Part shown: positions 1-64,000 of the stretch, piece after piece
Numbering within the stretch: the stretch's first letter is position 1
Layout of the letters: each line of letters starts with the position of its first letter
DNA from: Conchocele bisecta
Lineage: Eukaryota; Mollusca; Bivalvia; Lucinida; Thyasiridae
Reading direction: 5' to 3'
Assembly (NCBI GenBank): GCA_029237695.1
Contig: CM055272.1
Location: 11,210,042 to 11,274,041 of the forward strand
Length of the DNA stretch: 64,000 bases
Notes under the pieces: generated by a model
Databases searched by the model: none
Told to the model about the DNA's origin: nothing
Seen by the model: only the letters and a program-made list of their open reading frames with translations
Made by a program: the position numbers and the translations under genes

Positions 1-2240
1 ATGCTGTGATAAATCCACGACTCTCAGACCCCCCCCCCCCCCCACCCCAACACCAAGGGCAAGGGTCACTGTCTTTGTGGTTTCATAAACTTGACATTGG
101 GGGAAATTTGTTATACATGCCTTTCTCTAATGTTTCTCTATCATGCTGTGACAAATCCACGACACTCAGACCCCCACTAACCCCTATGTCAAGGTCACAA
201 TCTTAGTGCTATCATAAACTTAACATTGTGGGAAACTTGTTATAATTTTCCTTTCACCACGATTCTTGATATTATACACAGCCCTTCCACTAATGGTTCT
301 CTATCATGCCATGCCAAATCCACGATCCTCGCAAACTTAAAGGCACATGCCCACTCAGTAGGCACACCATGTTCGTTATAGGAATTAAATAAGTGTATAA
401 TTGTGTCACTATTCCAACAGTTCTAAAAATTACGTCTGATATAAAATGTATAATAATGCCAATAAATAATTGGGGTAATGGTGAATGAATGTTTATTTTG
501 CCAGAAAATGTCTCGGGTTGATGTCTGTTATATTACAGAACAGTTTGTGCCTACTGAGTGGACATGTACCTTTAACATTGGGGGGAATGTGTTATAATTT
601 ATGTTTCCTTTCACACAGCTTCTTGATATTCGTTAAACTAAAGCACCACCAGGCGCGCTTCTTTGTCTTCTGACAACCCAAGGTCACAGTCTAATTCTTT
701 CATAATCGTAACTTTGGGGGAATTTGTTATATTTTCTGTTTCCTTTCACCAAGCGTATTGCTATTTCACACATGCCTTTCTCTAATGATTATCTATCATA
801 CCGTGACAAATCCACGACACTCAGACCCCGCTAACTCTCGGCCTAACCCCAAGGTCAATGTCCCAATCTTATTTCTTTCATAAACTTAACGTTAGGGGAA
901 ATTTGTTATAATTTCTGTTTCCTTTCACCGCTCTTCTTGATATTTTACACAGACCTTCCTTTAATGGTTCTCTATAATGCCATCCCAAATCCACGACCCT
1001 GAGATCCCCACTAATCCCTAGGCCAAGGTCACAATGTTAGTGCTTTCACAAACTTAACATTTGGTTTCCTTTCCCAAATGTATTGATAATTCAAACATGC
1101 CTTTCTCTAATGATTATCTATCGACACTCAGACCCCGCTAACTCTCAGCCTAACCCCAAGGTCAATGTCCCAATCGTATTTCTTTCATAAACTTAACGTT
1201 TCCTTTCACCGCTCTTCTTGATATTTTTATTTTTTACCCCCCCCCCCCCCCCCCCCCGCAACGAGTTGTTGGGGTATACTGGAGTCAGGTTGTCCGAGCA
1301 ACCAAGGGTGTAGAAGAGGCCATGGGGCGGAGCCTAACACAAAAGAATCCTATTCCGTGTGGCCCCTTATTCTATTCATTACAAGGGGCCATCTCTTTGA
1401 TCTAGAACAATGGAAATGGCCCCTTCTTCACTATTGGTGGTCCGTCCGTCCGTCCGTCCGTCCATCCGTCCGTCACTAAACTTAACATCAGAGAAATATG
1501 TTACAACTTCATCTAAAATGTTTAATATTTCACACATGCATTCCTAAGGCTCTACTACCATGCTGTGCCAAATCCACGACGGTCCAACCCCCGCTGATCC
1601 CAAGGTCAAGGTCAAATACTTAGTCTCTTTACAAAACTTAACATCAGAGAAATATGTTATAACTTCTATTTCCTTCATCGAAAATTCTTAATATTTCATG
1701 CATGCATTCCTCTAAGGCTCTACTATCATGCCGTGACAAAGCCCTGCTGATTTCGAGGTCAAGGTCACATACTTAGTCTCTTTACAAAACTAAACATCAG
1801 AGAAATCCGTTATAACTTCTATTTCCTTGCTCGGATCTGCTTCACATTTCACACACACATTGCTCCAATGGACCTCTACCACCCTGTGACAAATTCACAT
1901 TGGTGCTGTCCCCGCTAAGCCCATAGTCAGAGTTTACATATTTAGGGGTACCTGGGTCCACGCGGGGGGGGTGGGGGGGGGGGGGCTGTATTCCGTAAGC
2001 CTCGCTTACTGATCAATCTAGTTTACACAAACCTTCCTCTAATGGTTCTCTATCATTCCATGCCAATTCCACGACCCTCAAACCCCCGCTAACCCCAAGG
2101 TCAAGGTCACAATATTAGCGCTTTCGCAAACTTAACATTTGAGGAAATTTGTTATAATTTCTGTTTCCTTTCACACAGCTTCTTGATATTCGTTAAACTA
2201 AAGCACCACCAGGCACCCTTCGTTGTCTTCTGACAACTGT
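1..2240. repeat. Decayed ~190-200 bp tandem repeat array
   Basis: Repeated units share a 'TTTCCTTTCAC' block, 'AATCCACGAC' followed by a C-rich stretch, and 'CCAAGGTCAAGGTCAC', then an 'AAACTTAACATT' block. Units are diverged and interrupted by poly-C tracts (31-50, 1237-1257), by GTCC microsatellites (about 1441-1475) and by the MITE at about 336-576. Short open frames here are by-products of the repeats. No gene is seen. Confidence 0.8.
336..578. mobile_element. Short MITE with 'ACATGCCCACTCAGTAGGCA' terminal inverted repeats
   Basis: The left end reads GGCACATGCCCACTCAGTAG and the right end carries the reverse complement with one change (TGCCTACTGAGTGGACATGT). The interior matches the ends of the longer copy at 23215-23775 and the 3' part of the copy at 10734-11085, so this is a ~240-bp internally deleted member of one family. 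It has no coding capacity. Confidence 0.7.
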
Positions 2241-3326
2241 TTGTTTTTCTATAACTTATAAACCGCTTCACCGATTTTGATTATATGTGGCCACATTGTG
2301 TGTCTAGTGATGGTGTTTTTATTTACATACGACCCACGTCCGACCGCACAAGGTCACGGTCAATGAGGACTTATGTTCACCTTGTTGTTAAGGCAAATGC
2401 GTAAAGTTTTTTTTTACTATGATTATTATCAAGGCTTGCAGCGAGGGGACTAGCTTCCTAATAATGATGCCAGTTCTTGTTATTATCGTGACGGCCAGCG
2501 ACGCTATTAGCTTCGTAATAACGATGGCTATAAATAAAATTGAATTAGCAACCCCCAATTGAATAAAATCCTAGGTATGTTAATGTCCCCTCCACCGAAT
2601 GGTCAGGGGGCATATATTGTTACTGGCGTCTGTACAGGGTCAAGGTCACATGCATGTACGTTTGAAACCTTAAGACTCGGGAAAATGTCTTATAATTTAA
2701 ATTTACTTGCACGGTTCTGCTTGATATTTCACACACACATTTGCTCTAATTGTCCTATACTAGCCTGTGACAAATACCCACGATCGTCCAGCCATGTCTG
2801 TTTCCTTGATTGGATATGCTTGATAGTTCACACACGTATTGCTTTATTAGTCCTCTACCGCCCTGTGACAAATCTATGATCGTTCCACCCCCGTTAAGAC
2901 CAGGGCCAAGGTGACATATTTGGTGCATTCGAAACGTTAACGCTGGGGTAAATGTCTTATTACGATATTTTATGCACGCGTTGCTCTAATGGTCCTCTAC
3001 CGCTCTGTGAAAAATCCACGATCGTCCCACCCGCGCTAAGCCCAGCGTCAAGGTCACATACTTGGTGCATTAGAAACTTGGTTAAGTGTCTTATAATGTC
3101 TGTTTCATTGCATGTATCTGCTTGATATTTCACACACCCATTGCTGTGATGGTTTACGACAAATCCATGCTTCTCTGGCCCTCTGTGTTTTCAACCGTAC
3201 TTCGTATTCTTTGGCTGCCAGCGGGGGCCGACAGGCTACATTTCTAGTTCAGTATTGTTTAACCAACCGCCAATGTTTTACAGGCAACTCCTACGCGCAC
3301 TTGAGTTCACTTTGACCTACTTTCAC
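2241..3326. repeat. Gene-free stretch with further diverged tandem units
   Basis: About 2241-2600 is AT-rich and holds nothing I recognise. From about 2640 to 3190, 4-5 diverged units of ~155 bp repeat 'GATATTTCACACAC', 'GGTCCTCTACCGC', 'TGTGACAAATC' and 'CAAGGTCACAT'. No supported gene. Confidence 0.55.
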
Positions 3327-3372
3327 GGTGGTATCATGCTATTTTCATATGCAAATGAGGCATGCCATTTTT
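3327..3372. repeat. Left fragment of an interrupted dispersed repeat
   Basis: The sequence running through 'CATATGCAAATGAGGCATG' is also found at about 23365-23410, where it continues without a break into 'TTATTATTTATGCTAATAAAATGCG'. Here the continuation is found only at 10734. The two halves are one repeat copy split by the 7.4-kb element between them. Confidence 0.8.
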
Positions 3373-6300
3373 AGCTCACCTGAGCAAAGCTCATGTGAGC
3401 TATTGTTATGGCAAAGTGTCCGTCGTCCGTGTCGTCCGTCCGTCCGTCCGGGCACACATTAGGGTACTTATGTGGCTAGCCCCACAGGGTTATGGACTTG
3501 GTAAAGGATAGGGTTGGTTACAATTAGCCACCTAAAAAATTGTTTTATGTGGCTAAAAATCGTTTTATGTGGCTAATATTTAACATGTGATAAGCCACAT
3601 AAGTATAGTAATGTAAGAACGTCCGTCCGTCCGTCCGTCCGTCCGTGAACATTTTCAATCATCTTCTTCTCCCGAACTGCTGAGCCGATATTGGTTAAAC
3701 TTCACAGGGATGATATATGGGTGATGCCATTTCAGATTTGTTAAAATGGAGGTCATCGACAATCCAAGATGGCCGCCATGGAAAAGTAGGTCAAATTCTT
3801 AAAAAATCTTCTTCTCACGAACCGCCAGGCCGATTTCGACGATACTTGGTATGAATGATCGATAGTTAGCGCTGTTTCAAATTATTTTTAACCGAATATA
3901 GTCATGTATAATGATATCAAATCGAAGGTATTGACGAGACAATCACTCTGGAACATTTTTTGTCTAAATCATATGATTACGTCATCCAAGATGGCCACCG
4001 ATAGTTCAAATGGTCATTCTTTTACTAAAGATTTCAAACGTCTTTTTCTTGTAAACTGCTTGGCCGATATTGGCCAAACTTAACTGTAATGGTCTGTGGT
4101 TGAAGCCTGTTAATTTTTGTTAAAATGGAGGTCATCACCAAATCCAAGATGGCCGCCGTTAAGAAGTAGGTCAAATTCTTAAAAAATCTTCTTCTCACGA
4201 ACTGCTAGGCCGATTTCGACGATACTGGGTATGAATGATCGATAGTTAGCGCTGTTTCAGATTTGTTCATATGGTGGCCCCTGGGTCAAAAATGGGCGTC
4301 GCCCGAGGGGTCAAATAGGGGTAAATTTTATTTTTAACCGAATATAGTGATATAATATATCAAATCGAAGGTATTGACGAGACGATCACTCTGGAGAATT
4401 TTTTGTCTAAATCAGATGATTACGTCATCCAAGATGGCCACTGATAGTTCAAAAGGTCATTCTTTTACTAAAGATTTCAAACGTCTTTTTCTTGTGAACT
4501 GCTTGGCCGATATTGGCCAAACTTAACTGTAATGGTCTGTGGGTGAAGCCTGTTCATTTTTGTTAAAATGGAGGTCATCACCAAATCCAAGATGTCCGCC
4601 GTTGAAAAGTAGGTCAGATTGTCAAAAAATCTTCTTCTCACAAACCTCCAGGCCGATTTCGACGAAACTTGGTGTGAATGATTGATAGTTAACGTTGTTT
4701 CAGATTTGTTCTTATGGTGGCCCCTGGGTCAAAAATGAGCGTGGCCCGAGGGGTCAACTATGGGTCAAATTATATTTTTGCCCGAATATGGTCATATAAT
4801 ATATCAAATCGAAGGCATCGACTAGTCGATCACTCTGGGGCATTTTTTGTCTAAATCAGATGATTTTTGTCATCCAAGATGGCCACCGAAAAGTAAAAAA
4901 GTTGTTCTTTTACTAAAGATTTCAAACGTATTCTTCTTGTGAACTGCTTGGCCGATATTGGCCAAACTTAACAGTAATGGTCTGTGGTGAAGCCTGTCCA
5001 TTTTTTTGTTAAAATGGAGGTCATCACCAAATCCAAGATGTCCGCCGTTGAAAAGTAGGTCAAATTGTCAAAAAATCTTCTCACAAACCTCCAGGCCGAT
5101 TTCCGACGAAACTTGGTGTGAATGATTGATAGTTAACGCTGTTTCAGATTTGTTTCATATGGTGGCCCCTGGGTCAAAAATGGGCGTGGAGTGGGGTCAA
5201 CAGGGTCAAATTATATTTTTGCCCGAATATGGTCATATAATATATCAAATCGAAGGTATCGACTAGTCGATCAATCTGGAGCATTTTTTTTGTCTAATAT
5301 CAGATGAATTTGTCATCCAAGATGGCCACCGAAAGGTATGTTGTTCTTTTACTAAAGATTCAAACGTATTCTTCTTGTGAACTGCTTGGACAATATTGGC
5401 CAAACTTAACTGTAATGGTCTGTGGTGAAGTCTGTCCATTTTTGTTAAAATGGAGTCATCACCAATCCAAGATGTCCGCCTTGAAAAGTAGGTCAAATTG
5501 TCAAAAAATCTTCTCACAAACCTCCAGGCCGATTTCGACGAAACTTGGTGTGAATGATTGATAGTTAACGCTGTTTTCAGATTTGTTCATATGGTGGCCC
5601 CTGGGTCAAAAATGGGCGTGGCCCGAGGGGTCAACTAGGGTCAAATTATATTTTTGCCCGAATATGGTCATATAATATATCAAATCGAAGGTATCGACTA
5701 GTCGATCACTCTGGAGCATTTTTTGTCTATATCAGAGATTTGTCATCCAAGATGGCCACCGAAAGGTAAAAAAGTTTGTTCTTTTACTAAAGATTTCAAA
5801 CGTATTCTTCTTGTGAACTGCTTGGTCAATATGGCCAAACTTAAACTGTAATGGTCTGTGGGTAAAGTCTGTCCATTTTTGTTTAAATGAGGTCATCACC
5901 AAATCCAAGATGTCCGCCGTTGAAAAGTAGGTCAAATTGTCAAAAATCTTCTTCTCACAAACCTCCTGGCCGATTTCGACGAAACGTGGTGTGAATGATG
6001 ATAGTTAACGCTGTTCAGATTCGTTCATATGGTGGCCCCTGGGTCAAAAATTGGCGTGGCCCGAGGGGTCAACTGGGGTCAAATATTTTTTTTATTTTTG
6101 CCCGAATATGGTCATAATATATAAAATCGAAGGTATCGACTATCGATCACTCTGGAGCATTTTTGTCTATATCAGATGATTTTGTCATCCAAGATGGCCA
6201 CCGAAAGGTAAAAAATTGTTCTTTTACTAAAGATTTCAAACGTATTCTTCTTGTGAACTGCTTGGCCGATATTGGCCAAACTTAACTGTAAATGGTCTTT

Positions 6301-9300
6301 GGGTGAAGTCTGTCCATTTTTTGTTAAAATGGAGGTCATTCACCAATCCAAGATGTCCGCCGTTGAAAAGTAGTCAAATTGTCAAAAAATCTTCTCTCAC
6401 AAACCTCCAGGCCGATTTCGACGAAACTTGGTATGAATGATTGATAGTTAACGCTGTTTCAGATTTGTTCTATGGTGGCCTCTGGGTCAAAAATGGGCGT
6501 GGCCCGAGGGGTCAACTAGGGGTCAAATTATATTTTTGGCCCGAATATGGTCATATAATATATAAAATCGAAGGTATCGACTAGTCGATCACTCTGAGCA
6601 TTTTTTAAAATCTAAATCATGATTTTGTCATCCAAGATGGCCACCGAAAAAAAAAAGTAAAAAAGTTGTTTCTTTTACTAAAGATTTCAAACGTATTCTT
6701 CTTGTGAAACTGCTTGGCCGATATTGGCCAAACTTAACTGTAATGGTCTGAGGGTGAAGCCTGTCCATTTTTGTTAAAATGGAGGTCATCACCAAATCCA
6801 AGATGTCCCGTCGTTGAAAAGTAGGTAAAATTGTCAAAAAATCTTCTTCTCACAAACCTCCTGGCCGATTTCGACGAAACTTGGTGTGAATGATTGATAG
6901 TTAACGCTGTTTCAGATTTGTTCATATGGTGGCCCCTGGATCAAAAATGGGCGTGGCCCGAGGGGTCAACTAGGGGTCAAATTATATTTTTGCCCGAATA
7001 TGGTCATATAATATATCAAATCGAAGGTATCGACTAGTCGATCACTCTGGAGCATTTTTTGTCTATATCAGATGATTTTGTCATCCAAGATGGCCACCGA
7101 AAGGTAAAAAAGTTGTTCTTTTACTAAAGATTTCAAACGTATTCTTCTTGTGAACTGCTTGGTCAATATTGGCCAAACTTAACTGTAATGGTCTGTGGGT
7201 GAAGTCTGTCCATTTTTGTTTAAATGGAGGTCATCACCAAATCCAAGATGTCCGCCGTTGAAAAGTAGGTCAAATTGTCAAAAAATCTTCTCACAAACCT
7301 CCTGGCCGATTTCGACGAAACGTGGTGTGAATGATTGATAGTTAACGCTGTTTCAGATTCGTTCATATGGTGGCCCCTGGGTCAAAAATGGGCGTGGCCC
7401 GAGGGGTCAACTAGGGGTCAAATTATATTTTTGCCCGAATATGGTCATATAATATATCAAATCGAAGGTATCGACTAGTCGATCACTCTGGAGCATTTTT
7501 TGTCTATATCAGATGATTTTGTCATCCAAGATGGCCACCGAAAGGTAAAAAAGTTGTTCTTTTACTAAAGATTTCAAACGTATTCTTCTTGTGAACTGCT
7601 TGGCCGATATTGGCCAAACTTAACTGTAATGGTCTGTGTGTGAAGTCTGTCCATTTTTGTTAAATGGAGGTCATCACCAAATCCAAGATGTCCGCCGTTG
7701 AAAAGTAGGTCAAATTGTCAAAAAATCTTCTTCTCACAAACCTCCAGGCCGATTTCGACGAAACTTGGTATGAATGATTGATAGTTAACGCTGTTTCAGA
7801 TTTGTTCATATGGTGGCCTCTGGGTCAAAAATGGGCGTGGCCCGAGGGGTCAACTAGGGGTCAAATTATATTTTTGCCCGAATATGGTCATATAATATAT
7901 AAAATCGAAGGTATCGACTAGTCGATCACTCTGGAGCATTTTTTATCTAAATCAGATGATTTTGTCATCCAAGATGGCCACCGAAAGGTAAAAAAGTTGT
8001 TCTTTTACTAAAGATTTCAAACGTATTCTTCTTGTGAACTGCTTGGCCGATATTGGCCAAACTTAACTGTAATGGTCTGAGGGTGAAGCCTGTCCATTTT
8101 TGTTAAAATAGAGGTCATCACCAAATCCAAGATGTCCCGTCGTTGAAAAGTAGGTCATTGTCAAAAAATCTTCTTCTCACAAACCTCCTGGCCGATTTCG
8201 ACGAAACTTGGTGTGAATGATTGATAGTTAACGCTGTTTCAGATTTGTTCATATGGTGGCCCCTGGATCAAAAATGGGCGTGGCCCGAGGGGTCAACTAG
8301 GGGTCAAATTATATTTTTGCCCGAATATGGTCATATAATATATCAAATCGAAGGTATCGACTAGTCGATCACTCTGGAGCATTTTTTGTCTATATCAGAT
8401 GATTTTGTCATCCAAGATGGCCACCGAAAGGTAAAAAAGTTGTTCTTTTACTAAAGATTTCAAACGTATTCTTCTTGTGAACTGCTTGGTCAATATTGGC
8501 CAAACTTAACTGTAATGGTCTGTGGGTGAAGTCTGTCCATTTTTGTTTAAATGGAGGTCATCACCAAATCCAAGATGTCCGCCGTTGAAAAGTAGGTCAA
8601 ATTGTCAAAAAATCTTCTTCTCACAAACCTCCTGGCCGATTTCGACGAAACGTGGTGTGAATGATTGATAGTTAACGCTGTTTCAGATTCGTTCATATGG
8701 TGGCCCCTGGGTCAAAAATTGGCGTGGCCCGAGGGGTCAACTAGGGGTCAAATTATATTTTTGCCCGAATATGGTCATATAATATATAAAATCGAAGGTA
8801 TCGACTAGTCGATCACTCTGGAGCATTTTTTGTCTATATCAGATGATTTTGTCATCCAAGATGGCCACCGAAAGGTAAAAAAGTTGTTCTTTTACTAAAG
8901 ATTTCAACAAACGTATTCTTCTTGTGAAACTGCTTGGCCGATATTGGCCAAACTTAACTGTAATGGTCTGTGTGTGAAGTCTGTCCATTTTTGTTAAAAT
9001 GGAGGTCATCACCAAATCCAAGATGTCCGCCGTTGAAAAGTAGGTCAAATTGTCAAAAAATCTTCTCACAAACCTCCAGGCCGATTTCGACGAAACTTGG
9101 TGTGAATGATTGATAGTTAACGCTGTTTCAGATTTGTTCATATGGTGGCCCCTGGGTCAAAAATGGGCGTGGCCCGAGGGGTCAACTAGGGGTCAAATTA
9201 TATTTTTGCCCGAATATGGTCATATAATATATCAAATCGAAGGTATGGACTAGTCGATCACTCTGGAGCATTTTTTTTCTAAATCAGATGATTTTATCAT

Positions 9301-10733
9301 CCAAGATGGCCACCGAAAGGTAAAAAAGTTGTTCTTTTACTAAAGATTTCAAACGTATTCTTCTTGTGAACTGCTTGGCCGATATTGGCCAAACTTAACT
9401 GTAATGGTCTGTGGGTGAAGTCTGTCCATTTTTGTTAAAATGGAGGTCATCACCAAATCCAAGATGTCCGTCGTTGAAAAGTAGGTCAAATTGTCAAAAA
9501 ATCTTCTTCTCACAAACCTCCAGGCCGATTTCGACGAAACTTGGTATGAATGATTGATAGTTAACGCTGTTTCAGATTTGTTCATATGGTGGCCTCTGGG
9601 TCAAAAATGGGCGTGGCCCGAGGGGTCAACTAGGGGTCAAATTATATTTTTGCCCGAATATGGTCATATAATATATCAAATCGAAGGTATCGACTAGTCG
9701 ATCACTCTGGAGCATTTTTTATCTAAATCAGATGATTTTGTCATCCAAGATGGCCACCGAAAGGTAAAAAAGTTGTTCTTTTACTAAAGATTTCAAACAT
9801 ATTCTTGTGAATTGCTTGGCCGACATTGGCCAAACTTAACTGTAATGGTCTGTGGGTGAAGCCTGTCCATTTTTGTTAAAATGGAGGTCATCACCAAATC
9901 CAAGATGTCCGCCGTTGAAAAGTAGGTCAAATTGTCAAAAAAATCTTCTTCTCACAAACCTCCATGCTGATTTCGACGAAACTTGGTGTGAATGATTGAT
10001 ATTTAACGCTGTTTCAGATTTGTTCATATGGTGGCACCTGTCAAAAATGGGCGTGGCCCGAGGGGTCAACTAGGGGTCAAATTATATTTTTGACCGAATA
10101 TGGTCATATAATATATCCAATCCAAGGTATCGACGAGACGATCACTCTGGAGCATGTTTTGCCAAAATCAGATGATTACGTCATCCAAGATGGCCACCGA
10201 CAGGTCAAAAGGTTGTTCTTTTACTAAAGATTTCAAAGGACTTCTTCTTGTGAACTGCTGGGCCGATATTGACCAAACTTAACTGAAATGGTTTGTTGGT
10301 GAAGCCTGTTCATTTTTGTCAAAATGGAGGTCATCACCAAATCCAAGATGTCCGCGGTTGAAAAGTAGGTCAAATTGTCAAAAAATCTTCTTCTCACAAA
10401 ACGCCAGGACGATTTCGACGAAATTTTGTATGAATGATCGATAGTTAACGCTGATTCAGATTTGTTCATATGGTGGCCTCTGGGTCAAAAATGGTCATGG
10501 CCCGAGGGGTCAAATAGGGGTCAAGTTTTATTTTTGACCGAATATGGTCATTTTATATATCAAATCGAAGGTATAGCAGTAAATCACATGCACATTCGCA
10601 ATATATGTTAGATCAGAAGGTACCAACAGATTGTGTGGAACATTTGAAGTTGTAAGTGAAGAGTCTTTCTGAAATAAAGATGACCACTGTGGAGGCTTTT
10701 AGGTGAGCGATACAGGCCCATTTGGGCCTCTTG
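3373..10733. mobile_element. 7.4-kb insertion with terminal hairpins, filled by a 441-bp tandem array
   Basis: The left end (3373-3401) is a near-perfect palindrome: AGCTCACCTGAGC, AAA, GCTCATGTGAGCT. The right end is AGGTGAGC (10701) followed by a hairpin AGGCCCA-TT-TGGGCCT (10714-10729) and CTTG. Between them are a GTCC microsatellite and ~15 long tandem units. Flanking DNA at 3372 and 10734 is contiguous in the related copy at about 23.40-23.42 kb, so the ends are real insertion boundaries, inside a T-rich target with no obvious target duplication. It encodes no transposase. The design (terminal hairpins, internal satellite, no coding) resembles bivalve 'pearl'-type or Helitron-like non-autonomous elements. 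That class is inference. Confidence 0.7.
3640..10560. repeat. Tandem array of about fifteen 441-bp units
   Basis: The anchor 'TCATCCAAGATGGCCACCG' recurs near 3990, 4435, 4877, 5314, 5750, 6190, 6630, 7083, 7525, 7968, 8409, 8858, 9299, 9742 and 10183, a spacing of about 441 bp. Each unit also carries 'GGGTCAAAAATGGGCGTGGC' and 'TATCAAATCGAAGGTAT'. Central units (about 6.9-9.7 kb) are most alike and edge units most diverged, as expected from unequal exchange. Some units (5.2-6.7 kb) carry scattered single-base indels. Open frames of 60-100 codons inside it are artefacts of the period. Confidence 0.92.
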
Positions 10734-11560
10734 TTTAATTATTTATACTAATTAAATGCGTCACCTGAAAAATTAATATTTAAGACAGATTATAAGGAAT
10801 GATCATTGTACATCGAAAAATAAATACAGAGAATAAATTATAAGTAATGTCCGTTAACAATATAAGGGAAACAGGGTTATTATCGCCCCTCCACGTGAAC
10901 TTAGTGTTGGAGGAAATTTAAACTTCTGATATAAAATATACAATTAATTGCCAATCAATAAACTGTGGAGTGTTTAATGGTTGCATGAATGTATTTTATT
11001 TTTGCCAGAAAAATGTCCTCGGGTTGGGGATGTCACTTGGTCAACAAGAACGAACAGTTTGTGCCTACTGCGTGGGATATGTTTACCATTTAAGGACCCG
11101 TTATTCTAAAACCTGATCATCCTTTGATTAAAGATAATTGCTTCGTAAATGTGATGGAATATAAATTTAGGTAAACATAATTAACAGCCAGGGCCCGGTT
11201 GTTTCATAAAAACATCAGTTTAGCTTTAGCGGACTGATTAAATCCTTAAACTGAAATGGTTAAAATCCTAATGTTAAAACAGAAGAATTATTTTAAAACC
11301 ATTCAGTTTAAGGAATTTAAACAGTCCCGTTTAAGCTAACGGGATGTTTTGAGCAAACCGGGCCCAGCTTTCCATCATTCTTCACAATTTTTCACAAAGA
11401 ATAAACAGAAAATGTGAAGTGGAACTTAACATTACTAGAATGTACATGTAGCTAATTATACACAGAAAAGAACAAGGACAACGGGACTAAAATCTAATTA
11501 CCTTACAATACTAAACTGTAAATAAATTTGTCAGTTTTGTGCTGTTTGTTAGGCTCATTA
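10734..11560. repeat. Right part of the dispersed repeat interrupted at 3.37 kb
   Basis: 10734-11170 aligns by eye with 23411-23836 (shared 'AAATGCGTCACCT', 'AATACAGAGAATAAAT', 'GTGCCTACTG', 'GATAATTGCTTCGTAAAT'). 11385-11550 aligns with about 29345-29480, beyond the mariner insertion of the other copy. So the repeat is at least ~1.1 kb long, and each copy was hit by different insertions (the 441-bp array element and a foldback MITE here, a mariner there). No gene. Confidence 0.7.
11191..11365. mobile_element. 175-bp foldback MITE ending in GGGCCCGGTT
   Basis: The ends are GGGCCCGGTTGTTT and its complement AAACCGGGCCC. The inner arms also pair ('TTTAGCTTTAGCGGACTG' with 'CAGTCC...TTAAGCTAA'; 'CCTTAAACTGAA' with 'TTCAGTTTAAGG'), so nearly the whole element folds on itself. 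It is absent from the matching place of the repeat copy at 29.25-29.35 kb, which supports a discrete insertion. No coding capacity. Confidence 0.8.
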
Positions 11561-11839
11561 TGTGAGCATTATTTTACCGCTTTTAAGTCCGTCCGTTAAT
11601 ATAATATACAGGTTGCACCCGCATTTTTTAACCAGCTGCATACCTGTAAATGTATAGAAGCTGGCACCTGTAAAATAGTTTTATTTATAACAGCTGAAGC
11701 ATATAAAAATACAAGCTGCAGCTATAACAACATTTACATACAAAAATTTTTATAGCTCCCACCTGTCAGTTTAGTTTTTGGACCCCGTTCGAACATCAAA
11801 ACTAAATTGTATTTTTACAAGTGCAGCTGTATTTATTTA
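11561..11839. other. AT-rich gene-free stretch
   Basis: No open frame or repeat that I can name. It has several 'CAGCTG'-type steps and ends against a poly-C/poly-G block at about 11845-11887. Confidence 0.5.
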
Positions 11840-13560
11840 ATTACCCCCCCCCCCCCCCCCCGCAAGCGAGTTGGGGGGGGGGGGGGTATACTGGAATCAA
11901 TGGTTTTGTCCCGTCCGTCCCGTACGTCCGTCCGTCCCCATTTGTAGGAACGTCCGTGCATGTTGTCCGTGCGCGACCCGTGCGCCCGTTGCGTCACTAA
12001 AACTTAACTTATCAGAGAAATATTGTTAAACTTCTATTTCCTTCATCGAAAATGCTTAATATTTTCACACATGCATTCATGTAAGGCTTCTAACTGACCC
12101 ATGCTGTGGCCCAAAGCCTACGAACCGTCCAAACCCCCGCTGATCCAAGGTCAAGGTCAAAATACTTAGTCTCTTTACAAAAACTTAACATCACAGAGAA
12201 ATATTGTTATAACTTCTATTTATTCCATCTAAAATGCTTAATATTTCACAACATGCATTCATGTAGGTGGGCCTCTACAACCATGCTGTGGGCCAAATCT
12301 TACGACCATCCAACCCCCGTCATCCAACCCAAGGTCAAGGTCAAATACATAGTCTCTTTACACAACTTTTATCATCAAGAAAGAATTATTGTTATAACTT
12401 CTGTTTCCTTCATCTAAAAATGCTTAATTAATTTCACACCATGGCCATTTCATGTAAAGGCTCTAACTACCATTGCTGTACCAAAATCCACGAGACGAAC
12501 CGGTCAAACCCCCCGCTGGAATCCCAAGGTCAAGGTCTAAATACATTAGTCTTCTTTACAAAACTTAACATCAGTGAAAGAAATTTTAGTTTATAAACAC
12601 TATTTCCTTTCATCTAAAATGCTTTAATATTTTCACCACATGGCATTCCTTATAAGGCTCTACTACCATGCTGTGCCAAATCCACGACTGTCCAAACCCC
12701 GCTGATCCCTAAGGTCAAGGTCAAATACTTAGGGTCACTTTTACAAAACTTAACATCAGAGAAATAAATTTGTTATACAACTTCTATTTCTTTCATCTTA
12801 AAATGCTTAAATATTTCACTCGAGCATTCAATGGTAAGGCGTCCACTACCAATGCTGTGTCAAATCCACAGACCGTCCCTAACCCCCGCTGGTCCAAAGG
12901 TCAAGGTCAAAATACATGGTCTCTTTACAAAACATTAACATCAGAGAATTATGAAATTATTTAAACTTCTATTTCCTTCATTCTAAAATAATTCTTACTA
13001 ATTTTTCGTTGCATGCATTCCTTCGAATAGGTATCATTGCATTTGACAAATCAACGACCGTTCAACCAACCCCCGCAGATCCCAAAGTCTAGGTCAATTA
13101 CTTGGTCACTTTACAAAAACTTAACATCAGAGAAATAATGTTATAACTTCTATTTCCATTCATATTGCAAATTCTTTTAATAGTTCATGCATGGCATTCC
13201 TCTAAGGTCTCTAACTATCATGCCTGTGAACATATTCCCCGCAGATCTCTAAGGTCAATGGTCACAAACTTAAATTTAACATTCCAGAGAAATTGGTATT
13301 ATAAACTTCTTTATTTCCTTGCTCGGATTCTGCTTCACATTTCACACACGCATATTGCTCCAATGGGACCTCTACCACCCTGTGAACATAAATTCCTCGT
13401 TTCGGCCGCCACCCCCGCTATAAGCACAGGAGTCAAGGTCAACAAAGGCCCCACACACTTGGGAAAAAATTTTAACATATTTTAGGGGGTTACCTGGGCC
13501 CATAAGACGGGGGTAATTCCGTAAAGCCTCGCCTTACTGACCTTAAATTTAGTTTTATTA
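11840..13560. repeat. ~200-bp tandem array with many single-base insertions
   Basis: Units repeat 'AACTTAACATCAGAGAAATA', 'TTCTATTTCCTTCATC', 'GCTTAATATTTCAC', 'CATGCATTC' and 'CAAGGTCAAGGTCAAATAC', the same family as about 1480-1950. Compared with that stretch, units here carry many extra single bases (for example doubled C, A or T), which looks like uncorrected sequencing error. It begins with a poly-C run, a short spacer and a poly-G run (11845-11887), and GTCC-type repeats. No gene. Confidence 0.8.
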
Positions 13561-14447
13561 CTCGCCTTGGCACGAAGTGCAGAAGAAGAGATTTGGCATA
13601 CCCCCGGCGTCGTCGGCGTCCGTCCACAAATTTAATGTGGGTTGGGTAAATGTCTTATAACTTCTGTTTCCTTTCATGGAACAACCTCGTTTATTTCATA
13701 CATGCAATTCCTCAGATGGCTACTCTTATATGCTGTTACCAAATCCCATGGACCCCACCGCCCATCCTTTACTCCAAGGTCAAGGTCACAAACTTAGCAC
13801 ATTAATAAAAAACTTAACGTTGGGGTTAATTTTCCTTATTTTTAACATCTTGTTTTCCATTTCATGGAAATCGCCTTGGATATTTCATACATGCATTTCC
13901 TCAGAATGCCCCCTCTATTCATGCTTGTAGCAAATCCACGACTCACCACCCAAACCCTTACCCCAAGGTCACAAACCTACCACATTCATTAAACGTTAAA
14001 TCGTTGGGGTAAAATGTTTGAGTTAAACTTTCTGGTTTATTTACAGGGAATAAACCTTCATATTTCATACATGCATTCATCTTGATGATACTATATCGTA
14101 CTATAGGCAAACCTGACCCACCTCCCACCCACCGCCAACCCTTTAACCAGCTTCCTTTTTAATTCTCTTTTAATTTCCCCAAGGTCAATTCACAAACATT
14201 AGCAACAATTCATAACTTAACATTGGGGTAAATGTCTTATTATAAACATCTGTTTTCCCTTCATAGATAGAACGCCTTGATATTTTTCAATACCATTTGC
14301 ATTCATCTTGATTGATACTCTATTGTGCTATTGTGCCTATATAGCAAATCCATGACCTATACCCCATTACCCCAAGGTCAAAGGTCCAACAAACTTATCA
14401 CATTCATAAACCTCGGTTTTGGTGCCACCCCCCCCCCCCCCCCCCCC

Positions 14448-14479
<32 letters not shown>

Positions 14480-16176
14480 CTAAGCACAGACCCGCCAACG
14501 GTCACAAGCCACCCCACCACTTGGGAAAAGGTTTACAATATTTAGGGGTACCTGGGCCCACGCAGGGGATATTCCGTAAGCGCCTCGCTTACTGACCAAT
14601 CTAGTTGTTTTTTTAGCTCGCCATGCATACAAAGTGCAGAAGAGGCCTTATGGCATACCCCCGGTCGGCGTCCGGCGTCGATCCACAAATTTAACGTTGG
14701 AGGGTTAAATGTCTTATAACACTCTGTTTCCTTTCTTGAAACGCCTTGATTTCTTGCATAACATTCAGTTCATCTGAATGATATCCTATGCGGCTATCGC
14801 AAATCCATGACCCAACCCACCGCCCACCCCTTACACCCAAGTTCACAAACTTCGCACATTCATCAAAACTTAACGATTGGGGTAAATGTCTTATTATAAA
14901 ACAATCTGTTTTCCTTTCTTGAAACGCTCCTTGATATTTCCATACATGCATTCATCAGATGGATTATTTCCTATCATGCTATCGCGAAATCCATGACCCA
15001 ACCGCCCACCCCTTACCCCAAGGTTCAAGGTCACAAACTTAGCACATTCATAAAACTTAACTTTGGGGTAAATGTCTTATAACATCAGTTTCCTTTCATT
15101 GGAATAACGCCCTTGATATTTCATACCATGCATTCCCTCAGATGACCCTCCCTCTATCATGCTGTTAGCAAATCCCACAACCCAACCAAGCCAACCCTTA
15201 ACCCCAAGGTCCCAAAGGTCAAGGTCAAACAAATCTTAGCATGTTCATAGAAAACTTAACGTTGGGGTAAAATGTTGTGTTAACTTCTGTTTACTTTACA
15301 GGGGAACAACTTTGAATATTTCATACATGTTGTGTAACTTATGTTTATTTAGAGGGAACACCTTGGAGGATATTTCATACATGCATTCATCTGATGATCC
15401 TCTATTGTGCTACAAGCAAATCAATGACACAACCCCCCCCCCCCCCAACCCTTTCCCCAATATCAACATAAAACTTAAACGTTGGAGTAAATGTATTTTT
15501 ATAACTTCTGTTTTGATTTACCATGTTTACAGGGAACGCCTTGATAATTTTCATACAATGCAATCTTCATCTGATGATACTCCTATTGTGCGATAGCAAA
15601 TCCACATTGATCCCCACCCCCACCCACTTTCCCCCAAGGTCACAAACATAGCACCATTCATAAACTTAACTGGTTGGGGTAAAAGTTGATTAATAACATC
15701 TGTTTCCTTTCAATGGAAACGCCTTGATATTTCATACATGGCAATTCCATCGGATGATACTCGTATCGTGATATAAGTAAACTCAATGACCCACCGCCCA
15801 CCCCACCCCTTACCCCAGGGTGAAGGTCACAAACTTAAGCACATTTCATAAACTTAACCGTTGGGGTAAATGTCTTTTATAACATCGTTGTTTTCCTTTC
15901 ATGGAACGGCCTTGAATATTTCATACATTGCATTCCCGTCAGATGGACCCGCCTCATCATGCTGTAAGAAAATCCAATCAACCCAACCCACCCAACCCTT
16001 ACCCTACCCTAAGGTCAAGGTCACAATCTTAAGCATGTTCTATAAACTTTACGTTGGTTTGGGTAAAATGTTGTGAAACTTCTTTGTTTATTTACAGGGG
16101 AAACATCTTTGATAATTTCAATTTACATGCATCATTTGATTGATCCGTTTATTGTTGGCTTATAAGCAAATCCATG

Positions 16177-16217
<41 letters not shown>

Positions 16218-16235
16218 ACCCCCCCGCCCCCCCCC

Positions 16236-16271
<36 letters not shown>

Positions 16272-16730
16272 ACCCCCCCCCCAAGAATCAACCATCATAG
16301 AAACTTAACGTTGGCTGTAAATGTTCTTTTATTTTTAAAACTTCTGTATTTCTTTAACAGGGAATCGCCTTGATATTTCATTACATTGCATTCATATGGA
16401 TGAAGAACTCTATCGTGCCTATAGTAAAGCCAAAGATCCCACTGACCCCAAACCCCCCCCTTTTCCCCAAGGTCTCACAAACCATAAGCACATTCATAAA
16501 CTTAACGGTTGGGAGGGGTAAATGTCTTAAAACAAACTTATGTTTCCTTTATCATTGGAACGCCTTGATTATTTGCAGACATGCATTGCATAGCGGATGA
16601 TAAAACTCTATCGTGCTATTAGCCAAATCGATGACCCACCGCCCACCCCTTTACCCCAGGTGGAAGGGTCCACAAACTTTAGCTACATTCATAAACTTAA
16701 CGTTGGGGTTAAATTGTACTTTTTTGTCAT
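13561..16730. repeat. ~190-bp tandem array with long poly-C tracts
   Basis: Units repeat 'AACTTAACGTTGGGGTAAAT', 'CTTCTGTTTCCTTTCATGGA', 'CGCCTTGATATTTCATACAT', 'CATTCATCTGATGATACTC' and 'CAAATCCATGACCCACC'. Cleaner members of the same family lie at 20.9-22.3 kb. As in the preceding block, single-base insertions are frequent. Pure or nearly pure C tracts lie at 14428-14478 and 16178-16282. Open frames here (one reads as poly-proline) are not genes. Confidence 0.85.
16178..16282. repeat. 105-bp poly-C tract
   Basis: An almost unbroken run of C with a few A and one G, at the place where other units of the array have 'CCATGACCCACCGCCCACCC'. It is probably expansion of that C-rich segment. Its exact length is uncertain because such runs sequence badly. 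Confidence 0.9.
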
Positions 16731-18989
16731 TTATTTTAATATTTTATTCTCTTTTGACAACATGTAAACAAGTACAAATACAAATTGATATGATTATTAC
16801 AGTTCATTTAAACATAGTACAGGCTGTTCTGTCAGTTCCAACAAAACAAAAACATGAATAAAACAAATCATAGTCTTGTAATCAATTAACCTAAGAATAC
16901 ATTGTCTACATTTGTAGCATTGAGTTGTTAAACCTAAAATAAAGGAGGGTCTTACTATAGGGCCATATGGGCTATGCGAATTGGTATAGGTCGGAGAAGC
17001 GAAAATGGTCCGGGCGCATATATTTTTACATTCGTTGGTTCCTTATATTCAAATGATTGTTCTTTTACGGATTTTTTGTTCTATAAAGTCACTCCAACTT
17101 TCCAGTATTGAATTAAAAAGTATCTAGTTTATTCTTTAAATTAGTGGCTATAAAAGTTTTCTTCTATTTTTAGCGCCAGGCGGATTTTTTGAAAAAAAAT
17201 TCCAGGCTATTGGATTGGCGAATAAGCCGGGGCGGGGCGGCGGGCGGCGGGGCGGGCGGCGTCCCACCAAAATCAATGTTATGTTTTCGTGGTTTGAGTC
17301 CCATTTCTTTGTTTACTGGTACCACCTAAGGACCACCAAACTTATTTCACAGGCATTCATAATCTAGGGGTGCCACCCACCAATATCACTATCCAAACAT
17401 GTTACCTTTTTTTGAATTTGAACTCCCATTTTTTCCCGCGCAAGACACTTAGCCATTTTCAATTGTTTAATGTTTTCGCGTTTACAATGTTTAAAAGGTT
17501 TTCGTGTTGTTTTAAAGGTCCATTTCTTTTTTGGTACGCCTGTTACCCACCTAGGACAGAGAACCAAGGGGTGCCGTACCACCAATTACAACTATCCAAA
17601 CATGACACCATTTTTTTTATGTTCACCTATTAATGTCTTTCTACGTAATTGGACTTAGAGCCATTTTCAACGTTAACGTGTTTAAACGTTATGTCTAGGT
17701 TAAAGTTTTTTTGGTTAAAAAGTTTTTTCGTTATACTATATCTCCTGCGAACTGCTTTCGCCCATTACCTTGAAACTTCCACATGGGAGTTTTATCAGTC
17801 ATCCATATTTTTCATTCTACCCCCCAACCGGTGCGGGCCCCTTGTGCCCAGAATTGTCAAGGTTAAATTAACTCTGAATTTTTTTTGGTTTAAAGTTTTT
17901 TTGTTTTTTTGGTACTATATCTCTGCTCTGCTTCACCCATTACCTTGATACTTCACATGGGTGGTTTATCACCTCATTGTCGCCCACCCGCTTGCGAAAG
18001 CGCGATAAAATCGTCGGCATTTTGGCAATAATTGTTCCGGTCTGTCCGTCCGTACCGTCCCGTGGTGCCCTGTTTAAAGTTTTTTGGTTTTTAGTTAAAG
18101 TTTTTTCCATCTACTAAATGTACAGTGCGACCCCGTTAGTACAAAACACGGCTTCACTATTAACACCGATTTCGGTCATGTTACCACGGTTGGTGCCTTG
18201 GCTCCCGAATTTTTTTCCTATTTGTATTTCAAAATCAAAATCGTGTTAAATTCAGTTACACGACTATTGTCAGATTATCGTGTTTTAAAATTTAGCGAAT
18301 CTTTCCCAAATCAGACCCAAAATGGACGATTTTTTTTTTTATGGTCATATAGCCTCCTTTTATCTCACCGATGTGAATGTGCAGCTGATCACGTTTGCAC
18401 ATTTCGTAAATTAATCCGAGCAAACTGGGAATAAGATCAGTAAGACCAGTAACAAAGCAGTGCTAATTGTTATGTGCTCGATTTCATTTTTCCGGCATGC
18501 GTTCGCGCTCACCATTGGTGGAATATTAATTAGGTGTAAAGGCTGACCAATCGGAGATCGCGTATCAGGCGCAGAATTAACTCGACCCAGATTAACTAAA
18601 GTGTTACAGCACTGCCCACGCCCCCGGCGCATGTACACAAATGTGTACCTGACAACTGGCCTTGTTTCGCTATGTCATAATTGAGCCAGTGCACGAGATA
18701 ATCAACTTTATTATATAACAGTGTCTATGCTTGGAAAAAACCTAGCCTTCGTGGCTTTGCCTCGTTTCTTGTTATTGTTTGCTTCATATATGTGTTAAAG
18801 CGGCCTGTCGATGGCTGCGTTTCATCGTATTTGCACCTATAAATTAAATACTTTGCTAGAAGAATTAGGAAGCTTATAATCATTGTTTTATTTTTGCAGT
18901 CGACCTTCACGTTACAAAATGATATGTTTTCATATGTTAAATTACTATTGTAGTCTAGTCTACTTGTTTGTAATAATATGTTGATATCC
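16731..18989. other. Gene-free region with decayed short tandem units
   Basis: 17281-17650 holds two diverged ~190-bp units ('TATCCAAACATG', 'GGGTGCC'). 17690-17960 holds two more ('CCCATTACCTTGA', 'ACTTC(C)ACATGGG', 'TTTAAAGTTTTTT'). A GC-rich run of GGCGGG repeats lies at about 17228-17260. The rest (18.1-18.99 kb) is AT-rich and unrecognised. Open frames up to about 99 codons occur but share no protein-like features, and I do not support them. Confidence 0.5.
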
Positions 18990-19202
18990 GACCAAAACGA
19001 TTGTATAACATCTGTTTCCTTTCATGGAACGCCTTGATATTTCATACATGCATTCCTCAGATGTTGTAGCAAATCCACAACCCACCACCCAACCCTTATC
19101 CAAGGTCTTAGCATGTTCATAAACTTTACGTTGGGGTAAATGTTGTGTAACTTCTGTTTCGTCACAGGGAACGCTTTGATAGCTCATACATGACTCTGCA
19201 GA

Positions 19203-19750
19203 AGGCACGAATCAGCGAAACGCTCCCCCTTCCTTCGGTACATCCGAACTGTAAGCATGACTGAAATTAAACCGCGACTCGTCTGTAAAGAGAACACTAG
19301 CCCACTGAGCACGTCGCCAACGCAAATGACGCCTGCCCCACTGCATTCTAGCGTTACGATTACCGTGAATTATTATCTGACCAACGTGTGGCCGACGTGG
19401 TCGGATTGGGTTACGGACATTTCTCAAACGGTTTATAACGGTTTGACCAGAAATTCCGTATTCTCTTGCGGTGCTCGACACCGTTCTAAATCGACGTCGG
19501 AGATGCGTTAACGTAATACATCGATCTGTACGGGCCGTCGTAACTCTGGGTCTACCCACAGGTGACTGAAAAACATCGCATGTCAGTATCATTTTTAGTA
19601 GAAGTGTAAGGTCAGCAACGTAGTAAATGACACTGTGATGCTGAACGATGTCTTTTTACAAATATTCATCATGAAATGCTATGGTAAGGTAACACTTTCT
19701 ATCATTTTAACGGATTTGAAAATGGTGCGTGTTTCACAGCGTTGCTGACC
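19203..19750 (-). pseudogene. Truncated Tc1-like transposase, copy 1
   Basis: The minus-strand open frame 19592-19212 encodes 126 residues with a Tc1-type layout: a GRPR hook (about residues 13-16), a second helix-turn-helix region (about 30-62) and, near the C-terminus, FTDESRF (about residues 102-108) containing the first catalytic aspartate. The remaining two acidic residues and the distal half are missing. Upstream, 'GGTCAGCAACG' occurs at about 19610 and its inverse at about 19740-19750, possibly the remains of an element end. The fragment stops abruptly at about 19203, where satellite sequence resumes. It cannot encode an active transposase. The IS630/Tc1/mariner assignment is secure, the subfamily is not. 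Confidence 0.85.
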
Positions 19751-20089
19751 GTTTTAGCTCGCCTGTTTCCTTTCACAGAACACCTTGTTATTTCATACAT
19801 GCATTCCTCAGATGACCCTTGGATGACCCTCAGATGAAACTTGGCATATTCATAAACTTAACGTTGGGTAAATGTCTTATAACTTCTGTTTCCTTTCATG
19901 GAACACCTTGTTAGTCCATACATGCATTCCTCAGATGACCCTCTATCATGCTATAGCAAATCCATGACCCACCACCCAACCCTTATCCAAGGTCTTAGCA
20001 TGTTCATAAACTTTACGTTGGGGTAAATGTTGTGTAACTTCTGTTTCGTCACAGGGAACGCTTTGATAGTTCATACATGACTCTGCAGA

Positions 20090-20637
20090 AGGCACGAATC
20101 AGCGAAACGCTCCCCCTTCCTTCGGTACATCCGAACTGTAAGCATGACTGAAATTAAACCGCGACTCGTCTGTAAAGAGAACACTAGCCCACTGAGCACG
20201 TCGCCAACGCAAATGACGCCTGCCCCACTGCATTCTAGCGTTACGATTACCGTGAATTATTATCTGACCAACGTGTGGCCGACGTGGTCGGATTGGGTTA
20301 CGGACATTTCTCAAACGGTTTATAACGGTTTGACCAGAAATTCCGTATTCTCTTGCGGTGCTCGACACCGTTCTAAATCGACGTCGGAGATGCGTTAACG
20401 TAATACATCGATCTGTACGGGCCGTCGTAACTCTGGGTCTACCCACAGGTGACTGAAAAACATCGCATGTCAGTATCATTTTTAGTAGAAGTGTAAGGTC
20501 AGCAACGTAGTAAATGACACTGTGATGCTGAACGATGTCTTTTTACAAATATTCATCATGAAATGCTATGGTAAGGTAACACTTTCTATCATTTTAACGG
20601 ATTTGAAAATGGTGCGTGTTTCACAGCGTTGCTGACC
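20090..20637 (-). pseudogene. Truncated Tc1-like transposase, copy 2
   Basis: This is an identical copy of the fragment 887 bp upstream, with the 126-residue minus-strand frame at 20479-20099. It arose by tandem duplication of the surrounding satellite segment and not by transposition, since flanks on both sides are duplicated too. It has the same truncation after the first catalytic aspartate. Confidence 0.85.
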
Positions 20638-22410
20638 TTTTTAGCTCGCCTGTTTCCTTTCACAGAACACCTTGTTATTTCATACATGCATTCCTCAGAT
20701 GACCCTTGGATGACCCTCAGATGAAACTTGGCATATTCATAAACTTAACGTTGGGTAAATGTCTTATAACTTCTGTTTCCTTTCATGGAACACCTTGTTA
20801 GTCCATACATGCATTCCTCAGATGACCCTCTATCATGCTATAGCAAATCCATGACCCAACACCCAGCCCTTACCCCAAGGTCAAGGTCACAAACTTGGCA
20901 CATTCATAAACTTAACGTTGGGTAAATGTCTTATAACTTCTGTTTCCTTTCACGGAACACCTTGTTATTTCATGCATGCATTCCTCAGATGACCCTCTAT
21001 CATGCTGTAGCAAATCCATGACCCACCACCAAGCCCTTACCGCAAGGTCACAAACTTAGTACATTTATAATCTTAACGTTGGGGTAAATGTCTTATAACA
21101 TCTGTTTCCTTTCATACATGCATTCCTCAGATGACCCTGTATCATGCTGTAGCAAATCCATGACCCACCACCCAGCCCTTACCGCAAGGTCAAGGTCACA
21201 AACTTAGCACATTTATAATCTTAACGTTGGGGTAAATGTCTTATAACATCTGTTTCCTTTCATGGAACGCCTTGATATTTCATACATGCATTCATCTGAT
21301 GATACTCTATCGTGCTATAGCAAATCCATGACCCACCGCCCACCTAATCGTTACCCCAAGGTCAAGGTCACAACTTAGCATGTTCATAAACTTAACGTTG
21401 GGGTAAATGTTGTGTAACTTCTGTTTATTTACGGGGAACGCCTTCATGTTTCATACATGCATTCATCTGCTGATACTCTATCGTGCTATAGCAAATGCAT
21501 GACTCACCGCCCACCCCTTTCCCAAGGTCAAGGTCACAATCTTAGCACATTCATAAACTTAATGTTGGGGTAAATGTATTATAACATCTGTTTCCTTTCA
21601 TGGAACGCCTTGATATTTCAAATATGCATTCATCTGATGATACTCTATCATGCTATAGTAAATCCATGACCCACCGCCCATCCCTTACCCCAAGGTCAAG
21701 GTCACAAACTTAGTACATTCATAAACTTAACGTTGGGGTAAATGTCTGATTACAACTGTTTCCTTTGATGGAACGCCTTGATATTTCATACATACATTCC
21801 TCAGATGACCCTCTATCATGCTGTAGCAAATCCACAACCCACCACCCAATCCTTGCCCCAAGGTCAAGGTCACAAACTTAGCATGTTCATAAACTTTACA
21901 TTGAGGTAAATGTTGTGTAACGTCTGTTTCTTTACACTTCCATGGAACGCCTTGATATTTCATACATGCATTCATCCGATGATCCTCTATTGTGTTACAG
22001 CAAATCCATGACCCACCACACCCCTTTCCCCAAGATCAACATCATAAACTTAACGTTGGAGTAAATGTCTTTTTATAACTTCTGTTTCTTTACAGGGTAC
22101 ACCTTCATATTTCATACATGCATTCATCTGATAATACTCTATTGTGCTACAGCAAATATCCATGACCCACCCCCCCCCCCCCCCCCCCCCCCCCACCCCT
22201 TTTGCCAAGGCCAAGATCACAAACGTAGCACATTTATACATGCATTCCTCATGTGAATAGCTATCATGCTGTAGAAAATCACCAACTTAGTGTGTTCATA
22301 AATTGTTGAACATATATTAAAAATGAATCTACAAGGACCCACAAACACACAGAGGCATCATTAAACAACAATTTTGCACTTTAATTTTACACCAAAAACG
22401 GCCAGCTCTA

Positions 22411-22604
22411 CTGTAACGCTGCCTTTTTCGATGTGGAAGTGAAAACAAAATGGTCGCGAAAATCCATGACACGGCTCGTGTTCCGAACTTCCGGTTTGAT
22501 AGATTTCTCGCATTTGCTTGAGGCAGACAGGTCCTTGATGAGCACATCCTTTTCGGCCAGCATTGGCGCCAGAGCTTCACCGATACTCTGGCCCGGAAAT
22601 ACTT
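22411..22604 (-). CDS. Candidate terminal exon of an unidentified host gene
   Basis: On the minus strand a frame runs from about 22604 to a TAG at about 22411, roughly 64 codons, with a mixed, protein-like composition (starts VFPGQSIGEALAPMLAEKD and ends FTSTSKKAALQ). It is preceded by a T-run and AAAG/CAG, which could be a splice acceptor, with an in-frame TAA just upstream. An ATTAAA-type polyadenylation signal lies about 30 bp after the stop. I do not recognise the protein. No upstream exon was located, so this could be a terminal exon, a processed fragment or chance. The DNA here lacks the satellite motifs of its neighbours. Confidence 0.35.
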
Positions 22605-23214
22605 TAAAAAAAAAACTGTTCTGTTTTTAATGATCCGATAAAAAATTCAAAAATATCAGAAAGAAAAAGCGTTCTGCGTCTGCCATTGTTGTTCTTGTAA
22701 GGCAGGAGCGAGGGAGGTTGATCCGTATCAATAAAGGCTTTACTTAATAAAATGCGAGCGCTAACTTCATACCGATCACGTAAGACGAAACGTCGCGGAC
22801 CCGGAGAAGAAAATATGGCGATGTCGATGTTTTTTCTTGAGATTTAGTGGTCGGCGGTGGATCGGCGCGAACGAGAGACGAAAAATTGACGAAGTCAATA
22901 TTTTTTTATTTCCTTTTGGCGGATATTAAACAAAAATAAATTGAGTTGCCAATTTTAATTTTTTTCCAAATCGGCAAAATTAGGTGCGGCGGATCAGTAA
23001 ACCAAGTAATTAAAAAAAAAGAGGCCTGACATATACTGATTTATTTTAGAAATTACAGCCAAAATAAAAGTGAACACTTTCTTTTTTGACTCGGTATATG
23101 TTCATAATACCTCTGGTATTTCAAAGGTTATAAATACCGTATAGCGCTTATGTCGGCCAGTGGCCCAAAATTAATTAACAGCATGAATCAATAGTTCCTG
23201 AAACAGCAACAGTG
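22605..23214. other. Gene-free stretch
   Basis: AT-rich DNA with short CG-containing patches near 22780-22880. A minus-strand ATG in good context (ACAATGGCAGAC, about 22685) opens only a ~20-codon frame. I see no supported feature. Confidence 0.4.
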
Positions 23215-23836
23215 TTGAAGGTACATGCCCACTCAGTAGGCAAATTGTTCTTTATGGGAATTAAATATGTGTATAATTGTGTCACTATTTCACCAGTTTT
23301 AAAAATTATGAGTGCCCACTATACAGATATAATCATTTAGTGATATTTATTTTACTGATAGTGACGCGCGGTGGTATCAGGCTATTTTCATATGCAAATG
23401 AGGCATGGTATTTTTTTTATTATTTATGCTAATAAAATGCGTCACCTAAAAAAATAATATTTTCGACAGATGATAAAGATTATAAAGTATGATCATTGCT
23501 AAAAAGAAAATTAATACAGAGAATAAATAGTAATGTCTGTTAATAAGCTAAAAGAAAGAAAAAAGTTATAGTGGGTGAGCCAGGAGGGGTTAATGAAACA
23601 CGGTTATCGGCCCTGATATCAGTGTGGACATTTACGTCTAATATAAAATGTACAATAATGCCAATTAGTACATGGGGTAATTGTGAATGAATGTTTATTT
23701 TGCCAGAAAATGTCTCAGATGATGTCTGATATAAAGAACAGTGTGTGCCTACTGAGTGGGCATGTACCTTTAAGGACCCGTTCTATACCTGATCATCGTT
23801 AGAATCAAAGATAATTGCTTCGTAAATTTGATAGTA
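23215..23836. repeat. Dispersed repeat copy with inverted ends, left part
   Basis: 'GGTACATGCCCACTCAGTAG' (about 23219) and its inverse near 23745-23768 frame a ~555-bp unit related to the MITE at 336-578. The similarity to 10734-11170 continues past the right inverted repeat up to the TA at 23835-23836, where a mariner-like element is inserted. It also holds the uninterrupted version (about 23385-23435) of the site into which the 7.4-kb array element inserted at 3.37 kb. Confidence 0.7.
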
Positions 23837-24032
23837 TCGGGTGGCCCAAAAAAAACGTATACCCACTTGAAATGTTAATAACTATAAAACTAGTTATAGC
23901 ATTAACATTTTATTTTGCCCATCTCATCTTATGCCTATTTCAGGCATTTTCTCAAAATTTCAGCCAAATTGGGTAAAAAATCTCGAAATGGCAACAAAAT
24001 GAAAAATTCAGGTGAAAAAACGTGATATCGGA
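23837..24032. repeat. Left TIR of the mariner-like element
   Basis: Starts TCGGGTGGCCCAAAAAAAAC and runs through 'TCACGTTTTTTCACC' on the opposite strand. It pairs with 29050-29244, with a handful of mismatches and small indels. Such long TIRs are unusual for Tc1/mariner elements, most of which have TIRs of under 100 bp. Confidence 0.92.
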
Positions 24033-24059
24033 CAATTTTTTTATTATTTCTCACCATTT

Positions 24060-25150
24060 CTACTTAAACAGATGGTCAATATGTCCTCCATTCTGTGTGC
24101 ACACCGCCCTCAGTCGGGTTTTCCAACAAGTATGCATTTCTAATATCCTCGACAGTAAGTTCTGACCATTGTGCAATGATCCTGGCTCTGAGTTCAGTCT
24201 CGGTGAATTTACTTGTTTGACCAGTGTAGACCTTTTGCGATAGGAATAGTCCCATATTGAGTAATCCATGGGGTTGCAGTCTGGAGACTGCGGTGGCCAT
24301 TCGTTTTTTTTTTTTTTTTAATAAATTCAGGTACAACCTCTTCCAAATGCATTTGCATGGCATTACTTGTGTGTGATGGGGCACCATCTTGTTGAAAAAT
24401 GTAATTGTTCCTGGGATATAGCCGCCTACAGTCTGGTAGTAAACTATCATCTAATAAGTTCACGTAACAGTTGGAATTCACCTTAGTTTTAGATGTGTCA
24501 ATAAAATGAATAGAAGTCTTTCCATTGCAAGATACTCCTGCTGACACCATAATTTTCTTGGTAAACCGTGATATTTCATGATAAAGTCTTGTAAGGGGTA
24601 TGTCTTTTTTACTTGTACCGTAAACTCGGTCATTTTGTCTATTCTTGGCGATTTCTAGGGTGAAGTCTTTCTCGTCAGTAAACACTATCTTTTTGACATC
24701 TTCAGCAGAGTATCTATCATGCAAGTTCCTACAACGAGTCTTTCTTTTTTGTTTAACATTTTCGTCTCTCCTTGAAATTCGGATCCTTTTGTAAGCTTTT
24801 AATGTGAGTTTTCTGGCTATCCTTTGCACACTAGAACGACTCACATTTAAATCTGAAGCAATTTGTCTCTGTGACTTGTGAGTTCCAGGCTGATCTTCTT
24901 GAGAAACAATTGCATCATCAACAACATCAATGTTTTCATCTGTAGTAACCGTCCGGGGCCTACCACTCCCAGACTGGCTGTCAGTTGTCCCACTCTGCTT
25001 CATCCGTTTGATTAACCTCTGTACAGAATTGAAGTTCCATTTTTTTCCTGGAAATTCTTTCACTATTCGCTTACCACCCCATCCCTTTTCAGTTGCACAT
25101 GCTTCAATGATAGCCTTGTCTCCAACACTAAACACCATTTTGACATTCAA
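24060..25150 (-). pseudogene. Mariner-like transposase with a frameshift in a poly-A run
   Basis: The frame opens at 25150 and reads 313 codons to 24209. The N-terminus has paired helix-turn-helix regions (about residues 1-60 and 95-130) separated by a GRPR hook (about 63-66). Catalytic signatures are FTDEKDF (first Asp, about residue 158) and FQQDGAPSH (second Asp, about residue 255). After a run of lysines coded by 16 consecutive A (plus-strand T at 24304-24319) the frame is lost. The expected third motif NPMDYSIW is read in another frame (the 24269-24060 segment). The run is one base short or two long for continuity, so either a real frameshift or a sequencing slip. The second-to-third Asp gap is about 40 residues, longer than the 34 of classical mariner and nearer to DD41D-type families. 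Confidence 0.88.
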
Positions 25151-25264
25151 AACAATTTACTCAGTTTGTGGCAATCATAATGAGAAAACACAACACAATA
25201 TTAACTTGGCAAAACTTCTTGCAGAAAACAAATGGCATAAATGAAAGCCAGGGGAGATAATAAG

Positions 25265-25393
25265 GGTAGAATTGATTTTCAGCTATGTAAATCCAGAACT
25301 ATAATTCCCAAACAAATTTGGACATTCAACCACTGAACACAATAATGAAGTGGTCAACAAACCACAAAGAGAAATGAAATTTCTCCACTCGCC
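25265..25393. repeat. Split direct repeat B2 (129 bp)
   Basis: From GGTAGAATTGATTTTCAGC to TCTCCACTCGCC, it matches 26044-26172 essentially perfectly. It forms the 3' end of the tyrosine-recombinase element when read on the minus strand. Confidence 0.85.
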
Positions 25394-25565
25394 TACATTG
25401 GCACTCCTATAATAATATAATATTACCCAACTTAATAATAAAGTGGATCATACCTTAACAATTCTTCTCACCATCAATTCAATTTCTTGAACCTATTCAA
25501 GAAATAAACATGATATACAACAATTCAATTAAATGCTGGGCTACTATGGGTGGGCGGGTGAAAAA

Positions 25566-25977
25566 AATTTCATGTCTAAAGCATATAAGCTGAAAATCAC
25601 CTGTGAGGGAAAATGAACACCTAGACCGGTCTGGAAGAAAATTTTATTTCCAACCAATCAGAGCAAAGCATTTAGAATAACCATGACAAAGAACCAAACA
25701 ACTATATAACTTCATAAAAACTTAATTTCATTATAAGGTAATAATTCATTATTGGAATAAACTATAATAATATAGAATTTCATAAAAAGAACAATAAATA
25801 ATTAAATGAAATATAAATTGGACTGGTTAATAATTAAACAACTCAAGTATTCAAATACTAAATTTAAATTGTAAACCAGACTACGGAAATGAGACCGGAA
25901 ACAATATGGACGAAAGGAAAAGTTTATTTTCAATATTCGAAGTAATTAACATTTTTAGAGCTAAAAATTCCCAATTA
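25566..25977. repeat. Split direct repeat A2 (412 bp)
   Basis: From AATTTCATGTCTAAAGC to AAAATTCCCAATTA, it matches 28438-28850 with one visible indel (GAACAATAAAT versus GAACCAATAAAT). It is separated from B1 by 66 bp and from B2 by 172 bp. Confidence 0.88.
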
Positions 25978-26043
25978 CTCTTCTCAATTCAATAATGGAA
26001 TATCAAAGGACAAAAACAAGAATAACCTTAATAAGGTTTTAAT

Positions 26044-26172
26044 GGTAGAATTGATTTTCAGCTATGTAAATCCAGAACTATAATTCCCAAACAAATTTGG
26101 ACATTCAACCACTGAACACAATAATGAAGTGGTCAACAAACCACAAAGAGAAATGAAATTTCTCCACTCGCC
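26044..26172. repeat. Split direct repeat B1 (129 bp)
   Basis: The internal copy of the B repeat, on the gene side of A2. Copies B1 and B2 are identical as far as I can read, pointing to recent formation. Confidence 0.85.
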
Positions 26173-26984
26173 AAGCCGAAGGCCCACCAAACAAACAGAA
26201 ATGAGAAAAGGGAAGCATTCAAATTTAACGTCATCCCATGCAGGCAACCTGTAACTGTCATGTGATAATAATTTAATTTAATTTTCATTTTTCAAGCAAA
26301 TTCACTTTACACACAAATCTATTTTACTATATAAAACAGATTCAAGTACAAAATGATATTAAACCTAAAAACTATTGATAAAACGAAAGTCACGAATGAG
26401 ACTTTGTGGCCACAAATGTAACTTGAGCATCTAGCCTAGATGCCAATCAAAGATTTAGTGTCATAAAAATATGAAATCATCGGGGTTACAGGTAAATCCA
26501 AATTACAAATAAACAAAAGCTGCTTGCAAACCCAAACCAAACGGAGCAATTGCCCCATTTGCTTTGAATTACACACGCAATTACGAACTAGAATACTCAC
26601 TATATGCAGGTTCCTAACCTCTTTACCTTTCCCAATTCAGCGGGAATGTTTAGGGTCTTCTACCCAACCAACATGTGTTCCCAAATGGAAGGAATTAGCA
26701 ATGCCTATAACAGTCTATGCCAATCCTCAATCCTGAAATGGGAATTGAAAAGAAGGACAGAAACTGCAACTACACATACAAATACAACAAGCATATATTA
26801 AATTAGCTATCAATTATGCATACAATGTCTTTACACACATTGCGAACATAACCATATCCCATAAGCTAAAAGTGCAATTGGCTGTAGTCCAATGCAACCC
26901 CCGACCCACTAGCATATTATGCCATTTGATCCGGTATCACACGTTCCACAGGCAATCGCTCCGTCAGCTCACATTGAAAGCACA
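26173..26984. other. Gene-free part of the tyrosine-recombinase element
   Basis: AT-rich sequence downstream (minus strand) of the SGNH-like frame. Frames up to about 70 codons on the plus strand have no recognisable features and run against the element's gene direction. I see no supported gene. Confidence 0.45.
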
Positions 26985-27490
26985 TTAGGAGTTTCTAAGA
27001 TTCTTAACCACTTGCAAAAAATAATTGCTCAACACTCTCGAACCTTCCGTGTTTAGATGAAGACCCCCGTCTCGCACGGCGAACATATGCCTAAAAGGTT
27101 CTCCGTTCTTAGAGACAAATGGACGGAATGTCTTAAGAAATGGAAATTTCCGATATTTACAAAATCTCCTAATGCGATTATTTGTTTTAATCACTTTAAC
27201 TTTAGTGTATTTGAAATCTACAGGTCTTGGTAGAATGGCAGAATATAAAATTTTAACATGTGGCTTGATACCGCAAATGGAACGAACACATTATTAACTG
27301 CGGCAGGAAAGTCCTCTATTTCCATATTGTTTATGTCATTTGTGCCAGCGTGTACAATTACAAAATCAGAATCAGAGATTTTACCCTGAAGAACACGATT
27401 GTTTGAGACTTCACAGGCAATTCCACCAAGAGTTCTTCCTGGATATGCTTGCACATCTAGACTGTCAACTCCGGCAACATATTTTGGCAA
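26985..27490 (-). pseudogene. SGNH/GDSL-type hydrolase-like protein, frameshifted
   Basis: Two minus-strand frames (27490-27218 and 27194-26985) together resemble the C-terminal two thirds of an SGNH hydrolase. The first has VIVHAGTNDIN (block III, GxND, about residues 44-54 of that frame). The second has DGGLHLNTEGSRVL with the Asp-x-x-His type arrangement of block V that supplies catalytic Asp and His. The block I GDS serine is not found. A frame change lies between 27194 and 27218. It follows the recombinase in the same direction. SGNH domains occur in some tyrosine-recombinase retrotransposons and in CR1-type LINEs. The role there is unknown, possibly lipid or polysaccharide ester hydrolysis. 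It is unlikely to be active here. Confidence 0.65.
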
Positions 27491-27533
27491 TGGAGTCGCA
27501 AATAAGGAGGGTCCGTTTTTTACCTAAAATAGA

Positions 27534-28401
27534 TTAATCAACTGTAAGCTGAATGTGATTATTCATTCTATCTGCGACTAGAATTTTATCATCTAAAGTA
27601 AATCTAAGATATTTTTTATAAGCATCACTGCGCCAATCACCTTGAAGCTGTATTAATTCTGAAGGCACTCCTGCTTGAAAGGCTAAGGTTGTTCCACCCC
27701 GTCTAAAACTATGAGAAGAATAATTATCCGGATTAAGACCAATAGCCGAAATTAAAGACTTTAACTTATTCTGAAACATTGGGTAAGTGATACACTTATT
27801 CCTAGCAAAAGAAAACAATGGAGTATTACCTGAAACTGGATTCAATTTAACCAAATTGTTGAATGCTTTAACGGGACACAATAAAGAATCAGATTTTATT
27901 AATGGAATTTGCAGTAAACGTTCCCCAAACTGCAAAGTTTTTGTCCAACGAAAAAGTGACTAATAAATTTGTTCCCATTTCCTTAACATCATCCCTTAAA
28001 AGATATTTCCCGGAAACATCTGAATTTTGAACTTGCTACCAAATTGGATTTCCGTGCTAACAGAAAAAAGGCAAATAAGAATAAACACCAAAAACATGTG
28101 TCTACCGGATTGACAAATTCTAATTTATCATGAAATAACAATAAAATCTGGGTGTAATAGGAGCAGCCTGGTGTACACAATGTGGATTTAAGCGATTAAT
28201 ACCCTTCAACGTCAGATTAATTAAATAAGCATTAAAATTTATTTCGACGCCTAACAACAAATGCATAGTACGGATACCACTGATATAATTCCTTATAGCA
28301 TCGACAGATTTGAATGAACGACTTAGAAATTGTGCAAACAAGGAAACTACTTCTGTAGACGCTGGCACAGATATAAACCCGAAAAAAGTACAGAACAACA
28401 A
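27534..28401 (-). pseudogene. Tyrosine recombinase (phage-integrase fold), frameshifted
   Basis: 28401-28120 encodes an N-terminal core-binding, SAM-like region ('VSLFAQFLSRSFKSVDAIR', 'YISGIRTMH'). 27935-27534 (133 codons) encodes the catalytic domain end with HSFRRGG (the H-x-x-R box, about residues 74-80), GDWRSDAYKKYL (about 98-109) carrying the W/H position and the catalytic tyrosine, and LIQLQGDW before it. The intervening part (28120-27935), where the first catalytic Arg should be, is in other frames. In a tyrosine-recombinase retroelement this enzyme integrates a circular DNA intermediate without DDE chemistry. The gene starts just after repeat A1, where other members of the class would have Gag and RT. 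Confidence 0.8.
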
Positions 28402-28437
28402 GTAACTTTCCCACTGCGTTTTTAAATTTTTGTTTGT

Positions 28438-28850
28438 AATTTCATGTCTAAAGCATATAAGCTGAAAATCACCTGTGAGGGAAAATGAACACCTAGACCG
28501 GTCTGGAAGAAAATTTTATTTCCAACCAATCAGAGCAAAGCATTTAGAATAACCATGACAAAGAACCAAACAACTATATAACTTCATAAAAACTTAATTT
28601 CATTATAAGGTAATAATTCATTATTGGAATAAACTATAATAATATAGAATTTCATAAAAAGAACCAATAAATAATTAAATGAAATATAAATTGGACTGGT
28701 TAATAATTAAACAACTCAAGTATTCAAATACTAAATTTAAATTGTAAACCAGACTACGGAAATGAGACCGGAAACAATATGGACGAAAGGAAAAGTTTAT
28801 TTTCAATATTCGAAGTAATTAACATTTTTAGAGCTAAAAATTCCCAATTA
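28438..28850. repeat. Split direct repeat A1 (413 bp)
   Basis: The 5' terminal repeat of the tyrosine-recombinase element (minus strand). See its partner at 25566-25977. Its outer end (28850) abuts 'ACTTGGGATTGG', which is presumed mariner sequence. Confidence 0.85.
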
Positions 28851-29049
28851 ACTTGGGATTGGCTATCCGCAAGGGAATATTGTAATAAATTATACACGGT
28901 GACACGGTCAGATCGCATTAGACCAGTAGCAATTAAACAGGAATGATATGATCTCACTATAGTCATGATAGTGTCGATATCCATGAGTGGGGAGCATATT
29001 GGTAGCAGACTAAAGAAATCATATTTTGAGAAAAAAAAATTACCAAACA

Positions 29050-29244
29050 CCGATATGGTTTTTTTTCACCTGAATTTTTCATTTTGTTGCCATTTCGAGA
29101 TTTTTAACCCAACTTGGCTGAAATTTTGAGAAAATGCCTAAAATTGGCATAAGATGAGATGCACAAAATAAAATGTTAATGCTATAACTAGTTTTATAGT
29201 TATTAACATTTCAAGTGGGTATACGTTTTTTTTGGGCCACCCGA
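29050..29244. repeat. Right TIR of the mariner-like element
   Basis: Reverse complement of 23837-24032, ending GGGCCACCCGA and followed by TA (29245-29246). Confidence 0.92.
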
Positions 29245-29246
29245 TA

Positions 29247-29870
29247 TATGGATAACATATATGTGAATACTGCCTCGTTACTGTATCCTATACGGCCAAT
29301 GGAGTGGCCAAGTCGGCCACCTTCGTGTGTTGCAGCCATCAGCCAGTTTCACATGAACTCAAAATGTGAAGTAGAACATATAATATAATGTAGCTAATCA
29401 GATGTAGAAAAGCAAGGAGAACGGACTGGTATCAATTATATTACACAAAACAGTAAAATATGTCAGTTTTCTGGACAGGTTTGTGCCTGTGTTTTAACAA
29501 CATGAACCAACATTATAAATAACGTCATACACAGAAAATCAGTGTATCACTTTTACCGGGCAAATCACACAACATATACCATATATACCCACTACTGTAC
29601 TCTGTTATTAGCTATACAATCCAGTGACATGTAAGCAGTTACCTGAGTGTATTGTCCCTGGTGAATACTCACCTACTATGCGAGTAAATATGACTTTACC
29701 TATGGGTAACGTGTACACTAACATAGGCTGTGCATCAGATTTTTTCGAGGACAATTTAGCCTCAACTAACATCCGAAACTACGGTGTTCCGTTTAGGCCA
29801 TCGCAATATCGCTATCGGATCGATACTACGGTAGCACGATACTACGATGACGATACCACGATGCCATGAT
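29247..29870. other. Flank: end of the dispersed repeat, then a GATACTAC-type minisatellite
   Basis: About 29345-29480 matches 11385-11550 and so is the continuation of the repeat interrupted by the mariner-like element. About 29810-29870 is a short 'CGATACTACGATGACGATAC' minisatellite that resumes at 43188 on the other side of the Polinton. An 81-codon plus-strand frame here has no protein-like features. Confidence 0.6.
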
Positions 29871-30461
29871 AGTAGTAATGGGTGGCACTATGGGGTACTT
29901 TTTTAACATGTGTTTTTTACATAGACATTTTTTACCGGAACACCGGGTGTCTATGTAAAAAACACATGTTAAAAAAGTACCCCATAGGTGCCACCCCTTA
30001 TTACTCCCATTATCAGGGGTTGGAAACTTCTTGTATTACGCCATAATGCCACCCTGAACCATTTTGTTGAAGATTCGTGAAATTTATCCGGGGGTGGAAA
30101 CTTCTTGTATTACCCCATTGTGCCACCCTGAACCATTTTGTTGGAGATTCGTGAAATTTATCCGGGTGGAAAATTCTTGTATCACGCTATAGTGTCACCC
30201 TGAACATTTAGTGGTATACTGTTCCTCTATATAATTTTCAAATATTTTTGACAACTCCAATATTATCAAATACATATGAAAATTTCCTAAAAATAATTTT
30301 CAGCCACTTCTGACAACTCTAATATTGACATAAGTTAATGAAAATAAATATTGATTGTAAATCAATATATTGGTATTTTTCAATTTATGGGGGAAAATTG
30401 AATACGAGATACGTAAAGTTTTAATAATATTTTATTGAACAACAACATATTTTACAACATA
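29871..30461. repeat. Left TIR of the Polinton, with a terminal palindrome and internal ~75-bp repeats
   Basis: It pairs with 42627-43187. The outermost 118 bp fold into a hairpin (arms 29881-29927 and 29948-29995, loop of about 20 nt). Next come three ~70-80 bp units containing 'GGAAACTTCTTGTAT' and 'CACCCTGAACCATTTTGTTG'. The inner end includes the polyadenylation cassette of the protease gene. Confidence 0.93.
30433..30438 (-). terminator. AATAAA polyadenylation signal for the protease end of the block
   Basis: Minus-strand AATAAA within 'GTTGTTCAATAAAATATTAT', 80 nt after the protease stop. The same cassette (GTTGTAAA, then TTGTTGTTCAATAAAA) occurs after the genes ending at 40205 and 42476. 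Confidence 0.7.
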
Positions 30462-30517
30462 GAATTATAGACCAGATATGATATTCATATTTGATCTTTA
30501 CAAAAGTACATGCAATA

Positions 30518-31102
30518 TTATGTTAACATATTTGTAACATGAAGTAATTTTGGAAAATGCAAAGACATGGCATGATGATATTGTTGTGGTTTACAACATT
30601 GACACCCGACAGATGTTGAACTTTGTTGAGGTTCTTCGTAGAGTGTTCCAAAGTGATGTTTGAACCAGATCGTTACAGTCCTATCATTCTTGAAGTAATC
30701 TGATGAACTGAATGTTTGTTGAATACAGAGACGCAGAGTATTTCCTCTTGCAATCGCAACCAACACAAACACACAGTATTTTCCACATGTTGTACTGAAT
30801 ACACTTTGTAGTCTCTGTTTGTTAAATGTCCATTTCGTCGAATTGTTTGTCAAGAAATACAATATTTCTTCATGTAGTGGTGGTAATCCATAGGAGTCAA
30901 AGTAGGTTGCTTCATTCTTCTGGTCGAATACAATGGCTATCCAATGTTTTCCAGGTTGATCAGAATTATCCGTGTTGATTATGTACGCTTGGACGTCTAA
31001 TGGTCTGTGATTTGGTAGCTTGTCTTTTGGGCATACTATTCCGTTTAGTCTCTTCAGCCATATTTCTCGATCCAGTATGTGTTGTAATTCGATGGTTTCC
31101 AT
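30518..31102 (-). CDS. Adenain-like cysteine protease (Polinton maturation protease)
   Basis: 194 codons, the usual size for an adenovirus-type (C5, Ulp1-fold) protease. The catalytic set is in order: GKHWIAIVFD with His53, YFDSYG with the acidic partner Asp69, LQS with the oxyanion Gln99, and TTCGKYC with the nucleophile expected at Cys106 (the Cys before Gly). The C-terminal tail has a cluster of cysteines (CQCC). In Polintons and adintoviruses this enzyme is thought to cleave virion proteins during particle maturation. It is the last gene of the minus-strand block, 78 bp after the major capsid gene, and ends just inside the left TIR. The frame is intact. Start at 31102 is chosen because it is the first ATG after the capsid stop and gives a normal N-terminus. 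Confidence 0.92.
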   Translation of the reverse strand: METIELQHILDREIWLKRLNGIVCPKDKLPNHRPLDVQAYIINTDNSDQPGKHWIAIVFDQKNEATYFDSYGLPPLHEEILYFLTNNSTKWTFNKQRLQSVFSTTCGKYCVFVLVAIARGNTLRLCIQQTFSSSDYFKNDRTVTIWFKHHFGTLYEEPQQSSTSVGCQCCKPQQYHHAMSLHFPKLLHVTNMLT

Positions 31103-31179
31103 CTTTGGATGTTGATTTCACCAATACGTTACTTTTAGGATTTGTTTGGTTATAATTGTCCAATAGTAATAATCGGTGA

Positions 31180-32475
31180 TCACTTCACAAGAAGACTATT
31201 TATTTCAATCTGGTTATCAAACTCTGAGAACACTATGACATTGATGACTTTTTCAAGTGCTCTGGCAAACTGAAGTTCAAGTCGTAGATTTCCAGTTCTT
31301 ATAGGGTGTAGGTGTCCCTCTTCACTGCCTTGGTCAGGTGTCAAGTCATATCCCCATAAACAATATCCATTTACATATTCATCTCTAGTAATATCAAATG
31401 ATTTGTTTTGACCTAGTGAAGATACAGCTTGATACAAAGACACGTACGATTTAAGATATAATTTATATTCAAAATCCGGCTCAAATGGACGGTTGAAAAT
31501 ACCATGACCATTACAATTTACATCAATTTTTGATAGATTAAAATGATGAAAATTGAATGGATTTTTTGCGTATTCCCCATTGAAACTAGCATTATCAACC
31601 ATACCAATGAATATCCGTTTTGGTAATTGCCCCTGAAAAAGATGATCTTCTATTTTTGAGCGCATTCCAGTTGCAATTGTGAATGTTTTGACTTCTACTC
31701 TACGTATAGGAATTGTCATATTCTTTTGAGCTATGAGTCTGTTCATGTCATTGGACACAGCAGGTAATAGCTCAACAGTTCTTACATTGAAACTAACATT
31801 TTCAAAATCTATTTTTACATCTGGTGCGCCAGTGCCTCCTATTAAACAAAACTTTGACGATGCTCTATTGAGTCTTATTCTAATTTCAATTCCATTGGGT
31901 AAATATTTTTCTTGTAAAAATAAATTCAAATGCAATCGTGCTTGAAGTTCGATTACTTTACTCCCAGAAATAAATGAATTCCTCTTATTAAGACCTAAAT
32001 TTGCACCTGCAATGTCAACAATCTCATATTTACTGGCGGTATCTTTCATCCACATTTCACTAGCAGCTAATTGTGTTGATTTACATTCAGCGTTATATGA
32101 CAAAAGATTTTCTAAATATGCCCGAAAAGGATATGTATCAGAATTATTTGTTATCAGTTTATTGTTTAGATATAAATCAATGTTACTGAAGATACTATGA
32201 AAGAAATTGTTAACTGGCGTAATATTATCATCTGCGTCTAACACAGTATTATCTGTTTTTAAAATTTTCAATTTCGAATACATGTAAGATTGAGATAAAT
32301 CTGTCCATTTATCTGTTTGTGGCGGAATTACAAATTCTATTGGAGTATTATTGTTGAGAGAGGAAATCGGAAAATGTTCAATCCACTGACTTTCGTGCAT
32401 AGCAGTCATGGTTGGAGGTACTGATTGAACATCCAACTCCGTCTTACTACATTCACAAGAACCGTTTTGCATCAT
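31180..32475 (-). CDS. Major capsid protein, double-jelly-roll type
   Basis: 431 codons, intact, and the size expected for a Polinton hexon-like major capsid. Recognised from its overall pattern: an N-terminal strand-rich region (QWIEHFPISS, about 31-40), the conserved VNNFFHSIFSNIDLYLN segment (about 87-103), an ELQARLHLNLF region mid-protein and a C-terminal LRLELQFARALEKV segment (about 397-410). Known role of the family: trimeric capsomers of an icosahedral shell. It lies 33 bp after the core-like gene and 77 bp before the protease in the same direction. A decayed copy of its C-terminal part lies on the opposite strand at 41521-41727. No sign of frame damage, unlike the neighbouring minor capsid gene. 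Confidence 0.9.
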   Translation of the reverse strand: MMQNGSCECSKTELDVQSVPPTMTAMHESQWIEHFPISSLNNNTPIEFVIPPQTDKWTDLSQSYMYSKLKILKTDNTVLDADDNITPVNNFFHSIFSNIDLYLNNKLITNNSDTYPFRAYLENLLSYNAECKSTQLAASEMWMKDTASKYEIVDIAGANLGLNKRNSFISGSKVIELQARLHLNLFLQEKYLPNGIEIRIRLNRASSKFCLIGGTGAPDVKIDFENVSFNVRTVELLPAVSNDMNRLIAQKNMTIPIRRVEVKTFTIATGMRSKIEDHLFQGQLPKRIFIGMVDNASFNGEYAKNPFNFHHFNLSKIDVNCNGHGIFNRPFEPDFEYKLYLKSYVSLYQAVSSLGQNKSFDITRDEYVNGYCLWGYDLTPDQGSEEGHLHPIRTGNLRLELQFARALEKVINVIVFSEFDNQIEINSLLVK

Positions 32476-32508
32476 TTTTTATTTTAGTCAAACATATCTA
32501 AATTTCTG

Positions 32509-32898
32509 TTAGAATATATTTCTCCTTTTTCTACCAAGACCTTTTTGATTGTTACTTGATTTATGGACCTTAACTCTTCGATGTATTGAACGCGACTGAT
32601 GTTTCCTTTTATTTTTCTTTGTTTTTATACCTAATTTATTCAAAAACGATTTTCCTATTGAATTCATTGTTTGTTTACCTCGTGAAATAATTACATCCTT
32701 TGGATTTTTGTGTTGAAGAAAAATATCTTGAGCTAAACCTATTCCTTGTTTCATTCCTTCATTTTTAAAAGAATTTACTCCAGTTTGTATTATTGGTTTT
32801 ATAATTGGAGAAACGGTTCTAATTGCAGATTTGAACAAGGATCCTAAACCTGCCCCATACTGACGTGTAACTCCTCGATATACAGGATGCATTTTCAA
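32509..32898 (-). CDS. Small basic virion core-like protein
   Basis: 129 codons. An N-terminal YGAGLGSLFKSAIR-type segment (about 14-28) is followed by an amphipathic stretch, and the C-terminal third is highly basic (KTKKNKRKHQSRSIHRRVKVH). Proteins with a Gly-rich, hydrophobic N-terminus and basic tail sit between the minor and major capsid genes of many Polintons and resemble adenovirus core or membrane-lytic proteins (pX, pVI) in character. That comparison is inference from position and composition. Its ATG overlaps the stop of the minor capsid gene (ATGA, 32895-32898), which supports the start. Confidence 0.65.
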   Translation of the reverse strand: MKMHPVYRGVTRQYGAGLGSLFKSAIRTVSPIIKPIIQTGVNSFKNEGMKQGIGLAQDIFLQHKNPKDVIISRGKQTMNSIGKSFLNKLGIKTKKNKRKHQSRSIHRRVKVHKSSNNQKGLGRKRRNIF

Positions 32899-33791
32899 TC
32901 TATTTTTCTTTTCATAAAATGCAACTTCACCATAGACTTTCCAAGAACAAAATGAACAGGATTGCCAGAATCTCCTCTTATATTTATATGAATTGTATCA
33001 AATTCAGATTTTGATACAGGCATATAATGTAAGTTTAAAAATTCATGGTTAATATGTTGATTACCACTATCATTTTCAATTGAATTTGATGTTTTGAATG
33101 GTACAACTCTTAAAATCGGAGCTTGAATATGTCCTACAATCGAATATTCAACAATATCAGAGTAAATAAACAAATGATTAAACTCCTCATTTAAATTTGA
33201 CAAATGTGGAAAAAAATAATTTGCATCACTGTTTGGAAAAAATGTATTGGCTAATAGCTTTGGATTTCCACCTAACTTTAAAAACAATGTATGGTTAAAT
33301 TTAATTCCTGTTTTTAGAATTTTCTGGAATTTAAATTTTGGACGTTTCATACCATGAGAATATGAAACGTTAATCGCTTGCTTGTTTTTTTTTTAAATAT
33401 CGCTAAAAGAATCTTGAATGAGATTATCAATTGTTTCCAATACCTGAGCTAATGATGAATAGGATCCAGGTTGAAAATTAAATTTGAGACTCCATTTAAC
33501 CGGAGTACCATCTTCACTAAAGCCTATCTCATTTATATCAAATCTTCTATTTTTTATATCTAAAACATTCAAGTAGAAAGATAAATCTTTTGTTATAATA
33601 TTAAATTCTGTTTCGTCTTTGGTAATATTTAAAAACTGTCATGGAATAATTAATTCCGCTAATGCTATTTCCCAGTTTTCTTTATCGATGTGAACTGTCT
33701 GAGATAATTTAACTTTGAAACAACATTGTGTATTTGATGAATACATATCCATAGAACTATCACTCAGTAATGTTACGTAAAATGAATTCAT
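32895..33791 (-). pseudogene. Minor capsid (penton-like) protein with two in-frame stops
   Basis: A single frame from ATG 33791 to 32895 (299 codons) is interrupted by a TGA near 33639 and a TAA near 33390, the latter in an A-run. The N-terminal segment (FYVTLLSDSS, about residues 4-13, and a WEIALAELIIP block) and the C-terminal segment (FDTIHINIRGDSGNP, in the last 40 residues) are typical of the single-jelly-roll minor capsid of Polintons. Only the last 151 codons are open. Start follows the upstream membrane-protein stop with no gap, and the stop overlaps the next ATG. Because frame is kept across both stops, point mutation (or a base-calling error at two sites) is more likely than indel decay. 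Without it this copy could not build a complete virion vertex. Confidence 0.85.
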
Positions 33792-33793
33792 TT

Positions 33794-34093
33794 TTAACCG
33801 TCTGTAAAATCGAAGCCTCTCTGTGGTTTTTTGGTAAATTTTAAGCCTGGACTTGGTAAAATGTATCCAAGAGAACTACGTAAAAGAACGTGCCATAATT
33901 CACTATTAGGACTTTGGATACTTAAATGAATGATGGCTGTTATAACAATTGCATATATTATAATTACTTGAGAAATATATTGAAATTGATTTTTTGGTAT
34001 TCGTTTACCACAAAATGAAAACTCTTGTTTTTCTATTTTTCCGTTTTCAATTATATCTTGTTCATTCATATTATGTTTGATGTTGAAATCCAA
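33794..34093 (-). CDS. Small conserved Polinton membrane protein
   Basis: 99 codons. A central hydrophobic segment YISQVIIIYAIVITAIIHL (about 39-57) is a clear transmembrane helix, preceded by FCGKRIPKN and followed by SELWHVLLRSSLGYILPSP. This pattern, a short charged N-terminus, one membrane span, then an LW...LGY-P motif, is recurrent next to the capsid genes of metazoan Polintons. I know of no established function, and a role in virion membrane or assembly is inference. Its start overlaps the 3' end of the integrase by 28 nt, and its stop is immediately before the minor capsid start, indicating one compact transcription block. Confidence 0.7.
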   Translation of the reverse strand: MDFNIKHNMNEQDIIENGKIEKQEFSFCGKRIPKNQFQYISQVIIIYAIVITAIIHLSIQSPNSELWHVLLRSSLGYILPSPGLKFTKKPQRGFDFTDG

Positions 34094-35181
34094 CTATCAA
34101 ACTTTGACGGATAACCCATCAAGCGAACTTTAGTTTCCTTGATTGTTTTATTACCTACACGTCTTATACGTCGAGCAAGAACTGATTCAATTTCATATAT
34201 TTCGTCATCTTTTATACCTTGAATTTCCTTTCCATAAAATGTACCCATTATTTTTTCACCATCAAGATCTTCAATTTTATAAGTTGCTGGTAAACTTTTA
34301 TTAATATGAAATATTTTAAATAATTCTTTCGTCCAGTTTGGTAGATAACCCTTTTCAAATGTGCGTTTTGTTTTATTAATACGAACTAAATCACCGACAT
34401 GTAATTTGTTTTTGGCTGGAATAGCTTGTTTAATTCCATACAATGCATGTGTAACCTCAATTTCATTTGAGGTATTGACAGAAATTGGGGCCCTCTTAAT
34501 ACTACGATGGTATGTTCGGTTGTATCCATCAACAATATTTTGTAAAATATCAATATATTTTCTAGTTTGATGATATGTGAAATATTTCCACATACGTGTT
34601 TTTAAAGTTCTTTGAAATCGTTCAACTATACTTGCTTTAGTTTCAGGGTTTTCGGTTGTGAAAAAATGAATGTTCTTAGATTTCAAGAAATGTTGAAATT
34701 CTTTATTTTTAAATTCCGTTCCTTTATCGCTTTGTAAAGACCGTGGCTTGCGTTTTGATGTTTTCAGTATCAAATCAAACGCGTTAATCAATGTTTTCCC
34801 CGTTTTGTTAGGAAGGGGTATGACCCAGGCATATTTTGAAAATACATCTATTACACACAATAGATATCTTTGATTCTTATTTTCGCCTGAGAATTGTTGC
34901 ATATCTGCCAAATCAGCCTGCCATTGTTGATCGATACCTCCTACTATTGTCTTGCGACGTGTAAAACGTCTTTGAATTTGTTTATGAAATGTATATGTTT
35001 TCTGTCTACTCAACCATTCTTGTATATGTTTTAATCTAACATCTGAAAATGTGTTTATTCGTTTAATTGAATCATACAAGTGTTTTGCACTTGTGTAGGC
35101 AATTGAACTTTTTTGATCATAATATATTTTCTTTAGTAATGAATTAAGTTTCTTCTCTTTATGCTTTAATAAGGCTCCCAT
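34066..35181 (-). CDS. Retroviral-type DDE integrase with chromodomain-like end
   Basis: 371 codons, intact. N-terminal zinc-binding-like helical region (about 1-75). Integrase core about 80-240 with the triad Asp90 (WQADLADM), Asp152 (QSDKGTEF) and Glu187 (ASIVERFQ), giving the canonical DD35E spacing. Near the C-terminus KVRLMGYPSKFDSWI (about 348-362) is the hallmark of a chromodomain-like tail. Family knowledge: Polinton integrases insert the element and make 6-bp target duplications, in line with the flanks seen here. The start at 35181 overlaps the upstream gene by 16 nt. It is among the best preserved genes of the element, so this copy might still supply integrase in trans. Confidence 0.94.
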   Translation of the reverse strand: MGALLKHKEKKLNSLLKKIYYDQKSSIAYTSAKHLYDSIKRINTFSDVRLKHIQEWLSRQKTYTFHKQIQRRFTRRKTIVGGIDQQWQADLADMQQFSGENKNQRYLLCVIDVFSKYAWVIPLPNKTGKTLINAFDLILKTSKRKPRSLQSDKGTEFKNKEFQHFLKSKNIHFFTTENPETKASIVERFQRTLKTRMWKYFTYHQTRKYIDILQNIVDGYNRTYHRSIKRAPISVNTSNEIEVTHALYGIKQAIPAKNKLHVGDLVRINKTKRTFEKGYLPNWTKELFKIFHINKSLPATYKIEDLDGEKIMGTFYGKEIQGIKDDEIYEIESVLARRIRRVGNKTIKETKVRLMGYPSKFDSWISTSNII

Positions 35182-35835
35182 CTTTTAAGATATGTTGAAT
35201 CCGACTTTCTTTTTATACCAGTTGGTGTGACTGAAATTTTTGATTTTGGTGTTTTACGATGTTTCATTACTGTTTTAGGTGTACTAAATATTGAATCCGA
35301 CTCAATGTCAGATGTATCAGTTTGATATTTATGCATCCAGTTCCATCGTTCTCTATTACCAACTACGTCTTGTGGTATATTGAGTTCCTGTAAAGCTGTA
35401 CTGAATGTCTCCCAACCTCTGGGGTTAAATCCTTTTCTTTGACGTAAAGTGTCATTAACTAAATCAATAATATTTGATCCCTTTATAAGTTTTCCTTTAT
35501 ATGTTACTAAACCATTTTCATCCCAACTGATTTTTGGATTATCTTTCAGCATGCTTAAAAGAAGTTCTGCTTTTCTTTGCATTGTTTTTGGTATACTTTG
35601 TAAAATCCTATCATTAAGTGGTCTTTTTGTACTTTCATTTACTGTAACATGTTGAGGTTCTAAAACTTTTTTAAATGATTCCTGAAATTTATGTAATGTT
35701 TCTCCGTGCTGTTTTACCTTTTCACTTTCCGATAAATCTGTTCTTTCTAAAAGGTTAGATAAATTGTTTTCTTAGTTTAGCTGTATTTGCAATTTGTGGA
35801 TTCGGTGGGAGCTGAGGTTTTTGACTATTTTCCAT
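35166..35835 (-). pseudogene. Conserved Polinton protein upstream of integrase, frameshifted
   Basis: The likely gene starts at ATG 35835 (MENSQKPQLPPNP), loses frame near 35770 at an A-run, and continues in the frame that ends at 35166 (138 open codons at the 3' end). The conserved part has WDENGLVTYKGKLIKGSN, then IIDLVNDTLRQRKGFNPRGW and LNIPQDVVGN (about residues 20-75 of the 138-residue frame). This combination is frequent beside integrase genes in Polintons of cnidarians and molluscs, but I know no assigned function. The C-terminal region is basic and Ser/Thr-rich. It overlaps the integrase start. The frameshift is a single missing base in a homopolymer and may be a sequencing error. 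Confidence 0.65.
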
Positions 35836-35890
35836 TTATTCATTTCTTCCAGTAAATGAAAAGGAACAAGAGCCATTTTCCTGACCGACA

Positions 35891-36291
35891 TTATTTAACT
35901 AGAGCTCGAATACCTGCTCTGGCACCAACACCAAGTGCACCACCTAGAACAGCTTTACCTATTAATGGTAATAATGGAAGTAAAAATGGTAAAAGACCTG
36001 TCTGATTTATAATATTTTTCTTTTTCTTAATTGAAATTGATTTTGATACAAGTTGTCTGAGATGTTTACGCTTAGGATGCAATTTATGTTTCTGATCAGA
36101 TGTAAGTGTGACATTGCCTTTTAAGAGATTGTGACAACATTCACAAATACACTTAATTATATGATTTGGTGCATTTTTTTTATTAATTTTTCACGATATT
36201 TTTTAGGTTCATTAGCTATAGCCAAAAGCATAGCACCATGTTTTTTAATTAATGGTTTATTTTTACTGGTTTTATTCTTGATCTTACCCAT
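35891..36291 (-). pseudogene. Small basic protein with hydrophobic, Pro/Leu-rich C-terminus, frameshifted
   Basis: Starts at ATG 36291 (MGKIKNKTSKNKP), is out of frame at an A-run near 36175-36182, and continues to 35891. The middle has a Cys-rich KCICECCHNLLKGN segment and a basic HPKRKHLRQLV region. The end has LLPFLLPLLPLIGKAVLGG, a candidate membrane-active amphipathic helix. Proteins of this type (helical, basic, ending in a Gly/Leu hydrophobic segment) are common in metazoan Polintons and have been compared in character with adenovirus pVI/pX. No function is established. Same direction as the block, between the ATPase side and the integrase side. Confidence 0.6.
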
Positions 36292-36384
36292 CTTTATACT
36301 AACAATACTTTATATTGAATGATACAAAATTAATTAATAACTGTATTTTATACGCCTAAGTACTTTTTAATTAATAATTGTATT

Positions 36385-37335
36385 TTATACACCTAAGTAC
36401 CTTTTAATTTTTACTCTTAATTCAGGATTTTTAAACGCAAAATCTTTTAGATGTTTTATTTCTTTTTCGATTTGAATAAGTTTGTTTTTGGCAACTTCTT
36501 TAGCTTTAGGAGATCTCAAAGGTGTTCTTAACGGCGAAAACCTAGCTATTGGATGTTCATCCAATGCATTATATTCCTTGAACAGTTTTTCATGTTCTTT
36601 TGTTGCTTTATTAACAAGTCTAAACCAATTTTCAATTTCAGGTTTATATTTATACTTCTTTTTTTTTGGAGGCTGTCGCTCAAATGAACCAGAATTACTG
36701 GGGAAAGATGTATTGTATGATGATCCAGATTTGTTAGAAGTTGATGTAAATGGTAATTGTGGTGGAGATCTTAAGGAAATTGGTGTCGATGTGAACTGAG
36801 GTTTTTCAGACGATAAGGGTGTATGAAACGCTGATATAGATCTATACGAATTAACAGGACTAGGATTTGCAGACATACTAGACATTGAAGAAAATCTTGA
36901 AGGTTCGTTTTGCTTTTTAGTTGTTTTCTTTTGAGATTTTTTATTTCGTGTTTTCTTTTGTTTTTTAGTTTGTTTTTTGGTTAGTTTTCTATTTTTCACG
37001 TTTTTTGTACCTTTCCATCGAAGTAAACTTCTAATAATTACACCACCTAAAAATCCTCCACCACCAGGTTTTAATATTATTTTTTTCTTTGTATCATCAT
37101 CAATTGTAGGATCCGCTAATTGTTTAACATCTTTTTTATTTTTTTCTATGAAACGTACTGTTTGTTTTGGTAATTTTATTTTATTTTCAACTATATTTTG
37201 GGCAGCTAATGAAAACCATTTCAATATCTCTTTTAATCCAGATTTCAATATTATTTCTCTTGTAAGTTTATGTTGTTCATCACTAAAATTTCTTAAAGCA
37301 TGAATACTATTTCCTGATGTGTATGGGAAAGCCAT
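36385..37335 (-). CDS. Basic, Ser-rich protein of unknown function
   Basis: 316 codons, intact. Residues 1-85 are predicted mostly helical (LTREIILKSGLKEILKW). KPGGGGFLGGVIIRSLLRW (about 89-107) is a Gly-rich hydrophobic motif of the kind found in small virion-associated Polinton proteins. It is followed by a very basic stretch (TKKQTKKQKKTRNKK), a disordered Ser/Pro region (about 145-220) and a basic helical C-terminus. The architecture suggests a DNA-binding or virion-internal protein, an inference from composition. It lies between the ATPase fragment and the small hydrophobic gene, all on the minus strand. Start at 37335 is the first in-frame ATG after the ATPase stop. Confidence 0.65.
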   Translation of the reverse strand: MAFPYTSGNSIHALRNFSDEQHKLTREIILKSGLKEILKWFSLAAQNIVENKIKLPKQTVRFIEKNKKDVKQLADPTIDDDTKKKIILKPGGGGFLGGVIIRSLLRWKGTKNVKNRKLTKKQTKKQKKTRNKKSQKKTTKKQNEPSRFSSMSSMSANPSPVNSYRSISAFHTPLSSEKPQFTSTPISLRSPPQLPFTSTSNKSGSSYNTSFPSNSGSFERQPPKKKKYKYKPEIENWFRLVNKATKEHEKLFKEYNALDEHPIARFSPLRTPLRSPKAKEVAKNKLIQIEKEIKHLKDFAFKNPELRVKIKRYLGV

Positions 37336-37377
37336 GTTATCATTTTGGTAGAAAGTACAATAATGATATCTATATTA

Positions 37378-37975
37378 CTATATTGGAGAATAAATAGTAA
37401 GTCCTCTAACATCCTTATCTGTAATCCATCGATGAAAAATATCACTTCTTAAACGAAATTGTTTTTTAATTCGTGATTGAAAATCAATTAACAAATAACC
37501 ATGTTCCTGAGAAGTAGCATCGTTGTAGGCTGAAATTAAGTGTGTACTTTGTATTTGACGTGCTAATGTTTTAATTTGTAACCCATCACGTTCATTTCTA
37601 AATAAAATCATGTAACGAGAAATAAGACTTATAGTTCTACTCGATTTAGTTTGTTGAAACATATTTTGTGTAATATATATTACACTTGAATTTCTATGAT
37701 GACCTTTTCTTGTAAACCACAATTTTATTTTTTCTTCATCTTTTTCTCCTAACATGTCATCAAATACTACAAGATGTGGAATTGATACATCGGATACAAT
37801 TTCATTTTCATCATCTGGGATACCTTCAATAAATTTGAGGAAATTGAACTTTTCTTGCATAATAGTATAGCTGTGTTGCCATTCTTTGTAACACCATATT
37901 ACTTTTTCGGGTATAATATTAAATAAATCTTTGCGATAATCAATAATCTTTTGTACAATTTTTTTTTTATTATTA
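37378..37975 (-). pseudogene. FtsK/HerA-type packaging ATPase, 5' part missing
   Basis: The open frame of 160 codons from 37860 extends in frame upstream to about 37970 before hitting a poly-A/T tract. It contains the Walker B motif LVVFDDM, then a conserved RKGHHRNSSVIYITQNMF segment, and ends in the typical arm region. The Walker A (P-loop) N-terminal third, which should precede it, is absent, replaced by ~75 bp of almost pure T (plus strand) and then unrelated sequence. Family role: packaging of the genome into the capsid, as in adintoviruses and Polintons. This copy cannot bind ATP normally. Either a deletion or insertion joined at the homopolymer, or the assembly collapsed there. Confidence 0.85.
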
Positions 37976-37992
37976 TTTTTTTTTTTTTTTTT

Positions 37993-38038
<46 letters not shown>

Positions 38039-38053
38039 TTATTTTTTTTTTTA
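37962..38053. repeat. Poly-T (poly-A on minus) tract truncating the ATPase gene
   Basis: About 92 bp with T in nearly every position. On the minus strand it reads as a poly-A stretch starting some 25 nt after the stop of the Gln-rich gene (38079). It could be the poly-A tail of a retro-inserted transcript containing that gene, a homopolymer expansion, or an assembly artefact. Confidence 0.85.
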
Positions 38054-38078
38054 TAAAGGCACGAGTACTGGTACTAAT

Positions 38079-38599
38079 TTATTTTCGTGGAATCAAATGA
38101 TTTTCTTTTTCTGGACGAATGTGTTTACGATGTGCACCAATTCCACTTTTATGTGAATGTATTTTTTCGTCAACTGTATCACACAGGGCCCTTTCGGCAT
38201 GTTGACTGATCTGTGCCACTGTTTTCTTGTCCAATTCAAACTTGATAGGTACTTTTAATGGCTTTGTGGTAAATGTCAAGTCCCGATTTTCCGACTGTTT
38301 CTCTAGTTTACTTGATAATGTGTCTGTCATACTGTCCAGTTGAACACTATGTCGTGATGCGATGTTCTCTAGTTTCTGTAATATTCTTTCTGTATTGTTG
38401 TTCAGTTTCTGTAGTTCTTTCAATATCATATAATCTTCTTTCTTCTTCTCTAATGGAATGTATACAGGAACAGTTGGCTGCTGCGACTGTTGTTGTTGTT
38501 GTTGTGGTGGTTGGAAGGTTGGCTGATATATATCATTCATCGCCCTGCTAATATATCAAAATCTTGACCGGCAAAATCGTAACTTCTGTTGTCAGCCAT
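38079..38599 (-). CDS. Gln-rich coiled-coil protein of the accessory cassette
   Basis: The open frame 38540-38079 has 153 codons: a Pro/Gln-rich start (QPPQQQQQQSQQP, about 9-21), then an amphipathic heptad-like region (LKELQKLNNNTERILQKLENI, about 40-60) and a basic end. A better-placed ATG at 38599 (CGATACGATGGCTGAC) follows the shared promoter box by about 35 nt, but its frame stops at 38540 after 20 codons in an ATGA-type overlap with the 153-codon frame. Either a one-base frameshift splits one gene, or the two are read by termination-reinitiation. The function is unknown. The stop is followed within about 30 nt by a poly-A tract and not by a histone-type stem-loop. Confidence 0.55.
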
Positions 38600-38632
38600 C
38601 GTATCGAATGTAAATTAATGATTTTATGATCG

Positions 38633-38662
38633 TCTTTTATATCCATCAAACGGATTGACCTA
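38633..38662 (-). promoter_or_regulatory. Shared promoter box with TATA, copy 1
   Basis: Minus strand: GGTCAATCCGTTTGATGG directly followed by ATATAAAAG. It lies about 35-60 nt upstream of ATG 38599. A CCAAT box (inverted, TGATTGGTC) lies about 40 nt further upstream. The same box stands before the genes starting at 39069 and 39675. Confidence 0.75.
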
Positions 38663-38883
38663 CTTAGAAATTGATAAAAATCAAGTGACCAATCACCGTG
38701 TGTCTTACAAAACGATGCTTTGTTAAAGTTATTTCATTTTTACTTATTTTTAACAATGTAAAATTTGTAAGGTTTAGGATATGGTTTTATATTCTACCTG
38801 AGTTGTGTTTAACAACTAACGGTACATATACAAAGTTATTAGGATATAAATTGAAAAGTAACCTTTTCGTAATAATGTGTGGT

Positions 38884-38899
38884 GGCCCTGAAAAGGGCC
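38884..38899 (-). promoter_or_regulatory. Histone-type 3' stem-loop after the 49-codon gene
   Basis: Minus strand GGCCCT-TTTC-AGGGCC followed by ACCACA: a perfect 6-bp stem, 4-nt TTTC loop, A/C-rich 5' flank and ACC 3' flank, as in metazoan replication-dependent histone mRNAs. It starts 20 nt after the stop codon at 38920. A purine-rich ACGAAAAGG follows about 14 nt later, where histone genes have the U7-binding element. Confidence 0.75.
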
Positions 38900-38919
38900 G
38901 TTTTTTTGTCGTGGGGTTA

Positions 38920-39069
38920 TTATTTGAGGATATCGTTCATCAAATCATCGAACTTGTTCCAGTTATATACGAAGCTATTCGAGGCTTCTCTTGCTTCAAT
39001 TTTCAAATTATAGTAAGGAATTAAATTCCTAACCACGTACTCGTGAAATAAATATATTAAAGTTAACAT
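38920..39069 (-). CDS. 49-residue accessory mini-protein
   Basis: ATG 39069 to TAA 38920. It begins MLTLIYLFHEYVVRN and ends FDDLMNDILK, with a hydrophobic N-terminal segment and an acidic helical end. Support for a real gene is architectural: the shared promoter box and TATA lie about 60 nt upstream, and a histone-type stem-loop lies 20 nt downstream, the same plan as the 90-residue gene at 39403-39675. The surrounding DNA (38625-38905 and 39115-39370) is a diverged duplication covering both promoters and both 3' ends. Function unknown. Small size means the coding claim rests on context. Confidence 0.5.
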   Translation of the reverse strand: MLTLIYLFHEYVVRNLIPYYNLKIEAREASNSFVYNWNKFDDLMNDILK

Positions 39070-39129
39070 CCTAGATGTGTAGAGTCAGGGTTGTACTGTG
39101 AAAATGTAATGCTTTGATTTTATGATCGT

Positions 39130-39156
39130 CTTTTATATCCATCAAACGGATTGACC
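39130..39156 (-). promoter_or_regulatory. Shared promoter box with TATA, copy 2
   Basis: Minus strand GGTCAATCCGTTTGATGG then ATATAAAAG, about 60 nt before ATG 39069. An inverted CCAAT (TATTGGTCAC) lies about 40 nt upstream. Confidence 0.75.
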
Positions 39157-39354
39157 TACTTAGAAATTGATAAACATCAAGTGACCAATAACAGTGTGTC
39201 TTACAAAACGATGCTTTGTTAAAGTTATTTCATTTTTACTTATTTTTAACAATGTAAAAATTGTAAGGTTTAGTTGTGTTTAACAACTAACGGTACATAT
39301 ACAAAGTTATTAGGATATAAATTGTAAAGTAATCTTTTCGTAATAATGTGTGGT

Positions 39355-39370
39355 GGCCCTGAAAATGGCC
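39355..39370 (-). promoter_or_regulatory. Histone-type 3' stem-loop after the 90-codon gene
   Basis: Minus strand GGCCATTTTCAGGGCC followed by ACCACA. Same loop and flanks as the 38884 copy but with one mispair at the top of the stem (A opposite G side). It starts about 33 nt after the stop at 39403, and GAAAAGA follows about 14 nt downstream. Confidence 0.7.
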
Positions 39371-39402
39371 GTTTTTTTGTTTAGAGTGTACACCTGTACA
39401 AA

Positions 39403-39675
39403 CTAATATTCAGTGTAAGTGCGTCGCCATTTGTTGTTTGATTCTCGAGTTTTAACTCTGACAAAACCCGTAGTATCAGGTTTTTTTTCTGTAGTGAAAC
39501 TCTTTCCGTCCTCCATTTCCATTTCTTTGTAAGCAGGCTTTGGTTGTTCCTTTATTCTCCTCAACAGATCAGCCGTAACCATTTGCAGCGTTTCTATGTC
39601 TTTCTGCATTGACCCTACGACTTCGACCAAATCTGCGATCCTCCTTGCCATCATATTGCTTCGATCAGTATCCAT
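39403..39675 (-). CDS. 90-residue coiled-coil accessory protein with histone-type 3' end
   Basis: ATG 39675 to stop 39403. Residues about 8-45 form an amphipathic helix with heptad-like hydrophobics (RIADLVEVVGSMQKDIETL, then MVTADLLRRIKEQ), suggesting a coiled coil. The rest is polar and charged. It is not a histone. The transcription unit looks complete and compact: promoter box and TATA about 50-75 nt upstream, and a histone-like stem-loop 33 nt after the stop. I do not recognise the family. In position and size it resembles small early-type genes of DNA viruses, but that is only analogy. Confidence 0.6.
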   Translation of the reverse strand: MDTDRSNMMARRIADLVEVVGSMQKDIETLQMVTADLLRRIKEQPKPAYKEMEMEDGKSFTTEKKPDTTGFVRVKTRESNNKWRRTYTEY

Positions 39676-39723
39676 TTTTGAGTGTTCGGATGAAACATGT
39701 GAAGTATGTGTTCAAAACACATG

Positions 39724-39752
39724 CTTTTATACCCATCAAACGGATTGACCTA
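39724..39752 (-). promoter_or_regulatory. Shared promoter box with TATA, copy 3
   Basis: Minus strand GGTCAATCCGTTTGATGG then GTATAAAAG, about 50 nt before ATG 39675. Flanking sequence here differs from copies 1 and 2, so the box is conserved beyond the local duplication. Confidence 0.78.
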
Positions 39753-39850
39753 ATTTTGTTAGTTTAGTCATTTTTCATATTTTCGTTCAATCAGAAAGCG
39801 TGTTGTAAACGCGTTTTTACAGTCAGGAGTTTGACTGTAAAAAAGGAAAA

Positions 39851-39996
39851 ATTATGCTAGTGAAGAAAAGAAGAGAAATAAAGAATTATTACAACAATTA
39901 TTTGCAAGACGTGGTTATCATTGGCCTTCCAAAGAAAAGATTGTTTGGAAAGTTACATTGAATAACTTATATCCAGATCTGTCTGAATTATATTAG
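39851..39996 (+). pseudogene. Short coding remnant ending at a histone-type stem-loop
   Basis: A plus-strand frame of about 48 codons (NYASEEKKRNKELLQQLF at its start; KEKIVWKVTLNNLYPDLSEL near its end) runs to TAG 39994-39996. It has no suitable ATG of its own; an ATG in another frame opens 35 codons. Its protein-like end and the stem-loop 14 nt after the stop suggest the 3' end of a gene whose front is lost. The product is unrecognised. Confidence 0.4.
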
Positions 39997-40009
39997 ACAG
40001 TGATCAAAC

Positions 40010-40025
40010 GGTCCTTTTCAGGACC
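40010..40025 (+). promoter_or_regulatory. Histone-type 3' stem-loop with downstream purine-rich element
   Basis: GGTCCT-TTTC-AGGACC flanked by TCAAAC on the left and ACAATA on the right. Perfect 6-bp stem with the canonical loop. CAGAAAGAAAC at 40037-40047, 12 nt downstream, closely matches the histone downstream element that pairs with U7 snRNA. This is the most complete of the three signals. Confidence 0.78.
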
Positions 40026-40140
40026 ACAATATTTTCCAGAAAGAAACACTTGCATTTTATAAATCATATGAATTGAAGTTATAAAATGATAAATAACAAA
40101 CAAGAAAATACATTTCAACTTGTATTCATTTAACAATATT

Positions 40141-40146
40141 TTTATT
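40141..40146 (-). terminator. AATAAA signal after the zinc-knuckle gene
   Basis: Minus-strand TTGTTGTTCAATAAAAATAT, about 60 nt after the stop at 40205. Same cassette as at 30433 and 42650. Confidence 0.65.
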
Positions 40147-40204
40147 GAACAACAATATATTTACAACATGTATTCATTTAACAAGACATATAAATCAATC
40201 AAAT

Positions 40205-40924
40205 CTAAAAGTCAATTTTCATCTTCTTGACTGGAACATCAATTTTCATCTTCTTGACTGGAACACTCGGTTCACCCTGGTATTTACGTTTACGACTGTT
40301 CACTGGTTTCTCTGGGGGCTTAACATCCACTGTGTTAGACCTGGGTTTCTGGTCACAATCACAAGCCCAATGTGATTTCGATTTACAGATGAAACATCCA
40401 GCGTACATATCATTTCTAGGCAGCTTCAGATGACTCTCTTCGTTGTAATAAGACATGAATTTTCCAACACACAGGTCTTGGGTGATACTAGGAGAATCCG
40501 AAAATTGAACTTCATGAGAATATGGATTCACAAACACATCCATGTACTTTCCTTGTAGCTTTTGGCTACATTTATTAGCCCAATGTTCCGTTGATTGGCA
40601 GATGTAACATCTGTTAAGTGATATTTCATCCCCTCCATATTTCTCATCGATGCTGAATTTTGTAAACCTCTTTCCTGTAGAAATCAGGTACTCAGAGTCG
40701 CCCGAATAATTGTAAGATGTAAACGATCCAACAAAGTTTCCAATATGTTTTATCGGATAGGTTTTCGGTATGTTGCTGAATTCAACTTCATGAGTAAACG
40801 GATTTACATATAAATTCATTTCACATCCTTTGTGCCAATATTTCATACTTTCGAAATAGTCAGCAAAATGTTCCTCGTGTTTTTGTAGTTGAATGGAAGA
40901 ACGTTCTGTCGCTTGAGAGTCCAT
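40205..40924 (-). CDS. Accessory protein with two zinc knuckles
   Basis: 239 codons, intact. It is made of two related halves, each with an 'NP(F/Y)(T/S)HEV-x-FS' block (FTHEVEFSNIP and YSHEVQFSDSP) followed by a zinc knuckle of C-x2-C-x4-H-x4-C form (CYICQSTEHWANKC and CFICKSKSHWACDC). The C-terminus is basic, with a perfect 9-residue tandem repeat around PVKKMKID and KRKRK-like stretches, perhaps a nuclear-localisation signal. Zinc knuckles bind single-stranded nucleic acid in Gag and related proteins, so a nucleic-acid role is likely. The substrate is unknown. I do not know this protein from other Polintons. It is transcribed away from the 41052 gene across a 127-bp gap with a TATA on each side. 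Confidence 0.75.
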   Translation of the reverse strand: MDSQATERSSIQLQKHEEHFADYFESMKYWHKGCEMNLYVNPFTHEVEFSNIPKTYPIKHIGNFVGSFTSYNYSGDSEYLISTGKRFTKFSIDEKYGGDEISLNRCYICQSTEHWANKCSQKLQGKYMDVFVNPYSHEVQFSDSPSITQDLCVGKFMSYYNEESHLKLPRNDMYAGCFICKSKSHWACDCDQKPRSNTVDVKPPEKPVNSRKRKYQGEPSVPVKKMKIDVPVKKMKIDF

Positions 40925-41051
40925 ATCGCTTCAGAGTTCAGTAGACTAATAATGACCATATGGAATTTGGGGCTTCTTTTATAGCCGTCATGGTGTAACG
41001 ATAGTATATAAGCTGCTGTAAATTGATTAATACTTTATTATAACATTCAAC
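40925..41051. promoter_or_regulatory. Bidirectional promoter between the zinc-knuckle and CCHHC genes
   Basis: Minus strand GCTATAAAAGAAG (about 40974-40985), roughly 50 nt before ATG 40924. Plus strand AGTATATAAGCTG (about 41003-41016), roughly 40 nt before ATG 41052. Two TATA boxes back to back in a 127-bp gap. Confidence 0.65.
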
Positions 41052-41510
41052 ATGTCACTTGTACCAACAATAAAAATGATGGGACATAATTATGAGTTGT
41101 GGTTACAAAACGATGTTTATCTGGTAAAGAAATCCCGAGAAATACCCCGACAAAAAAAGATAATACATGACACATTCAACAGATGTATGGTTGAACAACT
41201 TCAATCATTAATAAAAAAAGAAGTAAATGACAATTGTTATGGATGTCAGGTTGAACATCCAAGTCAATTACAGCATGACTTGTGCTTATTCACAGATACG
41301 TCTGAACAAACAGATTTATTCATATTGACAGCTCTACGAAAATTAGATCACTATACAATTATGGAAGAATGGTATCCAATTCTCAAAGATATGGCATTGG
41401 ACGATCAAGAGAAATTGGAAGCATACAGACTGTGGGTACAAATTAAAAACAAAATCCGTTTTAGACCCAATGAATCGTGGTTGGAACAGTTAAAAAAACA
41501 AGTCAAATAA
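41052..41510 (+). CDS. Accessory CCHHC zinc-binding protein, full copy
   Basis: 152 codons. The N-terminal part is basic (KKSREIPRQKK, about 25-35). Residues about 57-76 hold NCYGCQVEHPSQLQHDLC, giving C-x2-C-x3-H-x5-H-x2-C, a likely zinc site. The C-terminal half is helical and ends KIRFRPNESWLEQLKK. Small proteins with a Cys-Cys...HPSQ...His-Cys motif recur in transposon-like DNA of aquatic invertebrates, but I know of no assigned function. It has a TATA box 40 nt upstream. A 5'-truncated paralogue follows at 41728. Confidence 0.7.
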   Translation: MSLVPTIKMMGHNYELWLQNDVYLVKKSREIPRQKKIIHDTFNRCMVEQLQSLIKKEVNDNCYGCQVEHPSQLQHDLCLFTDTSEQTDLFILTALRKLDHYTIMEEWYPILKDMALDDQEKLEAYRLWVQIKNKIRFRPNESWLEQLKKQVK

Positions 41511-41520
41511 TCCTGGAAAT

Positions 41521-41727
41521 GATTTCACGAGGATTACGATGAATATGTAAATGGATCTTTTCCAGGACAAAGAAGAGGCACACATAAATCCTATAAGAAC
41601 TGGAAAGCTACGACTTGAGCTTCAGTTTGTCGCTGTAATCGACAAGGTCATCAACTTAATCGTATTTATAGAACTTGATAACCAGATTATAATAATCAGT
41701 CTACGAGAAGTGCTCTCCGACTACTAA
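41521..41727 (+). pseudogene. Decayed C-terminal fragment of the major capsid gene, opposite strand
   Basis: The 52 plus-strand codons ending in TAA 41727 encode a segment clearly related to the C-terminus of the major capsid protein at 31180-32475 (shared PIRTG, then LRLELQF, a DKVIN/EKVIN block, and a DNQI block near the end). Upstream, the 'GATGAATATGTAAATGG' DNA also matches the capsid gene but is out of frame, with about 24 nt missing. So this is a second, diverged capsid-gene end inverted relative to the intact gene. It replaces the N-terminal coding part of the downstream paralogue, pointing to an old recombination joint at about 41728. Confidence 0.8.
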
Positions 41728-42157
41728 CAATGATTGTCTGGTGACGAAATCCAGAGAAACACCACGACGAAAAAAGATAACACATGATACATTCTACAGA
41801 TGTATGGTTAAAGAGCTTCAATCATTAATTAAAAAAGAAGTAAATGACAACTGTGAAGGATGTCAGATTGAGCATTCTTGTCATCTTGAACATGTCAGTC
41901 AAGTACGTCATCAACTGTGTGTAAACACAGGTCAATATGAACAGATATATCTCTTTATAGCTATAGCTGTGGGGAAATTGGATCCATATATAATTATGTC
42001 AAAATGGTATCCAATTCTCCAAGATATGGCCTTGGACGATCAAGAGAAAATGGAAGCATACATACTGTGGGTACAAATTAAAAACAAAATCCGTTTTATA
42101 CCCAATGAATCATGGTTGGAAGATTTGGCTACACAGGTTAAACAATCCTTGAAGTAG
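41728..42157 (+). CDS. Accessory CCHHC protein, 5'-truncated paralogue
   Basis: From NDCLVTKSRETPRRKK onward it parallels the 41052 gene (same KKEVNDNC, AL-DDQEK and KNKIRF-PNESW blocks) to stop 42157. The zinc motif has a small internal insertion: CEGCQIEH is followed by SCHLEHVSQVRHQLC. The first ~18 residues are missing, replaced by the capsid-gene fragment. The frame has no ATG; translation could only begin at a non-ATG codon or as read-through. It may be a pseudogene or a fusion relic. Confidence 0.6.
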
Positions 42158-42158
42158 A

Positions 42159-42476
42159 TTGATACTGAAGACTATAAAAGTAGGAACGGCCTATAGCGGA
42201 ATTATTCTAGGAATAGACACACTTAAAGAAACAATGACACCTCTGACTGATCTAATGAATCACATAGCATACCGGAAAGCATTGATATTGGCTTTCAAAC
42301 TAAAAGTATCAAATGAACAATATCTCACACCATGGATCATCAAGGATGAATTAGAGAAAATAGAGATGTTTGAAGAGTTCAAGAAAGCCCTATTAGTAAC
42401 AACGGGGTTCTTCAAAGATTCAAGGATTAAAGTAGAAAAATTAACATTTGAACAATGGAGAAACGAAGTATTGTGA
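42159..42476 (+). CDS. 105-residue protein of unknown function
   Basis: Starts with an ATT/ATG-region just after the previous stop and reads 105 codons to TGA 42476. Hydrophobic start (TAYSGIILGIDTL), then a helical, charged body (WIIKDELEKIEMFEEFKKAL) ending EQWRNEVL. No domain is recognised. It lies in the same direction as the CCHHC genes and is the last gene before the right TIR, with an AATAAA cassette about 175 nt after its stop. Confidence 0.5.
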   Translation: MILKTIKVGTAYSGIILGIDTLKETMTPLTDLMNHIAYRKALILAFKLKVSNEQYLTPWIIKDELEKIEMFEEFKKALLVTTGFFKDSRIKVEKLTFEQWRNEVL

Positions 42477-42626
42477 ATTTCTTATTTAAGCGCTGTAAAC
42501 CGAACTTACGGATTAGTGGAAAGACTGAAACAATGCCTGGACTAAGGCTTCCATTGTTCACGCTTCATGGACAGAGACAGTTTGAACCAATGGAAATAGA
42601 TCATACCTCTTGAATGTTAAACATAC

Positions 42627-43187
42627 ATGTTGTAAATATGTTGTTGTTCAATAAAATATTATTACAACTTTACATATTTCGTATTCAATTTTACCATAAA
42701 TTGAAAAAATACCAATATATTGATTTACAATCAATATTTATTTTCATTAACTTATGTCAATATTAGAGTTGTCAGAAGTGGATGAAAATTATTTTTAGGA
42801 AATTTTCAAGAAGTTTCCATCCCGGATAAATTTCACGAATCTCCAACAAAATGGTTCAGGGTGGCACTATAGCGTAATACAAGAAGTTTCCACCCCGGAT
42901 AAATTTCACGAATCTCCAACAAAATGGTTCAGGGTGGCACTATAGCGTAATACAAGAAGTTTCCACACGGATAAAATTCACGAATCTTCAACAAAAATGG
43001 TTCAGGGGTGGCACTATGGCGTAATACAAGAAGTTTCCAACCCCTGCTAATGGGAGTAATAAGGGGTGGCACCTATGGGGTACTTTTTTAACATGTGTTT
43101 TTTACATAGACACCCGGTGTTCCGGTAAAAAATGTCTGTAAAAAACACATGTTAAAAAAGTACCCCATAGTGCCACCCATTACTACT
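42627..43187. repeat. Right TIR of the Polinton
   Basis: Inverted copy of 29871-30461. The inner end includes CAATAAAATATTATT (AATAAA at 42650-42655). The middle contains three ~75-bp units with 'GGTTCAGGGTGGCAC', and the outer 115 bp form the same hairpin (about 43065-43178). It ends at TACTACT (43181-43187). Confidence 0.93.
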
Positions 43188-43470
43188 CACGATGGTGATA
43201 GTACGATAGCACGATAACGCGATATAACAATACCACGATGACGATACTACGATATCATAGTACGATACTACGATGGTACGATACTATTATGCCACGATGG
43301 CGCTAGTACGATAGCACGATAACGCGATATAACAATACCACGATGACGATACTACGATATCATAGTACGATACTACGATGGTACGATACTACTATGACGA
43401 TAGTACGATACTACTATGACGATAGGACGATACTACTATGACGATAGTACGATATGACGATAGTATACTC
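43188..43470. repeat. GATACTAC-type minisatellite at the Polinton insertion site
   Basis: Repeats of 'ACGATACTACGATG' and 'CGATAGTACGAT' with a 106-bp higher-order duplication (43201-43306 and about 43307-43400). The same motif lies at 29810-29870 on the other side, so the Polinton inserted into this array. Confidence 0.85.
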
Positions 43471-44349
43471 AGCGACAAAAGAAACCGGACAGTGCCGAAA
43501 TGGGACACTATTTGGGTCCAATATGGTCCTGTCATTTCGCGCAGCATCCCGGTGCACGGGATGCGGATAGAAGAGAGTGAGATAGAGGGGGTTGGGGAGA
43601 GGGTAACTGAGTAGAACCTGGTACCCGTGATGCAAACCACAATGGGTCTCAGGTAGTACCAATCCACTCCTACAAGTTGGTGCCATATAGTCGGTAAAAC
43701 ACGTGCTAATTTCATCCACAGAGTTGCCACACCCAGACAGCTCCAAGGCAGGCCGGGGCAAGAAGCAGGCAAGGGCAGGCAGAAAATTCGGCTGAGCTCG
43801 AGCTATCTTGTTGTTTTGGTTAGACTTGTTATAGATGGCTTTCTTTCATAAGAAAATGTGATAACCGAGTTGCCTGGACATCCTGGCCTAATGTGGCAGG
43901 GACATGAACACCTCGGCTCCACGTGGTGTCCACGTACCCGCATGTGTTAGCACGTCGCCTGTCCCACTGGTGCGAACTGGCCGCATTGATAATAGTAATA
44001 ATAATAATATGCCGATGGTCTTAACTATACTCCAGTTGGCCCGAAATGAAACACAAACACATATTTCTGCTGGTTGCGATCTTTACGCCAAGGATATCAA
44101 ATCATGAAATTTCAGCGCTACATTGAAATTGAATGGTTCCGCACAGTTCTTTTACTGAAATTAATATCATGGATACACGACATTGTTTCAAGCCGCCCTT
44201 CTGACATATGTTTTTGATTATCACTTACCTGTTGTTCCATACTCTCCATTCTGATCGGTAACCAGCTCCGCTACCATGTCTATGCAGTGACAATTAAAGA
44301 CAACAGTTTGCCGCTATGCATGAGCGCACCGCGGAAAACTATTATCATT
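43471..44349. other. Gene-free stretch
   Basis: Mixed-composition DNA without recognisable repeats. Overlapping minus-strand frames around 43400-43770 have no protein-like features, and a plus-strand frame at 43904-44107 is equally unconvincing. An ATA-type microsatellite lies near 43987-44012. Confidence 0.4.
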
Positions 44350-45250
44350 GACAGACGATAATAAGTGGATCGAGCATCACTATAAGCGGCCCTCGTATAT
44401 CAGCCGGCGTCCGCGCGATTTTTCTAGTCGCAGGAGTCGCCGGGGGATTTAGAGCCCATGGGTGAATCGGCCGAATTTCATGTCTGCGACGTGTGCCCTC
44501 ACATATTAGATGGGGCCCGGCCGGTGCCCTTTGAACATTGGATCGCAGTGTGCAGATCGGTCTGCGTCCTGACGGAGCCCGGTCGGGCGCCACCAGGACG
44601 CCGACCGGGCGACTGGCGATTGATGTCGGGCTCCCTTCCCCCCCTCCGGCATCCGCGCCTCGAGTAGCAGTTGGGGCCAGCAAGGGGGCCGTTTAAAAGC
44701 CACCGGGGGCCAGTCGGCACCAGCGGGGCGCCCGACCGATGTTGTACAAATCCCCCGGGATCCGTGATGGGGCCGTTAGGCTATCGTAGGGTGACCGTGA
44801 GGGGCCCGTGAAAATCCCATGGCGCCAGTCGGATATTTGTCCACTAAAATCTTTAGGCGGCTGCCAGATCACCAGTCGGTTTCCGGCAGGCCGCCGGGCT
44901 GGGCCATAGCGACGTGTCTACGGGCTTACCACGACCTAAAATCGCGCTTGGAAAATTTGGGAGTCAGGTTTTCACGCCTGCGGGGTTCGGGCGACCCCTA
45001 AAAATCACAGCGGAACTCGTAGAAATCGGGCAGCGTCCGGCCGGACGCCTCACGAAAATGGACTTTTTGCCTGTTTTAAGAGTTGCGCGGGCGCCGCGAC
45101 CGATATGTGAGGGCCGGTTAACGGCGACCTTGGATTGAGCAGGGTGTTAATTATCTCAAGGTTACCGGCGGCGGCCATCTTAACTATTGGAAATTAATTT
45201 CCATTGTGTTATTCGTATTCGATGGATTGTAGCAGCCTGTATATGTGCTA
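44350..45250. other. GC- and CpG-rich region with a possible promoter and first-exon end
   Basis: About 44350-45130 is much richer in G+C and CpG than anything else in the window. At 45169-45183 the plus strand reads GGCGGCGGCCATCTT. The minus strand reads AAGATGGCCGCC, which could be a start codon in good context (42-codon frame) or a YY1-type promoter motif. At about 45247-45256 CTAAGGTAAGTC is a near-perfect 5' splice site on the plus strand. Together this is suggestive of a CpG-island promoter, but no gene body is seen, and a GC-rich repeat is the alternative. Confidence 0.3.
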
Positions 45251-45728
45251 AGGTAAGTCGGGGCTGGGTGGACTTGGTGTGGGTGGTATTCTGTTGAGCA
45301 CGAGCTATATTTATGAAGTCAGTCGCCTGTTGTTCTTCTGCGTTGAAGCATTGCTTCAGGTTTACATGGAGACATTTATGTAGAACCGTTAGGAAAGAAT
45401 GGTGGGGACCAATGGTTCAAACCAACCGAGTTTGCCACTTGAGAGCCGATTTCTTTCCATCCGCAGTTACTTTGGTGGTGTTAGAGATTTTGGTGTTAGA
45501 GAACGTGGTGTTAGAAAGTGGATAAAAATGATTCGAGTTTGCTACAAGTATGCGCCATCAGTAATGCCCGAATTTGTGACACCCCGTCCTGGTAGATTTA
45601 ACCGGTTATGAGCTATTTCGAGAAATCCTACATATTGCTGGAATAAGGAAAGATTGGGTGCACTCGGATCCAAAATATGTCCCGAAATCGGTATAAAATG
45701 CAATGGATATTCACGGGTCACCAATGGT

Positions 45729-45915
45729 GGCCAGATTAGCTCAGTAGGTAGAGCGTCGCACTGCGGAACTGGAGATCCCGGGTTCGATTCCCACCTCCAC
45801 TGACGCGAATGGTCGATTCGGCGTGTCCTTTGGCAAGACAACTTTGTGCTAGCCTAGTCCTATCGAACATGTGTTAAATTTTCAGTGGGTATCTGCGCTT
45901 TATCGCATCAAAATC
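45729..45915 (+). mobile_element. tRNA-derived SINE
   Basis: It has a Pol III A box, TAGCTCAGTAGG (45737-45748), and a B box, GGTTCGATTCC (45781-45791), spaced as in a tRNA. The cloverleaf is imperfect and there is no clean acceptor stem, so this is a SINE head. The downstream core contains CCTTTGGCAAGACAACTTTG (about 45820-45840), resembling the conserved central domain of several animal SINE families. The 3' end is not sharply defined. Confidence 0.7.
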
Positions 45916-46099
45916 GCTTCAGTATTTGCAAACATATTATATAAAGTATGGTCTGAAGCGGGTGACCTGATTCATTGCACACCATCCAAATAGCAGGTGC
46001 CCGTGACGTACTAAACTCACCGTGGTCTATAATGGGTACTTCATTTTAAACAGTTGCATATTATAAAAATTAAAAACAAATGACATAGTTTCCTTACTG

Positions 46100-46440
46100 G
46101 TACATGTATATTTGACCTACACGTGTGACCTTGACCTTGGACCTGGGGGACTGCGTGTCACGTGCCCATCGTCCTCTGATGATGACACACATGTGTGTGT
46201 AAGTTATTAAAAATACACCAACGGCTTTGGATATATGGTCCCAGATGGACAGTCTGTTGCCATTTTATTTACCTTTGACCTCTAATAGTGCGACATTCAC
46301 CTTGAATCTAGGGACCTGGATATTATGCGTGCTTCGTCCTCGTGATGACATACGTGTGTATGGTGATTAGAAAATCCACCAGGTTTTGTAGATATGGCTC
46401 CGGACGGACAGACGGACGGACAACGCTAGTAGTATATAAG
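46100..46440. repeat. Two diverged ~160-bp tandem units
   Basis: 46110-46265 and 46270-46425 share 'GTGACCTTGA(C/A)CTT', 'GTCCTC(T/G)TGATGA', 'CACATGTGTG/CGTGTGTATGG' and 'GATATGG(T/C)(C)CC'. They are followed by a GGAC microsatellite. Gene-free. Confidence 0.6.
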
Positions 46441-46717
46441 GAGTCATAATTATACCGCGATAGCTCACAGACCCGGGACGGGTTATATATGGTCCCATAT
46501 ATAACAAAAAAACGTGAAACGCCTGTCAACAAAAACCTGTTCTGTGAGAAAATAAAATCCGTCCCCGCTTCGGACTGGTTTTCGGCTACCTTTTTCGGCT
46601 ACTTTCGGCTACCTAAAATCCGTCCCCGATCTGCAATGGTTTCAATTTTGTTCTCGCTGGGGCCGGGGCTCTTTTTTATTTCTTACACGGTGGTGTAACG
46701 GGTGCCCCAACAAAGTT

Positions 46718-47919
46718 TTATATTCCGTATGGAGGGGCCGACGGAACAGCTGGACTGTATGGTGGAGGGATATCCTGCTGCCGCTGCAGACACACGAATA
46801 AGCATATCACGCCCCGAGACGGGCGAGGAGATTTTTTCTCTCGTCCGCCCTCCCCTCCGTGACGAGTTTTTTTACTTTTTACGTCTTCGTCCGCGAGAAT
46901 TTGTGGTCGGGCATTGGACCGGATCGTACCCTTTAACTCCTGGTACCTGGCCATCTGTTCGACGACCAGTTTGAACTCGGTATCTGATATATTGTTATCG
47001 GCTAAAGCTTTTGACACGATAACGTCGATGCTATTTTTCTTAGCCCTCGCGAGAACCGCTATTCGATCGTGCTTTCGACTCTTAGTCTCTAGTTTTCTAC
47101 CCACTAGTCTGACCGTCATACAAAGCAGCCCCGCCACAGCCACTATTCCACTTAAGGCCACCGCGACAGGAACAGCTACGACTGTTGACAACAAGGACAC
47201 GCTTCCCACCCCACCCATTATAGAAGCTGATGATAGCACGGTGCTCACCCCCTCCGCTATATTTGCGGCTCGTCTATATTTTTTAGCATGTAACCTCCGC
47301 GTCCCCCCCCCCCCTCTTGTTGTATAATCTGTTGTATCTCGACGATCCTTTTCAACCTGAAGGCCGACGGGTCGCGGGGTCAGCGATTTTCGTAACAAAG
47401 TTACACTACCTTCGGAAACTCTAATTGGATTGTCACCGGCGAACAAAACCATCGCTGACCTCTGTCCAGCGAGTTTAGTGACTCCAATCGGCCGTTCTTC
47501 CCCATCCAGTACGAGATTTACGCGGACCGCGGCCACATATTTACCCTTAAAATTAACCGAGCAGACCGCCATTCGTAGAAGCGTTGTCATGACGTATCCC
47601 CCATATGTATTGTTCGCGTTGGCGCCAAATGAATATTCATAGGTCCCCTCATTCAATGGGCCCCGCTCATCAGCCCAAACTGTTATGACACGTTTTTGTG
47701 GTTGCAATAGACGTACCTGTGCAACCACTGCACACAGCCCTTCACCAACTTGCGCAATCGACTTTATACACCTCTGCTCGGACCTGCGCTAGTCTTCCCT
47801 CCATCCGTCTCGTTATAGCTTCATTGATCAGTGCTACGTCACCACCCCCACTGATGGAAACATCCTGTTTACCGTTCTTCGAACTCGAACTCGAACTACC
47901 TGGTCCGTATATGCTCATG
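46718..47919 (-). pseudogene. Structural-type protein of a second Polinton-like element, frameshifted, with PPxY tail
   Basis: The probable start is ATG 47919 (MSIYGPGSSSSSSKNGK). The frame is lost near 47775, and 336 open codons follow to 46718. Conserved points are WADERGPLNEGTYEYSFG near the start of the open part, a hydrophobic Ala/Val/Gly segment (about residues 190-222), and a basic helical stretch with ALADNNISDTEFKLVVEQM. Proteins with the WA(D/E)E...YE(W/Y)SFG block and this C-terminal helical region are abundant in Polinton-like elements of cnidarians and other invertebrates. Their exact role (surface or fibre-like protein) is not established. The C-terminus has DIPPPYSP and APPYGI, the first a PPxY motif like viral late domains. 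Confidence 0.6.
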
Positions 47920-48038
47920 ATGTTTTATTATTTTTTCAAATTTATTTGAATTTACAACCTCAACACTGTTGAAATTGGGGTATAAATTCTATTACGAACT
48001 TGAGTTTAGTTTGATATTTCTAGGACGACCGAAATCGG

Positions 48039-48640
48039 TTAATAGTTCTTCAACTCTCTCGCTTGATCATCAATAATAGAGACCGTAAATTCGTGAATAT
48101 GTCCCGATTCCAAAACTTTCATCTCGGAGCATGGGAAGTCTAAGGTCATAGTCTCCCCAAAGAAACAATCACTGGCTTGCACGGTTTTCAGTAATGTGCT
48201 GGGAGATCCGTCTAACGTGTTGTACAATGTGTTCACCCGATCCAGGTGCACCCTGAGAGTTTTTGTAAAGACAAAATCCACCGGAACGTCACCGATGTGC
48301 TCACCAGAGACAAACAATCCTTTATTTGCGGAGTATGTCTCTAAACCCGAGTCGAGTACCCAACGTCGGGGAGATCCTTATCCGGCTGTCTGGGCCGATG
48401 GTCATTGTTGTGAGCCCGGTAGCCTTCGATACTGTGAGGTTGACTCTACCGTCAAGCTCTGAGGTGACAACATCTTTGAGCTGTCTAAAACTCCACAGTC
48501 CGGGAGGCAGCTTTACACCTACTTGGCGTCCATCCTTCACATACCCAAACCCTTCACTCTTCCCCACATTATCCCACCCAACCGTGAAGGTGATTGATCT
48601 GAGGCGTCGTTGGATACGAAGGCATTTAGCTTCAATTCAA
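48039..48640 (-). pseudogene. Capsid-associated protein of the second Polinton-like element, frameshifted
   Basis: Two open pieces on the minus strand (48567-48322 and 48317-48039) join if one extra A near 48320 is allowed for. The first has LPPGLWSFRQLKDVV and ISPTLGTRLGF. The second has GEHIGDVPVDFVFTKTL, then LRVHLDRVNTLYNTLDG and a closing VSIIDDQAREL segment. This arrangement (a Leu-rich helix, a 'LG' turn, then a strand-rich domain closing on an acidic D-D/E-Q/H-G motif) belongs to a protein common in invertebrate Polinton-like DNA, probably a minor capsid or penton-type subunit. Its start is not clear: the frame is open upstream to a TGA near 48645 without an ATG. Confidence 0.55.
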
Positions 48641-48649
48641 TGCAAAGTA

Positions 48650-49157
48650 CGCGGGGGGAGGTGTGTACTACTTAACGGTAGGAATCCACTACTTAATTAG
48701 AAAGCTAATAAACCCAACAATAAGAGTATACGAAGACACCGGATTTGATACAACTTTTCCAAACATATTTGATAATTATAGGCCGCCCACAATTAATACC
48801 CATGAAACCGTAGACGCGTGGAAAACCTCCCCTATGCAGTTTTGGCAGAACCAGTTAAATTTTGATGTGTGGTGTGCGAGACAACAGGGTGTGGTGTCTC
48901 TTACATAAACCACATGGAGCATAATGAGAGCGCTTTCTGCGAACGTGCTTATACTTTTCACGTCTACTACACGATCTGGAGAATCATACAAGAGATGAAA
49001 GAGCAACTACCCCAAGAGGATAAGTGGAACCCTCTATACAACGCGTACGACCACAAAGCCTACGAAAGAATATGTGACGAATTTCAGATTTCTAAAAATA
49101 CCGACTGGAAACAGAAAACAGTTACTAAAAATGGTGGGTTAGGCGATGTCCGTCGTC
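48650..49157 (+). pseudogene. N-terminal part of a capsid-type protein, interrupted by the 441-bp array
   Basis: The plus strand encodes VYEDTGFDTTFP, NYRPPTINTHETVDAWK and FWQNQLNFDVWC, then after a one-base frame change near 48880 CGVSYINHME, ERAYTFHVYYTIWRI and KAYERICDEFQI. This order of blocks is characteristic of a large structural protein carried by Polinton-like elements of cnidarians and molluscs and thought to be a capsid-type protein. The coding stops at about 49157 (KNGGLGDV), exactly where the satellite array starts, and no continuation is seen after the array (50530 onward is the polymerase gene's 3' side on the other strand). The C-terminal part has therefore been lost. Confidence 0.6.
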
Positions 49158-50535
49158 GTCCGTCGTCGTCCGTGAACATTTTCAAACGTCTTCTCCTCGT
49201 TAACCATTGGGCCTATAGTCACAAAACTTCATGGTCATGGTCCTTAGGTTGGGGGATTACAAAATTTGTTAAAATGACGTCATTACGTAATCCAAGATGG
49301 CCGCCGTCTAAAAATAGCACTAATTCTTAAAAAATCTTCTTCTCATGAACCGCCAGCCGGATTTCAACGAAACTTGGTAGGAATGATCGATGTACAATGC
49401 TCTTTCAAAGTTGTTAAAATGGTGACCCCGGTGTCAAAAATGGGCGTGGCCCGTGGGGTCAAATTGGGGTCAAATTTTATTTTTGACCGAATATGGTCAT
49501 GTCTATATCAAATCGAAGGTATCAAAGAGGCGATCACTCTGGTGCATTTTTTGTCGAAATCTGATGGTTATGTCATCCAAGATGGCCGCCAAAAGGTCAA
49601 AAGGTCGTTCTTTTATTAGAGATTTAAAAATTCTTCTTCACATGAACCGCTTGGCCCATGGTAGCCAAACTTAAAAGTTATGGTCCATGGATGAAGCCTT
49701 TTCAGATTTGTTAAAATGGAGGTCATCGCTAATCCAAGATAGCCGCCGTCTAAAAATAGCATCAATTATTAACAAATCTTCTTCTCATGAGCCGCCAGCC
49801 GGATTTAAACGAAACTTGGTAGGAATGATCGATGTACAATGCTCTTTCAAAGTTGTTAAATCGTGACCCCGGTGTCAAAAATTGGCTTGGCCCGGGGGTC
49901 AAATTGGCGTCAAATTTTTTATTTTTGACCGAATATGGTAATGTCTATATCAAATCGAAGGTATCAAAGAGGCGATCGCTCTGGTATATTATTTGTCGAA
50001 ATTGGATGGTCATGTCATCCAAGATGGCCGCCGAAAGGTCAAAAGGTTGTTCTTTTATTAGAGATTTCAAAATTCTTCTTCACACGAACCGCTTGGCCCA
50101 TGGTGGCAGAACTTCACAGTTATGGTCCATGGGTGAAGCCTTTTCAGATTTGTTAAAACGGAGGTCATCGCTAATCCAAGATGGCCGCCGTCTAAAAATA
50201 GCACAAATTCTTAAAACAATCTTCTTCTCATGAACCGCCAGCCGGATTTCGACAAAACTTGGTAGAAATGATCGATGTACAATGCTCTTTCAAAGTTGTT
50301 AAAATGGTGATCCCGGGGTCAAAAATCGGCGTGGCCCGTGGGGTCAAATGGGGGTCAAATTTTATTTTTTACCGAATATGATCATATCTATATCAAATCG
50401 AAGGTATCAAAGAGGCGATCGCTCTGGTACATTATTTGTCGAAATTGGATGGTCATGTCATCCAAGATGGCCGCCGAAAGGTCAAAAGGTCGTTCTTTTA
50501 TTAGAGATTTCAAAATTCTTCTTTAAAAAAAAAAA
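49158..50535. repeat. Second 441-bp array (3 units) inserted in the capsid-type gene
   Basis: Three units related to the 3.6-10.6 kb array: 'GACCGAATATGGTCATGTC' or its variant recurs near 49484, 49927 and 50370 (about 442 bp apart), with 'TCATCCAAGATGGCCGCC'. It starts with a CCGTCGTCGTCC microsatellite and ends at an A-run (50525-50536). These units form a different subfamily from the first array ('GGCCGCC' not 'GGCCACC'; 'TATCAAAGAGGCGATC'). Confidence 0.88.
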
Positions 50536-50640
50536 TCAGTCCCCGATCTGCAATGGTTTCAACTACCTATCCTCCCCAAAAAAAAACAAAACAACAACTT
50601 GAAATCAGTTCCCGATCTGCAATGGTTTCAACTACCATCG
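50536..50640. repeat. Duplicated 'CCCGATCTGCAATGGTTTCAA' motif
   Basis: The motif occurs at about 50541 and 50611 here, and also at about 46622 at the other end of the second Polinton-like remnant, with A-rich sequence between. It may be intergenic DNA of that element copied during its break-up. Confidence 0.6.
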
Positions 50641-50647
50641 GCGAATA

Positions 50648-53600
50648 CTAATTTAACGGCTCTGTGTGTATTCCATCTGGAAGTGTTCTTCTTTTATCAT
50701 AATGTGCGGATAGCCCAAACTTTCTCTGACAGTATGTCTTCATTACCCCGTCCCGCATTCTGAAACCTCTATTTTTACACATGTCGTGCCAGCCCTTGGA
50801 ACAATCTTTCTGCCTTCCCCAATTCAACGCTTTCTTATATCGCCTCCAGTTGAGAGGGTTCTGTTTGTAAGAAAGCCCCTTGGCGGAATGTTTTACTCTT
50901 TCCTCCGTTTTCTCCGGTAGTTTCTCCGGTAGTTTCTCCACAAAGTAACATTTGCTGGATAGAGCTATGGCGCGATCCCCCTGAAACTCCATCTTGAAAA
51001 GTCCTGGCTCTCTTTTGCTCCAGTCATCCCAAGCTAACCATCTTCGTTTCTCTTTCTCGTATTCTCTCCGCAGCCATGGTTTCACCATTGTGCCAAGGCT
51101 ATCGTCGTTGTTCGTTTTGGGTGGCGGTTTCACACTGACCCCCATGTACAGGCTGTCTGTGTCCATTTGTATTAGTTCAAAATCTTCCCGGTGCAGATAC
51201 TTGTCTAGAAAATCGTAGTAGAATTCCAAAATTCTCAATTTTGCTCGCTGATACACGGCTATTCCACAGTGAAATGGTCTAGTCATAACAGCCTTAGCTT
51301 TTCTAGAAGATATCTCGTACGCGTCGCCGATCTCCTCCAGATCGTGGAAGAATGCAGATCTCAACGCTTTGTCTACACATTTTTCGTCTTTCGTATATGT
51401 TGTATTGAGGTGCCCCTCGGGAGACTCTATCATCTTACCACACATGAATTCCCTAACAGTTTAATTATCCCTCCTTTCAAGGCCTTGCTTTCTGCGACAT
51501 CACCGGTTCTCCTCGCCTCTGTAACCTCTTTGACAAACCACTCGAAGGGTTTTCCAGATTTATAATCCAGAGTCCTGTACACCGCCGTTACTTCCAACCC
51601 GCGTTTTATATACCACTTTAGAAGTGGGGCATAGAGTAACACTTTTTGGGCAGACAGCACCCCTACTAGTTTCTTGCCCGTTCCTCGTTTTCTCTCCGTG
51701 TCCAGGAGATATTTTAACATATGCTCTGGCACTTCCTCCTCCTCAACTACTCGGTTGATAAAAGGTGGCGCCATCTCTGAAAATTTGCCTCGCAAATTGT
51801 GTGGAACCTCTATATCCACCTCGGCAAACCCAAACAAATCCCCCTTCAAAACTTTCTTAGAAAACTTGTCCAGATCTCGGGTGGGGTTTTCTATGTGCCT
51901 TATGGTTTCATTCCCACACGGCATCTCCTTATTTAATGTGGATAGCTACAGGGCGTTCGTGTCAAACCCTAAAACCGCTTGCCACGTTTTTCCCTCTCCA
52001 CCCTTGTTGGGGCGAATTTTTGACACGTCGGCTTCCGCGTATCGTGAAAACACTATTGAGGGTCCCCCCACCAGTGCCCCCTTTAGCATGTCGTAGGTTT
52101 CCCCGTTTGGGGCGTACAGAGGTGGGCATTTGGCGGCAGCCGCTATGCTTTCTTTGGTTTTGTACGATTTTACGTGCTCTTTTATTTTCCCCCTAAGAAG
52201 GTACTGCAGCGCTACCCCGGGAAGTGTGACCGCGTCTTTGAAAGCGTCCACTCCTCTGTCTTTATAAAAACTACACATCTTTCCAAGCGCTTCTAAAAAT
52301 GGAAATACATCCAAATCGTTGTAATACCGCAGCGAATCTCTTAAACGTTTTCATTTTCCTATCTCGGAAAATCCCCTTACACGTGTTCAACTCTTTTGGG
52401 GTTATCTTTTTCTTAGGATTGAGTTTCGAACCCCAGTGTTTGAGGGGTGGGAGTCCCGGATACTCCGACTTTTTGGGGGAGTCAAACGTCTCATATGGAA
52501 AGAAAGACTTTTGTGTCTCGCAGTCGTAGGCTTCTTTCCAATCACCGTACCTGGTCTCCGGCCCTAGATAGAGTAACACATCTAGAAATCTAAATTCTGG
52601 AGTGAATAGAAATATAGTGGTGTTGGTTTTTTTCCCCACTAAAACGTTTGATGTTGTGTCTGCGAATCTCCCCACCAGGTGTTTCTTGATGAGATTTATA
52701 TCATACCGGCTCGAGTTAAATCCAATGACAGGGACTTGATCAATCCATTTATTAATCTCCCGCTGTTGGGTTGTGGGGAGCCTACCCATATCGGTGGGTC
52801 TGCGCTGCCTTCCGACTTCTTCTCTGATTGCCTTTCCTCTCTCCCGTAGGTCTTCTATAAACATAGCAACTAATTTGGCTGGGCCTGTGTCGCATATATG
52901 TGAGTTATTTTGTTGGATAAGCTGTCCCCCACACTAACACTTATAGGAACGTGTTCGTTTACAAACTCGAGTGCTTTTTTGTCGTCTTCTCTTTTGGTTG
53001 ACAGGCTTCAAAATCGTAAACTATCTGGTGGGGTAAAGGGTTGTTGGGGATCTGGCGAGTGGGTAACCGGCCCGGTATATTCACACTCCCAAATAGAAAT
53101 TAATGTAAACTCTTTCGCAATATCCACGTCTCTCTCTTTAGTTTTTCTTAATTTGTGAACTCCCCCTTTACAATGCACAGGGTAGCCGTGCCAGTAGCAG
53201 CCGTGAAATTGATAAACGGTTCCCGTTTCGGCGCAGAACCCATCGACTGGAGCACCCGTTACTAATCTCTCACCACCGTGCCCACACCGGGCTGTGTGAA
53301 TGTGAGGCCCTGGGAAAGAATTGATCCAGGTTATGAATTTCTTACTAGCGTGAGATCTTGGGCGAAAGGCTTTTTCAAAGGCGGACGCTGGGCGGTCTAT
53401 CTGGGTACTTTTACAAACAACTTGGGTCTCCCCCCTCATACAAGTGGTGGCGTCGCGTTTCAGATTGATGGATTTGGTGAACCTCTGTTTGCAGTCGTAA
53501 CAGCAGTATGTGTTGGTTGTCTTGTTTATGTCAGTAATTAAAAACGCGTGGTTGTTAAAAATACCCACCTTCATTTTCTTCTTTCCAACCTCTTCGTAGT

Positions 53601-54080
53601 GGGCGGGAATTTTTCTTAAAAACCAGGTGCCTTCCTCTGTGGGATCGTACGCTTCTATCCCCATTTTCCATTTTGAAACATTCCTCCACCTTATTGATAT
53701 CGTCAAAGGGTATAGCTCCGGTTTGTGTTTTTCCACCCTTTTCGTTTACAGAAATCAGAATACTCCGCAGCGAGTTGTTGGGTTTTCCCAAGGCAGCGGT
53801 CAACGCGCAGGTCGGTTGTGTGGAGTGCAATACACCTAAATAGACAGAGGTTGTCGTTGAATTTATCTAGTGCGTTTAACCCCTTTCTGTGACGGATCCA
53901 GTCGGGGAGGGGGCCTCCCGCAATTTCTGAGGAACTCATCAACCCATCTTCCACGGTAGATGAAATAATTATTTTAAGCTCTACCCCTACCCCCTTGATA
54001 AATGTCCATTTTGTGTTGGGTCTCTCAATTTTATCCATATTTAGCATTGTTTCCTCTTGCTCTTCTATCCACTCTCCCAC
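50648..54080 (-). pseudogene. Family-B DNA polymerase of the second Polinton-like element, multiply frameshifted
   Basis: Six overlapping or adjacent minus-strand frames carry, in order, polymerase features. 54080-53703 has NDNLCLFRCIALH, of uncertain role. 53736-53008 has a Cys/His-rich part (CCYDCKQRF) and VDGFCAETGTVYQFHGCYWH, a block common in Polinton polymerases. YDFEACQ (Exo I-like acidic residues) lies at about 53007-53018. 52864-52271 has VIGFNSSRYDINL (Exo II). 51924-51430 has GDLFGFAEVDIE and a KLLGNSC motif B. 51445-50648 has MDTDSLYM, the polymerase motif C (DTDS). At least five frame changes separate them, so it is a pseudogene as read. Protein-primed polymerases of this type replicate Polintons and adintoviruses. 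Its amino-acid pattern is that of a lineage distinct from the element at 29.9-43.2 kb. Confidence 0.85.
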
Positions 54081-54427
54081 CTCCCCATACTCTCTTAATC
54101 AGGGGCTTCCGGACAGGTTTTTGTGAAATATGATCGTTTTAGGTTTTCCCTTCTTATCTGTGTGTTCCATGGTGTGCTAGTTTGTAGGAAAATGAGTATC
54201 TCAAATAGAAACTACCTGTTAACACAGGCTCGACGGCCTCCATTAATCTTTCTGTTATGTTTTATTGTGTCCCGCGTTTTATCTTTATCGTAACTACGTG
54301 CCTACCTTTAACCGTTCTCTCCTTGGTGTGAGGGAAATCCACTAGCAGATCATCTCCTTCGGATATTATCTGTCGTAACAGTGCGGTTTTGGGTTTTCAT
54401 TTTTCGTGGCCGCCTCCCGCTTTGACT
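54081..54427 (-). pseudogene. Decayed coding stretch upstream of the polymerase
   Basis: On the minus strand, protein-like segments remain between stops (for example LLVDFPHTKERTVKGRHVV, about 54345-54290). They probably belong to another gene of the second element or to the polymerase N-terminus. The product is not identified. Confidence 0.35.
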
Positions 54428-54877
54428 TTAAGACTTACAACACCCTCCGCGGCTAAGGTTTCTGCCTTTTTGTTTAAATTGTGACCTCGGACTCATTCGG
54501 TTGTTGAAGGTCCCCCGCTTGTACGCTCGGGAAAACCGTTTCATAAATTCTTCGTTTTTCGCTTCGTTCAGCAACTTGGTTAGACCTTTCTCCCTAGCCT
54601 GGGCGGGAAATGATATTCCTAATCTGGTTGCTTCAGTCCTTAATTGTCGCACTTTCGGTGGGACTCTTGAGGTTTTTAGTTTGATGGGGAGGGTTTTGGG
54701 TTTGGTTTTTGGTTTGGTGGGGAGGGTTTTTGGTTTGGTTTTTGGGGTTTTGAGTTGTGAGCTCGGTTTGGTGGGCTTGGGGTTAGACTCTATCTTACTA
54801 ATCGGTAGGTGTGAGATAATTGTCTTTCGCTTTGTCAGCCTCATATTTTTTGTGACACATCGTTTTTGTAGTGACAC
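54428..54877 (-). CDS. Lys/Pro/Thr-repeat protein of unknown function
   Basis: 149 codons. Residues about 33-70 consist of imperfect KPKTLP(T/I)K repeats (a low-complexity basic linker). The C-terminal part has a helical LGISFPAQAREKGLTKLLN segment and a basic end with CC. Such repeats occur in DNA-binding or virion-core proteins. I do not recognise the family. It is the most upstream frame of the second Polinton-like block, same strand as the polymerase. A duplicated GTGACACATCG (about 54852 and 54871) and a TATATAA-like sequence lie just upstream. Confidence 0.45.
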   Translation of the reverse strand: MSLQKRCVTKNMRLTKRKTIISHLPISKIESNPKPTKPSSQLKTPKTKPKTLPTKPKTKPKTLPIKLKTSRVPPKVRQLRTEATRLGISFPAQAREKGLTKLLNEAKNEEFMKRFSRAYKRGTFNNRMSPRSQFKQKGRNLSRGGCCKS

Positions 54878-54927
54878 ATCGTTTTGTAGTGCTATATAAT
54901 AGCAAATATACTTTTCTAAAAAAAACG

Positions 54928-54966
54928 GAAATTAATTAATAATTATAAAGAGAGGTTGTATTCCTT
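54928..54966. repeat. 39-bp direct repeat, left copy
   Basis: From GAAATTAATTAATAATT to GTTGTATTCCTT, identical to 61567-61605. The two frame 6.6 kb that contains the LINE and the ~158-bp array. Confidence 0.9.
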
Positions 54967-55011
54967 AGTATAAACATAGTTTATTGCATATAAGTACAAT
55001 GGGCATGGGCA

Positions 55012-55179
55012 CAACAACATCAGATAACATGTATGTTCACAAATCTTGTCAACATAGTGCATGTACCTATAATAGTGACATTCAAACAGCAAGGACGTTT
55101 GACTGAGAGAAAGAATGTAGAGCGAGTAAAAAGCAAAAGGAATAGTAGAAAAACAACAAGATGATATTGAAGCTGGTAG
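55012..55179. repeat. 168-bp direct repeat flanking the LINE, left copy
   Basis: From CAACAACATCAGATAACATG to GATATTGAAGCTGGTAG. It matches 58989-59156 over the same length with about three substitutions. It lies directly at the 3' side of the LINE. Confidence 0.88.
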
Positions 55180-55293
55180 TTCTCACAACATTAATTACAG
55201 CCCTTACCCAAGTATTTCAACAATACACCAATTTAACAGCAATGGCGATAAGTATACAGGTATATGTACATGGGTACATACCAATAATATTGC

Positions 55294-55295
<2 letters not shown>

Positions 55296-55329
<34 letters not shown>
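55296..55329. repeat. (AT)n microsatellite
   Basis: 17 TA steps without interruption, between the 168-bp repeat and the LINE's last coding segment. Confidence 0.95.
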
Positions 55330-55331
<2 letters not shown>

Positions 55332-55580
55332 CACAATGTACGAAAAGAAATATCGGATAAAAAGAGAGAGTAAAGAAAGTGATGAGAGAGGAGATTGGGA
55401 GAAAGAGTGAAAGAGTGAAAGAGTTATGTGTCACAATGTACATATAATATATAACCTAATGCATAGATAGATGTGCACTGCAGTTGATTTCAGTGTTCGT
55501 TGTTATCAGGTGGTACTGGATGATGTTGGCAAATGGAAAGCATCCGATAGAGCTTGCGTCTCATGCATCCACCAAGTGTG

Positions 55581-58500
55581 TTACTCAAATCTTTTCGTAG
55601 CTTTAATATAATCTTGTACAGCTTTAAAAATAACAGTATTGCACTCATTACTTTCTTCAGGTATGCCATGCAAAAGTATATGTGCGTTTAGGGGATACAA
55701 TTGTCGCAGTGACTGGCATAAAATTAGACGTTGCGCATGATATTTAATACATTCAAAGAAGTAATGTTCAGCATCCTCTACAACTTCACTACATTCGCAG
55801 TAGGGAGTTTCTCTGATATGGTTATTGCAAAGATCACAATTAAGACTGCTACATTTATTTCGAATTCTTGCATGCATAACTGAAAACAATCGATCTCCCT
55901 CTAAATAGTATGGTGGTATATTATATTGAGTATATAGTTGTTGGGCGCATTATGTTTTGAAGTGTCTAAGACTATCTATATTTCTCAGCAACGGGTCAGT
56001 TTCATTCCAGAGTTGTACCGAAGATGGTATAAACGATTGTTTTTATACTTCCAGTCGTGTAGTGGGGACATTTAAATCAAATTGATTTCTAATATTGTAA
56101 CGAGATATATTATTAACAGTGGGTGTAATCAGGTTAAACATATAACTAGGTACTTGATTATTGTTGGTTTTGTACATGATCGAAAGCTTTTGAATACTAC
56201 GTCGAACAGATAGAAGTTGCCATCCAACTTATTGCCTTAAGTTGTCGAGTGATACTGACCATGTTAATCCTGTTACTATTCTCGCGGCTTCATTTTGATT
56301 ATTTTCCAACGAGTCCTTTTCATATTCTGTACACCCATCCCAGACATATGAAGCATATTCTAGTATAGGTCTCATGTAAGATATATATATTTGGTTTAAA
56401 GACTGTCTGCTTATCTTAAATTTTAGGTGACGCATTATTCCCAATACTCTCGTAGTCGAATTAATTATATGTTGTATGTGTGTATGCCATTTTCCGTTAT
56501 TGATCAATGTTAAACCAAGATGCTTATGATCGTCAACAAAGGTTATGGACGTGTTCTGAAAGATTAAGTTTAAGGGTCGATCAAGTTGTCTTAATGTTAA
56601 AAGCATCGCTTCAGTCTTGTTTGGATTGAAACTAACCAACCATTGTTTAGCCCAATCAGAAATCATTAGCAGGTCATGATTTATTATGACTTCTAGATCA
56701 TCAACATTTGTTGAAGAAAATGACAGAGAGCTGTCGTCAGCAAGTAATCGAACAATACTTAATAGATGGTCAGTTATGTCGTTGACATATATTAGAAATA
56801 GTAATGGACCGTGTACCGAACCTTGTGGTGGTACACCAGCAGTAACTAATTTGGTATCTGAGGTTGTGGACCGTATTGATACGGACTGTTTCCTGTTCGA
56901 CAAGTAGTTTCCGATCCAGTGTAAAATACAACCATTTAATCCATTTTGCCTAAGCTTAAATATTAATCCCTTATGCCATACTCTATCAAAGGCTTTAGAA
57001 ATATCACAAAACACTATACATGTAGAGTGTCGTTCATCAAATGCCTGACATATTTGATAGTGAATGTCTATAAGTTGATATACCGTTGAGTGGCCTGGTA
57101 AAAAACCAGATTGCCTGTTGTAAATCAATTGTTGTGAGTGCAAGTGATTATAAATATGTTTACATATTATTCTCTCCATTACCTTACATAGACAGCTTAA
57201 TAACGATATCGGGCGATAATTCGAAGGCAGCTGTGGACACCCCTTTTTAAATAGAGGAATTACACTTGCTAATTTCCACGCCATCGGAAATTGATATTCA
57301 TTAACATATCTATTAAAGAGGATCGCCAGAGGTTTTGAGACAGATGTAATAGTTCCTTTTAACATTCTATGACTAATTAGATCGTATCCACAAGCTTTAT
57401 TAGTTTGCAAAATTCGTATTATATCTCTAACCTCAGATTCATTTATATTAAAGAAGAAGTTGTTAAGACAGTTTGCTTTTTCGGCATCAGACAAATATAA
57501 ATTTTCGCTATTGCCGTCATTGGTTTTTAATGGAGGAATAGTACCACTTGACTTGCTGTCTTTCACAAAGTGTCGGACTAGCTTCCAGAAATATCTTTTG
57601 TTATTCGAAAATGATTCTGTTAGATTAAACTCTATGTCGTTATAAAATGCTTCTCTTGCATGTTTTTTTCATATTATTAACTTTATTCCGAGTTGTTTTG
57701 TATCTATTCCAATCGTCCACCCGTCCAAATTGTATTTCTTTCTTTCGTAACTTGTCCCTTAGCTTGCTTGTTTGGCGAATTTCGGAATCATACCATGATT
57801 TATCGTTAGGCCGCACTGTAACTTGACTGCATGGAATGCATTGCTTAGCTAGCTCAATGAACTTAGCTGTAAATATATAAGATGCATCATCTACACTACC
57901 ATTATTTAAAATTTTCCAATCAATATTAAGCATCAGCTCGTTAAATTTAGCAAAGTCTGCTCTTTTATAGTTCCATACAGTTCGTTTATATGAATTATTA
58001 TATGAACTTTCAGCTGGTATGATGACATATGTAGCCTTATGATCACTTATGTTTGGCGAAACAGATAATACATCGCTTTTGAGAATGATCTGATCTTGGT
58101 TAACAATAATTGGATCCAGTAAGGTTGAAGTAGTAGCTGTTTCCCGAGTTGCGGATGTAATTATGTTTCTCAATTAATTCATAATCATTACGTCTTTTAA
58201 CTTGTGGTTTTGTACATTTAATTGATCTTCATTTACATTGCCAACAATAATGATATTATTTGTTATATCTGATACCAGTTCTAGATTGCGATTAAGTAAT
58301 TCCCAAAATTCGATATTTGACGTCGGGGGTCGGTTTTTCGTGCCAATCAAGAACGTTTTACGGTTTGTCTTAACTTGAATTCAGATGGTTTCATCCCAAA
58401 ATGTTTCTAAATGTTGCATTCTTTCTGCTAATAAGTGGTCTGCGACATATACTAATATACCCCCAGAATGTGGCAATTTGTCCTTTCGGAATGGTAAGCC

Positions 58501-58923
58501 ATATCCATTCATTAGTAAACTGCTCGTTTCTATAGCGCATGATAAGTGCGTTTCTGTAAAACATAGAATATCGAAGTCTGTAAAAGTGTCCTCGATATAA
58601 CTGACCTTATTGCGAATACTTCTAATATTTAAATGTAAAATTGAAAAAGATCCAATCTCATTTTCAGGCCCTGGATTTCTTTCAACATCACCAGCCAGCA
58701 GTAGCAAAATCAAAGATATTATTGCTAGAAATGTGTTTAGGTTAAATAGTAATCCGGATCCTCTACATTTAAATATATTGGTCAAACAATTACCTATATC
58801 CGCTAACACATTCAGTATTATATATAAAATGTTAGTATATATTGTAAACGCAAGCAATATCGGCTGTGTGCTACAATTAAAATTACCTATAGCAGCTCTC
58901 CAGGAAGTTAAATCATTACCCAT
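55581..58923 (-). pseudogene. LINE polyprotein: 2A leader, endonuclease, reverse transcriptase, zinc-binding end
   Basis: 58923-58381: hydrophobic N-terminus, then GDVERNPGP (2A, residues 78-86), then the endonuclease start (LHLNIRSIRNK; FTETHLS). 58380-57640: rest of the endonuclease in shifted frames, including the VSPNISDHKA box with the catalytic SDH. The usual GDFN is read as GNVN, so a key residue is changed. 57566-56229 (445 codons): reverse transcriptase with YRPISLLSCLCKVMERI, CDISKAFDRVWH (first Asp), GVPPQGSVHGPLLF and LADDSS (catalytic Asp pair in place of the common F/YADD). 55889-55581: CECSEVVEDAEHYFFEC, a Cys/His cluster typical of mollusc LINE C-termini. Several frame changes and stops make it inactive. 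Confidence 0.88.
58666..58689 (-). other. 2A-like translational recoding motif in the LINE
   Basis: Codes for DVERNPGP, which fits D(V/I)ExNPGP, the ribosome-skipping consensus, preceded by a Leu-rich stretch (LILLLLAG). It lies 78 residues after the ATG and just before the endonuclease. 2A motifs in this position are established for some APE-type LINEs of invertebrates. Confidence 0.85.
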
Positions 58924-58988
58924 TCGGCTTATTAATTAAATCAGCGAGGTGAAGAGCTGCCATAGGTATCAACAATGACAACCTCACC

Positions 58989-59156
58989 CAACAACATCAG
59001 ATAACATGTATTTTCACAAATCTTCTCAACATAGTGCATGTACCTATAATAGTGACATTCAAACAACAAGGACGTTTGACTGAGAGAAAGAATGTAGAGC
59101 GAGTAAAAAGCAAAAGGAATAGTAGAAAAACAACAAGATGATATTGAAGCTGGTAG
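58989..59156. repeat. 168-bp direct repeat flanking the LINE, right copy
   Basis: Partner of 55012-55179, ending GAAGCTGGTAG before unrelated flank. Confidence 0.88.
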
Positions 59157-60149
59157 GAACACGTACATGCAACATACAAATACATCTTCCTAACATGTGA
59201 TGCAGAACGGTGTTCAGGTTTTTGTGGCGGGATGGATAGTTCAGTGAACTATTCTCATATCAAATATCTACTGCAAAGTATCGTGTGTCATTTACAAACC
59301 ATTTAACGAACACTGTAGATCTCGATCAGATCGCATGTCTAGCCAAACGGCTCATGCATTTAATCCAGTGACATAATGCTTTCTTTATTGTTATAATAAT
59401 ACATACCTAAATAACACTCACACGTGTCACTGGGAAAAGCGATCTACTTTCGTTTATTGACCACAGTTATGTCACAGTATTATGAACAAGATTCACATTC
59501 CGCTATAAAAATAAACTTACATGCAACTCGAGAGTATGAAGTGACACGGTAGGATATCGATTACATGAGTGACCATTACATAATGTACAACCCGAGCAGA
59601 TCCGGACCAGCCTAGGCACAAGTATACAGTATGATCAGGGTTTACTCAGTTTTCCACTACGCAAACATGTAGAATCCTCCTATTATAAATAAGTTTACCC
59701 TGCCAATGTAGAATGTATCAACTGGATGAGTGAACAGCACAGTTCTACAACCACTGTATATCCAAACCAGCCTGCACTACGAACGTATATTCTGATCAGT
59801 GTATACTGCATTAGTTACTATGTGATAATGTCGGATCAGGTTCTTATACGTTACGATGACGTGATGTGCGAAACCATATCGACTGATTTTAATAACCGCT
59901 CAGAATATAACCAACGTAGGCACAGACCAGCCTACATCGAAGTATATGCTGAGAAGGATATACTCGGTTTATCAAACGTAATAGACTTGAATCATCTGAG
60001 TACAGCTTGAAATTGTAAAAGTATGATTGAATCGTACATCACCTACAGGCACAGACAATTCTACACACAAATGTATAGTCTAATCAGTGTATACTCTGTG
60101 CTCTATGCGTTACTCCTGAGAAATGTAACATCTGCCAAGTAGTGAATAA
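59157..60149. other. Gene-free stretch with diverged units of the following array
   Basis: 59.56-60.06 kb holds about three diverged copies of the motif set 'ACCAGCCTA', 'ACGAATGTATA', 'CTGATCAGTGTATACT'. A 94-codon plus-strand frame (59726-60010) is built from these units and is not supported as a gene. Confidence 0.5.
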
Positions 60150-61030
60150 ATGAACCATACATGATTTACAACCAGTGTAGACCGAGACCAGTTTAGACAC
60201 GAATGTATAATCTGATATGGGTATACTCTGCTTGTTACTTCTTAAAAAGGAACAACAGCCAAGTTTATTAGAGTATGACGTGACATGACAGAACAAGTAG
60301 TGGATGAATTAACCATACATGATTTACAACCAGTGTATAACGAGACCAGCGTAGACACGAATGTATAATCTGATATGGGTATACTCTGCTTGTTACTCCT
60401 TAAAAGGGAACACCAGCCAAGTTTTATCTTAGTATGACGTGATATGACAGAGCAAGTAGTGGATGAATGAACCATACATGATTTACAACCAGTGTAGACC
60501 GAGACCAGCTTACACACGAATGTATAATCTGATATGGGTATACTCTGTTTGTTGCTCACCAAAACGGAACATCAGCCAGGTTTATTAAAGTATGATGTGA
60601 CATGACAGAAGAAGTAATGGATGAATGAACCATACATGATTCACAACCAGTGTAGACCGAGATCAACTTAGACACAAATGTATAATCTGATCTGGGTATA
60701 CTCTGTCACTAAGTACCAACTTATCAAAAGCTTAGATTACCTTAGTTCTATGTGACATGACAGAAGAAGTAGTGGATGAATGAACCATACATGATTCACA
60801 ACCAGTGTAGACCCAGACCAGCCTACACACGAATGTTTAATATGATCAGGGTATACTCCTGCCACTCATCAATAATGTAGAGTCATCCCAGTATACTGCA
60901 TTGGCCCTTAATATGCTAAGATAGATACTTTATTGACTGAACCATACATGGTCTACAACCAGAATAGACGACCCATACTAGCCTAAACGCGTGTGTATAG
61001 TCTGATCAGGGTGTACTCTGTTTGTCACTC
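60150..61030. repeat. ~158-bp tandem array, 5-6 units
   Basis: 'GAACCATACATGATTTACAA' or close variants recurs near 60151, 60310, 60469, 60627 and 60782, with a weaker one near 60941. Each is followed by 'CCAGTGTAGACC', 'GAATGTATAATCTGATATGG' and 'GTATACTCTG'. Confidence 0.88.
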
Positions 61031-61566
61031 TGCAATAATAGAAAATAAGTATGTATGACTCAGTAGTACAATCATGTTTTGTTGTCAAAGTGCACTCTGA
61101 CCAGCCCAATCATAACTATACCGTCTGCTCAAGGAATACTCTGACTGACACAGCACAATCAATGAACAAGATCCCATATGGCTCCCCTTCAGATAACGGA
61201 TGTGAAGGAAAGGATGGGATTCTGAAAATGCTGACTGTATGATGTTCCATCGCAAATCTCACTTACGAAACCGAAATGTGAGGTTCACGACGGACAATAT
61301 ATCAAACACGAATATCGACTTTACACTACCTCTTGCGGAAATCGCGCCAATATATGTCAATATATTATTTATTGATATCAAGTGGCTCCAATGGCGGAGC
61401 GTGAGATGTGCTACATCTTAGTTAACCAAAAGCTTCATTGCGAGTTCACATTACCCATACATGTTCCGAAACGCTGAAAATTTGAGAAAGATTTACGTAG
61501 GTGATTGTGTACTCGTCGGACACAGAGAAGTCGGCATTCAAACATCGAGTGGGCGGTTTTCATTGT

Positions 61567-61605
61567 GAAATTAATTAATAATTATAAAGAGAGGTTGTAT
61601 TCCTT
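61567..61605. repeat. 39-bp direct repeat, right copy
   Basis: Identical to 54928-54966. It is followed by 'CAATTAGGTG', unlike the left copy. Confidence 0.9.
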
Positions 61606-64000
61606 CAATTAGGTGTATATTCAAAATTGGCTCTATTTATTTATTTTCTCATAATTTTCTCATAATTTGTTTATAATGGGATCAGTTTTTGAAAGTCAAT
61701 GACTTTTTAACATTTTCTTATAATTTCTTTTAATTTCTTACAGGATCAAAAAAAAAACAAACACAAAATTTAAAAAATCAAAGATGGCCGCCAACATGTA
61801 TACAATTATGACACGTCCATATTAAGTGGGGTAGACATAGCATATGCTACACCATAACATCAATGTTTTAGTGTGAATAGTAATTTAACGATGGGGTTAA
61901 TTCTTGCCGGGGAGCGCGATATCCGTGGCTTGACCCTTATTCGCATGTTTAGCTTTCTTGCAGGCGAGAGATGAATCCGGCTAATCTCGTTATAAGAGTA
62001 ATACGATCAGTGCTAATCCTACTACGTATGTGTGTGTGTGTGGTGGGGGAGGGGGTGAGAGGGGGGCTAAGTTACTTTAGTGTGGTGAAGATCTGACAGT
62101 AGATCCGGTTTGTCTAATGTCAGGGCTGGATAGTAATTGTATGCACATATTCAGTTACCCGCCCCTATCCATGCAGATGAAAAGTCCGTTTAAAGCCATT
62201 AAACATTAAACCGTTTGGAAATCTATCATTATATTGTATTAACATGACCATGAACATCAATGTTTCATTTTATTATTGCAACAGGTCCGTAACCAAGGGA
62301 TCGGTGCGGTCGGATGACTCCCTCCCCCACCTCCCTCGTACTGCCTTGATGTCCAATGTTTGATGCACTGAAATAAGAATTATTGTCAATACGTAGTCAT
62401 TTTATAATATTGATGCAAGAAGTCGTATTATGTGCCCCTGACCCCCTAGCTGCCTCGGGCCATTCAAGCCAATCGAAAAGACTTCCTGCTTCAAAAAGTC
62501 TGGTTACCATGGATACCGGTACATTCCATGCGGATATTGTGCCATTTTCCATTATAACGAAACCTAATATCTATATATGAACAACGATACTCAAATTATT
62601 AATGAGGTACACGAAAGTGTAGGCACAGCGATTGACATATCAAAGGGGATTTTGAAGAATTGTGAACTTGACTGGCTACGTAACAACCACCATTATTCAC
62701 TTCCCATATAAGGAAAGCAGCGTTGTTTTCACAGCGAAGAAGTGTGCTTAGCCTTTTGGATATGAAACAAAATAAAAACCCACGCCATTGCATCCTGAGT
62801 TATATAAATATTATGATAATGTTCACTCATATGGGAATATCCATTCTACTGCGTTTGAATACGTTATATTCTCAGCATTTATACTTGAAAAGTCTTTATC
62901 GGCACATTTATTATCGTAACAAAGTCGTAATAGTGACGACAATAGCATGAACATGGAATACCAATAACCAACCTTGAAACACTGCACATGGACAGTGCGA
63001 GTGTGATTGTCGGTGTAGCAAGAGACAAAATCAATCACTGGGTAATTATATAACATATACATATCGTATATATGTAGAGTCAATGGTGTGATCATGGTCA
63101 TCGCATCTCAGTTTATATACGACATATGATATTGTTATTGCCCAAAATAAAATAACATTTGGATGACGTATCATTTAAGAAGTCATATGCCGGTAGATTT
63201 GTACTAGGACATGTAAGTACATGTAGGAATAAGTTAATAACCAGTATGTGTGAGCCATATTCACATTACTCTATATATCTAAGAATGCAATACATGGTGT
63301 CATCCAGGCCATTACATCTCAGCTCATAAACGTCATATGCTGTAGTTATATACAATACAATCGCGTGTGGATGACCTATAAAATCATGATGACCTATGAT
63401 ATACAGGTAGGCATGTACTATGGAAATAGGATGGATTGAATGATTCAGTATTTGTGAGTCACGTATGTATGAATATTAAACTATCATGCGATCGAGATGA
63501 ATATGTTGTGAGTTCATGATGGAACATATGTTGAGGTCTAATTCATGAGATTGCTTGGTATACAGCAAGAATAAAAGTTACATAAAGTGTATTATGCGGT
63601 CATAATTCAGTTTATCTTGAACGCATATGTATGTATGTATATGTATCACAGTTATGAAGGGCGCTGTTTATGGGGGAATACCATACACTGTACTCATATA
63701 TGTTGTAGTCATATAATGTCCTCACATGGTATGTGTATAAGTGTCATAGCTGTAATTTATAATATCACAACCATATATCTAATATAATATATAATAGGTT
63801 ACATGCATTAATACGTTACTTTGTTTCAAATGGACATGATGGATTATTCTATGCTAATCTAGAATTATATCAGAAAGTTCCATCGTCCGTGTCTATTCAC
63901 ACCAACATACGACATATATTAGATCGTAAGAGACCAAACAGAGACACTTATTTTCACATGCACGTATTTGGGTAGTTGAAATTGCGATTCATGTATAAAT
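61606..64000. other. AT-rich region without recognisable genes
   Basis: A GT/GGGA-rich microsatellite lies at about 62029-62068. 63100-63560 has two or three loosely repeated blocks ('CATCTCAG(T/C)T(T/C)ATA', 'CGACATATGATATTG'/'CGTCATATGCTGTAG'). Frames up to about 92 codons have no protein-like features. I see nothing else. Confidence 0.45.

What the first reader, a model, noticed from the sequence alone, without database searches (positions are those of the whole stretch)
38884..40047. Polinton accessory genes end in histone-type 3' stem-loops
Seen directly: three 16-nt hairpins with a 6-bp stem and TTTC loop (GGCCCT-TTTC-AGGGCC at 38884, a one-mispair version at 39355, GGTCCT-TTTC-AGGACC at 40010), each with the ACC/ACA right flank and each 14-33 nt after the stop of a small non-histone frame. 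The plus-strand copy has CAGAAAGAAAC 12 nt downstream, close to the U7 site of histone pre-mRNAs; the other two have GAAAAGG/GAAAAGA at the same place. Known: in animals this signal gives non-polyadenylated, S-phase-linked mRNAs through SLBP and U7 snRNP. Inference: the element times expression of a gene cassette to host DNA replication. I know of no Polinton described with this. Two signals lie in a local duplication but the third, on the other strand, differs in sequence, which argues against chance.
Basis: partly seen in the sequence, partly recalled or inferred. Interest (0 to 1): 0.88.

Follow-up and report, generated by a model that had tools for sequence, protein, structure and literature searches.

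The report
Virus-like element with histone-type mRNA ends
A virus-like mobile element, whose end-signals lie at hundreds of places in one animal genome, closes several of its small predicted genes with the stem-loop that in animals is otherwise known only from histone messages, so it would likely borrow the cell's DNA-replication-linked machinery to make those messages.

Summary
Two hairpins pass Rfam's histone 3' stem-loop cut-off; the third is a sub-threshold match. They lie in a 13.3-kb Polinton. The host genome (unnamed, probably a bivalve) holds many sister copies: all 20 stretches read are Polinton DNA, with class A signals in 20, C in 15, E in 14 and D in 6. Genome-wide near-exact matches: A 257, C 187, E 236; reversed patterns 0. 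Layout is fixed: C faces A in 58 of 58 exact pairs, E follows A in 45 of 45. Stem changes are partly compensatory and a purine-rich stretch follows, as in host histones. G1 ends carry the hairpin and almost no poly(A) hexamer; zinc-knuckle, g35, g36 and ATPase genes show the reverse; G3 has both; integrase and MCP neither. Scores overlap those of host histone genes. Most likely an accessory cassette uses SLBP/U7 histone-type 3'-end processing. RNA ends, host U7 and S-phase timing could not be tested.

The parts
29871..30460 (+). left terminal inverted repeat of the Polinton
   Evidence: 524 of 605 alignment columns identical to the right repeat; outer end AGTAGTAATGG; flanking 6 bp catgat / cacgat (5 of 6 alike)
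42627..43187 (-). right terminal inverted repeat
30518..31102 (-). protease (PRO)
   Evidence: Pfam Peptidase_C5, 27.1 bits over cut-off 21.3
31180..32475 (-). major capsid protein (MCP) homologue
   Evidence: 350 homologues at E <= 0.001, best 71% identical, named ones mostly from Mercenaria and Crassostrea as 'F54H12.2-like'; no Pfam match; the name MCP is recalled; gene order as in L001
32509..33350 (-). PX-like (32509-32898) and minor capsid-like (32895-33350) genes
   Evidence: hits beside MCP in several of L001-L005; names recalled
34066..35181 (-). RVE integrase
   Evidence: Pfam rve 53 bits over cut-off 32.6
35166..37335 (-). two unassigned frames, g35 (35166-35771) and g36 (36385-37335)
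   Evidence: in sister copies poly(A) hexamers within 150 nt of the stop in 10 of 10 and 13 of 13, no hairpin
37378..37860 (-). putative packaging ATPase fragment
   Evidence: Pox_A32 E 0.021, 14.7 bits, below cut-off 22.8; 40% to a frame of L001; assignment partly recalled
38079..38540 (-). accessory gene G3 (153 codons, coiled-coil-like by eye); 14 of 20 sister stretches carry hairpin class E 24-192 nt after its stop, the window copy has a poly-T tract (38001-38054) there instead
38859..38904 (-). histone-type 3' end A: stem-loop 38884-38899, purine-rich stretch 38862-38868
   Evidence: RF00032 39.1 bits, cut-off 34
38920..39084 (-). frame G2 (54 codons), stop 20 nt before hairpin A; doubtful coding status, relates to a 140-codon frame in L056
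39330..39375 (-). histone-type 3' end B (same class as A): stem-loop 39355-39370 with one mispair, purine-rich stretch 39333-39339
   Evidence: RF00032 28.1 bits, below cut-off; full stem behind G1 in most sister copies
39403..39675 (-). accessory gene G1 (90 codons), stop 32 nt before hairpin B
   Evidence: 150 scored matches in the host genome, E 2.2e-53 to 2.8e-33, this copy included; pN/pS 0.48 over 78 pairs of 13 copies
39841..39996 (+). accessory frame Gplus (51 codons, no ATG in this copy), stop 13 nt before hairpin C
   Evidence: pN/pS 0.53 over 91 pairs of 14 copies
40005..40050 (+). histone-type 3' end C: stem-loop 40010-40025, purine-rich CAGAAAGAAAC 40037-40047
   Evidence: RF00032 36.3 bits; 187 near-exact copies in the genome, control 0
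40205..40924 (-). zinc-knuckle gene (ZnK); AATAAA 61 nt from its stop, no hairpin
   Evidence: Pfam zf-CCHC 22.3 bits over cut-off 20.8
41052..42476 (+). right-end frames g41, a 47-codon piece of MCP, g417 (68% to g41), g424; seven sister stretches have polymerase-like frames beyond ZnK that this copy lacks
   Evidence: polymerase named by eye and from weak matches

Best explanation
The hairpins are histone-type mRNA 3'-end signals carried by a Polinton family, and they are predicted to be cut by the host's SLBP/U7 snRNP machinery so that an accessory gene cassette makes messages that end in a stem-loop instead of a poly(A) tail. Shown: each signal is an AAA(C) - 6-bp stem - TTTC or TTTT loop - stem hairpin with a purine-rich stretch 12-13 nt on; it sits just after the stop of G1 and Gplus, and further (24-192 nt) after that of G3; it is oriented with the gene; it comes in five classes, three of them counted in hundreds of near-exact copies; and it scores in the range of the host's own histone genes. 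Shown by contrast: zinc-knuckle, g35, g36 and ATPase genes of the same elements have no such hairpin and mostly have poly(A) hexamers (the polymerase-like gene too, in the one copy read to its end). Inferred: SLBP binds the hairpin, U7 pairs with the purine-rich stretch and the cut falls between them. Inferred and less sure: because SLBP is limited to S phase in somatic cells (general knowledge), these proteins appear when the cell replicates DNA, or in the egg, where SLBP is stored.
For: RF00032 over cut-off for A and C; 28 of the 29 gathering hits in 15 sister stretches (the other is a tRNA) and 13 of 13 in 5 more are Histone3, 34.1-42.4 bits, against 36.5-42.4 for 8 host histone hits. 20 of 20 sister stretches hold Polinton genes. 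Of 20 G1 copies picked from the upper 44 rows of the G1 table irrespective of hairpin, 17 have the full hairpin and 3 a mutated one. Of 92 G1 matches on contigs C1-C8, 57 have an exact 36-nt class A signal after the frame, 64 an exact class C nearby on the other strand, 78 at least one. Fixed layout. Stem: 98% of 150 cells paired, 8 cells with changes on both sides at two pairs, slid controls 4-60%. Class C hairpins differ by 2.3% between copies while silent sites of their gene differ by 26%. Poly(A) hexamer within 150 nt of the stop: G1 1 of 20, Gplus 3 of 16; against ZnK 12 of 16, g36 13 of 13, g35 10 of 10, ATP 8 of 11, these four with no hairpin. Class C's AGAAAGAAA and host H4's AAGAAAGAA lie at the same offset.
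Against: No RNA data. The host U7 gene was not found (first look capped, controls silent, so not informative), so pairing with U7 is untested; classes A, D and F match the host-type element CAAGAAAGA in 7 of 9 positions and E in 6, against 8 for C (host H2B itself 7). G3 has a poly(A) hexamer within 150 nt of its stop in 17 of 18 copies. Class D follows no clear frame; class F, seen once, is below Rfam's cut-off. Integrase (0 of 5) and MCP (0 of 4) have neither hexamer nor hairpin within 150 nt, so hairpin-or-poly(A) is not a complete rule. C is missing from 5 and E from 6 of 20 sister stretches. Five more distant, partial Polinton contigs show no such signal, so it is not general to Polintons. 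The number of stem pairs with changes on both sides (2) is reached by 132 of 500 shuffles, and the number of pair types is not above shuffles. Class A identity is inflated because those loci were chosen by Histone3 score; in the sample not so chosen, the 16-nt hairpin (2.2% non-majority letters) is only modestly below its surroundings (2-12%).
Confidence: 0.83

Rival explanations
1. The hairpins are relics: an ancestral element captured the 3' ends of host histone genes, and the sequences have been carried along and duplicated without being used.
For: Class C with its flank looks much like the host H4 end. A and B are copies of one block. Many element copies are broken, including this one.
Against: No histone coding sequence was found in 25 of the 30 3-kb loci fetched. 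Class C and E hairpins are better kept than silent sites of their genes. Two stem pairs changed on both sides. Polinton loops are mostly TTTC, those of the host histones seen are TTTT. G1 and Gplus mostly lack poly(A) hexamers while several neighbours have them.
Confidence: 0.06
2. Both systems are used: hairpin genes can be processed as histone messages when SLBP is abundant and are polyadenylated otherwise, as reported for some animal histone genes (recalled).
For: G3 has a hexamer within 150 nt of its stop in 17 of 18 copies plus hairpin E in 14 of 20 stretches. The class D downstream element itself contains AATAAA.
Against: G1 (1 of 20) and Gplus (3 of 16) have almost no hexamer near the stop.
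Confidence: 0.3
3. The hairpins serve another purpose of the element, such as transcription termination, a virus-style hairpin polyadenylation mark, or DNA replication or packaging.
For: Short palindromes do mark transcript ends in some large DNA viruses (recalled).
Against: Not only the pairing but also the loop, the A-rich flank and the spaced purine stretch are those of histone ends. Signals are strand-specific and tied to accessory-gene ends; ZnK, g35, g36, ATPase, integrase and MCP ends show none within 150 nt.
Confidence: 0.06
4. Chance or model artefact.
For: A 16-nt palindrome alone is short.
Against: E 5.9e-8 and 6.4e-7 over all Rfam families in the window; 680 near-exact genome matches of classes A, C and E against 0 for reversed patterns.
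Confidence: 0.005

Closest known systems
Replication-dependent histone mRNA 3' end (Rfam RF00032 Histone3)
   Same: 6-bp stem, 4-nt TTTC/TTTT loop, A-rich 5' flank, purine-rich element 12-13 nt on (10-15 nt in host histones), close to a stop codon; bit scores overlap those of the host's own histone genes
   Different: Sits behind non-histone genes of a mobile element; the downstream element is a weaker match to the host type in classes A, D, E and F than in C
Polinton/Maverick elements
   Same: Inverted repeats, RVE integrase, adenovirus-type protease, capsid gene homologues, putative ATPase, and polymerase-like frames in sister copies
   Different: Extra cassette (G1, Gplus, G3 and others) with histone-type ends; this copy lacks the polymerase; five distant, partial Polinton contigs have no such signals
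Histone3 prediction in coronavirus genomes (PMC7786107, passages read)
   Same: A virus-related report of an RF00032 match
   Different: There 14.7 bits, far below the cut-off of 34 used here, inside a coding region; here 34.1-42.4 bits in sister copies and 36.3-39.1 in the window, at gene ends
Potato spindle tuber viroid loop 27 (PMC6827988, passages read)
   Same: The loop is identical in sequence to the histone loop
   Different: No extended stem, plant host, role in replication and trafficking, not an mRNA 3' end

Membership tests
Histone 3' stem-loop (RF00032) | match at or above the Rfam gathering score | tested here: met
   A 39.1, C 36.3; B 28.1 is below it; 41 Histone3 hits in 20 sister stretches, 28 and 13
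Histone 3' stem-loop (RF00032) | 6-bp stem and 4-nt loop kept by compensatory change | tested here: met
   98% of cells paired, two pairs with changes on both sides; the number of such pairs alone is reached by 132 of 500 shuffles
Histone 3' stem-loop (RF00032) | purine-rich downstream element that pairs with U7 snRNA | tested here: inconclusive
   purine-rich stretch at offset 12-13 in one sequence of each class; host U7 not found, uninformative
Histone 3' stem-loop (RF00032) | transcript ends after the stem-loop without poly(A) | not testable with these tools
   no RNA data
Histone 3' stem-loop (RF00032) | the gene upstream encodes a histone | tested here: not met
   no histone coding sequence in 25 of 30 fetched loci; G1, G2, Gplus and G3 have no Pfam match over cut-off
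Polinton/Maverick | long terminal inverted repeats and ~6-bp target duplication | tested here: met
   repeats of ~0.6 kb; flanking 6 bp alike in 5 of 6 bases
Polinton/Maverick | RVE integrase and adenovirus-type protease | tested here: met
Polinton/Maverick | capsid genes and packaging ATPase | tested here: inconclusive
   homologues in the order seen in other such contigs; names recalled, no Pfam match over cut-off
Polinton/Maverick | protein-primed DNA polymerase B | tested here: inconclusive
   none seen between the repeats of this copy; long polymerase-like frames in seven sister stretches, named by eye and from weak matches; the two relic pieces scanned have no Pfam match over cut-off

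The most novel reading that the evidence does not exclude
A capsid-coding DNA transposon runs two expression programmes: core genes on ordinary poly(A) ends and an accessory cassette on histone-type SLBP/U7 ends, wiring that cassette to host DNA replication or to the egg's histone stockpile programme. It would be the first mobile element or virus known to use the histone mRNA pathway, and the first non-histone gene set of an animal genome that does so on a large scale.
Probability: 0.65. Interest if true: 0.92.

Novelty: new variant of a known kind. Interest (0 to 1): 0.86.

Why it matters
[quoted passage not shown] If these transcripts end as predicted, that exclusivity falls, a virus-like element is shown to use the histone pathway, and a simple question becomes testable: does it time its accessory genes to host S phase or to oogenesis? 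It also gives a natural set of non-histone stem-loop mRNAs in which to separate the roles of the hairpin and of the histone coding region, and it warns that Rfam Histone3 hits in animal genomes need not be histone genes.

Tried and rejected
Viral contigs: MCP alone, MCP alignment and integrase alignment gave no relatives; an exact hairpin pattern gave none. Genome contigs gave five Polinton-like contigs inside bacterial MAGs, none with a Histone3 match at E <= 1. G1 and G3 have no homologue at E <= 0.001 in the protein search; the accessory proteins have no Pfam match over cut-off, at best E 0.013 in PHROGs and, for G3, none in the PDB. U7 (RF00066) was not found in the host, uninformative. 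Chance was rejected by the counts. Class D as the end of a clear gene: not supported. Coding status of window G2: doubtful. Papers (ten searches, PubMed Central open-licence library only): 'histone stem-loop' with Polinton 0 papers, with transposable element 0; the other eight listed none that by title and abstract start describes a Polinton or transposon with histone-type ends (one search listed 15 of 563). Integrase, MCP, a DNA query of the cassette, class D, class F and SLBP searches of the host genome did not complete, so the total number of Polintons, Polinton families without the signal, and the presence of host SLBP are not known from here. That every pattern match lies in a Polinton was checked only for the 20 stretches and by co-location.
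Full report
What was checked. The three hairpins are at the stated places and strands. Rfam's Histone3 model gives 39.1 bits for A (38904-38859, -) and 36.3 for C (40005-40050, +) against a gathering score of 34, E 5.9e-8 and 6.4e-7 with all 4227 families in the search; these are the only gathering-level Rfam matches in the 64-kb window. B (39375-39330, -) reaches 28.1 bits, E 4.4e-4 in a 36-kb scan.

The element. Inverted repeats at 29871-30460 and 42627-43187 bound 13.3 kb. Inside are an adenovirus-type protease, an RVE integrase and a zinc-knuckle protein (Pfam over cut-off), plus homologues of the capsid proteins and a putative ATPase in the order of other such contigs (those names are recalled). 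I saw no polymerase between the repeats of this copy; seven sister stretches have long polymerase-like frames on the opposite strand beyond the zinc-knuckle gene (named by eye and from weak matches to a relic at 50.6-54.1 kb, two pieces of which have no Pfam match over cut-off). The host genome has 1.89 Gb and no name. Named MCP relatives are mostly from Mercenaria and Crassostrea, which suggests a bivalve but does not prove it.

Sister copies. A Histone3 search of the host scored 75 candidates (first look capped), 68 over the cut-off. Of the 30 loci returned, 5 hold histone genes; the other 25, at 21 separate places, show none. I fetched 10-kb stretches for 20 of those 21: all 20 carry Polinton genes. 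Rfam gave 28 Histone3 hits (and one tRNA) in 15 stretches and 13 in the other five, 34.1-42.4 bits; the 8 hits in host histone loci score 36.5-42.4.

Signal classes and layout. There are five classes by flank: A (B is the same class), C, D, E and F. By a script that asked for GG, CC, at least four pairs and a similar flank, the 20 stretches hold A in 20, C in 15, E in 14 and D in 6. Read in the sense of A, the usual order is: zinc-knuckle gene, then on the other strand Gplus ending in hairpin C, then G1 ending in hairpin A, then in some copies a second A-type or a D-type hairpin, then G3 followed by hairpin E, then the ATPase, g36, g35 and integrase; several stretches are scrambled or broken. 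The window copy has a poly-T tract where E should be. Class F lies 20 nt after a 140-codon open frame in the one right-end stretch read (L056); it is below Rfam's cut-off. Exact A and C signals within 4 kb of each other on contigs C1-C8: 58 pairs, all on opposite strands, 48 of them 818-850 nt apart. Exact A and E: 45 pairs, all on the same strand, 36 of them 1340-1560 nt apart. Not every signal has an exact partner within 4 kb: 71 of 96 A, 65 of 79 C and 53 of 71 E do.

Numbers and bias. Patterns with up to 3 mismatches: A 257, C 187, E 236; the same patterns read backwards 0 each. The 20 stretches were chosen by Histone3 score, so the reverse test matters. G1 as a protein query found 372 candidates, 150 of them scored and all matching; 130 of the 150 have no stop in the matched part (counted by eye; some elements hold two). 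From the upper 44 rows of that table I took 20 irrespective of hairpins: 17 have the full hairpin, one has a single mispair (L071) and two are degenerate (L065, L070). Of the 92 G1 matches on C1-C8, 57 have an exact 36-nt A signal 33-58 nt after the frame, 64 an exact C signal within 1.5 kb on the other strand, and 78 at least one.

Signs of constraint. I chose 25 46-nt signals by hand (21 of the 63 classified plus F, 4 from host histones); they align without gaps, and AAA before the stem, the outer GG and CC, the T-A pair closing the loop, the first three loop Ts and the A after the stem do not vary. Two stem pairs change on both sides (CG to UA, 8 cells, which may be few events); 98% of cells pair, against 4-60% when slid. 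The percentage paired, the 8 cells and the covariation score exceed all 500 shuffles; the number of pairs with such changes (2) is reached by 132 of 500, and the number of pair types by all. Class C hairpins differ by 2.3% between copies and class E by 2.7%, while silent sites differ by 26% in Gplus and 13% in G3; my recogniser favours the hairpin. In the sample of G1 ends not chosen by hairpin, the stretch from -6 to +44 is nearly unchanged (0-2.2% non-majority letters) against 2-12% outside, a modest contrast. pN/pS is about 0.5 for G1, Gplus, G3 and the zinc-knuckle gene, which fits coding genes whose old copies have since drifted.

Two kinds of gene end. Copies with a poly(A) hexamer, then with a loose hairpin match, within 150 nt of the stop: G1 1 and 19 of 20; Gplus 3 and 13 of 16; G3 17 and 8 of 18; zinc-knuckle 12 and 0 of 16; g36 13 and 0 of 13; g35 10 and 0 of 10; ATPase 8 and 0 of 11; integrase 0 and 0 of 5; MCP 0 and 0 of 4; PRO 1 and 0 of 2; mCP 2 and 1 of 2; PX 1 and 0 of 1 (the hairpin match there did not require pairing). 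The likely end of the polymerase-like frame in L056 has an AATAAA about 115 nt on and no hairpin. G3 therefore looks dual, and integrase and MCP fit neither kind within 150 nt.

Downstream element. In one sequence per class, the most purine-rich 9-nt window starts 12-13 nt after the stem in A, C, D, E and F, and 10-15 nt after it in the host's H4, H3, H2A and H2B (flanks). Against the host-type CAAGAAAGA, allowing G-U, the matches are C 8 of 9, A, D and F 7, E 6; host H4 and H3 9, H2A 8, H2B 7. The host U7 gene was not found; the control genomes were silent too, so this says nothing.

Reading. The anatomy is that of a histone mRNA end: SLBP would bind the stem-loop, U7 snRNP would pair with the purine-rich stretch, and the cut would fall between them (general knowledge, and passages of PMC6303110, and PMC7786107). 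Histone mRNAs of the clam Lucina pectinata have such a palindrome close to the stop (passages of PMC6210712). Everything beyond the sequence is inferred. The S-phase or egg-stage timing is the least certain step.

Novelty. [quoted passage not shown] Full-text searches for 'histone stem-loop' with Polinton or with transposable element found no paper. A coronavirus Histone3 claim rests on 14.7 bits inside a coding region (passages of PMC7786107). I file the finding as a new variant: a known signal in a known element type, but a combination not found in print by these searches.

Noticed in passing
window 38657, 39153, 39747 (-): Three minus-strand accessory units start with the same motif CAATCCGTTTGATG followed by a TATAAAA box, so the cassette seems to share promoter as well as 3' end design.
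   Followed up: partly
window 38001-38054: A poly-T tract (poly-A on the minus strand) sits between G3 and the shortened ATPase frame, where sister copies with class E have the hairpin.
   Followed up: partly
window 41052-42157: Two related right-end frames (68% identical) flank a 47-codon piece of the capsid gene in the opposite orientation to the intact one; a like layout recurs in L038 and L055.
   Followed up: partly
window 50648-54080 (-): Pieces of a polymerase-like gene in several frames, outside the element, with matches in L001, L003 and L004: probably the relic of a second Polinton.
   Followed up: no
window 24209-25150, 27537-27959, 56229-58935: Frames that look by eye like a Tc1/mariner transposase, a tyrosine recombinase and a LINE (recalled, not searched).
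   Followed up: no
L001-L005: Polinton-like DNA sits in MAGs labelled as bacteria (two contigs in an Escarpia symbiont MAG, one in a Bathymodiolus symbiont MAG, one each in Breoghania and Rickettsiaceae MAGs): likely contamination by animal hosts.
   Followed up: partly
L002:11734-11798 (+): A sub-threshold twister-P1 ribozyme match (28.9 bits, cut-off 67.2) about 480 nt after the capsid-gene match.
   Followed up: no
L006, L010-L013: Host histone hairpins found by the scan all have a TTTT loop, whereas Polinton hairpins mostly have TTTC.
   Followed up: partly
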